Below the pieces are notes generated by a model, which was not told where the DNA came from, searched no databases, and was given only the letters and a program-made list of their open reading frames with translations. Both the position numbers and the translations under genes were made by a program. DNA of 64,000 nt from Ilex aquifolium (lineage: Eukaryota; Streptophyta; Magnoliopsida; Aquifoliales; Aquifoliaceae): NCBI GenBank assembly GCA_951799425.1, contig OX637394.1:46542142-46606141 (forward strand), in the 5' to 3' direction. Shown here piece after piece: positions 1 through 64,000 of this stretch; position 1 is the first letter of the stretch, and each line of letters opens with the position of its first letter.

Positions 1-3000
1 AACATTTAATTATTTTCATTGGAGGTTTAATAATTAATTTCAAATTTTCATTTCCTATTTTCCTTTGAACAATCTTATCTTATCTATATTATTAATATAT
101 TTCATACTACTAATAAAAGTAGAGTAATAAAACAAAATTTCTTCTTTAATTTTACCCCCAAAAAATTTAGAAAGGTTATTTTGCAATTTTGTAAAACTGG
201 TAAGAATTATTTGTGCTAATATAAAATGTTAGCTATTTTTAAAAATTTTAATTTTCAATTCTAGCATTTGTTATTGTGTTAAGGACAATTAAATTTTAGC
301 CTCTGGGATCCCTAGCGTTGCTATTTCTCTTATGCTCCGTTTGATATGATGGAAAAATAGAAGGATGAAAAGTTGGAGAGATAAATAAAACATCATGTTT
401 TATAAGGAATGAATATAGGAAAGATAGAAAAGTGGATGAATTAACTTTCCTTCTAACTCACCAAAATTAATCTCTCCAAAATCGGAAGGAAAGTGGATGA
501 AAAGTTAATTATTTGTGTTGAAATGTATCTTATTTGTCTATATATCTTTTTATATATACATATATTATGTATACATTAATTTCATATAAAAATACAATGA
601 TAAAATATGTATTTATATAAATATTTAAAAATAAATTCTAAAATTTAAAATTTAAATTTAAATTTAAATTAAAAAAAATATTTTTTCCATCTTAGTTATT
701 GATGAAAATTTTCGACTTAACACGATAACACGACTCGAACTCGACATGAATTTTATGGCACGAACTTGAAAATGACATGACTGTCACGCAAACAAGAAAT
801 ATAAACGGCTTATATCGAGTTCAATCCGTCAAACTCAAAATTGACATCATTAGCCCGTTTATTTAAAAATAAACGCTTTCTTTATTTTTTCGTTTATATG
901 GTAATACGAAACTAACATGTTTAACATGAATTCAATTAAGTGAAAATAGAATATTAGCGTTAAATTTTTTATTCAAAATTTATGTGGATCAATACGAATA
1001 CAAACACGAACATGATACGAAAATAAACAGATCAACTCGACGCGACACAATTAATTAAATAAGTTGAAAATGTGTCATTCCAACTTTTCTTATTGAAAAT
1101 ATATATCCCCTACTTTCCCTCCACCAAATTTCCATCCTTCCTACCGAACCCAGCATTAGTACTGCCCTGGAAAGCTAGTCGCTTTGTCAAAACCGTTAAC
1201 CCCAACAACAGCTCCCGCCTGCCCATCTACCTTCTTTCACTCCCATGTCTCTGCTATATCATTGCCATCTGCGAGCTCACAAAAAATAGATGACGACTCA
1301 CCTTCAACTTTGGTCGCCGCCTCCCTCTCTCTATCGATTACGGTTCGTGAGATTGCCACCTCTTAAGATACCTCCCCGACTATTCCTCTCATATTTTAGT
1401 TCACATTTCTTTGAAAGGTATCATTCCCTGTTTCTCTCATCTGATGTTTATGTGTCTGAAAGTGTATCTTCAATTAGTTGCTAATCAACTTGTTAATAGG
1501 ATCACTTTCTTGCAGATTCAGGTGTTCGACAAAATTACTCAACCATAACACGTATGTGTGTGTGGGGATTTGGCATTATTCTACACTTTCGGTTTATTCG
1601 TTTGTGTGAGATAGGATTGCAGATGTTTGAAGATCACAATATTACACATTAATTGTAATCACGGTGAGGGATATACCCTGTAACAAGGATCATGGGTGTG
1701 CTTTCAGACAGGGGTTCATAGAGTGGACGCATATAACAGCTTCTATTGATATGAGGTAGTATTTTGGTCTATGTTTTATTGCTTTGATCTGGGTTTCAAT
1801 ATACTGTATGGTTTGTGAAGATTTTGACTCTTGCTTTCTGTAATGTATTTTAATTTGTTAATGCATGCTATGCCAAGATTACATTGTCAAGGAGCCTTGA
1901 GAAGCTTACCATCGATCCAGGGATGCTTACTACTACAGATTCTTGGATGATTGTTTCCGTAAAATGTTATAATTAGGGGCTCATATTTTTAATGTGAGCA
2001 TCACTCTAACTCCTTTTGCTAAATGTCGTACTCTACATATTACCTCTTACTTTATGTGAAATATATATATAGGAAAAAGATGTTTCATAAAGTGTTTATT
2101 ATATGGAAATGAATTGGTCACCAAACAAAAGGATGCATGAATTTATAGTTGTATATTCAGATTTTTTTTTGGGTGGGTTTTGATAACTCTGCCATACATG
2201 GATGGGGTTATCACAAGTAATTTAGAACGTTTTCATATCTCTCCACTTGTTGTGGCTTTCCTTGTGCAGTTACATCATGAAACTGGCTCTACAATCATGT
2301 GGTGGTGTACTTGGACAACCATTACTCCGGAGGGATTTTCAGTTGAGCTTAAGAGAGTGTAGCTCAACATCGCAAATAGCAGCCTGTGATTGTTGCCCAT
2401 AGAAAGAACACCTTTGATGGATGTGGCATTAAGAGACTATTATCTAACAAGTTCAAATTTGACAAGGTAAGTAAGTAATGTGCCCTAGATTTGTTTTGTT
2501 GATAGTTACCTTGAGGCGGTCACTGTCAGGTGGTCACCTACCAGTTATTGAGTGTTGGTTTTGGTTTCCCATTCTCATGGTCTACTTCTCAATTTTTCCT
2601 AAAATCAGGACTCATAAAAACTCCTATTTTAAGTAAGTTTGATCAAAATGATTCGTAGTCACTGACTGGGACTATCATTACCATCTATTTTCCAATTCAG
2701 ATATTGGATGTTTCTTTTAGAGATGCACTAAAGAATGCTATGTGAAACAATCATAGGAGTATGTGTCGTTGGCACTTGAAAATGGCCCCATCAGCTTGCT
2801 TACCTCCATTAGGTGCAGTTGATCAGGTATTTATTACTACAGAATTTTATTGATTTCGTCCAGTCACGTCTCATTGTTAGTGGATCTAGCATTTGTTAAT
2901 GGTTAGCAAGTTTTTTTTGGAATGGCGTAATTTAGTATATTCCTTCAAACTAAGGTATGGGCCAATTCTTATGGAAAACCCGCTTATCATATTTTTTTCT

Positions 3001-3239
3001 ATACAGATTTAGTCATGTTGATGTCTAATGCTACTAGAAGAGAGAACAAAGAATTCAATAAAGAATTGATCTAGGAAGTGCAGTGGTTAATGAATTTGAT
3101 CAAGGTCCATGAATATTTAGCATAGTTGATGGCAAAAGTTGTTCCATATATGATTTCACTGTGTCGAGCGTTAGGTTTCATCAAACTTCGAAACCACATG
3201 GTGTTTTCGCATCCGAATTTTATTTTTCATTTATTTTTG
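1..3239. other. Left flank, no recognisable gene
   Basis: This is AT-rich sequence with no open frame I can assign. Positions about 40-105 match 45705-45768, so block A of the large duplication starts here, but 106-3238 has no counterpart in block B. From about 1080 the base composition looks transcribed (CT-rich stretch 1100-1400, possible donors such as gtaagt near 2467). Short frames such as 2180-2362 have no family resemblance that I recognise. A degraded unknown gene is possible; I see nothing firm. Confidence 0.4.
715..1070. mobile_element. Relic of a hAT-type MITE
   Basis: The tract is dense in 'cacga/acacgac' words. Its last 130 bases (about 930-1060) align by eye with 51780-51900 inside the intact hAT MITE at 51307-51967, including the shared 'caattaagtgaaaata' and 'aaataaacagRtcaactcgac' runs. 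Neither terminal repeat is preserved, so this is an older, eroded member of the same family. It is absent from block B. Confidence 0.55.
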
Positions 3240-3740
3240 TGTAAATTTCTCCGCAAAACTCACCACCAATGTAGAATGTGATCACTTGTTGTATCAAACT
3301 TTGTGATTTCCCCTTATATATAACTTTGAGGCCTTCCGTGGATCTGTTATTTTATTTTGCGTTCGATAAACATCGTCTGTTGATCTGTTATGTAATGTGA
3401 TAACACTGTCGGTGGAAATTTTGAAATTGTCTTTAGTGTGCCCTCTTAATGTGTGAAAGCTCGTTTTGGGTCTAATGTCTTGTAATAATGTATACATGTC
3501 AACTTTCTTTGTTATGTTTTTTGTTATAGTGAGTACTCTATGCAACTTAATACTTCTTGCATCAAAGTTCTTCAAACTCAGGATGAAGTGGTTAACCACC
3601 GTTAAAGAGGCAGCATCAAAGGACCTCCTGCATGAACGCCATATGGCCATGGGTTCATGCATCTAATCCATGACCGCCGTCATTACAAAAAACATTTGAC
3701 AGATTTCATTGTTTAGGTATCAAAAAATTACTCAATATTG
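3240..3740. repeat. Segment duplicated at 45775-46281
   Basis: This stretch is repeated nearly base for base at 45775-46281. Both copies keep a minus-strand open frame (3294-3662; 45854-46195) and part of a plus-strand frame (3466-3666). The translated products resemble nothing I know, and the two copies differ by scattered substitutions without an obvious coding pattern, so I treat the frames as chance. Confidence 0.6.
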
Positions 3741-5434
3741 TTAGTATTTTCTTGCTTGATTTCCTTTCTATGAGAACACACATATAGAAGTGCAAATTAT
3801 TTCACACAGAAATAGAAGTTATTTTCAGTTGAAATATTATCGATTATGTAGAATATAGATTGTGGATTTCTGAATTTTGATAAACTTATTAGGACCCTTT
3901 TTATGATATGGTGTTATGAGGTTTCAAAGTGGAGACATTTTGTTTCATATGATAATAATTCTTGGATATGGAAACAAAAAAGATGAGCAATTTGAAAAAA
4001 TTTCGGGAACCATGTTCAAGATTATAGACCTCAAGTTATCATCATGAAGAATATATCACAGCTGGAAACTCTATTTTAATTTAACATTATACAGCTATTA
4101 GTTTTCATATACTACTTGCTACTTTAACTCGATGGCTTTTTGACTGAATAAAATCCAATGGTTAATTGAACTGTGCTTATTGGAATGATAATTGAACTAT
4201 AAAGCATAGCATTAGACAACCTGATTCTCAGTCAACCAACGTTATGCTTTTAAGACATTAACGAAAGTTTACTTTGACTTGTGGACCCCTCGTTCAGCAT
4301 TTACCAACCTCATGTGATCAGCTAGGTGATTGATTCCAAATTACAATTTTGAATATCTCCATCTAATATAATTAGCCATGAATTGGCTACGGTGGGTGGA
4401 TTGTGTAGGACTCCTTCTATGGTGGGGACTAACTGAGAAACAAGATATGGTCTTGCAGAAATGGTCCATACATAATGATGCATTTCACACTTTGTAAATT
4501 CTTTAGTGAGGTATTACTTCCTCTTGCTCTTTATAGATTTTGTTGTTGTTTGCATCTATTTGTATTCCCTACATTTCCCCCTTTTTGTTGTTGCTTAGAT
4601 ATAAGATGTATGATTATGGTTGTACTTTCATTGAGTACTTGTTTGCATGACCATATGGATTCATAAAAAGTACAAAATAACAACAATTAAAGCTGATTTT
4701 ATAGTACAAAATGACTGATATGTCATCTAAGTATTTCCAGTTTTATATTTTATTAATATTATAACATCAATTACATGCTCTCATCTTTTGATCTTACCTT
4801 AGAATGTTATTATTTATTTGAACTATGATGGTAAAATTAAACCTAGAAAGAGTTCTAAAGCTGACAAATTTAGCAGGGATAAGGACAAAGTTGTTTCCGG
4901 ATACATGAACATTGTCTAGAAATACGTTGAATGAAGAGATAACAGTAGGAGAGTTCAATCTTGTATATTTTCACTTATCAATTGGTTTTCTACTTGAAAC
5001 GTAAGGTTTGGAAATAAGAGGTTAGTTGTTAACGATCTTATTTAAGACTTTTAAAGGGTATGCCCCTGGTTTGACTCATGAGCAGTGGACTATTGAATTG
5101 TTTCTAGCTGTTTCGTTGGGTTTGGGCTAGCTATGGCTTTGGTCATACGTAGGGAGTATCTGTAAATTTTTCCTGTCTAGTCGGGAGGATTTTCAACGTG
5201 TAATGGTCACTCCTTGATAAGAACTCACATGTTGTCCCCTTTATCCTTTTCCAATGGCCAAAAAAATAAAAATAAGGAAGAAGTGAAGATATGAGACCCT
5301 CACATGGATTGTAGTACATTTAAGTAATATTAAGGGTGGAAGAGGATTTTCATATGAGACCCTCCACTGGTTTAGTTTTCTCGATTGTGACCAGAAAATT
5401 GGAAATGAAGAAGTTTATGCAATTTTTCGAAGAC
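3741..5434. other. Noncoding part of duplicated block A
   Basis: No gene is recognised. Homology with block B resumes at about 4372 (= 49662) and runs on to 6358; 3741-4371 is missing from B. A short frame at 4475-4666 is kept in B (49764-49955) with one residue change, but the region is too similar overall for that to argue for coding. Confidence 0.4.
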
Positions 5435-5575
5435 TTATTTTTTTTTTTTTTGGTATTGCACCGATGCAGTCGTCAATGGCTAGCTTACCATGTAGCGATG
5501 CTTTGATAGAAAACAATCCCACTCCTTAGCAAATGCACTTTTACCACTAGGCCAAAGAGACATGTTGACTATACA
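5435..5575 (-). mobile_element. tRNA-derived SINE, minus strand
   Basis: On the minus strand the segment begins near 5575 and contains GGCCTAGTGGTAAAAGTGC, a good fit to a tRNA-type A box. It ends in a run of about 14 A (T run at 5439-5454 on the + strand). The B box is degenerate. No clear target duplication was found. The same element sits at the equivalent place in block B (50742-50875), so it predates the duplication. Confidence 0.6.
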
Positions 5576-7445
5576 ATATTCCTACTGCTCATAGTTTACA
5601 AAGTGCAAATCATTGCAATGACTAATTTGCTAGCATTACAAACAACCACCAAACCAAAGGAAACAAAATGAGAAAGATAACAATTACATTAATATTGGTT
5701 AAATTCTGATGTGGAGTAGTGGATGTCTTTATAGGAGTATAATGCTAACGTAGGCTTCATAACCATAAGAAGTTTCCATACTCTGATATAAAACTAGCCA
5801 TTATTTCATATTTGCTTGAAAAGGGCAACACATCTAGGAAGCATTGCCCAGGAAAGTGCAATTAGTTTTCTTTTTGGCTTCGGAAAAATAGTTGGAGAAA
5901 ATTTAACAAATTATTAATTGATCCAAAAATATGAGGATTAAATGTAAGCGAGTTCACTTGAAACTAATTCTTTAAAATAGTTCACGTGCAACGTATGTGC
6001 GCATCAACTAGTATCTATATATGTACTAGTTATAACCTATGCCTAAAGGGACAATATAACATAAAATTCAAGCCTTCAAAAAATTAATCTTATTATATTA
6101 AATAATAATTTTTCTATCATTCATTTCTTTGATTATATCATTTAAAATTTTCTCAAAATACGTATACACAATACAGGTCTAAAATAAAAATTATATTAAA
6201 CTAAAAATTTATCAAATATTAAATAATTGAACATGTGATAAAAATGAGTGATGTGATGGTTTTGGGGGGGGGGGAATGTGTAGGAGATAAAATTCAACTT
6301 CCTATGCATTTTATCATATAGATTGTAAACTGCAATTTGCCCCAAAAATAGATATTAAGGTAATGTTTGGTAACAAAAAGTTTTTGTTTATTTTTATTTT
6401 TGTTTTCATTTTTTCGGAAAATAAAAAAAAAAATATTTGGTGAATGTTTTCGTTTTTTTTTTTTACTTCTATGTTTCAAAAACAATGGCCAAATTTGAAA
6501 ACATCCAAAATGATATTTTTGAAAACATTCAAAAAACAAAACAAAGCAGGAGGCTCCTTACCCAATTAATGAGATCTCGACTTCAAACCCTCTTAACAGC
6601 AAATGGTTCATTTTTTTTACTTACAATATAAAACGGCATGAACAGCTGACTTCTCATAGTGGTTTGCTCGCTGGTGGTCGAAGTCGTTCGCTGGGTCGTC
6701 ACCTCTGGTTGGTCGCTGGTCGTCGCCTCCGTTGTGTCTCCGGTGAAGCTGTAATCTCTCCGACAAAACTGTAAGCTCTCTCTGCTCGTATCTCCACTTT
6801 GATTTTTTTTTTTTTTTTTCAGATCTATGATTTTTTTTCCAGATCTATTCTCCACAGGTTATATTGTTGTTTGCTTTACCTATTGTTTATCGGGTTCATT
6901 TCTAGATCTTATGAATTTTGTGTCAAAAATCAGGATAGGGATTTTTGTGGAGAACACATGTTCTAACTTACAGATATCTTTTACTTTTGTGGGTTTTTTT
7001 CCTTGTTCACATGAGAAATGTGGATTCCGATTTCGGGTTTTTGGTAAATTTCAATATTTTTTATGTCTTGTTTTCAAAATCAGATTAAGTGTTTTTTTAC
7101 CTACTTCTTGTGGGTTGTAACTTTTTCTTTCTTGAATTAAATTCAAGGCTCTTTTTGATATGTGTTGGATTTTTTGCTCAGTGGTTTTATTTATAATACA
7201 CATAATACCAGATAACAGTGTGAGTAGGAGCAATTCATTATCCAAATCGAACTATAACCATAGCTGGCCTAGTTAATATTCTTGCTTAAACATGAATTTG
7301 CATCTCTGAGATGCAATCTTTAACCACTCTGCATTTCTTCTAAAACAATTCAGCACACGCAAATTCCTACTTACATTTGTCCTTTATTCCAAAACCAAGT
7401 TTTATTCAACAATCTTGATTACATTTAGCATCGGTATTTAAGCAC

Positions 7446-8199
7446 ATGCTGAGATGTGGGGTTGTGGGAGGTGGGAGATGTTTTAAGATGCTAAAGCCTT
7501 GGTTTGATTTTACAGTGAATAATTCCATGATGCTTATTGGTGATGGGAAGACTGCTGATTTCTGGTGTGATCCATGGTCGGAATCTGGTCCTTTAATTCA
7601 CAGAATTGAGCTTATTCCTCAGTTTTTTCCCCAGATTAGTGAGGTATGGGGTGAGAATGGTTGGTTATTGGAAGGAGTTGTTGATTTGCTAACCCCTAAG
7701 TTGCTGTCTGAAGTTCTGGGTTCTGGGGTGGTTTTATCAGCAAAACCTGATTATAGAGTGTGGAGGCATTCTAATTCAGGATATTTTTCTGTTAAGTCTG
7801 CATGGAACTTGGTAAGGAGGAATGGAGATCTGGGTGTGATTGCTAAAGGCATTTGGAATTGCTGATTACTTGGCTTCATTGGCAGTTCAACTGGGGAGAT
7901 CTGTTGATTTTTCAGCTAGTGGTGTCTTACCACTTGCTGGAAGGATGCTGCTGCAATGGGATCAAACTCAGCTGCCTGCTGCTAGGATGAAGAGGGTGGT
8001 TCACAGAGGTACATTGCCTCTTTGATTTCTGGCAGGAGTTCTGTAACCTTGGAAGTATTAAAATGACTTCCAAGGAATTTTGAAGGATTAAAGCCTTAGT
8101 TGTATTTTGAGGTTCTCATTGTTTGATTCTTGTAATTTGTTGCTTCTTGTAATTCTTGGATTCATTCAATAATTTATTTTTTCTTTAAAAAAAAAAAAA
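7446..8199 (+). mobile_element. 5'-truncated LINE 3' end, nested
   Basis: The frame 7446-7865 translates to the region after the reverse transcriptase of plant L1-type LINEs: MLIGDGKTADFWCDPW followed later by YRVWRHSNSGYFSVKSAWNL, the start of the zf-RVT domain. Reading stops at 7865. The expected cysteine/histidine part of zf-RVT is missing, so there is a deletion or rearrangement at about 7862. A 13-base A run at 8187-8199 closes the element. I could not find a target duplication. Confidence 0.7.
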
Positions 8200-8220
8200 T
8201 GTTCATGTGGATATGGTAAT

Positions 8221-8493
8221 ATGAATGTTTTCGTCACGCGGACAAAAAAAAACAACGGTCGCCTTTTTTATTGTTGTCCAAGATGGCATGATGATTGTTT
8301 CATTTGGGTTGATGAGTACGATACACACAGAGATGAATCAGAAATTGTGATCCCACATGCCAATTTAGGAGGGAGAGAAAGAAGAAATGGATCACACTTT
8401 TTTATGCTTATTTGTTGCGGATGCAATTTCATCGTGTGTTGTGTATTATTGTTCTTGATATTTGTATTACTTATTGGAATTTTAGTGAAGTAA
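8221..8493 (+). pseudogene. GRF zinc-finger plus transmembrane fragment
   Basis: The 90-residue frame carries the second half of a GRF zinc finger: TKKNNGRLFYCCPRWHDDC followed by FIWVDEY, matching the family pattern T-x-x-N-x-G-R-x-F-x-x-C ... C-x-F-x-W-x-D-E. The first zinc ligands, expected upstream, are missing, probably because a LINE was inserted directly in front (7446-8199). A hydrophobic segment at residues 60-88 is likely a membrane anchor; small GRF-plus-membrane proteins are common in plants, often in transposon-rich DNA. The frame lies wholly inside the PIF/Harbinger-like element and is absent from block B. The finger is incomplete, so I call a captured and broken gene fragment. 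Confidence 0.6.
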
Positions 8494-8991
8494 TTGGAGT
8501 GTATTTGTGTAATTGGTAAAATATGAACAATATGTTTATGTAGTGATACATTGGATGTTTAACAACTTTTATTTTGAGTTGATGTATTATGCACTGTTTT
8601 ATGAGTTAATATATGTATTGACGTATAATCAATGTGGATATGATTTATCAAGAATTAAAATAAATGTAAAATATATGACATAAAATAAAATGGTTAACAA
8701 ACATATTTTCTGTTTTAGTTTTTAGATTTCATAAAACAACAACTTTTTTGTTTTAAACTTTTAACCACAAAAAAAAAAAAACATTAATTCTGTTTTTTAT
8801 TTTTTTTTACCGAACGCACCCTAAGATGAAAATAATATAGGGGGCATTATAGGAAATTTGTATGTGTAGATACGCAGATATATAATGTATTTGATGAGAT
8901 AACATTGCAAGTTTGCAAATCGCATGAACAGAGGGAAAGGGCGATTAAAGCTCGGCACAAATCGAATAGAAGACCTCAAATCCAAATCCAA

Positions 8992-9062
8992 GTAAGTTTG
9001 AAATTTTTCTCACATCACCACTTTCCAAGCGAAAGCCTTTCAAGTATTTTATTTGTTTGCAG
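8992..9062 (+). other. Intron in 5' leader of kinase copy A
   Basis: A GTAAGT donor at 8992 and a TTTGCAG acceptor ending at 9062 define a 71-bp intron upstream of the start codon. The same intron with the same length is at 52490-52560 in copy B. An upstream ATG at 8924 would read across the splice and stop at 9085-9087, giving a short upstream frame that might damp translation. Confidence 0.5.
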
Positions 9063-9105
9063 AACAATAGGTTCAGTTCAGCCCTAGCTCAAAAGAGGGT
9101 CGGCA

Positions 9106-12100
9106 ATGGCACGTGATGAGGCTTCACTGATGTTTTCGTTCAAGGACCTTGAAGAAATCACCGATGGTTTCAGCGAAGAGAATTATATTGGACAATTTCA
9201 GTTTGGCAAACTGTATCGAGGAAAGGTTAATTCAGATGATGGGCCACGCTTCTGTACGGTGAAGATTTGGGAAATTCCTGAACTTTATGTTTATTGTGAG
9301 GGCCACAACGAAGGCAGATTAAGAGTACGTCGGGGTTGATTTCAAACGAAGCCAGCTTTTTCTTAATTTTTTTGATGTGTTACGTATTGATTTATTTTTT
9401 AATTATTATTAGGATGAATTATCGCTTCTTGAGCACGAAAAGTTCAATTTTCATCCGGGGCTGGTAAAGTTGTATGGATATTGTGTTGATGAAGAAAAGC
9501 TTGGTATTATTTATGATCTCAATCCACTTGATACTGTGCATAACCTTGTGCTTAAAGGTAAATATCCTTCTGCTTCTTGTTTTAGAGTGGATAATCGAAG
9601 TTATCTGTGGTGACATAGTCTAACCTCGTAAATTAGTTTGATGTTTACTGGTATAAATTTGTTGATTTGACTGTTTTGAGTTGTTGTGATGCATTTGTAG
9701 ATAGTTTTACATGGCTGCAGAGAATTAAAGTTGCTCTTCGATTTGCTAATCTCCTAACACTTTTTCATGGTGGAAATCCGATGGGCCTGCATCTTCTGGT
9801 TCGCAACTTAAGTGCTGCTCATATCGTGCTTGATGAGGTTAGTTTTGACGTTGTTCACCTCCTCATTGTTGTTGGCATGCATGCTTCCAGAACAACTTTT
9901 CTTTTCCTTTGTCATAATTTTTTTTTGTGAGTGGTGTAATTTTGTCCATCTTACATAATATCTTGAATTGTTCTCCTTGTAGGATTACAACCCAAAATTA
10001 TTCGACTTTGGCCTGATTTCGGGTGGAATTTTCCCCGATAGGACTATACGGCATCCTGCGGCTCTTTCTGGGTGTATTGGTTACATTTCTAAGGGTTTTT
10101 GTTATTCAGGTCTGCTAGCTTAATATGTTAATATTGTTGATTATCAAAATGCTGTTTTCATTGTCATTGGTGAAACTGCACATTACGTTTTGTTGTATTG
10201 TATTTTGTGGAAACTTTGTGCCAAACATCTTTAGCTCATCACAAACTGAACTGAAACTTGTACAAGGGATTAGGGGAAGATATGGCAAAGAAGACTATGA
10301 GTAGATATATTGATTAATCAAACAAAGTTAATTTATCTTTTTTTGTAGTTGGACTCCATGATTCATTGTAGTTAGACTATGATAATAAATTAGCGGGAAC
10401 AATATTATTGACTAGGGGGAATAACCCTTTAAATAGCTTAAACTGGTGTAACAACATACCGGTTCTCTCTTCTTTATATAGGTATTCTCATTTTGTAGGA
10501 CCATTTACATGGCCAATTAGGTTGATGAAGTAGTATTCAATTGGCTAAAATTTGGTATATGCGTGAGTTTTATATGTCCACAATATAAGCTTGAAAAGCA
10601 CTAAAATACTTGACTAGTGACTCCAACCAATTATAAAGTTTGCTTGTTCCTATATCTGAGACTAAATGTCAGAAGTGATAATTTTATTACATATTTGATT
10701 ATTCAGCTAGATTTGGGTTTTTATTCTTTGATAGTGGTTTGATTTCGGGTTTTTTATGATGACTTGAGCATGTTCATGGCTCTACCTCAGCTTGAGCCTC
10801 TACCGAGCCGAGCCTGATAAAAAATCCAAACTCAATAGCCAAGCTTGAGCCAAAGCTTATCGTTACCAGTTTCAGCCGAGCCCTTTGAAAGTATTGGGAA
10901 AATTAGGTTAAGAATTTAGCCATGGTACCTGTCAACATTTTCTTGAGTATGATAGTTGCATTTCTTGTACAGATGGACTCTCAGTCTCTCATGCGTTTCC
11001 AAATTTCTTGAACTGTCAAGAGTGGGAGAGTTGTCATTTTTCAGATTTATTGGCGCATTCTAGTTGGGAGTTTTTTGGGGGATTCTAACTTGTGGAAAAC
11101 ATGGGAGACATAGTTTTCATTTTTACATGATATATCTATGTATTTCCAAATAGATTCAGTAACTGAACTGGTCCCTTTGCTGCATATACATATTCAATAA
11201 GAGATAATGTGTTGCTACACAAATATTTTGTGTAAGTGGACATCTGGAAATTTTCTTGCTGAAAAAACTCAAATTATTTCCTGTTTTGTCCCCAACCCTT
11301 TTTTCCTGGTATGCCTGAGTCGCTAACCAAGCTATTCAAACATTTGTGCAGCTTGGTTGACCTGGCTGGGAAGTGGGAACTATCCCACGGAGGGTATGGT
11401 GTGGTGGGGGGTGGGGATAGGTAAAGAAGAGAGGATGTGGCAAGGACATCAGCGAAGTATGACATGGAATTTTTAGAGATGTGCTTATTAGGTTGGATTC
11501 TGGGATTTATTATATGTTAAAAGTGCCAAAACTGAGGGTGTAGTCTCTGTAGTTTTCTCATCCCCCCTGGCACGTTTTTGGATCGGTTTGTGCTAAGCCT
11601 AAAGCAACAAGGTCACACTTTGTTGGTTGGTTGTTGTTCCTTTAGTGAGGCTGAATAATACTGCTAATGCATTCCATAGATATACGTAAAAAGTGTTGCA
11701 GTTACCATATCAGGCCCATCAATGATTTGTGATCTATTTTCTGTTCTTGAGATTAAATTAATCCCCGTTTTTGCTAGAATGAGTAACTTTGAGAACTTGG
11801 TGGCAGGCTATTGGTGTGAAGGATGTGATGTTTTTGCATTTGGGGTTTTGCTTTTGATGTTGATAACCAAGAGAGTCTATAACGAAGAAGACAGAATGAA
11901 TGAGGATGTACCTAAAGTTTATGAATGGGCACAAACTCAGTACAAACCAAAAAAGGCCACCTTGGGCTATGGCAAGTCCGGTTGTTCACTTGTGCACGAA
12001 AGCCTGGAGAAGGAACCAGTTTTTTGTTCAAGAGATGGACGTCAAATTACGAAGCTGGCTATGCAATGCGTGGCATATTATTCTTCAAGCCGACCAACAA

Positions 12101-12168
12101 TGAGGCAAGTTGTCAAGTGTTTGCAGAAACTACATGTTGTTCGGCGTCATGCTATAAGTCCAAAGTGA
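9106..12168 (+). CDS. Receptor-like-kinase-type pseudokinase, copy A
   Basis: Five exons join in frame: 9106-9324, 9413-9557, 9701-9837, 9983-10109, 11807-12168, each with GT/AG borders, giving 990 nt and 329 aa. The protein is nearly all kinase fold. It begins FSFKDLEEITDGFSEEN, the usual entry of plant RLK/Pelle cytoplasmic kinases, followed by the loop IGQFQFGKLYRG (28-39) and beta-3 Lys53. The catalytic-loop HRD is V155-R156-N157, and the following Lys and Asn are S159 and H162, so phosphotransfer is unlikely. DFG (175-177) is kept. APE is not recognisable; the helix-F motif CDVFAFGVLLL and the RPTMRQVV end are present. No signal peptide or membrane segment is seen, so the protein is presumably cytosolic. 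Intron 4 is 1.7 kb. A start 5' of 9106 through the leader exon is possible but needs a weak acceptor. Copy B is a frameshifted twin. Confidence 0.82.
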
Positions 12169-12486
12169 TAATCTATTGTAGGTGTAGGCTTAGGCTACAT
12201 GTCTATATCAGGGAAAGCTAACCTTTTAATTTGTTCAGTTCATCTGAAGTAGGATACTGCATTAGCATATAGTAATTGTAAGACTCTGAAATTTATTTCG
12301 CTCTCTCAGGCACATAGAGGCTCCAATAATTGGTATATGTGGAAAGTTTTTCCAATTTTGAACCTCAAACTGTACTTCTTTGAATATCCAGAGTATTTCT
12401 TTTCTTTCACCTTGACTATTATTTTTTCTCCATCAATATATGAGGGTTGGATTTTGTTATAGCAGAGGCTAGAATATATTGAATCA

Positions 12487-13100
12487 AGATCGTAATAAGT
12501 TTAGTGAATAATTATCATAGCTTTGGGGTGAACTCGGCTAAAGCCTCAGGCAATATAGTGGAGAGGCGACTGTTGCAGACTTGGAGAGCAGGGCTGGGGG
12601 ATTCGGATGGGTGGGGATGATCAGAAGAGCTTAGAATTGGGTATACCAAAAAGGTGACAGGTGGTCGGAGAGGTGACCGTCACATAATAAAGGGGGTTGA
12701 AGAGTAAGGGTGACCACAATTAGATTGTTATGTTGAACATTGACAATAATAAATCGTTCCTAAATCAACATCATTTTTCAGGGTCGTGAAGTCCACTTTT
12801 TGACAATTTGGATGGAAAAATTAACAATCGAATATGATCACCTTTTTAGGTGTTTTTATTTATTTATTATTATGTGTGTTTTTATCACTATTGTGGTAAC
12901 TATTTTTATTATTTATTTCGATACAAAAAAAATTACCACTTTTTGTAGGTAATTTATCACATTTGTGCGTGTTTTTATCACTGTTGTGATAATTATTTTT
13001 GCCATTTTTTTCGGTACCACAACAGTGAAAAAAACACACACAACAATGATAAAAATATTTACGAATGTGATAAATAGAGGTATGATACCAAATATTACTT
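12487..13100. repeat. End of block A and an inverted/direct repeat cluster
   Basis: Positions 12487-12813 match 57574-57913 in block B, after which the gypsy element interrupts B. From 12850 to 13075 the sequence is built of repeats of 'gtgtttttatcacta/gttgtg': two direct copies about 110 bp apart (12868 and 12969) and an inverted copy at about 13015-13050, so the single strand can fold. No terminal repeats or target duplication are resolved. Confidence 0.5.
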
Positions 13101-13764
13101 TTTTGGTAACACAAATAAATCCATAATAAAATAAAGAAATTATAAGTGACGAATTTTCATTACATGAAAAATAAAGATATTATATCGAAAAGTGACGCTG
13201 TAGCACTGACCCAAATTATTTTGTCCCGATCCAAGCGAATTTTGGAATCAAATAACAAGGTTTGTAAGTTGTAACCAATCCAGATATGAATTGGCAAAAT
13301 AAGATTCATTTAATGGTCATGTTTGGAGGTTGTTTAAATAAATAGTTTTTAAGGATTTTAGAATAAAATAAATTAGACCTATTTGAATTTTGACTTTTTT
13401 ATCAGTTTATAATTTAATTTCTTGGATCAAAAAAATTTATTTAGACTGATTCAATAAATTAATTTTTTGAACTCTTTTTTCGATTTTGTAAAGTTGTCAT
13501 TGATTTCACATAACTTTTTAATTTATTATATTTATAAAATATTATTAGTGACGTAAAAAATTTGAAATTTACACTTTCAGAATTATTATTTATAATTTAT
13601 ACATACATGTAATTTTTTTTTTTAACACAAAAAAATAAAGTAATTTTCTTTTAATTTTTTCAACATTTTAAATAACACCCCAAATAAAGTTTTACTTAGA
13701 AAAAGACAGTTACGGTCAGGCCTAATATCTTTTAATTGATTCTTGTGTGACAAGATAAAATCAG

Positions 13765-13830
13765 TATTAAATTTGATCCGTTGATAAACAGGAGAATCCA
13801 CGATCCTAACCACTTGGCCGTTGGATCACA
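13765..13830 (-). mobile_element. tRNA-like SINE relic
   Basis: On the minus strand, GGCCAAGTGGTTAGGATCG (about 13801-13819) fits a tRNA A box, and ggatcaaattt (about 13770-13780) is a weak B box about 25 bases further on, close to normal spacing. No foldable complete tRNA is seen. This is probably the head of an old SINE or a tRNA pseudogene. Confidence 0.4.
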
Positions 13831-14002
13831 TGACATTGGACTGTACTTACAAGTTACAATTGGACAGACAAAGTCACCTAGTTAGAGTTTATAAAGTCTG
13901 GCGATGATTTATGTTTCAAGTTGTGATTTTAATCTGTGGACCGAGAGTACTAAGTCTCTACGCTTACGTGCCATTTACTTATTTGTCCGATGAAAAATAC
14001 AA

Positions 14003-15426
14003 GGGTAAATATCACTCATGCTCCCTACCATTTGATTTTATTATACGGACACCCTCTTATATTTTAAAAACAACACCTACCTCTCTTGACATTTATAACT
14101 CGTAACAGACACATCCCCTCCAACTAACAGACGTTAAAATTATTAATAGTCAAAGCTGATGTTATCAATAATAATATTTAAAATACCAAAAATACCCTAT
14201 AAAATTAAGTTTGAGAATTTAAATATATGTTTTTCTTACCATATAAATTTATCCCTCATTTATTTCAACACTTAAATTCTAATTTCCTAATTGTACTAAT
14301 AACTACCTATCCAAAAAAAAATTTAAACTCATAATCCAAACCCACCAATTCTCGTAATAATTATGATTTAAAAAAATAATTAGGTTACTCAAAATATAAT
14401 ATATTATTTTCATATTATGACATCACTAATTAAGCAATTAATTAGTTAATTTTTTTTCCAATTAAGACACCACTAATTAAGTAATTAATTAGCTAAATTT
14501 TCCCCAATTAAGACACCATCAAGTAAAATAATTTTGTTTTTAAATTAAGACACCATGAATTAAGCTAATCATTTGGCAGCATCACCCACCACCATGGGTT
14601 TCTAGAACCGCTACCACTCCTCAACCACCGCCTTCTAGAGAGAGAGAGGGGATATGACAACTGTAAATGACACCACCGCCTCCACCATCCGAAAAAGCCA
14701 CCGTCGACACCATTAGTGCCACCATCCAAAACCCATTAACTCCACCACACAAAACCAACCATAATCACCACAATCTCCATCATTCAAAACCCACCACCAA
14801 AATTTGAACCACAAAAAAATTCAAAAAATTAACCACAAAAATAACCATAAATTTAATCTAAATGATAAATAACAAAAACTCAACTGTGCACCAGCATAAC
14901 TAATGGCAGTGGGAATTTGTGCTTCGATTTGATAAAATCGATTCGAGGGTTTGACAATTCACCAATTTCATGTGGATTTTTTCAGATATAGAGAGAGGTA
15001 ATAGTCTTAAGATCTAGAGTTTGTTGTGGGAAGGGGGCAGAGGCCTAAGAGAGAGAGAGAGAGAAGAAGATTGGGAGTGGTGATGGTGGTAGTGGCAGTT
15101 GGGCTAGGTGTGGTGGCATTTTACAAGGAGGGGGCAGGGGCTCTGTGTGAGAGATAGAGAGAGGAGTGGTGGTGGTTGCGGGTAGGGTTAGGGATGAGTG
15201 AGAGACGTGAGAAGAGAGAGATTTTTGTTTGACTCTTTAATTTAATTTTTTGGTAATATATGTATTTATTTTAAATTAAATTATAGGGTTAAAAAAGTCA
15301 TTTTATCACTTCTGTTAACGTCAGTCACCTATTTACTCTGATAAGGGGTTGCCGTGTCATTTTAGAAATGTTAGAGGGTCTGCGTGTCATTTAATCAAAT
15401 GTCAGGAGAGTGAGTGTAATTTACCC
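14003..15426. mobile_element. MULE-type non-autonomous element with long inverted ends
   Basis: The left end GGGTAAATATCACTCATGCT is matched in reverse complement at the right end (GGGTAAATTACACTCACTCT), and similarity continues for roughly 80 bases. The flanks aaaatacaa (13994-14002) and caaagacaa (15427-15435) agree at 7 of 9 positions, a worn 9-bp duplication as made by Mutator-like elements. The interior has no transposase. It contains a CACC-rich tract, four degenerate units around 14400-14575 and GA-rich simple repeats. It is a diverged sibling of the element at 36693-37450 (both carry aactaacagacgttaaaa). Confidence 0.65.
14398..14575. repeat. Degenerate tandem repeat, about 60-bp unit
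   Basis: The phrase 'aattaagacaccactaattaag' recurs with variation near 14415, 14462, 14504 and 14545, with AT-rich spacers of differing length. It lies inside the MULE-type element. Confidence 0.5.
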
Positions 15427-16871
15427 CAAAGACAAACATATCCTTGAGCTCACGTGCGTTGGCAGAACCTATAATATTTGGAACAGTACAAAGGTCGATC
15501 TGATGCAGAGTTTCGGTCTTAATTGGGAAAAGAAGACTCTCTCTCTCTCTCTATCTCTATCTCTGCCCCCTCCAGCCGATACCCTACTGGATATCTCTCC
15601 CAAAGCCGATATAGAACTCCTGGCTCTCCTTCTACCTTTATCTCTACACCCAGAAGTTCTTATCCGTTGATTAGTTGGGCAGATCTGCTTTATATTAACT
15701 GATTGAGTCGGGGACAGATGAGATTCTACGGCATCTGGGTGATTGACCAAGAAGAGATTCCCAATTTCTAACGGGAGGTGATGCGTTTGAGTGTCGCCAG
15801 GTAACTTGATCTGAAATTCTGAACCTTTTAAGTGTTTGATTATTGTGTTTTTTTCGTTGGTAATTAGATTTTTGGATTTTTGTTACGAAACTGTGAACAT
15901 TGAAGCGCTCTCTCGATCCCTCTCAAACAAACACACCACCAATTCCTCTAGATTTTGTCAGATCTGAACCACAAGAGAGGTTAAGAAATCATCCTATTGT
16001 CATTGAATAGTCAAGTGATGGCTCTGCATGATAACCAATCAAATAACTGCCTTCCAGGTCTCTAGAGTGACGAGGATAGGCAGTTTTGATGTTTTTAAGG
16101 TAGAAAAGATTTTATATTTGGGATAGCTTTAATTTGTAAAGCTGAAATAGTTATGGGGCAGTAGTGTGGTGGTCTCTTTGCTCAGAAGGTTAGGTATCTC
16201 AATTCTTTTATTGCATTGAAATTGAACAGTATGTATCGACATTCTTCACATCTCATAACGGTGGAAAAGTTATGAACCAGGACAAAAGATCAAAGACAAG
16301 TGTAACACCCTTCAGTTACAAAATGTAAATGTCCAAAGCTAATGTAATGGAAGTATAACAGCACAAATTATTAGTTACCCATGAGCTATGAATTCTATTT
16401 TAAATCTGCTATAAAGCTCAAACTAATAATTTTATTCTGTAGTGTACTTGTTGAATCATAATAGATTCGTTGCATTGAACTCACTTGGGGAATGATAGAT
16501 ATGCACACTATTGAGTAGTAGATGGCGTTTTGCTGACATGCTGAATTAAAATAAACTAGTCTCTAGTTCAACTGATTCTATGAGACTAATTTTTTTGGGG
16601 CAGTGGTAGGATTAATTATATTGCCCATGATTTGAATTCCTAGTGTACCATGGAGAACTATTGTTTGGACAGTTTCTTCTACTCTATGACAATTGTGTTG
16701 TACAAAACTACTTAAACATTATCAGATTGTCTGTTGTTGATATCGTAATGAACATGGATACACTCTTAAACTTTTGGTTGCTAGGAAAAGGGGATAGGCA
16801 TAGGACCGGCTTGTTTCACATAACAACTTTTATTTTTTGATAGGAACATAACAACTTTTATTTGTAGTATG
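15427..16871. other. Leader-like sequence without a confirmed gene
   Basis: There is a CT-rich leader-like stretch (15530-15660, with a (TC)n run) and a plausible donor at 15801 (GCCAG then gtaact). The longest frame (15410-15670) stops inside it. It may be the first exon of a gene later broken by the LINE that begins at 16884, or an unrelated transcript. Beyond about 15830 I see nothing assignable. Confidence 0.3.
16818..16863. repeat. 18-bp direct repeat around a 10-bp insert
   Basis: ACATAACAACTTTTATTT occurs at 16818-16835 and 16846-16863, separated by TTTGATAGGA. Read on the minus strand the insert is TCCTATCAAA, followed by more A, like the very tail of a LINE. This looks like a target duplication left by an extremely 5'-truncated insertion, or by filler repair. 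Confidence 0.5.
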
Positions 16872-17284
16872 TAGAATTCAATAATTTTTTCTGATAAGAA
16901 ACAATACAATTTTATTGATTTAAAAATAATATATCCATGAGGTAATAAGATGGACAAGATGTCTAACCATGAAATGGAAAAAACAAAAACTCATAACATA
17001 AAATTTAAGGCGCACACGAGGCTTTCCAATCCGATAATATACAAAAGAGCGGAACACCAACAAAGTCCTTAGAAACTGAAGCCCACAACGATGCCAAAAA
17101 ATAGATCTGATCCCATAAACCATCCTTCCATTCTGCCCTATTCTTAGATATACTTGAGTTTCTCTCCAGCCAAATAACCCATATTATTGCGAAAATTGCA
17201 CAAAGCCAAAAGGTCCTCCTTTTCCCATGCTTTCCAAATCCCTCAAATTCTTCCACTAGCATTGAAGAAAAAGTCCCAAAAATT

Positions 17285-17400
17285 ACCAATCTCAAGATTG
17301 CTTGTGAGAATATTGATAATCTTTTTTTTGCATTGCCCTATTGCTATGTTTTTGTGGTCCAAGTTATTTAAGTTAGCAACATATCACACACCACTGTGGA
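17285..17400 (+). pseudogene. Small inverted piece inside the LINE
   Basis: Within the minus-strand LINE, the zf-RVT piece ending LHCPIAMFLWSKLFKLA reads on the plus strand here, while the parts before and after (17864-17562 and 17295-17005) read on the minus strand. A local inversion of about 100 bp explains this. Confidence 0.45.
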
Positions 17401-18333
17401 GATATGCAATGAAATGGTCTTTTTTTCTGAAGCAAATCATTTGTACTAATCCTAATATGAGCTATAATCCATGCACAAACTTGCACCTTACTAGGCACAT
17501 TAGCCTTCTAAATCATCACAGAAGAAAGAAATGCAGGAATACAAGATTATCAATCAGTTTATCAAAAAAAGGACTTGCATGTGAAAGCCCCCAAAGACTC
17601 GAGAACCCATTTTATTTTTTCACTTAATTCATGACGCAAGTTGAATTCATTAATCCAGGAAAGAAGTGACCAATTCCATAGTATCTCTATCATCAAGATT
17701 CCTATGGAATCCAAGATCCTAAGAGGCTGATTGATGAGAGTAATGATACATCGATGCAATAGAACACCCATGAAAACGAGATAACTGATAAAGGCGTGGG
17801 AACATAGAAGAAAAAGATGATGACCCGTCCCAAGCATCCTCCCAAAACTGAAATCTTTCCTCATTATCTAGAATGAATGTAACATCTTGAGAAAATCTTG
17901 AAAGTCCCTTAGCAATGAACTTCCATGGACAACAATAAGCTCCTCTGCCCCATTAGCATCCCATCTGACACTACCCATTGGCTTGTAATCTATATTTTGC
18001 TCTTAATAATTGAATGACATTGATTTTTGTTCCATTAAAAATCTCCAGAGCCATTTACCAACTAAAGTTATATTTCTTACTTTCAAATTCCCCACTGAAA
18101 GACCCTCTTTTATTTTTGTTATTGACATCACGTCCCAATATACCAAATGATCCTTCTTTCCTTCACCACTTCCTTCCCACAAAAAAGTTTATCATCATTT
18201 TCTTAAGTCTTATTGTGATCTTTCCTGACATTTTAAAGAGAGAAAAAATAGGTCGGTATGCTAGCCAAATCCGATTGGGCCAGGTTTAATCTACCCCTCT
18301 AGAAATATAAATATAAGCTTTCTTTCACCTATC

Positions 18334-19032
18334 TAGGGGTGTCTGTGGGCCGGGCCGGGTTAGGCCCGCGAAATTTTTCTTAGACTGGGTAGGGTAGTTC
18401 CAAGTGAGTTATTGGCCCGGCCGGGCCGGACTTGGATAAGGAGGGGTAGGTTACCTACGGTCCAACCCACGAGCCTATTGGACGGGCCTACTAGCGAGCT
18501 TTTTTTATATACAACTTCATTTAAAAATAATGAATATTTTTTTAACTTAATATTTTTGTAAATTGTATTTTTTGAATTAATAGTAGATTCAAAATGAATA
18601 AAAAATAAAAAATAAATAATTTTATTTATGAATAGAGGAGGTACTGCATTACAATAAAATAAACACATCCGAAGTAGGTTGGCACCTACCCATCTATCTA
18701 TCATTTGCACAACTCTACCCTTTAAATCGTATATGTTTACTACATGCAAAAGAAAATAATACATTATTTATAGTATCTAATTTTCTAAAACTTCAAATTC
18801 TGGCATTGATGGACTTTTTTCAAAGTTTCAAATTCAATGGTCTAATAATCTAATGGGTTTTTTGCGGATGGGCTATTGGGCCGGGTAATGGGTTTGGGGG
18901 CAGGCCCAAACCCTATTTTTTAAGGATATTGGGATCGGGCGGGCCAACTATTTGGCCTATGGAGTTTTGGGCCTATTTTTTTTTAGGCCGGGTAACGGGA
19001 CTCGTGGGTAACCTGGCCCATCGACACTCCTA
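18334..19032. mobile_element. hAT-type MITE nested in the LINE
   Basis: The left end TAGGGGTGTCTGTGGGCC and the reverse complement of the right end TAGGAGTGTCGATGGGCC form the terminal repeat. Flanks cacctatc (18326-18333) and cacccatc (19033-19040) agree at 7 of 8, an 8-bp hAT duplication. There is no transposase. The subterminal regions are built of 'ggccgggcc'-type words, while the middle is AT-rich. Confidence 0.72.
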
Positions 19033-19406
19033 CACCCATCTAATAGTTTCCCCACCTTTTCCACAACTGAACCCTAAAAAACTAAGGATAAAGGATTCCC
19101 CCCCTAAAAGAAGACCTAAATACTTTAATGGCCACTCTTCCACACCACATCTCAACATCCTCGCTAGTCTAGAAATTTTATAATGAGAGGAGTTTACACC
19201 TACAATCAAACTTTTCTCCATATTGACTCTTAATCCCAATATGTTTCCGAATACTTCTACTATCATTTTTTAATTTTGAAAATTTTCCTCATCTCCCCCT
19301 TAAAAATAGATAATATCATAAGCAAATTGCAAGGGTCACATAAATTCTATCCCTCCCAATTACAAAACCCTCAACAAGTTCAAACATCTCTACTTTTCTG
19401 ATCAAT

Positions 19407-20039
19407 CTACTCAAGCCATAAGCCACTAAAGTAAAGAGAAAAGGGGGACAAATGATCACCTTGTCTCAATCCTCTAGTTGCCTTAAACCTTCCCCGACGA
19501 TTTCCATTAATCATAATTGAGAAATTCATTGATTGAAAGCATCCATTAATCCACCCTCTCCACCTACTACCAAAACATTTTACTTCCAACACATGATTCA
19601 AAAAACCCTGGTCAACATGGTCATAAGTTTTTTCAAAATCAATTTTAAACACAATACCTTCTTTACCCCTTCCTCTCCACCTACTACCAAAACCTTTTAC
19701 TTCCAATACATGATTCAAAAAACCCTGGTCAACATGGTCATAAGCTTTTTCAAAATTAATTTTAAACACAATACCTTCTTTACCCCTTGATCTATAATTC
19801 TCTACCACGTCATTAGCCGCCAAAGTTACATCTAAAATTTGTCTTCCATGGATGAAAGCACCTTGACACACTGTTATTGTCCTATTAAGAACTTCCCTCA
19901 ATATCAATGATAGTACCTTTACAATGATTTTATAAATACTAGACACAAGCCTAATTGGTCTAAAGTCCTTCATTCTCAATGGTTTATCCTTTTTTGGAAT
20001 GAGACAAATAAAGGTAGCATTGGTAACTAGATTATTCAC
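19407..20039 (-). pseudogene. LINE reverse transcriptase with a duplicated motif-A segment
   Basis: The 210-residue frame starts with NATFICLIPKKDKPLRMKDF and RPIRLVSSIYKIIVKVLS, the classic fingers entry of plant L1 reverse transcriptase, and continues through QGAFIHGRQILD to GLRQGDHLSPFSLYF (motif B). Between them a 39-residue block is present twice in tandem (117-bp DNA repeat, units about 19557-19673 and 19674-19790). The block holds motif A; one copy reads FKIDFEKTYD and the other FKINFEKAYD. A doubled palm strand cannot fold normally, so the enzyme is dead irrespective of the other lesions. It belongs to the LINE at 16884-23537. Confidence 0.8.
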
Positions 20040-23000
20040 ATCATTATGGAAAAATTAAAAAAAAAACTGTCAACAAATCCTCCTTGACTATCTTCAAACA
20101 ATCTTGAAACGCTGCCATAGTAAAACCATCCGGTCCCAGTGCCTTAAATTTTCAACAATAAAAAATAGCTCGTCTCACTTCTTCCTCCTCAAAAGGCCTT
20201 TCCAACCACCTAGTTGTACTCTTCTCAATGGGATTCCATTCCACTCTAACCCCTCTATTGTAAGTCGATCAATCTCCACCGATGAATACAAATTAGCAAA
20301 GAACTCAATAATCCTACTCTCTATTATTCATTCTTCCACATTTTTCCCAGTTTCAAGTTCTAATTTATCAATAATTTTCGTTTTTCTCTTCCCATTTCCC
20401 ATTATATAAAATAGTCTTGTATTATTTTCTCCCTCTTTTATCTACTTTACCCTTGCTTTTTGCCTCCAACTCACTTCTTCTTTAAACACAACCTCCTCAA
20501 ACTTATTTCTAACATCTCACATTTCTTTTCTCAAGCTCTCATCTAAACATCCATTCTTTTGTGATTTATCAATCTCTTCAATTCTCCCCATAATTAATAT
20601 CTTCTCTATTCTAAGATCACCATATATCTCCTTATTCCACAATTTCAACTTTTATTTCACCATCGTCACTTTTTTCATAAATTTAAATCCCTTCCACCCT
20701 TGTATATTTCCTTCTCCCACCACTTCCTAAACTTACCCTAAAAACTATGATGACCTAACCACATATTCTCAAACCTAAAGGGACTAGGACCCCACCTAAT
20801 GGAAGAAGTATTAAGAACTATATGACAATGATCCGAAACTACCCTAGGAAGTGAATTCTGTCTAACTCCCGGCCAACCCCCCCACTCAACAGAAAAAAAG
20901 GATCTATCCAATCTATTACACACAAGATTTTCTCTAAAATTTGTCCATGTGGAGGCATTATTCTAAGGAGGATCTTTCAAACTAGTGTCTCTAATGAAAG
21001 AATCAAAATTTCTCATACTCGTTACTCTACTCCCATTGATTTTTTTTGAGGTATATCTAACCACATTAAAATTACCCCCAATACACCTCCCTCATGGATT
21101 TTTGCAGTATCACCACATCCGGACTCTCCTTTAAAATCAGATCCTTAATAGAGCTTCTTTTACTTTTTGATCCTAACCCTCTCCAACTACTGATTTTCGT
21201 AACTCACTACCCTTATGTTCCTTCATGCTAATCCATCACAGATTTATCTTTGATCCCAAAAGCCTTGGCATAATTGATTTCATTATCTGCTCCATTCTCT
21301 CTAGTTTCACATCCACTGTTCCTGCGACAGTCCTCGTCCTCGCCATTTCACTCAAAAAAATCACCAATTCTAGAATTTGTCTGTGTCTTCTTGAAATTGG
21401 AATCAGATTCATCATCCTCCTTAGAGAATTCTTCTATCGAACTGTGCTCATCGAAATTATTTCTGATCCGACCTCCTTCGAACAGGCCTAGCGCGTCTTC
21501 ATGGCCTTGAGTTCCTTGGTCTCCCTCCTCAAAATCCTCCCTGAGAGTGCTTATACAGCCACCAACACCCTCGTCTTGATGCTCCTCACCCACATTCGAT
21601 CATCTCAGTACCTGCATCTGTGCCAGAGAGATTCCCTTCATCGTCGCTTGGGAATAGAATCGAAGCTCTAGTTGCTTTGTTTTTTTGTACCCTAGTCTGA
21701 TCTAAGTTTGATTGGATCGGATTGTATTATATTTATGGGTAGGGGCGGGTCTTCTATTAAAATGTTCAGGCTTTTTTACATTAAATGGCCCAAGCCTAGA
21801 ATTCTCTGGCCCGTTTACTTTCTGGTCTCTTTCTTTATATAAATACCCACTTTTACTGGGCTGTGGTACACTATTCGATCCTAGCCCACTAATAAATCCT
21901 TGCTACAAATTTTGACCATCCTTCAACAGATCAACTCGTCCCTCTTTTGGCCCACCTCCACCAAATCATCCTTAATTGGCGCATTAACCCTTAAATCCTC
22001 CAAATTAGTTGCGTAATCCTGATTTTTGAAATTCAAATTTGACTCAATGACAATCAAATCCACATTAGTAAACTCATTTAAATTATGTTTGACAGCGACA
22101 TTAGGTCTGGGATTACAGCTTTTATTAAGCTACAATTGGATTGACCTTGGTGCACCAAAAAGAATCACCTCCTTTCCTCTTGCCTCTCCACATGTTCCTT
22201 TTTTTGGAACCTATCATCTTCAACCTTCAGCTGGTTGTACCGAAACTCTGTACTACCCTATCTCCGATGTATCGCCTGATGCTTCAAGAACATGATGCCC
22301 AATCTCGATATCACTCTAATTCGAGTGACGAACACTTCTCCTGAGAATTCTACTTTCAAAGAGGATGGAAGAAAGCCAGAATGGTTCCCGTTCACTCTAA
22401 TTTTTGCCTGAAATAGATTTATTCGTAAATGAAGTTTCCCTATGAGTTTCGATATACCTTCCATAGTACACACCTATCTTTGTGAAGATTCCCTCAGCCC
22501 AGAAATGAAATGGCAGTCCCTCTATTGCGATCCATCCCACTAAAAAAGATACCATCTCTCTGCCTGCATTTGCCGCTGGTTACCCATTTTGTTAATCTCA
22601 TCCTATAATCCCCTTCCAGCCAACACCATTCTGGTTTGCAAATTTCATCGATTTGCGACATATTATCGCATATAAATACTTATCAATCTGGAAAGGCTCC
22701 AGGGTGAATGTGGAATTAAACTTCTTTGACAGTGCCACCCAAATAGATCTCCAAGAAACAAAAAGACTCTCTCTGGTACAAGTAACTGCGTTATTCCATT
22801 TGCCATGGACAGAACAATCAGCCTGTTGCTTTGAACATTCAATTTCCCTATTTTCAATAAGTAATGTGCCATTCTTGTTTTCATTCTCCAATCCACTCTT
22901 TTTTGTTTTAACAACATTTGACCATCTCCTCCCTGCATCACCCTACCAAACATACCAGCCACTTCTTTCCAATCATCCTGACTTGCTCCTTGAGGAATCA

Positions 23001-23550
23001 CAATGAACCTTCTCTGACCCTTATCTTTTAATGACAGAAATTGTTAAGCACATACTGTAAACATGTTGTTTCTATTCATTTCTACCCACATCTTGTAAAT
23101 ATTGTTGCCATACTGTCGAAAGAAGAACCCTAATTCCACTTGAGTATTCGCTTCTATAATCATTTGCCTCAACCATGCCAAGCCGTTGATATCTACTGAG
23201 ATAGAGAAATAGCGTACTTCTCTCAATAATCCTGAATCCATATGATCTGTAATCATCATCAACCTCAATCAATATTAATTTGGTTGCAACATGAACTTCA
23301 CCAATCGTTTTCATACCCCTCCTTGGAATGGAGTGAAGCACAGATACTTTCAGCCTGTTATTGTTTTTTAATCCAACTAATATTTGTAATATCAATCGAC
23401 TACTGCTAGGATAGATTTACCCTACTAATAGCTAATTTTTTGCACTGAATCTGCGTGGTGTCCACAGATTTACCACTGTTAAGTATAACAGCAAGTTGGG
23501 CAGCATTGTGTGGGCTGTAATCTGTTGTTACTACACTTAGAATTCAATAT

Positions 23551-24176
23551 CTAAGATGCACGGACACGGACACGATATTTCTTAAAAAAGTAGGACACAA
23601 ACACATTGGGTACACGGTATAAATAATTGTGTTTCTATATAAAACTACATAATTATTTGCAAATATAGTGATAATAACACAATTTAGAAAAAAATCTAGT
23701 ACTTTATGATAGGTAACTACTATGCCTAGTTATCTAGTGTGAATTTTCGGACCAAGGAATATTAATAGTCAATAATCATCAATTTGTTTTTGTAGACAAA
23801 CGTGTATCCACCATATATAATTTAAATGATTGCTCTCACTTTCGCTATTCTTCTTTTTTAAAACTTTTATGTATCCTTTGCTTTTATTATTATATCTTGA
23901 GTACAACTTCAACATATTTAGTCTTGGTACTTATATGTTCTCTCATAGTATAAGATAATTGTTAGTCAAATTTTTAAACTTTGTTAATGTCAGCACATGT
24001 TTATTGGTTTGTGAAGAAGTGTCGGACACATCACCAAAGAAGTGTCGGATGCGTACAAAATTAAAATTTTATCATTTAGTTATGGACACGGATAAAAGAG
24101 CATCGGACATGTGTCTGAAGAGTGTCAGTGACCTGCATGGATATGTCAAATTCTTGAGAGGGTCTGTGCTTCATAG
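23551..24176. mobile_element. hAT-type MITE beside the LINE
   Basis: The left end is CTAAGATGCACGGACACGG and the right end in reverse complement is CTATGAAGCACAGACCC. An 8-bp perfect duplication TTCAATAT flanks it (23543-23550 and 24177-24184). The left duplication overlaps the LINE's own target repeat, so the hAT landed in the LINE's right-hand flank after the LINE had arrived. The interior repeats words such as 'gtgtcggacac'; no transposase. Confidence 0.68.
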
Positions 24177-24184
24177 TTCAATAT

Positions 24185-25081
24185 AGTTCATTTGATTTTT
24201 TATGGTGGATAATAGTTTATTTGCTTGTGTAATTGTCAACTAGATGTTACTATCGATATTGCAACAAATTTGTTGTGGTTCTTGAAATTACATAGCGTCC
24301 ATTTCAAACATGAAAAGAAGCATGTGACACACTGTCATGAGAACTCTCGGAAATGTGGGGTAAAATATACAATGTTAATTTTCTTTATAAGATGTTAATG
24401 TTATCTATCCATTTGGTACTGAAGATTGTCTCAATTTGAATTTTTTGTTAGATCTTCTCTGGCTTCATTTGTTGTATCATTCCTTTACAAATTCTCTCTG
24501 GATTCTCTCACACACACAAACCCAGATGGAATAGCAGACTTGCCTTGATTGTCATCTTCACCTTGTTTCTATCTAAAAACTTTCTCCCATTTTTTTCCTT
24601 ATGATTGTGGTGCAAGATTTGTTTGTTTGTATTGGAAGCTTTTCTGTTCTTTATTTTCTTTTTCTTTACTTGTGGGTACATTTTGCAGTTTTCGATGAAC
24701 TGATAACCCTTTAGAGGAAGGATATGATTTTTCTCTTTAAAAAAACATGCAATCTCAGTTAATTGATAAAAAAACTCATGTTACATTTTTGTCAAATAGA
24801 GTTTGTGGATGGTAATGCACTAACATGTAGACTCCTACCTTGATCCACATGTACACCATATGTATATAGTATGTCCATCTGAAATTCGACATCCAGTAAA
24901 GCAACTAAAAAAATGCTATCTGATCTTCACAAAACCAATATACCAAAATTTGCATGCTTTGCTATTGTATGTCAAGCCCAGAACTTCCAAGACATTGAGT
25001 TACTTAATAAAATATGCACAATGTTCAAGGTTTAGTAAAACTAAAGTTGTAATATGCAGAAACCTATTAATATGTAAGATG
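24185..25081. other. Intergenic, nothing recognised
   Basis: AT-rich sequence downstream of gene D's stop codon. The open frame at 24860-25096 is short and has no family resemblance. No terminal repeats were seen. Confidence 0.4.
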
Positions 25082-28000
25082 CTAATATCCATCTAATGTG
25101 CTGACTATCTCAGAAAATGTTGGACGAGCTCTCCAAGATTCTTTAACGCACCTAAGTGCTAGTTGTGTGATACTATTTGCACTTTGCTCAGTACATCCTG
25201 TTTCACATAGAGAATTTTTCACGACAGGTCCAGATTGAGATTTTATAAGTGCTCTGGCAATTATATGTTGATTCTCTACTTTGTTGGTGTTTGCTTTGTC
25301 TTTCTTTGTTTTTCGTATCTTTGGTCTCATATCTCTTACTAAGCCAACGTCATTCTCCTTCATGATTAGCTGCAGCATAATCACTCCAAAGCTAAAAACG
25401 TCCGAAGTCATACTTCCCCCCTCTGTCAAAAGAAGATTTCTGTTAGGCAAAAGAGAAACTCTGCATTTATTATTTTTAGGGAAAAATTGCAATGACATTC
25501 ACATTTGCAAAAATGACATCCATTAACATTTGCAAAAATTGCAAGTTCATCACCTGATGTTTCTTTCGACACGGGAACCCAATTACAATTTTTAATTGAG
25601 AAATGACTGATTTGCTTTGGTTAAATTTTGGTCAAAATAATTCAAGTTGAAAATAGAATAATTAAAGGTGGAGAGATGCACCCTGCTACTAACCAGTAAC
25701 CTCTTTGTTCCCTTTTCATAGTTCCTACCTTTCTGTCATTTCCCTCCTCCTGTGCAGCCCCCTGCTCCCTCCCTTGAAACACTTCTCGCCACCAGAACCC
25801 CCCCCCCCCCAAAAAAAAAACAAAAAACAAAATGCCAATTCAATTGCTCTTCCTCGAACACCAAGACACTCTGTCCCCCTCCCCCTCCCCCTTCTCCTTC
25901 CCCTGCCCCCTACAATCCTTTTCCACCACTAACCCTGAAACTTGTCATTGCACTAAAATTCATGCCAACACCCTTAACACCATCATCTGTTTCATAGAAT
26001 AGCTTGTAATCAGTGGCTTCATTAGGGAATGCAATTTGATTGATCCTGCTCTGTTAATTGTAATTTTACTTGGTCTAATTTTCAGAAAAATCTGAGATAT
26101 AGTAGATTTGATAGATTTCTCTTAACTTCAAGATGGGAGGAGCTTTTTCCCACTATAAGGCAGGAGGTATTGAATAGGGCTATCTCTGATAATCGCCCAT
26201 TGTCTCTTGATACTTCCTCTTTTCAATGGGGACCAATGCCCTTTAGATTTTAGAATATGTGGATTGATCGTCATGCTTTGTTTGAAAATTGGTGGTCCAA
26301 TGTCAATGTGGAAGGGTGGGAATGCTTCAAGTTCATGAAAAAGTTAAAATTGGTGAAACAACATTTGAAGGAGTAAATAAACATGTGTTTGGTGACATTC
26401 GTTTGGAGAAGGAAATCATTTTGAAAAGAATTGGAGAAATAAACTCTTCTGAAGTTTCTGGTGGTATTTTGGAAAATTTGAGAAGGGAAATGAGTGAACT
26501 GAGATATAAGTGTAAATGTTTGCTGTTGACAGAGGAAACTACTTGGAGACAAAAGAGAAAAATTAAATGGATAAAGAAGGGTGATAATAATTCAAAGTTG
26601 TTTTTATAGAGTTTCTAATGGTAAGTTGAAGAAATTGATTACTAGATTACAAAATGAGTCAGTAATAGTGCTTGAAAGTGAGAGTCTTATAAGTGGTGAG
26701 ATTGTGAATTACTTTACTAAACTATACTTTGCTAAGGCAAGGGGAAGAACTATAATGAGGGGATTGACTGGTATCCTATTGGGAATAATAAGTCTAATTG
26801 GCTTGAGAGACCTTTTGGAGAGAATGAGGTCAAAGAAGCTGCGTTTGAGTTGAATGGAGATTAGTCCCATGGTCCAAATGATTTCACTATGATTGTTTTC
26901 GAGAAAAAATTGAAAGTAGTTAAGGGAGATTTAATGGAAGTATCTGAAGAGTTTTTTCAAACTGGGGTGGTTAATTCTTTGCACAAATGCCACTTTTATT
27001 TGTCTTATACCCAAGAAAGAGAAATCACATAGGATAAAGGGGTTTAGGCCAATTTTTTATTCTCTAGTTTTTATAAGATTTTGGTCCTTTTCCTTTCGAG
27101 AAGACTTGGGGAGGTTTTGCATGAGATTATTTCGGCTTCCACTGAGAATCAAAGTCCTTTTGAGAAGACTTAGCAAGCTTAGGGAACTGCTGAGGCACCT
27201 CATCGACCCTTCTCAACAATGGACCTCCCCCAACCAATTATCACACCAAAAATTAGTGACCAAAAATTAGTGTGATGACCATTACCAATTAACATTCTTG
27301 AGCAGGACCCAACCTTATCGAAATATGGTCTCAACACCTCAAAACATTTAGCATGACTCTTCCCCTAGCACCTTAATAAGTGCCTACCTCTCAAAAACTA
27401 AGCAGAAAAAATCTGAGCCCATAAAGACTCCCCTTTTAGAACCCCCCACTTCTGCTTCATTTCGAAAGCAGCTTGAACCTCTTCAAACTTCCTCACACCT
27501 AACCCTCCTTCCCTCTTAGGTCTTGTAATCTTCCCCTAGGCCACCCAATGCTTTTTCCTCACATCTATTTTATTAGACCAGATGAATCCAGACATTAAAG
27601 AATTCAACTTAGCAATAATGGCTTTAGGCAAATTTAAACAAGCCATTAAGTGCACAGGAACTGCACTTAAAACATACTGAACCAACACTTTGCTTCCCAT
27701 ATTCAACACTGGCATACCACCATTCTAATTTCTGCCTAAACTTCACCAAAAGTCCTTCAAAAAAATCTTATTCTAGATCTCCCTTTAATAATAGGACATC
27801 CTAGATGGTTAAAAGGACATTGCTTCACTGGAATACCTGCCAAAGCAGACAGAACCATGGTCTTGTTTAATTGCCTACGAATGTTTGCCATCTGATTTTC
27901 ACAAGATTTAAGAATGGTACAGAATAAATTTTCTGCTTTTGGTGTTTTATTTTTTACGTGTCCCTAAATTGTTTGAGTTGCCTAACAGGTATGTAGCTCT

Positions 28001-30236
28001 CCCTCGCTGAATAGTTTTCGGATTCAAGAACCTAATCTTGTTGTCTTCGGTTAAATGAACTTTGGAAAGGAGCTTCCGAAGCCGGGGTAAGCTATTCCTA
28101 TACCTGTTCTACTTCTTTCCCCCTCTCATATATTAGTTTGACTGTTGTGATTTATATGGGGTGTGTTGGAAATGAGAGTAGAGTCATAGTGAATGAATGT
28201 TTTCTTTCCTTTTTCTATACCATTTATTAGGAAGGGCAAGATCATGGTTCAAACTATCGACCGATACCGATACGAGTTGGCCGAGTTGTATCTGACTCGC
28301 ACTTGCCAAGACGATACCGCTACACGATATGTATAAATCCCGAGTTTCGCATGACTCGACCGAGTCGTTTGGGTCAATCCCGAGTCATCGAGTGGCAGTC
28401 AATGAATCGGCCTATTCGGTTTTGCGACGCCGTGGTATGACCTGAATCTCTTATTATCTTCAATATTTTCTTTTAAATTGTATTGCCCGATACCGCGCCG
28501 CGACTGATGTGTCTCAGAGCTCTTCGAGTTAATGGCTGATACTGCGACCTTAAGCCATGGGCAAGACTGACCCAACCTCTTTTCTCTGTGTTGCATGCTA
28601 ATCAATCTGTCGTACATGCCACAAATTATTACCTTCTTGTAATAATCCTTCTCTTCAAGAGGATCTTTTCATTAGTTGTACTTTATCCCCTTTAAAGCTG
28701 AATTCCCTCACATTGTGTCCAAAAAAATTTGCTTACTTTTGTAGTGGCAGACTTCAAAGTAAAGTACTTATTATATCCATGTTTAATTACATGTGTATAA
28801 ATATTATTGTGTATGTCATTCCCCGTCCCCCTCCCTCGTCTTTTTGACATCCACACACAAGCCCACACTTGCAGTAAACCATTGGCGGAATTAAAGACCA
28901 ACCCACTGCTATGACTGCCACAACCATCCTCTCACCACAGAATGGAACCAACACCACCAGCAGATATTCAAAAAAAACCTGCCAAAGCTATTATTGAAAC
29001 CCAACACTTCTCTGAAATACAATTGATAGCCTTAAACTTCCCATTCATTTTTGTCTTTGAATTGCTTCTTGGATATTATTTGTTTTGATGTTTAGGTATT
29101 AATTGTGCACCATTACTGAAAGATTAAACATCTCATTATAGTAATAATTTACAAATTTATTGCAATGTGTCCCAATAAGCAACCGACGACTTTTTTCTAG
29201 TGAGAATCTCTCGTGCCACTTGCAGGATATGCTAGAGTTGCAAGTGGGCCTATGAATTTAATTTTTCGTTGTTGAATTGCATCAAAGTAATGTCATTAGC
29301 TATGAATTTAATTTACCTGCTCCAATGATCTCTGGTGCTGAGTATGCTAAATTATTGGTGAGAGATGTTTTTCCAAGTTCTGTTGCTGACCCAAAATCAG
29401 ATAACTTGACTCCGTAAACCTGAACAGTCCAACGGTTTAAAACAATTAAGAAAACATGATAGACATATGAATCAAAATGTATTGAGTTCGAAATAAAAGG
29501 GGAAAGGGGAAAAGGGAAATACAAAAAAATTGATAGAACATATCATAGTATTATAAATTGCCTTATACTCACCTCATGGACTAAGATGTTATCGGGTTTA
29601 AGATCGTTTTGTGCCATGTTACAATTATGCATATAGCAGAGAGATGAAGCCAGTTGCTTCAAGATCCTTAATGTGTCTGGCCATTTAAGTGCTCCAGAAT
29701 CTGAATCAAAAATAGTATTTTATAGTTTCAAGATTCTATAGTATGTAGTATGTGATGCATGATTGATTATCTTCCAAAATAAGGTTATTTGATTAGATTA
29801 TAATCATATATTTATTTTGCATTATATTATAAAACAATAAGCATGCAAAAGTATAATTTATCCATACCAGCCATCTTTTGGTCAAGAGAGCTCGGAATGT
29901 AATGCAAAACCAAGAACACATCTCCCGAAAATCTAGCATATCCTTCAATCTTGATAATGTGAGGATGATGTAGTTGGGTTAAACATTTGATTTCAGCCTG
30001 TCAAAGAAAAAGTTACTTATTATCTTGTATAAATAGGCTAGTAGATTTTTACACTAATTATTTGGTACCTCGCCTTGGTTGTTTTTTTCCTTTGAATATT
30101 TCTTCACGGCAACTTCTCTATGATGTAGAGTGCCCTGGTAGATTGTACTATTATAGCTACGTCCATCTCCTATTTGATTTTGAAAATCATCCGTAATTTG
30201 AAGAATTTGCTCAATTGAGAAAACTTTTGGATTCAT
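25082..30236 (-). CDS. Protein kinase gene D with intact catalytic core
   Basis: Five minus-strand exons join in frame: 30236-30069, 29997-29868, 29700-29573, 29419-29317 and 25422-25082, 870 nt, 289 aa. Every junction has GT/AG borders and matching phase. The protein starts MNPKVFSIEQILQITDDFQN. The loop IGDGRSYNSTIYQG is irregular, beta-3 is EVAVKKY (Lys45), the catalytic loop is QNDLKPDNIL (Asp132, Lys134, Asn137; His-Arg of HRD replaced by Gln-Asn), DFG is at 150-152 and APE at 170-172, then SDVFSFGVIML. It should therefore be able to phosphorylate. It resembles plant RLK/Pelle-type cytoplasmic kinase domains; I cannot name a subfamily. Candidate upstream exons lie at about 30480-30368 and 33558-33409, so the real start may be farther 5'. 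Intron 4 (25423-29316) is 3.9 kb and holds LINE debris. Confidence 0.78.
26090..27170 (+). pseudogene. LINE fragment: endonuclease end to RT start
   Basis: Plus-strand reading gives RFDRFLLTSRWEELFP, then FQWGPMPFRF and NMWIDRH (end of the endonuclease), the linker (KHVFGDIRLEKEI, TTWRQKRKIKWIKKGDNNSK) and a broken RT entry (about 26940-27165). There are several frameshifts and stops. It lies in intron 4 of gene D, opposite to the gene's direction. Confidence 0.7.
27175..27905 (-). pseudogene. LINE fragment: RT thumb to zf-RVT, inverted
   Basis: Minus-strand reading gives IRRQLNKTMVLSALAGIPVK, then CPFNHLGCPIIKG, MKQKWGVLKGESLWAQIF and a RMLIGNGHHTNFW-like motif, i.e. the RT C-terminal part running toward zf-RVT. 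Its 3' side abuts the plus-strand fragment 26090-27170. Together they cover consecutive parts of one LINE with the second half flipped and the RT palm lost. Confidence 0.6.
27960..29290. other. Intron sequence of gene D with a CGAGTC-rich tract
   Basis: Between 28260 and 28440 the words 'ccgatacc', 'gagttggccgag', 'ccgagtc' recur, giving locally high CG content unlike the AT-rich surroundings. It looks like part of an unclassified repeat. I found no terminal repeats. No coding signal elsewhere in the stretch. Confidence 0.35.
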
Positions 30237-30367
30237 AATCTCAAAAACTACAAAAGTCACAAAGACAATTGAAATTAATTATAAGAAATCATATATTAAA
30301 CCAAATTTCTCTTGAAACAACTATCAATAAGGATATGCATTGCAGCCATTAATAAAAGATTAACAAT

Positions 30368-30480
30368 TACACCAATCTTCGAAATTGTTTTCTAGGCACA
30401 CATGAATATGTTTTGTTTCATCAGCTACAAGTTTTTTATTTTCCCTAATTTTCTCAGAGACCAAGAAAGTATGCAAGTTC
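30368..30480 (-). other. Possible upstream exon of gene D
   Basis: An open minus-strand stretch translating to LHTFLVSEKIRENKKLVADE then TKHIHVCLENNFED lies between an acceptor-like tttgctag and a GT donor. Its phase does not join cleanly to the exon starting near 30260 (a stop would follow), so it may be an exon of another splice form or chance. Confidence 0.25.
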
Positions 30481-31179
30481 TTAATCTAGCAAATGATACA
30501 TGAGATATCCAAATAATTGCATGATACAAAGAACTGAATTCTGTAAAATAATACAAATAATTGCATCATATAGACATATACGAATACACATTATTTGCAT
30601 CTGTTAGCATGTATAATAACTTGATTCACTAAGAAAAAAAATAAAAAATAATAATTTGAGGGGACATCACATTTGTCTAGGTTAGGTTTGGGCATAGCAT
30701 AGGGTAAAAATAAAAAATATAAGAGTAAATTTCAATAACACCTCCTATAACATGGGATTGGTAAGGGTAATTATATAAAATTATGTTCTTTGTTAATGTC
30801 GTCACCAAATAAAAACTGACAAGAGTGTACAATGATGACAAGAGTGTACAATGATGGTTCAAAAACCCTTCATTTTACAAAGAATTTAAATGTTACATAT
30901 GGTCACCCTTCATTTTCACTCTCTTTAAATAGAAGAGACAACAGTTCAAAAAAAAAAAAAAATAGAAGAGACAAAGTTATTTTCTTACAATTTGATGCTT
31001 ATAAATATGAATTCTTTATCAGAAAAATACAAATCCAACACCACCATCAAGTATTGCATTGTATACTTATTGAAAGACCAAAACATTGATAATACACTAC
31101 AAATATGACTGGCTTAGTTCCCAGCAGCACCTGCAGAATTTACCACCATGAAAAAAAAAGTCATTTTTAAGTAGATTAA

Positions 31180-33037
31180 GAGTGTGTTTGGGATGGCTTA
31201 TAAAATCCAAAAAGTATTTTTTTAATAATTGTTTATCAAAAGTGTTTATAAGAAAAACATTTTTATTAAATAAGTATTGTTTGGATACTCCAAATTTAAA
31301 ATACTTAAATTAATGTATTTTATAAAAAAACACGTTTGGATATGAAAACACTTATTTGTGTCCCAATTGTTAATAGCATTGAATACACATATACAAACAT
31401 ATAGGTTATTAGCACAACACGTATAATAATAATAATAATAACAATAATACAAGTTCACAACCAAGCACAATGTAAGAGCATATCACTGAACACGAAATTA
31501 CAAACTTCACAGAAATACCAAGTTATTCTCCGACTGAAACTAATATATACATTAAGGTACCCACCAAAAACAAGTTTAAAGGATGATCAATCCATTATCA
31601 TCTTTTTGTTTGTCTACATGTTTGAACAACATTATATGCATCGAAGCAATATGGTTTCTGGAGGGGGGAGTGGGCTCCTGAAGCATAAAGCCGCTACACT
31701 GAATCAATTGATGTCATTTCTTAGACAACAATGGCAGTAACACTTTAAGCAAGATTGAAGCAACTATTGAACTGATTCCACCTACGCATGCAAATAGTTC
31801 ATCGATCAAGTACTACTGCCACAATTCTACACGAAAACACCATACTTGAAAAAGACATGTTCCAAGCTAAATAACAAGAGCTTCACTTCCATCATCTCGA
31901 ATTCGATAGCTAATTAAACCCACCACAATGAAGTCAACAAAACCCTCAAACAATGTACAAAAAAACACTGGGATAGATAACAATGTACCAAAATGATGCC
32001 CACAAAACTTTATTAGAAAGCTTAATGATTAGAAACCAAACATTGGGTGTTTTCCTTTCAATTTTTTTTTTTGCCTTTTAATTGTCTGTTTAACAATCAT
32101 TTATCATTAATAAGTGATGAATACATTTATCAACAGATGGAGGTAAAAATTCCCAAAAAAATATGAGACATGGAGGTATCTGGAAATTTGGGATTTCCAT
32201 ATAAGCGATTAAAGAGGAAAACATGGAACCTAAGCATGGTACCTCCTTCTAATTTCTTCCACAAGGAAAACACTGAACCATTGAAAACAGCCACACATGA
32301 TGGAAATTGCTTACTGTTGGCCTGAGAAAAGTAGGTTAAACAGGATGTTTCTAGGTACTGTGTTTTTGTTCAACTGATAGTCATTTTATCAAACAGTTGG
32401 TGGGCATTCTATCAAACTGTCGAATTTTGCTAAAAATTAAATGTGAGAAAGAGCAATGAATTATGGAAGTAAAATAATATAGTGATTTCCATAGTAATCA
32501 TGGATCAAAAAAATAAAAAACAGTTTCCCCAAATGCATCAAAAATTGATACTGTAGACAACTCCTTGATCTCCAGAAATTTTATCATCAAAAAAAAAAAA
32601 ATACAAACCAAAATACATCAACCCACAACAAAGAAGATATTGTACCTCGTAGGCAGATAGAAGAGAACAAAAATACATCAGCTCCTTGGCTCCGGCGTCG
32701 TTGGTCGGCGAGATGAGAGAATATATTGCCGGCATCGGCGTCGGCGTCGAGAAAGAAAGCAGCTACATGAAGGCTTTTGGCAGAGATGATCGGAGACTTG
32801 CAGAGAGGTATTGGGGGAGTGAGTAGAAAATGAGAAGTCAAAATGAAAAGTGATTTTTAAAAGTAAAAGTTAATTATTTTTATTATTTTTATTAACTTAT
32901 TTAAGTGCTCAAATTACTTTTACTTATTAAAAACTGTTTTTAATAAGTTAAGCCAAACACTACTTTTTAAAAAAAAATATTTTTGATAAGTTAAAAGTCT
33001 CAAAAACACTTTTTTTTAAGTCATGTCAAACACACTA
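31180..33037. mobile_element. PIF/Harbinger-like element
   Basis: The ends GAGTGTGTTTGGGATGGCTT and, in reverse complement, TAGTGTGTTTGACATGACTT match beyond the first base, and TAA flanks both (31177-31179; 33038-33040). No transposase is visible. On the minus strand 32830-32650 looks like a leader and first exon (ATGCCGGCAATATATTCTCT, open for 36 codons to a GAG/GTAC donor) of unknown origin, perhaps captured host sequence. An (ATA)n run lies near 31427. Confidence 0.58.
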
Positions 33038-33040
33038 TAA

Positions 33041-33310
33041 ATTAACTTTTATATCAATTTAACCCCTCAACTATGCAATCTGACTCAATGTCGTCCTTTC
33101 GTCCTTATTTATTGTTAATTTTAACAAAAAGTCATGTGCACATCATGTATATGGTCTTAACTATCTTAATTTGTGATATGTGCACGAGCCTTTCCGGCAA
33201 AGTTAATTGCGAAATTAGACGGAATGACTACATTGAATCAGATTGCTAATTAAGGGACTAAACTGACATAAAAATTAATGTAGGGGCTTAATTGACACAA
33301 ATGACATAGT
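33041..33310. mobile_element. Palindromic MITE
   Basis: The left part (33046-33105, ..caatctgactcaatgtcgtc..) is the near inverse of the right part (33225-33285, ..attgaatcagattgct..), giving a foldable unit of about 250 bp directly beside the PIF-like element. The exact ends and duplication are not resolved. Confidence 0.5.
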
Positions 33311-33408
33311 TTAGAAGTCATTTGTGTAGTTAATTCTAAAATAAATATAAAAAGATCGAAAAAAGCACATAAATCAAATAAATCAGTGTGCAGATTTTAG
33401 TACCCTGT

Positions 33409-33558
33409 GGAGAGGACTTTTGGATTGCAGTTTTGAGCACCATCTCGTAGGCATTTTCAATGCATGCTTTCAACTTATGGGAGTTTATGAAACTCTTCTC
33501 CATTGCCATGGCAACCCAAAGTTTTCCCATGTGACTCACCATTCTTATTGTTAGATGC
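33409..33558 (-). other. Isolated minus-strand exon candidate
   Basis: A 50-codon open stretch (HLTIRMVSHMGKLWVAMAME, then KSFINSHKLKACIENAYEMV) is preceded by ttggatttgcag and followed by GG/GTACT, both good splice signals. It is upstream of gene D on the same strand and could be a distant 5' exon of D or a relic of another gene. The product is not recognised. Confidence 0.35.
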
Positions 33559-34297
33559 TGCAAATCCAACAACTCTATGTTAGAAAAACAAACAAGAAAA
33601 TAAAATTTTCACGAGGAATTTTAGCAACGAAAGACGAATTTTGATTTAATACATGTAATTTCAACAGCCAGTTTCATCTATCATAGCCAGCAAGTTTTGA
33701 CCGTTGCTTTTTAGCCACAAATTATATAGTTGTGACCAAAATTATATAACAGAAACCTAAGTGACAAAGCAAAAAAAAAAGTTAAGATAATTTACATGAG
33801 AAGGATGAAAGGCTGTGACCCTTGGCCACAGCCAACTCATCTTTCCAAGGATATTACCCGAACCCCCCCTCCCCCCACCACCACCACCACAATTAGTGAG
33901 CCAAAACGTAGGCAAGGAAGAGGCAAAAAACTCACCTCAACCATTGACAAGTTTCAACATTAACATATTTTGATAATAACGAAAGAGTATCACTACAGAG
34001 GGTAATGTACCACCGTGTAGTAAATTACCCTCTTTGAACATGCCATCGCAACTTAGCTTTTTTCCTTTGCTGCATCTGGGGAGTATAGCTTTTTGTATGA
34101 TTTGAACCACTTGGAGAAATTCCTTTTTATCTCTTTTCGAATGAAACTACCTCACTCCACAAGCCTTGTGCCCTTAAGATCGTGCCAAGGGCATTAGGCT
34201 CTTCTTGATTAAAAATCATTTGGTTCTTTTCCAAGATTCATGATGAAACTTGGGAATGAAAGCTAGTTTCAAAGTTTGTGTTTCAACTCGGATGCAG

Positions 34298-34410
34298 GAG
34301 TAAAGAGGAATGACTTAGTGGTTAGTGCCTTTTTCGTCTTGCCTCTTGGTGCAACGTCTGACCAAGTCCCCTCCCCTATATGAACAGTAACACGAAAAAA
34401 AGAAAAAAAA
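34298..34410 (+). mobile_element. SINE with target duplication
   Basis: A tRNA-like A box (TGACTTAGTGGTTAGTGC, about 34312) and a B-box-like gaccaagtccc (about 34363) are followed by an A-rich tail (34394-34410). Flanks aactcggatgca (34286-34297) and aactcagataca (34411-34422) agree at 10 of 12. The length of 113 bp is short but normal for plant SINEs. Confidence 0.65.
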
Positions 34411-34738
34411 AACTCAGATACAAAGATTGAATTTTTGAGACCAACATTGTTATGGAAATATGTTAGGTATAGAGGTCCCGCTAACTCTTAGCATGGAGGG
34501 TTAGGATGTTGTCGCGTCTTTAGATATATATTTGGTATTTTTTCGGTTTATATGTTATGTTCAAATGGTGATCAATGAAATGTATGAGCTAAGGTTTTTA
34601 TTGTTTTTTGTGCAAAGATTTCCTAGATCTCTACTTTTACTTGGTTGTTTTGATATATTGATCTTGAATTTATTGTGATATGGATGAGAAAATTATGTGT
34701 TTTTTTGTTTAAACTTATGAATCGTTCTATTAGTGGGT

Positions 34739-34970
34739 GTGGATGTTACTGTGATCATGTAGTTGTTATTGTGATCGTGTAGCTGTCTAGTTTACGTTAC
34801 TGTCTAATTTCATAAAATTTTGACCGTGATTGTGGTTATTACTGTGATCATGTGGCTGTCTAATTCACGTTGCTGTCTAATTCTGTAAAATTTTAATATT
34901 GACTATGGTTATTATTGTGATCGTGTTATTTTTACTATGATCATGTTGTTGTCTAGTCTACCACCACTCT
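34739..34970. repeat. Degenerate tandem repeat, about 95-bp unit
   Basis: About two and a half units containing 'tgtgatcatgt..gctgtctaatt..cgttgctgtctaattctgtaaaatttt'. The related words 'tgtgatcgtg' continue to about 35060. No gene is seen between 34423 and 35417. Confidence 0.5.
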
Positions 34971-35417
34971 ATGCTCGAGCCCTATCACCTTCTATAGTAC
35001 CTCCATTTCCAACCATCACCCCTTACACCCCATCCACACGGACATTGTTGTTAATGTGATCGTGTTACTGTGAGAGTGATTGTTACTGTTTTGCAGTTAC
35101 TGTTACTTTGTTGTTACTATCTATTTTTGTAATATAGTTATTTATTTCATTAAAGATAAATTAGTCTTTATATTTTTAATTGTCATTTAAATCTCCAAAA
35201 GAACGCGGATGTCATTCTTCTCCTAAAAGTCCCCAATGTGGACCAACTTCCAAAAAATCCTAAATTTAAATGATTCTAAATTTTTTTTTGGGAGCCCAAA
35301 TATATGTATTAAATTGGGGACCTAGTCGGTGGCCTTAATGGCCTGTGTGGCTGGTTCTCTTTGGGTCTAAAAATGAACTGTTACTCATATACCTGCATGT
35401 ACTTTGTTACCGTGAAT

Positions 35418-36269
35418 TAGAGGTGCAATTCGGGTGGGTTGGATGGGTTGAAGGGTCAATCTTAGCTCAACTCTACATATATAATCTTTTACTCGAGCCC
35501 GAACCCGAGGTACTCAACCCGAGTACTGCCCAAGTTGAATTCGGGCGGGTTTATGTTGAATTCGGGTTTTTGAATTACGGTTAAATTCGGGTTTAAATTT
35601 GGGTTACAAATCAGATAAAAAAAATTACACAACTCAATCACAACACAACACAAAGAAATTAAACCAAAAAGTCTAAAATATCATAGCCACCCCATTGCCA
35701 ACACAACCACTACCCATAGTCACTGTTACTGCCACTGTCACCACAACCACTGCCCATAGCCACTGCCACTACCACCAAAACCACTGTCCATCGCCACAAC
35801 AGCCACCATGTTGCTACACAAGCGCCACACCACAACCACCAGATCTGACCATCGTTGTGGTCATCGGCGCCATAGCCACTAGATCTCCACCAGATCTGAG
35901 ATGCAACCATTGTTGTAGTCTTCGGCACATAGAGGGAGTGAGAGGGAGGCTGAGAGAGAGTAAGAGAGAGTTTGAGAGATGGAGAGAGGCTGAGAGATGG
36001 AAAGGGGCTGAGAAGAGAGAGGCGCTGATGTAGAGAGCAAAAATGAAACCCAAGTGCTAATGCTTTATTAATATATATGTATTAATTTATCTGGTTCGGG
36101 TTAAATCCGAAAACCCGAGACATCAACTCGAGGCCTGCCCGAATTCAATTTAGGTTAGAATTTTTTGGCCCAAGTCCAACCCAAGTATTAAAAATTTCAA
36201 CTCGAGCCCTATTTTTTTTAGGTTAGGCTCGAGTTGAATTTAAGTTGCGCCGCCTAAGTTGCACCCCTA
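35418..36269. mobile_element. hAT-type MITE
   Basis: The left end TAGAGGTGCAATTCGGGTGG and the right end in reverse complement TAGGGGTGCAACTTAGGCGG, with flanks ccgtgaat (35410-35417) and ctgtgaat (36270-36277), 7 of 8 identical. Words such as 'aacccgag/ctcgggtt' fill both subterminal regions. The centre (35680-36040) has CAC/ACC-rich then GAGA-rich simple sequence. Confidence 0.72.
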
Positions 36270-36692
36270 CTGTGAATTGATTGTGGGTTTGTTTCTAAAC
36301 AATGCTAGTGGCCTGAATATCATTCTCAGTTTGAACAAAATTTAGAACGGCTATAGCATCTTTCTATTTCTTTTTCTGTTTTTAGCAAATAATTTCATTG
36401 TTTTAGATGTTCAAAAGGATGTGTGCAGCTAAATAAGGCTTCAAGTTGATATTTAAACATATACAGACTAGTTCAATGCAATCCAAGTTCAGCCAAACCA
36501 ATCCCAAAATTTGAGTCTCACTTGGAAAATAGAATCGACAATTTGCTTAGATAGGAATGTACTCTGCTCCAAGTCCAATTGAGAGTGTAAATTGAAAATT
36601 TTAATTTTTAAGGGTATAAATAAAAAATAAAATATTTTTTTGGATGTAAAGTGAAATTAGCCTTTGTTTATAACTTTATATTGTACAATTTT

Positions 36693-37450
36693 GGGTAAAC
36701 TATACTCACACCCCCTGACTTTTGGGTTTATTACATGGGCACTCCCTCACATTTGAAAAATTACACAGAACTCCCTCGACATTTAAAACTTATAACAACC
36801 ACACCCCTCCAACTAACAGACGTTAAAATGGTTCACCGTTAAAACTAATGTCATCAATAATAATTTATAGAATACCAAAAATACCGTTCAAATTAAGTTT
36901 AAAAATTTAAAAATTTATTCTTTCTTACCCCAAAATTTATTCCATCTCTAATTTATAAGTTAAATACTAAAAGTTATCAAATTAATAAGTTAAATACTAA
37001 AATTTTTTGTTTATTATACATGTTAATGTAAATTCCATTTATAAATCAGATTTGTCCCAAATCCATCATCACAATTAATCACCACTCATCGTCGCATCCA
37101 CACCACGGAAACCACCACCACCTCCTCCTCCTTCTCCGCCTCCACTGCCCCTGCCACCACTGCGGTGGGTTTCAAAAATTATACAAAACTTCTGATAAAG
37201 AACTAGATCTGTAAATCCAACACCACCGCCACCACTGCAGTGGGTTTCGAAAACCACCAAGACACCAACCACCACCAAACCAACTCAAGGCAAAATAGTT
37301 TGAGTTTGTGTTAAAAGGAGGGGCAAAATAGTCTTTTTATCAAGGCAGTTAACTCCGTCTAACTATTGAGGTCTTAGTGTAATTTTTTAAATGTGAAGGG
37401 GTGTCCGTGTAATAAACCCAAAAGTCAGGGGGTGTGAGTGTAATTTACCC
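36693..37450. mobile_element. MULE-type MITE with long inverted ends and 9-bp duplication
   Basis: The terminal inverted repeats extend about 75 bases with few mismatches (left starts GGGTAAACTATACTCACACC; right in reverse complement GGGTAAATTACACTCACACC). A perfect 9-bp duplication TACAATTTT flanks it (36684-36692; 37451-37459), diagnostic of Mutator-like transposition. No transposase. It lies about 250 bp upstream of gene C's start and may affect its promoter. Same family as 14003-15426. Confidence 0.8.
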
Positions 37451-37580
37451 TACAATTTTTTTTTTGGTTTTGACGGGAGACCTTTTTACCGAGCAAAATA
37501 TGACAAAACGTCAACGTTTTGAGTAACCGCGGACGAGCCTACTGCCTATACCCCACCAGGATAGGGAATGAAAGTTTTTA

Positions 37581-37588
37581 GGTATAAA
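37581..37588 (+). promoter_or_regulatory. TATA box of gene C
   Basis: TATAAATA lies 116 bases before the ATG at 37704, a usual distance in plants if transcription begins near 37615. The MULE-type element ends 130 bases upstream. Confidence 0.5.
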
Positions 37589-37703
37589 TAGCATTATTGT
37601 TCCTAGCAACGCACAATAAACTATGAGCCTCTTTTCTCCGAGCCTTGCTCACCGGGGCCGATAGGTAAAACGTGAAGGCCGCGCAAACGTGGAAGGTGAT
37701 ACA

Positions 37704-40700
37704 ATGGGAAGGCCCTTCAAGATCAGTAGGTTTCTGAGGAAAGTCGATCGAAAGGCAGAGCAGCAAGAGGAAACCCTCAAACTGAAGCGAATGAAGTAAG
37801 TTTGTTAGGCATCTACTATTTTTGTCAATCAAATCCTTTTGAATTTTTTTTGAAATCTTCGGTTCGCCGAATAGCAGAATTCATATGGTGTTTTTGAAAC
37901 GACTTGATTTTCCTCTGTTAATTCGCTGTTTTTCGAATTAAATAAGATATTCTAGTGATCTGTGGCTGATATTTATTGTTTGAATGTTGAATGAAAAAGT
38001 TCTATAGTAAGGGGTACGATTCCTTATCTGTACAAGGACGTAGAAAGATACACTGACGGGTTCAGCGAAGAGAATTTGATTGGAAAATTCCAATTCGGAA
38101 AAGTGTACCGCGGAGTAATTAATGCACTTCCTACAATATATTTGATTGTGAAGGTTTGGGAGCCTCGTGAAATCAAAGGCTATAAGGCAAAAGATCACGA
38201 AGCCAGACTAAGAGTATGATACGGAATCCAAGCACACTCTTTTATTATTCGTAGGATTGATTGGTTGGTTTCAACCTTGAAGGTTATCATCAATTGCCTA
38301 ACTCTGCTTATACTGTCCATGCTGCTTAGGATGAATATTTATTGCTTCATCACGAAGAATTCAACTTCCACCCTGGCTTGGTATTATTGTTTGGATACTG
38401 CCGCGAAGGTGACAAACTCGCCGTTCTCTATGTTCTCAAGCACGCCGGTTCTCCCTTTTTCCCAAAGCCAAACAATACTGTTCATAACCTTGTGCCGGAA
38501 GGTATATCTTTCTTTTTTGATTTTTTTTCTTCTGATTTTCACGTCATACAGTATGATGTGGTTTGATATCATGACATAATGCATAACTTCTCTTTTTGAT
38601 AAGTTATGTGAAATTATGTGTTATAGCAAGGGTGGATAGAACTTAGAACTTTGTTTAGTTTGACTGAAACTCAATATTTAATCATAGCAAATTTAATAGA
38701 AAAAAAATTGAATCTATCACAAGCATATGAAAACAAACCTAGACATAAAAATAATTTAATCTATAACAAGCAAATTGTTTAAGTTGAATCAACCAATCTA
38801 CTTTGATCCAAAATATAACTTATAACACTTAACTTCAAAATATAAGAGTACCATTTTAAATATAACAAATTAATTAAAAAAATCTGGAAAAAAAAGGAAT
38901 TGTTAAGATCAAGTGATGGATGGTAGGTTTGGTTGTGAAAAATAGGTTGGATTTTGTGGTCACAACTCACAAGTTGTATGTGGAACACGACAAAAAGTAA
39001 TGAACTGGTCAGGTTAGTGTGAAGACATCTAATATGATTAATTACATAGATTGGTTTAGAATTGATTAATACTCGACATGAGCTCGAAGTACTATAGCCC
39101 ACGTGACACGACATAACTCAAATGTCACCTCTAGTTGCGAATAGAAGTGAAGAAATTAGAGATCGTAGAAAGAGTTATGTGAGAAGTTAACGTTTAATAA
39201 TTTAATTGCTTAATCTATAAAAGAATCCCAATTATTTTTTAAAATGAAAATCTACCTAAAATTATTTAAAAACTTTCAATGTGGGCAAGCTCTAAATAAT
39301 GCTTAATTTATCAAAATTTTAAATAGGCCCCCAAAGTTTTTTGAAATTGAAGTGGGGGCAGCTGCCCCCACTTCCCCCATGTTGGATTCGCCCGTGTTAT
39401 TGTAACCTCATACAGGCATTGACCCAGCTTGCCAAGTTGCCAAGTCTTACCACTGTTTTTTAAATTGCTATCAGGGAAGCAAAAGTGGTTGGTTGGGGTT
39501 TTGTGTTTCTTTGCTTGGAACTCAAATAGTGAATTTTTTTTTTGTAATACCGCTGTAACAGGTGTTGCTAAACTTTCCATCTATTATAATAAAAAAAATA
39601 TTCTTGTATAATCTTTGATTTTACAAGCTTCTGTACGCTAACTTGTGAACAAATATGTGTCAATTCTATCATATTCTTTTGACAATTTAGTTAGGCACTT
39701 GTCGCTAATGTGGTGTTTTGCATTTGTAGATAGTTTTACTTGGCTGCAGAGAATCAATGTTGCTCTTCGATTTGCTAATCTCCTCAAATTTTTGCATGGT
39801 CACAATTCGATGGGCTTGTCCTTTCTGGTTCGCAATATAAGTGCTGCTCATATCATGCTTGATGAGGTTTGTTTTGGCGTTGTTCATCTCATCTTTTTAA
39901 ATCTGTTTTATTTTGCATACTTGCTTCAATAATTTTTTTGCTTTTCTTTTCTTGGAAGTAACATTGTTTTGTACCTTACATAACACCTTGATCTGTTTTG
40001 ACATGTAGGAGTACAACCCAACATTGTTCGATTTTGGCATGATTTCTGGTGGACTTTTCTCAGATAAAACAGTGGCTACTTATGAGCATCTCTGTGGTTG
40101 GTATGGTTATATTGACCCAGCTTCTGGTTTTACAGGTATGCCAACTCTATTTGTTTAAAGCTCTTATAAAACAATACATTTTGGTACTAGCGAGGATCAT
40201 GAGAAAGGCGAAAGAGAAGATTAAGATGGAAAGAATGGAGATGCAAAAATATGATAAGAGAGTAGTGTGTTACGCCAACTGCATTTTGGATAAGAGAAGA
40301 TGAGAGATAAAGAAAAATATGATAAGAGAGTAGTGTGTTAGGTTATACAGTTACACCTAAGCTTGTGTATATGTTCACAATTACAAAGTACTAAAATACC
40401 TTTTAAGTTAGAAATAATACATAGCATAACAATATTTGGAAGGCTAAATTGCCCATCAGGGTGCGAAGCTTGGACATGGACTATAGCTTATGGTAGGATC
40501 AATATCAATGATTTGGTTCTGAGGAAAAGACCCCTAACTTGCAATTCTTCATAGTGGCGTGATGTATAGATGTGATAGCGACAACGTTGATCATTTATTA
40601 TTACATTGCCCAATTACAATGTTTTTGTGGTACAAATTATTTTTAAGTTTTAACTAGTAGGCATGTGTTGGGTGTCATTGCTAGGGGTGCAACTTGGGCA

Positions 40701-43414
40701 GGTTGAGGGATCGACCCTAGTCCAACCCAAGGTATAAAATTTTCAACCTTAACCCGACCTCCACTCGAGATACTTAACCTGAGTTTTGTCCGAGTTGATT
40801 TCGGGCATGCTCAGGTTGAAATCGGGTTACTCAATTCGAACCTAATTTGGGTTGGTAATTCAGACTCGACAAATAATAATACTAAATTAGGTGTGAGCCT
40901 TTGCTCAATGTTGCACTATTACATAGACTTACATGACCCACTAAGATGAAACTCATCAAGACAACTTATTAAGGGTGTAAGGGCGAGCTTTCTTTATATA
41001 GGAGAGAGGGGAGAGATTATTTGAGTTATCTATCCGATATGGAATGACAACTCCTTGTCTTTCTTTTGCTTTTTTTATTTATCCCACATTGTTTGGGTAA
41101 ATTTTTTTCACCATCTATAGTCTTTATAAATTATGTTTCACTCCCCTTTTAGATAATAATAATAATAATAATAAATGTATTTGGATTTTATTTTTATATT
41201 GCTTATATAAATATAATACATGAATTCGGGTTAAACTCGGGTTGGGTTTGGGTTGAGCCCGATTTCATCAATTCAAGTTGGGTTCGGGTTAAACCCGTGA
41301 ACCCGAGCACTTAACTCGAGCCTTGTCTGAATTTGTTTGGGTTAATGTTTTTCAACCCTAACCCTAACCTTAAAAACCTCAATCCTAACACTATTTTTTC
41401 GGGTTGGGTTTGGTTTGGCCAGTCCAAGTTGCACCCCTAGTCATTGGGGGGTTACTTTTTGGAACTATGCAATCTTTGCCTCATTACTGGTCAATTTTGA
41501 TGGAAAGAAATGATATAATATTTGAAGATTAGTTTTAGTGGATGGACGGCTTAGTGGACCGGATGTACTTTTTGGCATCTTTTTTTGTCTCTAGTTTCTT
41601 AGGATTTTGATGGAATTCCACTCATCTGCTTTTGACGGGATGGAGAGTTTTATGGCCATCCTATACTTCTCTTGTTGCGCTGCGTTCGAATTTAATAAAA
41701 TCATTTCTTTCTTATTTATTTATTTTTTTTGTGAGTGCAAGAATGCTACACTCACTATCTTTTTTATTAGTATAAATGTATCAATTTTGGATGATCGAAT
41801 AGGATTTTTCTTAAATAGTTGAATCATGCTAGGCATCTAATGATTGTGTTATGCCACAACAGTTGGTAAAAAGAATTGATAGAATATTGTGCTTTCTTTT
41901 TTTGAGCACTTTTCACGAAGTTTTGATATCTGCAATGGTATGATACTGCATGGTTTGATTACTCTCGCCCATACGCTAACAATATTATTGTTATGAGTAT
42001 TCTTGCAACGTGTTCTTAGTTATGCTTTTTTTTTAATAGCTTAGTTGTTAATAACTTTTTTGTGGATTGTAGATTGGGCTTTTTGATTTTGGGCTTTATA
42101 TGGTTCGAGTATAAAGGATTTTATATTCAGATAAAGGCGCACATGTTTAGTCTCGCTTGGCCATCAAGAATTACTCAGCCATAGATTTACTTAATCACCA
42201 TGTTTTCTTGGTCCTCCCACATCCCCTTTGTTTGCTTTATGAAAGACCAAATGTTTACATATTTCCTACCTCATAAATGAACCTGGAGTTCTTCAGTAAA
42301 TGGTAGCATTGAAACCCTTATGTAGTCAGTTGCAATTTTTTTGCGGCTTCTGCTTCGCAACACTTATATTTTTAGCTGTTCACTTTTCCAAAGACTGAGG
42401 GAACTGTTGAAGTGAATTAGAAGTTTGTATGCTGTGAATGAAATAACTAAAGGGGCATTTTTCGGTTGGAACAAATCAAACAAGACTTTGTTGGGTTCAT
42501 ACGCTATGTCATGGATGGTCATGGCTAATTGGGGTATGATCATGTTGATATTTATGAGATTCTCTCCTTGCTAATTTATTTAGCATTAGGGCAAAATGCA
42601 GAATGCTCAGCTGTTTGGGTTTTCTTTTACCTAGATGAGTATAGTACAAAGTATGAAACTATGAATTCAATACATATAATTGTTTTTTCATGTAATTACG
42701 TGTTATGAAAACACTTGTGTAAAGATTCTTATACTTTGTTCAGAAAAGGAATAGTGACGAGTCTGATGACATTCATAAAGTTTTGCGCTTGACAGTTGAA
42801 AAATTCTGGGATTTATGAGTTTTTGAACTTCTTGTTCCTCTGACATTTGCATCTCTTGTTGTATAGCCAGATTTGGATTAAACATTCCATGTGTGCTTGT
42901 TTGAGTTCTACATCAATCATTGGGCCCTGCTTGACATTATCATTATCATTTGGCTACGATACTCACCCCGCTTGATTTCTGCTTTCTGAATTAATTAGTT
43001 TTTTGTGATCTTTGCTGTATGATTAACCTTCCTAATCCAATGTCAGGGGAATATTCGGAAAAAAGTGATGTATTTGCATTTGGTGTGTTACTTTTGATGT
43101 TGATTACCAAAAGAGTCTGCAACGAGGAAGACAGATTGAATGGGGACGTGCCTTTTCTTTGTCACTGGGTCCAGAGCCAGCACACACCCAAAAAGTCCAT
43201 CATGGGTTTTGGGAAGGTTTACGGGTCACTTGTGCACCACAGCTTAGAGGCTGATCCACTTTTTGTTTCCAGTGATGGACCTTGGATTACAAAGGTGGCG
43301 ATGCAATGTGTGGAATCTTATCCGTCAAGGCGACCAACAATGAAGCAAGTTGTGAGGTACCTGCTTAATTTGCAGGTCGTTCAGCGTCATGCTCAAGTTC
43401 TTGGTCTGGTATGA
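37704..43414 (+). CDS. Receptor-like-kinase-type pseudokinase, gene C
   Basis: Six exons join in frame: 37704-37795, 38012-38213, 38330-38501, 39730-39866, 40009-40135, 43047-43414, 1098 nt, 365 aa. Intron 1 has a perfect GTAAGT donor. The first exon adds a basic leader (MGRPFKISRFLRKVDRKAEQ), then YLYKDVERYTDGFSEEN, loop IGKFQFGKVYRG and Lys78 in LIVKVWE. HRD is again V189-R190-N191, with the loop Lys and Asn replaced (Ser, His); DFG starts at Asp209. The same three catalytic losses in A, B and C imply a common non-catalytic ancestor. The final exon has EKSDVFAFGVLLL and RPTMKQVVRYL. The exon-3 insert KHAGSPFFPKPNN is absent from A and B. Intron 5 is 2.9 kb and contains a LINE 3' end with a nested hAT. 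No stops or shifts were seen, so the gene may be functional. Confidence 0.8.
38620..39134. mobile_element. Probable hAT-derived relic in intron 3 of gene C
   Basis: The right edge in reverse complement, TAGAGGTGACATTTGAGTTA then GTCGTGTCACG, matches the style of the hAT ends elsewhere in the window. The left edge (about 38626, aagggtggatag) is a poor match and no duplication is evident. Confidence 0.35.
40420..41740 (+). mobile_element. 5'-truncated LINE 3' end, interrupted by a hAT
   Basis: The plus strand reads IWKAKLP-type and WTIAYGRININDLVLRKRPL, then DHLLLHCPITMFLWYKLF (zf-RVT), up to 40673. After the hAT insertion (40682-41439) the C-terminal part resumes with LMERNDIIFED and WMDGLVDRMYFLAS, ending near 41740 in a T/A-rich tail. 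It lies in intron 5 of gene C. Confidence 0.65.
40682..41439. mobile_element. hAT-type MITE nested in a LINE
   Basis: The left end TAGGGGTGCAACTTGGGCAG and the right end in reverse complement TAGGGGTGCAACTTGGACTG are identical over 16 bases. Flanks gtcattgc (40674-40681) and gtcattgg (41440-41447) match at 7 of 8. The interior contains 'acccgagtt'-type words and an (AAT)n run near 41154. Same family as 35418-36269. Confidence 0.78.
41740..43046. other. Rest of intron 5 of gene C
   Basis: AT-rich sequence without recognisable exons or terminal repeats. A minus-strand 60-codon frame (42703-42885) has no known relatives that I can see. Confidence 0.4.
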
Positions 43415-43849
43415 AGGCTTCTGGTTATGTAGCCTGTATATAACAAACTTCGGTAATGGTTAACACTGGTTTCTGGAGGAGGGACAACCACCTGACCGCT
43501 GGTTTTTGTTTTCTTAGTGTGAACTCTACTTTGATACTGTAGCTGATCTGATCTGGACTGAGATAGTGACTTTATGATCATGGTTCATGGATGCTCGAAT
43601 CGATGCATTTGTAATATTTTATACTCATGCAGATATGCTTCCTTTTTTATTAACAGTAAATACACCAGACAATTTATCAGATAACTTCTTGAGGGTGCAA
43701 ATCAAGCTATGAAGAATTATGCAGTTGAACAGTTACCCTAATCTTACCCATATGGTTTGATTGGAGATAAGGAATTGCATGCTCTTGTGTGAGGGTTTTC
43801 CTATGCAGTTGTCTTTGTGTGCTCGTGTGTGCTTCAACAATTGAAATGA

Positions 43850-44240
43850 TTTAAGTTCCGTCTTGGCCTGGTCTAGTTGTATGGTATGGATATTGCCTTG
43901 ATCTCAAGCCACTGATTGCGGCACAAGTAATTGAGAATGTGTAGGGAAATGGATGTAAGATAGGGTTTAGATATAGACACTGAACAAAAGAAAAGGAAAT
44001 TTTGATGCACGCATTTTGTATAAACTGTGACCAGCATTGCATTTTTTTGGCTATCATTAAACGCATTCGGTTTCTTTGTCTATCAGCTCCGCTATTGTTT
44101 GCGGTCTTACTCGGGTGGTCTTCAAAGGGTTAACAACCCTTATGTGTCAAAAAAGAACAAGAGGTATTCTACATCGTATCGTAAGGAAAACCTTACTCAG
44201 CTTGTTAAACTTTTTTGACCTTACAGACAGTTTTACTCGG
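43850..44240 (+). pseudogene. Shreds of another kinase copy
   Basis: The bases at 43862-43900 (cttggcctggtctagttgta, then tggatattgcc) match the exon-2 segment coding HPGLVKLYGYC of the A/B/C family, and cagacagttttactcgg at 44224-44240 matches the start of exon 3. Everything is broken by stops. This is probably the remains of a tandem family member downstream of gene C. Confidence 0.45.
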
Positions 44241-45704
44241 TGAATATTGTTTATTTAGACATAATTTATTGACTGAATCATTCTATGTCATTGGATTGAT
44301 ACATCCCTGTATTATATGAAAATTCTACTCGCACTCTCATGTTTGTCAGTTGCCCATTATCTATTTTTTAAAATACCCAAAAGATAAGCCTTTATTAGAT
44401 TCACATCACATATTCACATGGATTATCAGTTGTCCTTTGAGATGTATAGAATTTATTCCCTCCACCATCTCACCCACCCCACCCCTTACCGTCACCCCCA
44501 CCCCACCCCCACTCCATCCAAACATTATTGAAAAGATATTTATTCATACTAAATTAATTTATACAAGGCCACTCCATTGAGGGCAGTCGACTAGAAGGTC
44601 CTAGTCAACTGTAGCCTGCTGGAGTGGGCTCCAAATTTTTTGCTTCAATCCAATATCTTCTCGAATGTGCTAAATGTGACTAGCGATAACTGTGTACTGA
44701 AAACATGCATGCTAGTCCTTATTCAAAAAGTATGAATGCAATAGATTTGAAGACTTGTTTCAGTAAAGCTCATGTTTACACAAAACAGAGTCAATTCTAG
44801 TACAATAAAGTTTTAGGGATCTGTAAGTAGACTATTGTGTTCGACGGATTTGGCTTGAGCTCACAAAGCTTAGCTCGATTATCAGTCATAACTATGATGA
44901 ACTGTTAATTTGTCTCATTTAATAGATAATCTTAATGAAGGGGTCGACTGAAATACATTACACAGTTTAGGGAACAAATTAGAATAATTAAAAATTTAGG
45001 GATTAGTTTAAATAAAGACGATAGTTCATAGGGTAATTATGAAATTTACGCAAAAAAAAAAAAAGAAGAAGCTATAGGTGGTGCAGTCATTAAAAAGTTA
45101 GGGAAATCACACTTACTACATAGTAAAAATATAAACAAAATTATCATGTACACATCTTTCAGGGCAGTAGCAATGCATTACGTACTTGTACGTGAATAGT
45201 TTTTATACACAAAAATTAATAAAATGTATTAAATATATGTATCTATAATATAAAAATAGTGCATGCTTCAATAAGTTCATTTGACGGTTTCAAATAAACT
45301 CATTCAACAGCCACCAACGTTTCTCTCAAAACCATTCATATTGCACAGTGCATTCAAGCACGAATTATCCCTATTATCTTTATATTGTTCATATTCTATT
45401 ATAAAGATTATGAAAATTTTGTATGATCCCAAAATTCTTTGTTTTAACTATAAAAAAAGAAATAGTTAAAATTTTATTTTTTTTTAGAATTTTATGATTG
45501 AGATTGATTTTTTAGAGATATTTGCGAAATTAAATTTCTTTAAATTCATTTAATTAGGATTCCACTTATAATTCCTTGAATAAAATAAAATTAATTGTCA
45601 ATATACTAATCACATTGAAACTTTACTGAAATTAGGAATTATTTAGGTCAATTGGGATAAGATTTAATATACCACTACTATATATTAAAAGTCTAAAAAA
45701 TTCA
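44241..45704. other. Intergenic, nothing recognised
   Basis: AT-rich, with a CCACCC-rich patch near 44460-44520 and an A run near 45052. The open frames at 44350-44580 and 45281-45469 have no family resemblance. Confidence 0.4.
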
Positions 45705-46281
45705 AGTTTTCATTTCCTATTTTCCTTTGAACAATCTTATCTTATCTATATTATTAATATGTTAGCTATTTGTATAAATTTCTCCGCAAAACTGACCACC
45801 AATGTAGAATGTGATCACTTGTTGTATCAAACTTTGTGATTTCCCGTTATATATTACTTTGAGGCCTTTCGTGGATCTGTTATTTTATTTTGCGTTCGAT
45901 AAACATCGTCTGTTGATCTGTTATGTAATGTGATAAGACTGTCGATGTAAATTTTGAAATTGTCTTTAGTGTGCCCTCTTAATGTGTGAAAGCTCGTTTT
46001 GGGTCTAATGTCTTGTAATAATGTATACAGGTCAACTTTCTTTCTTATGTTTTTTGTTATAGTGAGTACTCTATGCAACTTAATACTTCTTGCATAAAAG
46101 TTCTTCAAACTCAGGATGAAGTGGTTAACCACCATTAAAGAGGCAGCATCAAAGGACCTCCTGCATGAACGCCATATGGCCATGGGTTCATGCATCTAAT
46201 CCATGACCGCCGTCATTACAAAAAACATTTGACAGATTTCATTGTTTAGGTATCAAAAAATTACTCAATATTGTTAGTATT

Positions 46282-46680
46282 TTATTGTTTAGGTATCAAA
46301 AAACATTTGACACTATTACCGTCACCAATCTGCCACATGACTCCTTGATTGAGCAAATCTCTTCCATAAAGTAAGCCCCTCCAAACCCATGAGGGTCTTG
46401 AGCCACACTTTGCCTTCATGAAATCCACCTCAGGGAAGGCAATCGCCTTCATGAACTTAGCCCAAAAGGATTCAGGCTGGGAAATTAACCTCCAGCACTG
46501 TTTGGCCAAAAGAGACTGGTTATGTAGCCTGAAGTCCTTGAATCCCATCCCACCATCAGCCTTCGATTCAATCATCTTGTCCCTACACATTCTTGCACAT
46601 TTTGCCAAAAAATGAATTAAATGCTTAAATGTCTTGCACAACTTGGTGTCTATCCTTCTTTTTCGTATTCTTTCTTCTCA
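46282..46680 (-). pseudogene. LINE fragment at a block-B breakpoint
   Basis: The minus-strand frame reads KADGGMGFKDFRLHNQSLLA, KQCWRLISQPESFWAKFMKA and WQIGDG, the segment between RT thumb and zf-RVT of plant LINEs. It begins right at the point where homology to block A stops (46281). A short duplicated filler (attgtttaggtatcaaaaaa, 46241-46260 and 46284-46303) marks the joint. Confidence 0.65.
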
Positions 46681-46912
46681 ATTTTGCTATTCACATATCC
46701 CTTTTTCATAATAGCATCACTTAGAAGTATGATACATAACTGAGTTTATTGGTATTCCTTATTTTTTTTATTGGAGTAACAAGTAACAAACAAAGTAAGC
46801 AGTAACATCATTAATCTTACTATGATTCCCATAAGAAAAATAATGCAGTTGTTTTGTTAATTCACCCTAAATAAGAGCTATTTTAGATATAACTTTTGGG
46901 GATGGACAAAAT

Positions 46913-48055
46913 TGTTGGACCAAAACAGTTTTTTAAGTATAAAAATTGAGTTTTTGGTCGACTTTGAGCCTAAATTAAAGTGGGACCCGATTATTATTTT
47001 GAATAAAATTTCGTGGGTTCATATTTTACTCCGTGAGGAGAATAATGTAGTATATTCACTTGCTCATATCGAGTAAGATATGAATGAGAAAATAGGCTCC
47101 AAAGTGACCCTCTTGAAATGTGGAAATAAAGGAAAGTGTAATGTGAGATTTGACATCAATCCCACATTGGTTGAGGAAGAGATCCAATATGGGCATATAT
47201 ATGCCAAGTTTGCTCTATAGGTTGGGCCCCAAGGGGTAGCACAATTTTATGAGCGGAGCGAGCACCTACATGCCTTCGGTTCGATCACACGCGCGCCGCT
47301 CGCTCGGGTACGGCCAAGCCCTATATTTTTTGGAGAAAATTCATTTAAATAAATGGGCAAGAATTTCTTAACCGAAATTAATTTTTGGTACCCGTGGATC
47401 GCACTGGTTCGAATTTATTCCGAAATTGAATTGTGACTGTTCATGGCGAATAGTTTTTCAAGGTGTCTACTGGCTGTTGCATTTGTCATCCTGGGTTGCG
47501 TCTTTTAGTGTGGTGACTGTCCGGAAAGTCACCAAAGAGTCAATAATTACCCCAGGTTCATTACCATTCAAAAGATAATTCGGTTATTCATTTAGTCAGT
47601 TGATTTTAAGCATTAAGACAGACACATTAGTACATTGCATTTTCGGCATTAAGTCAGTCTGCATTTGGAGAGTACACAACACAAGTTTGGTTCGCTGGAC
47701 GAGTAGATTGGAGTGCTACCTCTGCTCGTGTAAAGATCATTGTATCCTGGGAGGTAGACGCTCGATATTCCATAAGCACCGTGTGTGGGGGCGAAATCTG
47801 TCTTAAGGACATAGTGTCAAACACTAGCCTTGATCTACATAAAGTTCAATAACAGTTCATGTTTTGCAATCGGTTTAGTTTTTATATTGGTTATACAAAT
47901 AGTTACGTGTAACTCTTTTGTGTAACTCTTGCGTTTAACACTGTTTCTGTGTAACTGTTTCACATTTGATTGTTACTGTTTTGTTATACATTACATGTTT
48001 CAAATCAGGAAGTTCAATAAGTGATTTTACTATATTTGAAATACCACAAACAACA
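46913..48055 (+). mobile_element. Solo LTR of 1143 bp
   Basis: It begins TGTTGGACCAAAACAG and ends ACCACAAACAACA, so the ends are TGTTG...CAACA. The 5-bp duplication AAAAT is perfect (46908-46912; 48056-48060). There are no internal protein sequences, which fits recombination between two LTRs. A palindromic ggcatatatatgcc near 47193 may be the core promoter. Superfamily not determinable from the LTR alone; the ends look Copia-like. Confidence 0.75.
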
Positions 48056-48274
48056 AAAATATATATTCAATTTTACTTTTATCATCAAGAATACTTTAGA
48101 TAATCCTATCCAGTGGCAAACATGATAGAAGAGTACAGAAACAGAGCCACTGAAATATTTAGTGGAAATGAACTAAAGATTCCACCTTTTCTCAGATTTT
48201 AGTGGGATGCATAACCAATTCACAAAATGACTTTGCTCTAGAACTAAATTTTTTGGTAAGCCTTACCTTGAAAC

Positions 48275-49330
<1,056 letters not shown>

Positions 49331-50614
49331 ATGAAACGTCTACAAGTGTGATTGATTCGGATTTCGGATACATGATGAAAAGCCAAACACCAATTTTAGA
49401 AACTGATGTAAATATTCATGACACTAAGAAGTTGTAGGGCCTGTAGAATTAAAGAGAGACAAAAGGAGAGGGGGAAGGTGAAGAGAGGGGCATGACGTTT
49501 TCTTCGATTTCTGAATACGCTGGGAAGAGAGTGAAAGTAACACCTCAAAAATAGGGAGACACAGAGAGAGTAGTGGCGGGCAGAGAATAGGGAAGCAAGT
49601 GGGTAAAGGTGAAATAAATTTTTCTCTTTTGTTGACATTTTATAGTAGTATAGATATAGATTAGCCATGAATTGGCTACTGTGGGTGGATTGTGTAGGGC
49701 TCCTTCTATGGTGGGGACTAACTGAGAAACAAGATATGGTCTTGCAGAAATGGTCCATACATAATGATGCATTTCACACTTTGTAAATTCTTTAGTGAGG
49801 TATTACTTCCTCTTGCTCTTTATAGATTTTGTTGTTGTTTGCATCTATTTGTATTCCCTACATTTTTCCCTTTTTGTTGTTGCTTAGATATAAGATGTAT
49901 GATTATGGTTGTACTGTCATTGAGTACTTGTTTGCATGACCATATGGATTCATAAAAAGTACAAAATAACAACAATTAAAGCTGATTTAATAGTTCAAAA
50001 TGACTGATATGTCATCTAAGTATTTCCAATTTTATATTTTATTAATATTATAACATCAATTACATGCTCTCATCTTTTGATCTTACCTTAGAATGTTATT
50101 ATTTATTTGAACTATGATGGTAAAATTAAACCTGGAAAGAGTTCTAAAGCTAACAAATTTAGCAGGGATAAGGACAAAGTTGTTTCGGGATACATGAACA
50201 TTGTCTAGAAATATGCTGAATGAAAAGATAACAGTAGGAGAGTTCAATCTTGTATATTTTCACTTATCAATTGGTTTTTTACTTGAAACCTAAGGTCTGG
50301 AAATAAGAGGTTAGTTATTAACGATCTTATTTAAGACTTTTAAAGGGTATGCCCCTAGTTTGACTCATGAACAGTGGACTATTGAATTGTTTCTAGCCGT
50401 TTCGTAGGGAGTATCTGCAAATTTTTCCTGTCTAGCTCTCTCGGGAGTTTTCATAGTAAGATAGATCTGTAATGGTCACTCCTTGATAAGAACTCACATG
50501 TTGTCCCCTTTATCCTTTTCCAATGGCCAAAAAAAAAATAAAAATAAGAAAGAAGTGAAGACATGAGACCCTCACATGGATTGTAGTACATTTAAGTAAT
50601 ATTAAGGGTTGAAT

Positions 50615-50722
50615 ATAAACAAGGCAGCTGCTCTAGGATCGTGGACGTAGGCAAGTTGCACTTTATTATGTGGTTCGACAACTTGTCTACGTCCACGATC
50701 CTAGAGCAGCTGCCTTGTTTAT
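50615..50722. repeat. 44-bp-arm near-perfect hairpin, block B only
   Basis: The left arm 50615-50658 and right arm 50679-50722 are reverse complements over 44 bases except one position (G at 50651 against T at 50686, still a G-U pair in RNA). The loop is 20 bases. The arms are GC-rich in an AT-rich setting. Block A has about 84 different bases here (5332-5415). The loop-side words tgtggttcg and ctacgtccacg remind me, weakly, of LTR sequences. Confidence 0.85.
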
Positions 50723-50741
50723 GCAATTTTTCGAAGACTTA

Positions 50742-50875
50742 TTTCTTTCTTCCTTTTTTTTGGTACTGCACCGATGCAATCGTCAATGGCTAGCTTACAA
50801 TGTAGCGATGCTTTGATAGAAAACAATCCCACTCTTTCGCAAATGCACTTTTACCACTAGGCCAAAGAGACATAT
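50742..50875 (-). mobile_element. SINE, block-B copy
   Basis: The same minus-strand SINE as at 5435-5575, with GGCCTAGTGGTAAAAGTGC and a T-rich (A-tail) start interrupted by C. It is shared by both blocks, so it was inserted before the duplication. Confidence 0.6.
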
Positions 50876-51306
50876 TGACTATACAATCGCATACAATATT
50901 CCTATCTGCTCATAGTTTACAAAGTGCAAATCATTGCAATGACTAATTTGCTAGCATTACAAACAACCACCAAACCAAAGGCAACAAAATGAGAAAGACA
51001 ACAATTACATTAATATTGGTTAAATTCTGACGTGGAGTAGTGGATGTCTTTATAGGAGTATAATAATAGCGTAGGCTTCATAACCATGAGAAGTTTCCAT
51101 ACTCTGATTTAAAACTAGCCATTATTTCATATTTGCTTGAAAAGGGCAACACATCTAGGAAGCATTGCTCAGGAAAGTGCAATTAGTTTTCTTTTTGGCT
51201 TCGGAAAAATAGTTGGAGAAAATTTGACAAATTATTAATTGATCCAAAAATATGAGGATTAAATATAAGCAAGTTCACTTGAGACTGTGTAACACACATT
51301 TGCATC

Positions 51307-51967
51307 TAGGGGTGACAATTTTTGACACGACACGAAAACTTGATACGAACACGACACGAAATAAATGAGTTTGAGTTGACTATTTTTTAGTACAAACCCG
51401 TGTATGACACGACCCGTCAACACGAAATATTAATGGGTCGTGTTCGGGTTTAACCCGCTTAACCCGAATTGACCCGTCAACACGAAGTTTTTAACTCGAA
51501 GGAGATTGACCTGACATTTTCGTTGCATGTATGAGTTTTCATGTTCTGATGACTTGTTTTTTCCATTACTTTTGATGTCTAATTTAGTTGCACAATGTAC
51601 GATTAACATATTTAATTAGTATTATAGAAATAAAATATTAATTATTTGTAACTGTTTATCAAACACTGACATAATTATTGTATAAAAAAGATATTATTAC
51701 TCATTATTATTATTATTATTACTATTATTATTATTAAGTTAATTTTTAGTTTGTAGAAAAAGTATGAGGAGAGATTCAATTAAGTGAAAATAAAATCTTA
51801 GCGCCAAATTTTTTCAAAATTTATGTGGGTCAACACGAATACGAACACGACACGAAAATAAACAGGTCAACTCGACACGACACGATTAGTTAAATGGGTT
51901 GGGTTAGGGTTGACTAATATTCGACACGACACGAACCCGACACGACACGACCCGATTGCCATCCCTA
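51307..51967. mobile_element. hAT MITE, block B only
   Basis: The left end TAGGGGTGACAATTTTTGAC and the right end in reverse complement TAGGGATGGCAATCGGG. The 8-bp duplication TTTGCATC is perfect (51299-51306; 51968-51975). The interior is rich in 'cgacacga' and carries an (ATT)n run near 51697-51735. Block A lacks it at the equivalent site (about 6005). Confidence 0.82.
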
Positions 51968-52603
51968 TTTGCATCAATTAGTATATATATATGTACTAGT
52001 CATAACTCGTGTCTGAAGACATGAGAGAACATAAAATTCGAGCCTTCAAAAAATTGATCTAATTATATTAAATAATAATTTTTTTATCCTTCATTTCTTT
52101 GATTATATCATTTAATTTTTTGAGAAAATACGTAATTCAATAAATTTTTTGATAAAATACGTATACACAATATATGTCTAAAATAAAAATTATATTAAAT
52201 TAAAAATTAATCAAATATTAAATAATTGAATATGTGATAGAAATGAATGATGTAATAATTTTGGGGGAATAAAATTCAACTTTTTATGTATTTTATTATA
52301 TTGATCGTAAACAGCAATTTGCCCCAGAAATAGATATTAAGATGAATATAATATAGGGGGCATTATAGGAAATTTGTATGTGTAGTATACGCAGATATAA
52401 TATTGCAAGTTTGCAAATCGCATGAACAGCGGGAAAGGGCGATTAAAGCTCGGCACAAATCGAATAGAAGACCTCAAATCCAAATCCAAGTAAGTTTGAA
52501 ATTTTTCTCACATCACCACTTTCCATGCGAAAGCCTTTCAAGTATTTTATTTGTTTGCAGAACAATAGGTTCAGTTCAGCCCTAGCTCAAAAGTGGGTGG
52601 GCA

Positions 52604-55600
52604 ATGGCACGTGAGGAGGCTTTACCGATGTTTTCGTTCAAGGACCTAGAAGAAATCACCGATGGTTTCAGCGAAGAAAATTGTATCGGACAATTTCAGT
52701 TTGGCAAACTGTACCGAGAAAAGGTTAATTCAGATGATGGGCCGCGCTTCTGTACGGTGAAGATTGGGAAATTCCTGAACTTTATTTTTATTGTGAGGGC
52801 GACAACGAAGGCAGATTAAGAGTACGTCGGGGTTGATTTCAAACGAAGCCAGCTTTTTCTCAAATTTTTTTTGATGTGTTACGTATTGATATATATATTT
52901 TTTTATTATTAGGATGAATTATCGCTTCTTGAGCACGAAAAGTTCAATTTTCATCCGGGGCTGGTAAAGTTGTATGGATATTGTGCTGATGAAGAAAACC
53001 TTGGTATTATTTATGATCTCAATCCACTTGATACTGTGCATAACCTTGTGCTTAAAGGTAAATATCCTTCTGCTTCTTGTTTGTAGAGTGGATAATCGAA
53101 GTTCTCTGTGGTGACATAGTCTAACCTCGTAAATTAGTTTAATGTTTACTGCCACTGGTATAAATTTGTTGATTTGACTGTTTTGAGTTGTTGTGATGTA
53201 TTTGTAGATAGTTTTACATGGCTGCAGAGACTTAAAGTTGCTCTTCGATTTGCTAATCTCCTAACACTTTTTCATGGTGGAAATCCGATGGGCCTGCATC
53301 TTCTGGTTCGCAACTTAAGTGCTGCTCATATCGTGCTTGATGAGGTTAGTTTTGACGTTGTTCACCTCCTCATTGTTGTTGGCATGTATGCTTCAAGAAC
53401 AACTTTTCTTTTCCTTTGTCATATTTTTTTTGTGAGTGGTGTAATTTTCTCCATCTTACATAATATCTTGAATTGTTCTCCTTGTAGGATTACAACCCAA
53501 AATTATTCGACTTTGGCATGATTTCGGGTGGAATTTTCCCCGATAGGACTATACCGCAGCTTGCGTCTCTTTCTGGGTGTATTGGTTACATTTCTAAAAG
53601 TTTTTGTTATTCAGGTCTGCCAGCTTAATATGTTAATATTGTTGATTATCAAAATGCTGTTTTCATTGTCATTGGTGAAACTGCACATTACGTTTTGTTG
53701 TATTGTATTTTGTGGAACCTTTGTGCCAAACATCTTTAGCTCATCACAAACTGAACTGAAACTTGTACAAGGGATTAGGGGAAGATATGGCAAAGAAGAC
53801 TATGAGTAGATATATTGATTAATCAAACAAAGTTAATTTATCTTTTTTTGTAGTTGGACTCCATGATTCATTGTTGTTAGACTATGATAATAAATTAGCG
53901 GGAACAATTTTATTGACTAAAGGGAATAACCCTTTAAATAGCTTAAACTGGTGTAACAACATACCGGTTCTCTCTCTTCTTTATATAAGTATTCTCATTT
54001 TGTAGGACCATTTACATGGCCAATTAGGTTGATGAAGTAGTTTTCAATGGGCTAAAATTTGGTATATGCGTGAGTTTTATATGTCCACAATATAAGCTTG
54101 AAAAGCACTAAAATACTTGACTAGTGACTCCAACCAATTATAAAGTTTGCTTGTCCTATATCTGAGACTAAATGTCAGAAGTGATAATTTTATTACATAT
54201 TTGATTATTAAGCTAGATTTGGGTTTTTATTCTTTGATAGTGGTTTGATTTCGGGTTTTTTATGATGACTTGAGCGTGTTCATGGCTCTACCTCAGCTTG
54301 AGCCTCTACCAAGCCGAGCCTGATAAAAAAATCCAAGCTCAATAGCCAAGCTTGAGCCAAAGCTTATCGTTACCAGTTTCAGCCGAGCCCTTTGAAAGTA
54401 TTGGGAAAATTAGGTTAAGAATTTAGCCATGGTACCTGTCAACATTTTCTTGAGTATGATAGTTGCATTTCTTGTACAGCTGGACTCTCAGTCTCTCATG
54501 CGTTTCCAAATTTCTTGAACTGTCAAGAGTGGAAGAGTAGTCATTTTTCAGATTTATTGGCGCATTCTAGTTTGGAGTTTTTTGGGGGATTCTAACTTTT
54601 GGAAAACATGGGAGACATAGTTTTCATTTTTACATGATATATCTATGTATTTCCAAATAGATTCAGTAACTGAACTGGTCCCTTTGCTGCACATACATAT
54701 TCAATAAGAGATAATGTGTTGCTACACCAATATTTTGTGTAAGTGGATATCTGGAAATTTTCTTGCTGAAAAAACTCAAATTATTTCCTGTTTTGTCCCC
54801 AACCCTTTTTTCCTGGTATGCCTGAGTCGCTAACCAAGCTATTCAAACATTTGTGCAGCTTGGTTGACCTGGCTGGGAAGTGGGAACTATCCCACGGAGG
54901 GTATGGTGTGGTGGGGGGTGGGGATAGGTAAAGAAGAGAGGATGTGGCAAGGACATCAGCGAAGTATGACATGGAATTTTTAGAGATGTGCTTATTAGGT
55001 TGGATTCTGGGATTTATTATATGTTAAAAGTGCCAAAACTGAGGGTGTAGTCTCTGTAGTTTTCTCATCCCCCCTTGCACGTTTTTGGATCGGTTTGTGC
55101 TAAGCCTAAAGCAACAAGGTCACACTTTGTTGGTTGGTTGTTGTTCCTTTAGTGAGGCTGAATAATACTGCTAATGCATTCCATAGATATACGTAAAAAG
55201 TGTTGTAGTTACCATATCAGGCCCATCAATGATTTGTGATCTATTTTCTGTTCTTGAGATTAAATTAATCCCCGTTTTTGCTAGAATGAGTAACTTTGAG
55301 AACTTGGTGGCAGGCTATTGGTGTGAAGGATGTGATGTTTTTGCATTTGGGGTTTTGCTTTTGATGTTGATAACCAAGAGAGTCTATAACGAAGAAGACA
55401 GAATGAATGAGGATGTACCTAAAGTTTATGAATGGGCACAAACTCAGTACAAACCAAAAAAGACCACCTTGGGCTATGGCAAGTCCGGTTGTTCACTTGT
55501 GCACGAAAGCCTGGAGAAGGAACCAGTTTTTTGTTCAAGAGATGGACGTCAAATTACGAAGCTGGCTATGCAATGCGTTGCATATTATTCTTCAAGCCGA

Positions 55601-55675
55601 CCAACAATGAGGCAAGTTGTCAAGTGTTTGCAGAAACTACATGTTGTTCGGCGTCATGCTATAAGTCCAATGTGA
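52604..55675 (+). pseudogene. Kinase-like copy B, one-base frameshift
   Basis: The exon layout is identical to copy A: 52604-52821, 52913-53057, 53208-53344, 53488-53614, 55314-55675. Exon 1 is 218 nt against 219 in A because one T is missing near 52765 (aagattggg against aagatttggg). This shifts the frame right after the beta-3 lysine and reaches a TAA at 52817-52819. All other exons are open and splice sites are kept; the last exon differs from A at two residues (Lys-Ala to Lys-Thr; final Lys to Met). In-frame it would have the same V-R-N replacement of HRD. The lesion looks recent; sequencing error would be an alternative explanation. Confidence 0.8.
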
Positions 55676-55806
55676 TAATCTATTGTAGGTGTAGGCTTAG
55701 GCTACATGTCTATCTCAGGGAAAGCTAACCTTTTAATTTGTTCAGTTCATCTGAAGTAGGATACTGCATTAGCATATAGTAATTGTAAGACTCTGAAATT
55801 TATTTC

Positions 55807-56195
55807 GCTACGGTATGTTTTATCTAGTCTAGTGTAATATTGCACCTCAACTGTTTTGGTATGACATAAGATAAATTTATGGAAGTACTGCATGTGTAGT
55901 TCTATTTTTCTTTTTTGTCCACAGGCATACACATTTATGCCATTGTATTGTATTAAGGCAAATTACAGACTGCCTACTTGTTTCTTGCTCTCCTAGCTAC
56001 ACATACAACCCCTATGGTGTTGGTACAAATTGAAACTGTTAGTTTACCATCTCAATTAACAGAATGAATAAAAATAACTCTTCAATAAAAGAAAGTATCA
56101 GATTCTATATGTGTTGTATTTACTTGAGTGAAGTTCTACAGACAACCAATCCACTTCTTCTTCTTCTTCTTCTTCTTCTTTAGCTCTCTCTCTCG
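55807..56195. repeat. 389-bp segment present in B, missing in A
   Basis: Block A goes directly from tttcgct (12303) to ctctcaggcac, while B has extra sequence ending in a (TTC)n microsatellite (56155-56180) and a CT run. The 'cgct' at both edges suggests a deletion in A between short repeats rather than an insertion in B; no terminal repeats are seen. Confidence 0.5.
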
Positions 56196-56367
56196 CTCTC
56201 TCAGGCACATAGAGGCTCCAATAATTAGTATATGTGGAAAGTTTTTCCAATTTTGAACCTCAAACTGTACTTCTTTGAATATCCAGAGTATTTCTTTTCT
56301 TTCACCTTGACTATTATTTTTTCTCCATCAATATATAAGGGTTGGATTTTGTTATAGCAGAGGCTAG

Positions 56368-57568
56368 TGATGGGACATTTCTGAGATTATGGAGGATCAT
56401 GACACGTGACCTCGGCATTACAGGCGTCTTCCTCCACGATGAAGATATGTGATCTCGGCGCCGAGGGTACTGTCCTCCATGTTTGGGACACGTGTCCTCG
56501 GACACGACGTACCCTCGGTAAATACCTCGGCACCGAGAGTACTCTCATCACAAAGTCATCATTTTCCCTCGGCACCGAGGGCTACTAACTAGAGCTGTGG
56601 CCCTGCCACATGATTTCTACTCCTGGAAAAGTCACTGGCGACTGTCCTGCCTCGACTAGACCATGAATCATGAGGGCGCTCTGCACGAGGGAGTCAGGGC
56701 GTCAGGTCTAACAGGATACCCCTCCAAGGAGGGCAGGACATGTGGCAAAAAGCGCATGATTAGGGGCAGAAGGACGAGAGTGCCCCTGCTGATATACGGC
56801 AATTGCAAACGAGCATTTAATGAATCCCCGACTGATGGGATGTCTACAATGACACAAGAAACCAAAAAGTGATGGGTGTTAAATGCTCCAGCATCAGGAC
56901 ATTTAATGACTCATCCTCGAAAGAAGAGCATTGAATGCTCTGGGAACCGAGCATTCAATATCCTTGCATAAAAGGAAGAGCTTTGATTGCTCGGGAATCC
57001 GAGCAGTTAATAGTGGGGTCTTCCCCATACGGAATAGGGGGCACACTGTTCCATCTCTGAACACTACCTATCCACTAGACTATTAGCAATGATGAGTCCG
57101 GGTGAGTATAAATAGCTCTCAAAAATACCTTGCAAAAGGTACGCGAACACAACTCAAAAGAACAAACAGTGCTTTCTTCTTCCCCTTTCTCAAAGAGCTA
57201 ACTTGATCGTTGGAGGGGATACGCCGGAAAACACTCCGGCTCCCTTTCTAAGCTGTTTTTTCGTGTGCCAGGTATCCTTATCAACCCGCCGGAGGCATCG
57301 AGCGACCATAACAACAATTCATCACCACTCCTTTGGTCCTCTCAATCTTTTCTTTGCTCCGGAATACACAACCTTCGAGACCGGAACCCTTGTGGATCCG
57401 TCGGAAGGATCGGGAGAACAATAGAAACAATTCATCACCACTCTATCAGGCCTTTTGGCCCTCTCAACCCGTTCCTTGCTGCGGGGTCATCGACGTGCAC
57501 GACCCATGCGAGTTTACCAAGGGAGAGATCTGTCTTCCATAACTATTGTGCGAAATTCTGTGCGCACA
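56368..57568 (+). mobile_element. Solo LTR of 1201 bp
   Basis: It starts TGATGGGACATTTCTGAG and ends GTGCGCACA. The 5-bp duplication GCTAG is perfect (56363-56367; 57569-57573), and block A has the single, unoccupied GCTAG near 12484, which proves both ends. TATAAATAG at 57107 places U3 before and R-U5 after it. The open frames inside (e.g. 57265-57573) are chance. The family is unknown; the TGATG start resembles that of the neighbouring gypsy element. Confidence 0.88.
56403..56585. promoter_or_regulatory. Palindrome and G-box cluster in the LTR U3
   Basis: Two ACACGTG G-boxes (56402-56408 and 56488-56494; the second within the perfect palindrome ggacacgtgtcc) and repeated ctcggcaccgag/ctcggcgccgag palindromes lie within 180 bases. 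G-boxes bind bZIP and bHLH factors in plants; the CTCGG palindromes may be additional enhancer units. Confidence 0.45.
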
Positions 57569-58280
57569 GCTAGAATATATTGAATCAAGATCGTAATAAG
57601 TTTAGTGAATAATTATCATAGCTTTGGGGTGAACTCGGCTAAAGCCTCGGGCAATATAGTGTAGAGGCGACTGTTGCAGACTTGGAGAGCAGGGCTGGGG
57701 GATTCGGATGGGTGGGGATGGCCAGAAGAGCTTAGAATTGGGTATACCAAAAAGGTGACAGGTGGTCGGAGAGGTGACCGACATAATAAAGGGGGTTGAA
57801 GAGTAAGGGTGACCACAATTAGATTGTTATGTTGAACATTGACAACAATAAATCGTTCCTAAACCAACATCATTTTTCAGGCTCGTGAAGTCCACTTTTT
57901 GACAATTTGGATGTGATGATGTCTGAAAATTAAGCCCAGGTTTACCTCAGCCCGGTAGGTCAGTAAAGGAGCTCAGTCTAGAATCCTGTAATACAGAGGA
58001 CCCAGACCCGAGCTCAGTCTAAAAAGAGTCCACGGCTAATGTCGCAATGAAGACATCCGGAAACAGCTGGCATCTTCAAGGCAACGGTTGGGCCGTGACT
58101 TTAGGCATAGGACTCTCAAAAACCCGGGATCTTCTCCTTGGCCTGGGGGAGGATCCCACGATTAGAGGGGACAATCTCCGGAGAGAGGGATCCCCTAGAG
58201 GAGGAGGACGATGATAAATACTAGAAAAAAAACCCAGTAGAGGGGAGAATTTTGTAATATCTTGAGAAGAATCAATATAG

Positions 58281-59546
58281 AAAAAGGAGCCAGTCTTTTC
58301 CACTCCAACTTGGATGGATCCCGTTAGGGAATATCTGCAGAACGGAACTTTGCCAAGAGAGCAGAAAGAGGCGGCAAAGGTAAGAATGAGATCTGCCAGA
58401 TTCACCATTATACAGGGAAACTTGTACAAAAGAGGATTTTCGGTACCTATCCTTAAGTGTGTAGGAGGGGAAGATGCAGACTATATACTCAGGGAGATCC
58501 ATGAAGGAATTTGTGGAAATCACATAGGAGCTCGAGCGCTAGCAGGAAAGGTCTTGAGGCAAGGGTACTACTGGCCCACAATGTTGAAAGATGCCTCCGA
58601 TCTGATAAGAAAATGCAAAACGTGCCAAATACATGCCAACATCTCGCACTGTCCGCCAGAATTTCTAACGTCTGTAATAAGTCCTTGGCCTTTCCAACAA
58701 TGGGGATTGGATATTCTGGGACCTCTTCCCACCGGTGCAGGGCAATGCAAGTACGCCATCATCGGGGTAGATTACTTCACCAAATGGGCGGAAGTAGAAC
58801 CTTTAGCAACAATTACGGAGCAGAAGATTCAAAACTTCACGTGGAAGTCAATCATCTGCAGGTTCGGGATACCCAGAGCTATCGTTTCTGACAATGGAAA
58901 ACAGTTCGACAACCCGAAGTTCAGGAAGTTCTGCGCAGACCTTGGAATAAAGAATTATTTCTCAGCTCCAGCACATCCGCAATCCAATGGGCAAGCAGAG
59001 GTTACAATCAGAACAATCAAGTCAGCATTGAAGACCAAGCTCGAATCACTAAAGGGGAAATGGGTTGAATATATCCCCGAGGTGATCTGGGCATACCGGA
59101 CAACCCCCAGGTCAGCAACTCAAGAAACCCCGTTTGCATTGGCTTTCGGAACAGAGGCCGTTTCTCCTGTGGAAATAGGATTACCATCACCTAGAATGGA
59201 ATTGATGGAGACCGAGCTCAATGATGGGTCCCTCTTGCTGAATCTTGATCTCCTAGAGGAAAAAAGAGAGACAGCTCTTCAGCACATTCAAAGTTACCAG
59301 AGGAAGACAGCCAGGTACTATGACAGAAAGGTCCGACTTAGGAGCTTCCGAGTAGGAGATCTTGTGCTCAAGAAGCTCTTGCTCGCAAGAAAGGATCCCA
59401 CCCACGGGAAATTGGGCCCAAACTGGGAAGGCCCATTCGTGGTCTCGAGAATAATCAGACCTGGAAATTACGAATTACGAATGGAGGAAGGGAAGGCCCT
59501 ACCCCACTCATGGAATGCTGAACACCTTAAGAGGTTCTATCAGTAA
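58281..59546 (+). CDS. Gypsy integrase, C-terminal part of pol
   Basis: The frame is open from 58281, with the first Met at 58314 (410 aa from there); it is the tail of a polyprotein, so no start of its own is expected. It begins with the linker WMDPVREYLQNGTLP. Numbering from the Met: zinc-binding H63, H70, C101, C104; core domain WPFQQWGLDILGP (Asp133), VSDNGKQFD (Asp193), NGQAE (Glu229), with 35 residues between the last two, the complete D-D-35-E triad; a GPF module (LGPNWEGPF, 367-375) and a PHSWNAEHLKRFY end. The enzyme would insert the element's cDNA into chromosomes. RNase H and RT that should precede it are gone: stops lie just upstream at 58278 and 58263. The frame is unusually intact for a decapitated element, which suggests a recent deletion. 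Confidence 0.9.
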   Translation, partial: KKEPVFSTPTWMDPVREYLQNGTLPREQKEAAKVRMRSARFTIIQGNLYKRGFSVPILKCVGGEDADYILREIHEGICGNHIGARALAGKVLRQGYYWPTMLKDASDLIRKCKTCQIHANISHCPPEFLTSVISPWPFQQWGLDILGPLPTGAGQCKYAIIGVDYFTKWAEVEPLATITEQKIQNFTWKSIICRFGIPRAIVSDNGKQFDNPKFRKFCADLGIKNYFSAPAHPQSNGQAEVTIRTIKSALKTKLESLKGKWVEYIPEVIWAYRTTPRSATQETPFALAFGTEAVSPVEIGLPSPRMELMETELNDGSLLLNLDLLEEKRETALQHIQSYQRKTARYYDRKVRLRSFRVGDLVLKKLLLARKDPTHGKLGPNWEGPFVVSRIIRPGNYELRMEEGKALPHSWNAEHLKRFYQ

Positions 59547-60146
59547 GCTTTCTTTGTAATAAAGATATTCTCAATAAAAGTAATGTTTTGAGGTTTGGGA
59601 ACTATTCAAAACCTGTGAGCCAAGACCCCTTGTGGATAGGGCCATTCTTTATGTTGGAGTCTGTGACTATTTGTGATAATTGTTCATTACATATTTCTGC
59701 GAGTTCGGGATATATCACAGAGGTTCCGCTAAAAACATGTCTCTTGCCCTTAAGAACCTGAAATGCCAATTAGCAACACTTGAGAGCCTCGTAGCTCAGA
59801 CACACTCATTCAATCCAAAATCTAAACCAAAGGAATGATCAGGAAGTCCTATAGCGGAGCTCACACGCCCATTTCTGTAACAAAGCCATTGGAGCTCGGG
59901 TAAAATTCTAAATCTATGCAGTCAGCCACCGAGCTCTGGAACTTACTAAGACCGCTCGCTGAGCTCCGAAAGCTCGGATGAGCTCTACAGTCCAGCGGAA
60001 CACCAAAGCTCATAACTAAGCAAGAGGTTCCGAACATCCGCTCAAGGGTTTCCCAAGCTAAGAAGAAACGAGTCCATCAGACCAAAACAAGCAATCACAA
60101 TATGAAAGGCAGCAAGCAGGTAAACCAACAACAGGTCCACAGAATA

Positions 60147-60180
<34 letters not shown>

Positions 60181-60255
60181 GGGTACAAGAGTTCAGTTGA
60201 TCAAAGAAAACATTCGGAGAAGCATAGAAAGCAAACTACGGTAAAAAAAGGCTTC
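59547..60255. other. Spacer between integrase and antisense genes
   Basis: Contains aataaa-like signals at 59558-59577 after the pol stop, several GAGCTC words (59860-60000) and an A run of about 26 followed by GGGGG (60152-60183). No gene is seen. The A/G run looks like a polypurine tract but is not followed by TG, so I do not place an LTR border there. Confidence 0.5.
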
Positions 60256-61363
60256 CTAATTCCTCTTGATAAGGGATCTCAGCTCAGCCACCTCGTTCCT
60301 GAGGCGGACATTTTCCTCCTTCAGTGCGTCCCTCTCTTGCTCAACCTCGTGGAGCACTGCCAGTAGCTTGCTTCCAGCGGGGGTAAGGCTGGTATTCGAA
60401 AGTGAATAAGGAGAAAAAGAGCCCTCCCTCTTACGCTTCTTGGAAGAAGTACCTACATCCTCCCCACCAGAGTCTTCTTCCTCATCAACTTCATCACCGG
60501 AGTCAGAAAATGAAGTCCAAGGTGAGAGTAAGGTAGAGGAGAACTCATATCCAGCGGCTTCAGCACTAAGCAAATGAAGGTTCTCTTTCGTCATCAGATC
60601 AGCAAAGGTCACCGGCTCAGCAGCCAGTAGCTCGTCAATTTTAGGCGGCACGGGCAAATCCAGCTCAGAAAGACCTGAAATACAAAGACGTGATGAGAAT
60701 CAATCTTAAAACAAAAAAGGTGGAAAAGGATTCGGGGTTGGTCTTACTAGTGGGAGAAAAGCTTTTCCAGGACCTTGGGACCCTAGTACTGGGGCAGCGC
60801 AGCTCGGGAGACCGCCAAGAACTCCCGGAAGCAAAGAAGAAGCGGTGTGACCATCCCTCAGGGTTGGAAGGAAGACCCATTACCAAAAGGGAAATATTAA
60901 AGTGCCTCCAACGAAAGTAACGGAAACAAGGGATATCTTCTTCCTCAATCTCAAAGAAGTAAAGAAATTCAGAGACAAAAGGGAACCTGTCATTGCCATT
61001 CAGGCGCCAGAACAAAAAGAAGCTGACTAGAGCCGCCCAGCCACGAGGAGAGAGACGGGACGGACATAGACCGTAGTACGCCAAGATACGCCCTATGGAA
61101 GGATGTATGGGAAGACAAAGGCCAAACTCCAGGGCACCTTCGAAGAGACAAACCTCTCCTCTTGGCAGGAAGTTGCACGGCTCGTTTGCAGTAGGGGCAC
61201 GAAGAGGCAAATTAAGATGAGGGAAAAATTTTCTTTGGATGCCTCCCAAATCAGAAGGAGACACCGTCGATGGAGTCAAGTAGCGAGAGTGCCGCTCCTG
61301 ATCAACACCGAAAGAAGTACGTTCCTGGAACTGGGAAGAAACGGGGGCAGCCATCGAAATCAA
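60256..61363 (-). CDS. Antisense gene of the gypsy element, Transposase_28-like
   Basis: Two minus-strand exons, 61363-60748 and 60674-60256, are joined over a 73-bp intron (donor GTAAGA, acceptor TTTGTATTTCAG) in matching phase, giving about 344 residues. A second Met nine bases in (61354) may be the true start. Residues about 55-190 (CLFEGALEFGLCLPIHPSIG, LAYYGLCPSRLSPRGW, FRYFRWRHFN) resemble the family annotated as putative gypsy-type transposon (Transposase_28, PF04195), found in antisense frames of Tat elements; its biochemical role is unknown. The second exon is acidic (SDSGDEVDEEEDSGGED), then basic (SSKKRKREG, possible nuclear signal), and ends in a coiled coil (VLHEVEQERDALKEENVRLR). 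A product made from the strand opposite pol could act in nuclear entry or regulate the sense RNA; that is inference. Confidence 0.68.
60675..60747 (-). other. Intron of the Transposase_28-like gene
   Basis: 73 bp, GTAAGA donor at 60747 and TATTTCAG acceptor ending at 60675. Removing it joins act-a with gt-ctt and continues the frame as SLSELDLPVPPKIDE. A retained reading frame across a canonical intron argues that the antisense gene was truly spliced. Confidence 0.65.
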
Positions 61364-61630
61364 AGAAAGGACAGGAGATAGATTTTCAGATTCGGAGGGA
61401 AGGCGAAGTTTCTTGAAACTTTCTGAAACTAGAGAGAAGGAAGAGGGCTAACTGTCTTTTCGTTTTCTTAAGAACTGTTGGCGGTTAACAGCAAGAAAGG
61501 CGATAATAAATGGAGGGAAAGCAAATCGACTACGGGTCAAAGCTATTCGACGAAAGGACAGCGTGTCGTATCAGTTTCACCTCTTTCGGAGTTACTACCA
61601 CCCTGGTGCTTATGTGGAAAAACCGTGTAG

Positions 61631-62230
61631 CAAAAGAGCTCTGTAGCTCATGATGAATCTCTTAATTCATAAAAAGAGCTCTGAAGCTCATGATGAATTT
61701 CTTAATTCATAAAAAGAGCTCTGTAGCTCATGATGAATCTCTTAATTCATAAAAAGAGCTCTGAAGCTCATGATGAAATTCTTAATTCATAAAAAGAGCT
61801 CTGTGGCTCAGGATGAATTTCTTAATTCATAACAAGAGCTCTGAAGCTCATGATGAATTTCTTAATTCATAAAAAGAGCTCTGAAGCTCATGATGAATTC
61901 CTTAATTCATAAAAAGAGCTCTATCGCTCATGATGAATTTCTTAATTCATAAAAAGAGCTCTATCGCTCATGATGAATTCCTTAATTCATAAAAAGAGCT
62001 CTATCGCTCATGATGAATTTCTTAATTCATAAAAAGAGCTCTATCGCTCATGATGAATTTTATAATTCATGAAAAGAACTCTGTCGCTCATGATGAATTT
62101 TAAATTCATGAAAAGAACTCTATCGCTCATGATGAATTTTATAATTCATGAAAAGAGCTCTATCGCTCATGATGAATTTTATAATTCATGAAAAGAGCTC
62201 TGAAGCTCATGATGAATTACTTAATTCGTA
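61631..62230. repeat. About 15 copies of a 40-bp tandem repeat
   Basis: The unit begins aaaaagagctctgtagctca and ends tcttaattcat. Early units are exactly 40 bp; those after about 62040 carry 'ataattcatg' variants and one is 39 bp. Each unit contains the palindrome AGAGCTCT, the palindrome TCATGA and an ATGAATT/AATTCAT stem, so each can fold. The array lies between the two antisense genes of the gypsy element. Tandem repeats in this position are known seeds of satellite DNA in Tat elements. Confidence 0.92.
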
Positions 62231-62632
62231 AAAAAAAAAAAAAGTTCTTCAGCTCTTGGTGAGTATTTTTAACTCAGACTCAGGGACAATTATTTTGCTT
62301 TAAGGAAAACTAAAGTATTCCTTGAAGCAAGGAGGCAGAGACCAAGAGCTTGCAGCTATGCAGCCTTCGATAAAGTCAGCTCAGACTGTTAGCTCGTAAA
62401 GAGATTTCTATATATCTCGCGAGCTCATAAAAGACGTCTACAACCCACGGCAAGTACCCGGACGGTTCAGTCAAGACAGATCAAGTGTCAGAGAGCACGA
62501 GAAGCACAAGGGAGGCAGAGACAAAAGCAAAAGGCTTTGTTCAAAATGAGCAGCGTGTACATCAATAAAAAAAAAAAAAAAAAAAAAACAAAAGGAAAAA
62601 AAAGGGGGGGACAAGGAAAATAGTAAAAACTC

Positions 62633-64000
62633 CTATGATATGGAAGGGGCAGGAAGTGAAGTCGCTGGCAGGTCTGCAGTAGAAGTATTGGCCGGGTCTG
62701 CAGGTGAATCCGCGGATGCAATGGCAGATGAAGCCTCTGAAGAGGAAGTAACCAAAGTCCCAGGTGCAGCTAATGGAATAGAAGCATCAGCTTCGGTTAA
62801 AGCCCTCACAACCAGATCAGCAGAGAAAGGGGCCGAGGTAGGGAGGTCGACAGGAGCAGGGGGCATGGCAACTTCAGGAATACCCGAGGAAGGAACAGGC
62901 ACAGCGGGCAGAAGAGTCTGAACTTGAGCCTCGGGCGGCAGCTCTGGACCAGCAGGAGCTCCCTCAGGAACGGTAGTTGAGCCAGGCACCTCTGTTTCCT
63001 TTTCAGCTGAAGCCCCCTCATTTTCCTCGTCTGGAACGTCAAAATTAAAATCCAGCTCAGGATAAGCTTCCTCAGCGACCCCTTGAAAAGCTAGCCACCC
63101 TTTTGCCCACTTAGTAACAACATCGTCCTTCAACTTGACGATTAGTTCATCCCTCTCTTTAACAGTCGCACGTTGAGTTTCAAGGTCAGCAAGCATGACA
63201 TCATGAGCTTCTGTAAGGATGCTACACTGACTTTTCAGCTCATTCACCGAGGCCAGCGCCTCAAACTTCTCTTGGTTTACCTTAACCCAGGATTCCGTCT
63301 TAAGTTTGAGCTCTTCCTTGAACTTTGTTAGCTCATCCTTACCCCTCGCCTCTCTTTCTTGGGCTCGGTTCCTCTCTGTCTCCAAGTCCCGGATAACGGA
63401 AGCTTGTTTTTCCGAAAGTTCCCGGAGGCTCAGAAGCTGAGCTTGGAGGTCGTCGTTGGCAAAGGTCAGCTCAGCAGCTTTGTTCTCCCAGGCTTTGGAC
63501 GCCTTAACCGAGCTCTCCATAGAGCGGATTCGACTTAGGGTGCCCTTCACATGAATAGCCAACTGAAGAAAAGTACAGTCAGAAGTAAACAGAAAGCAGG
63601 CAGCAAATAGAGACGTAAGGAAAAACAACATGTGCTTACAGCGGTGGCTCCGTAAAGGGCTGAATTGATAGAACTCTCCAAAGACATTGTGGCAGCTCGG
63701 ACAACGTCGGAATCAGGAATGATAGAAGTTATAGCGCCGGCAGCAAGCTCAATGTTGTCTAAAAGAGAATCCTCGCTTCCTTCAGTTTTAAGCCTTTTCT
63801 CCTTCTCCGGTTTGGAGCTCGGCGCAGTGATCAGGGAGGCACTCTCAGACGGCCCAAGAGGGGGACTGATAGGCTGAATTTGGGGGATTATACCCAGAGC
63901 ATTCTCGACTTCGGTTGAGGAGGGAGCTTGGTCCGAACTCGAGGGGGGAGCAAGACCCTCAGAAGCCGGGGCATGGGAGCTCGGTTTCTTCAAAAGGCTC
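62633..64000 (-). CDS. Antisense coiled-coil gene of the gypsy element, partial
   Basis: Two minus-strand exons: one open from the window edge to 63640, and 63562-62633, joined across a 77-bp intron (GTAAGC donor, TTTTCTTCAG acceptor) in phase 0. About 430 residues are visible; the N-terminus lies outside. The first exon is Pro/Ser-rich then turns into DNIELAAGAITSIIPDSDVV. The second begins LAIHVKGTLSRIRSMESSVK and forms a long coiled coil (to about KLKDDVVTKWAKG), followed by an acidic patch (FDVPDEENEG) and a low-complexity Pro/Ala/Ser tail. Long coiled coils follow the Transposase_28 domain in similar antisense proteins, so the missing N-terminus could carry that domain; I cannot tell. 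There is no resemblance to gag or pol. Confidence 0.6.
63563..63639 (-). other. Intron of the antisense coiled-coil gene
   Basis: 77 bp with GTAAGC donor at 63639 and a pyrimidine-rich TTTTCTTCAG acceptor ending at 63563, phase 0. Without splicing the upstream frame runs into a hydrophobic stretch and then stops. Confidence 0.6.

Follow-up and report, generated by a model that had tools for sequence, protein, structure and literature searches.

Two antisense Transposase_28 genes in an apparently old tandem pair within a probable Retand element of Ilex aquifolium

The window analysed here, 64,000 nucleotides of the Ilex aquifolium genome (contig OX637394.1), ends in part of a Ty3/gypsy retrotransposon in which the strand opposite pol appears to encode two genes with short introns. 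Do both genes belong to one element, and are they a duplicated module, the two parts of one split protein, or frames without coding meaning? We consider it likely that the segment is the 3' accessory region of an element, probably of the Retand type, with two antisense Transposase_28 genes, here called A and B, that form an old tandem pair.

The question of borders could be addressed by extending the sequence past position 64000, a step proposed in the earlier note, which gave the first exons of gene B, the 3' LTR and the repeated target site duplication (TSD). Both genes lie inside one LTR pair flanked by the 5-bp duplication GGATG, found at 57909-57913 and again after the 3' LTR. The 5' LTR is truncated to the first 380 of 514 bp (57914..58293, plus strand), its first base being the start given in the earlier note; 379 of the 380 positions are identical to the 3' LTR (L009 1958-2337), which is 514 bp long and lies outside the window, in L009 (65958-66471 in extended coordinates). 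The integrase end of pol is an open frame at 58281..59546 on the plus strand (PF00665 rve, 3.3e-13; PF17921, H2C2, 2.9e-10), and a 40-bp tandem repeat of 15.1 copies (61632..62234, no strand assigned) separates genes B and A. The order is pol, A, repeat, B and 3' LTR, with A and B pointing towards pol, and a search for an LTR border between A and B found none. With one LTR pair and one TSD round both, the proposal of two separate antisense genes in a single gypsy element is supported, their splicing being predicted.

The window copy lacks everything from gag through a second RNase H, so that gag, RT and RNase H are gone. Comparison with the sister copy L052 and the 3' LTR places the deletion junction at 58290..58293, where a 4-bp microhomology, CCAG, joins the 5' LTR to pol; the deletion also removed the primer binding site. 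The whole junction was matched at the window locus only (40 scored matches; 291 first-look candidates). The insertion in the window is young, and most of its coding region is missing, a loss most easily read as postdating insertion. In L052 the domain order is RVT_1, RT_RNaseH and RVT_3/RNase_H, then sequence matching the integrase frame of the window; the second RNase H between RNase H and integrase is a feature common to Ogre and Retand.

The element that hosts both genes belongs to the Tat group and is probably a Retand. Published ranges for Retand are 315-1,194 bp for the LTR and 2,933-6,566 bp for the region from pol to the 3' LTR, usually with a 5-bp TSD (PMC11963269); the LTR of 514 bp, the pol-3' LTR region of 6,411 bp and the 5-bp duplication found here all agree with them. 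The likeness to the Retand elements with an antisense TRP28 ORF described in passages of that survey extends to the position between pol and the 3' LTR, the tandem repeats there, the long region and the LTR size. An antisense Transposase_28 frame in this position is a Retand trait, and two are present here.

Gene A (61354-60256, minus strand) encodes 341 aa and is complete with an ATG, an intron and a stop of its own. Exon 1 (60748..61354, minus strand) contains the ATG and the Transposase_28 domain, the predicted 73-bp intron (60675..60747, minus strand; GTAAGA..TTTCAG) is in phase 1, and exon 2 (60256..60674, minus strand) encodes an acidic stretch, a KKRKR motif and a short leucine-zipper-like end before the stop, with weak similarity to HALZ and DivIC under the cut-off. 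Gene B was misread from the window alone because its first exons fall outside it. The best model has four exons and three introns and encodes 818 aa comprising Transposase_28, basic patches, a long charged proline-free stretch and a Pro-rich tail. Exons 1 and 2, intron 1 (71 bp) and intron 2 (89 or 86 bp) lie beyond 64000 in L009; exon 3 (63640..64000 in the window, minus strand) runs on to 64175, which is L009 175. The predicted intron 3 (63563..63639, minus strand; 77 bp, phase 0, GTAAGC...CTTCAG) is followed by exon 4 (62633..63562, minus strand), which encodes the charged stretch (aa 510-665), the Pro-rich tail and the stop. Where the coding part of B begins is unsure, since frame constraint also extends over the 240 bp upstream of its ATG, in a comparison that left out pairs with the frameshifted L045. 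An extra upstream 5' exon ending at a conserved TAG|GTACG was tried and rejected: across 10 rows the spacing between it and the ATG varies modulo 3.

The HMM search with PF04195 that the earlier note suggested placed both proteins above the cut-off of 26.2 bits, A at 32.1 and B at 37.3 for the modelled protein (39.5 for the exon 1 frame). A and B are paralogues as judged from their sequences, since B too starts with Transposase_28 and the two share 32% identity over 157 aa (BLASTP, E 2e-21). The counterpart of the 73-bp intron of A is the 71-bp intron 1 of B rather than the 77-bp intron; in both genes the shared intron lies at the 7th codon past a conserved Trp, in phase 1. The canonical introns of 73 and 77 bp had been seen correctly, but with phases 1 and 0 they are not a matching pair of conserved phase. 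In a tree of 16 sequences A forms a clade separate from B (support 1.000), which supports a split of A from B that would be older than the sampled subfamilies. The suggestion of a duplicated module is thereby supported, on the homology, the common intron place and phase, and the age of the split.

Comparison with other copies in the genome, likewise proposed beforehand, showed both frames, in the same order, in all 22 related regions fetched (23 loci with the window); these relatives came from searches with A or B, so that loci without the searched gene are under-sampled, and 20 of the 22 are best matches to A. Of the 16 copies in the tight subfamily (the window and 15 loci), 14 keep A intact, 14 keep B intact and 13 keep both. 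The intron of A is present at the same place with GT-AG ends in 22 of the 23 loci (the window and 21 of the 22 fetched; the pattern failed in L050), its length ranging over 69-75 bp with place, phase and GT-AG constant, and the GT-AG of intron 3 of B is kept in 17/17 aligned copies. The gene A of L026, which belongs to another subfamily and is missing part of exon 2, was considered as an intronless retrocopy since 1-340 matched in one frame, and such a copy would have demonstrated splicing; this was dropped, the intron being present and readable in frame.

Substitutions in exon 1 of A concentrate at the third positions of antisense-frame codons in 5/5 comparisons (8, 9 and 41 in the closest), and dN/dS is 0.10-0.14 for the five pairs with the window and 0.10-0.15 over all ten computed pairs. 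For exon 1 of B two of ten pairs were usable, giving 0.10 and 0.06 against the window, one of them saturated (dS 3.8); the eight dropped pairs, each involving L045, L047 or L048 and set aside for frameshifts, mis-cut rows or a donor site that did not match, had values of 0 to 0.41. Exon 4 of B gave 0.21 (window-L046) and 0.45 (L045-L047), four of six pairs being saturated and left out. The Transposase_28 exons of both A and B are under purifying selection, and the tail of B is under weaker constraint than these exons.

These data bear on three other explanations. Seen from the window alone, with Transposase_28 in A and a charged, helical-looking part in B, the genes look like complementary halves of one ancestral protein cut in two by the tandem repeat. 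We hold such a split, also raised in the earlier note, to be very improbable: each gene has its own Transposase_28 exon, that of B lying just beyond the window, A possesses an ATG, an intron and a stop of its own, and in L026 a tandem array lies between A and integrase, the search for one between B and A having found none. Antisense frames can also arise opposite coding DNA, and two sense frames, 103 and 123 aa long, overlap A and B, which could make the genes chance frames or a codon shadow of a sense gene and their introns coincidental GT-AG pairs. Those two are, however, the only sense frames of at least 100 aa listed from integrase to the window end; the third-position pattern and the dN/dS values, computed for the antisense frames, fit those frames, and the intron of A keeps its place, phase and GT-AG although its length varies. 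Because both genes recur in all the relatives and exon 1 of A shows the third-position bias, they are more than chance, and we rate this explanation as highly unlikely.

A further alternative makes the antisense RNA itself the useful product, in double-stranded RNA or siRNA control of the element, with the proteins secondary. Such a role has been proposed, alone or alongside a protein role (review, PMC7264820), but an RNA-only role predicts neither third-position-biased change nor conserved splice sites, and we regard it as unlikely. An old tandem pair of protein-coding antisense genes is the reading that we prefer.

The contrast drawn earlier between a Transposase_28 protein and a coiled-coil protein is incomplete: B has the domain too, and its coiled coil is patchily supported. 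In a scan counting a/d positions, the windows flagged in B started at 146-152, 487-504 and 747-753, without reaching the core of the stretch where a coiled coil was expected; in A no window was flagged. A second scan compared heptad hydropathy with 1000 shuffles and, at p up to 0.02, marked 11/157 windows in B, at starts 331, 466-496, 561-566 and 776-781, some outside the expected stretch, and 1/62 in A (306-340, p 0.009 uncorrected), about the number expected by chance. The charged stretch of B looks coiled-coil-like at aa 561-600; on these sequence scans "coiled coil" for B and "zipper" for A are only partly supported. The search of B against Pfam gave no SMC family match. DNA binding by Transposase_28 is a published prediction (PMC11963269). 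Single-sequence structure prediction of the domain reached a mean pLDDT of 43.4 and was not used for a fold search; three PDB profile matches, all to one adenosine deaminase-like protein (best E 0.012), were rejected, the alignment being judged a chance one.

In the passages of the Retand survey, antisense Transposase_28 frames are a reported mark of Retand with no known function, and 104 antisense ORFs occur in 63 clusters, 57 with Transposase_28 (PMC11963269). The earlier view of one antisense extra frame as the norm therefore needs adjusting: more than one antisense frame is common, but Transposase_28 frames number about one per cluster. Unlike the elements described in the main text of the survey, this one has two Transposase_28 genes with a common intron place. 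Antisense Transposase_28 frames and repeats are known for Retand, and the paired, intron-bearing arrangement is absent from those passages; the word "intron" does not occur in the main text, and Figure 3 or the supplements may show two TRP28 boxes. Grande gene23, RIRE2 and the Silene Retand aORFs likewise have an antisense accessory frame between pol and the 3' LTR, but the passages of the review mention no second antisense paralogue, and "intron" occurs 0 times in its main text (PMC7264820). As a lead on function, the product of Grande GENE23 is nuclear and the gene is transcribed from its own promoter, and ORF2 of PvRetro13 is an antisense protein with an SMC-type region that perhaps resembles the tail of B (PMC7264820); here, unlike in PvRetro13, a Transposase_28 gene has the charged stretch as its C-terminal part. 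The passages on Ogre describe another plant Tat-group element that uses host splicing, as is predicted here, but its intron separates gag-protease from RT in the sense transcript (PMC6317226), whereas the introns here are antisense.

In an old tandem pair of this kind, antisense transcription would start from promoters within the element and the RNA would be spliced by the host; the introns may survive because they are reversed in the sense genomic RNA and so would not be removed before reverse transcription. A and B could dimerise in the nucleus and act on the DNA or chromatin of the element itself, regulating its expression or integration. More tentatively, the lineage may have kept the antisense pair and its four introns over repeated cycles of reverse transcription because only introns in the backward orientation outlast the sense RNA stage; the two Transposase_28 paralogues, one long and one short, would form a two-component nuclear regulator. 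If this doubtful reading holds, the two might be partners, for example via their helical ends, with a role like that of retroviral antisense accessory genes and a requirement for the host spliceosome.

With two paralogues that share an intron place and are under purifying selection, what was a puzzling open frame becomes a pair of genes open to testing. Should the genes be spliced, they would also show that a retroelement can retain introns oriented against its genomic RNA, and surveys of unspliced ORFs would miss or fragment such genes.

The two antisense gene-like structures that an earlier note had described downstream of integrase, with introns of 73 and 77 bp, were seen again on the minus strand. 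Gene A runs from 61354 to 60256 with a single 73-bp intron (60747-60675, phase 1) and lies 3' of a plus-strand integrase frame (58281-59546) with rve and H2C2 domains; gene B ends at 62633, is open at the window edge and has a 77-bp intron (63639-63563, phase 0), and a 40-bp repeat of 15.1 copies lies between the genes. Gene B is completed in the 8 kb directly beyond the window end (L009), where a 514-bp LTR also lies. In window numbering carried past 64000, gene B was modelled with four minus-strand exons (65326-64540, 64468-64265, 64175-63640 and 63562-62633), introns of 71, 89 (or 86) and 77 bp, and a protein of 818 aa.

Only one of the genes had been likened to Transposase_28 (PF04195, or TRP28), the other being taken for a long coiled-coil protein. 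Exon 1 of gene B matches PF04195 as well (39.5 bits against a cut-off of 26.2), and gene B is a second Transposase_28 gene; the coiled coil stands in part. The A and B proteins align with 32% identity across 157 aa (E 2e-21), with a common phase 1 intron place at the seventh codon after a conserved tryptophan. The counterpart of the 73-bp intron of A is the 71-bp intron of B, and not the phase 0 intron of 77 bp with which it had been paired. In a tree of 16 sequences the A genes of several subfamilies form a clade apart from B (support 1.000), so the A/B duplication predates those subfamilies. The 240 bp before the B ATG (L009 1327-1566, extended window 65327-65566) are frame-constrained too: dN/dS is 0.04-0.12 between the window and stretches L047, L048, L049, L001 and L004 of the same genome, some dS values being saturated, and 0.22 against L046. 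No in-frame ATG is present within these 240 bp; translation might begin at a CTG, or a 5' exon might be missing.

That both genes belong to one element was borne out, as no LTR was found between A and B and a single LTR pair encloses both. The LTR in L009 matches window 57914-58293 at 379 of 380 positions over the common part, GGATG flanks the element at both ends, and its empty site is visible in a stretch of host DNA duplicated in tandem (window 8822-12814 versus 52338-57913, continuing into L009, ~97% identical). With one difference in 380 bp between its LTRs, the window copy is a young insertion. Its 5' LTR ends after 380 of 514 bp, fused to pol directly upstream of integrase, and CCAG at the junction is common to the junction and both parent sequences. 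The sole match to the complete junction sequence, among 40 scored of 291 candidates in the 800 Mb genome, was this place in the window (the window being C4:46542142-46606141). The simplest reading is that the deletion followed the insertion. A sister copy has the order RT, RNase H, second RNase H, integrase, as given for Ogre and Retand in the available text of PMC6317226. On the sense strand, two similar stretches of an A-run with GGGGG..ACAAG (60152-60189 and 62578-62615) resemble polypurine tracts and sit directly 3' of both antisense stop codons.

The duplicated host segment has weaker relatives at 39711-40066 and 43065-43393; one frame in it (55187-55675) has protein kinase likeness that falls short of the Pfam cut-off, and L009 has a clear kinase frame (4483-5046, minus strand). 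At 56368-57568 lies a solo LTR of 1201 bp that belongs to a different family; it has GCTAG on both sides and its empty site in this segment at 12405-12814. At 19555-19788 a 117-bp unit occurs twice in direct tandem, the two copies being 97% identical.

Genome searches scored at least 150 places for PF04195 (of 5838 first-look candidates; 150 of 150 above cut-off), at least 118 of 7838 for gene A and at least 146 of 8192 for gene B exon 1. Both genes, in the same order, are kept in all 22 regions compared, 20 being the best matches to A away from the window and two coming from B matches. Fifteen of these and the window form a tight subfamily in which frames are intact for A in 14/16, B in 14/16 and both in 13/16; GT-AG is kept at each intron in 17/17 rows when L046, with both frames broken, is included. 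L045, L047, L048 and L049 are 60-64% identical in A, with the A intron fixed in position and 69-75 bp long, and with the B exons in the same order, frameshifted in some. The A intron is readable in 22 of 23 loci; the exception is L050, where the intron pattern failed, yet the matches to the exons are interrupted at the same place. In L051 a 93-bp piece of gene B (4553-4645, reversed) lies inside gene A, apparently through a template switch between paralogues; L018 and L037 show a partial tandem duplication of gene A, codons 64-304 being repeated to the end of the L018 stretch. L026, from another subfamily, has a different array (2703-2969, 55 bp, 4.9 copies) between gene A and integrase, and none was found there between B and A.

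In comparisons with the window copy, Nei-Gojobori dN/dS for A exon 1 was 0.12 (L046), 0.13 (L045), 0.13 (L047), 0.10 (L048) and 0.14 (L049), and for B exon 1 0.10 (L046) and 0.06 (L049, dS saturated), eight other pairs with frameshifted or mis-cut rows being left out. For B exon 4 it was 0.21 (window-L046) and 0.45 (L045-L047), the four remaining pairs being saturated; by these values the B tail is under less constraint than the Transposase_28 exon. In 5/5 comparisons, most substitutions in A exon 1 are at third codon positions when it is read in the antisense frame (e.g., 8, 9, 41 by codon position). These selection results, computed for that frame, fit maintained proteins and disagree with a chance frame.

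The protein end of A carries KKRKR and a zipper-like stretch (306-340); B has the basic patches KRK and KRLK, and of its residues 510-665, which include no proline, 37% are charged. Of two home-made coiled-coil scans, one missed both ends and the other marked B 561-600 and A 306-340, plus places elsewhere, the marks in A being no more numerous than by chance; coiled coils at these ends thus appear supported only in part. Because retroelement genomic RNA is reverse-transcribed, sense-direction introns would tend to disappear; those of antisense genes, running backwards in that RNA, would survive. The antisense RNAs may be made from promoters inside the element; a TATA-like stretch was seen by eye between the 3' LTR and gene B in the upstream alignment, and the antisense gene of Grande is reported to have its own promoter in the available text of a 2020 review (PMC7264820). 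Given their basic patches and possibly dimerising ends, our best guess, and a tentative one, is that the products could be nuclear regulators acting on the element's own DNA; the structural claim on the gene pair is much firmer.

According to the available text of a Retand survey (PMC11963269), 97% of clusters have antisense TRP28 frames and about half have tandem arrays; 57 of the 104 antisense ORFs counted in 63 clusters encode TRP28. The word “intron” is absent from the main text of this survey and of the 2020 review, and the available running text of the survey mentions no element with two TRP28 genes. Antisense TRP28 is therefore of a kind already known, whereas the pair of intron-bearing TRP28 genes in the present element is, as far as the available text of survey and review goes, a new form.
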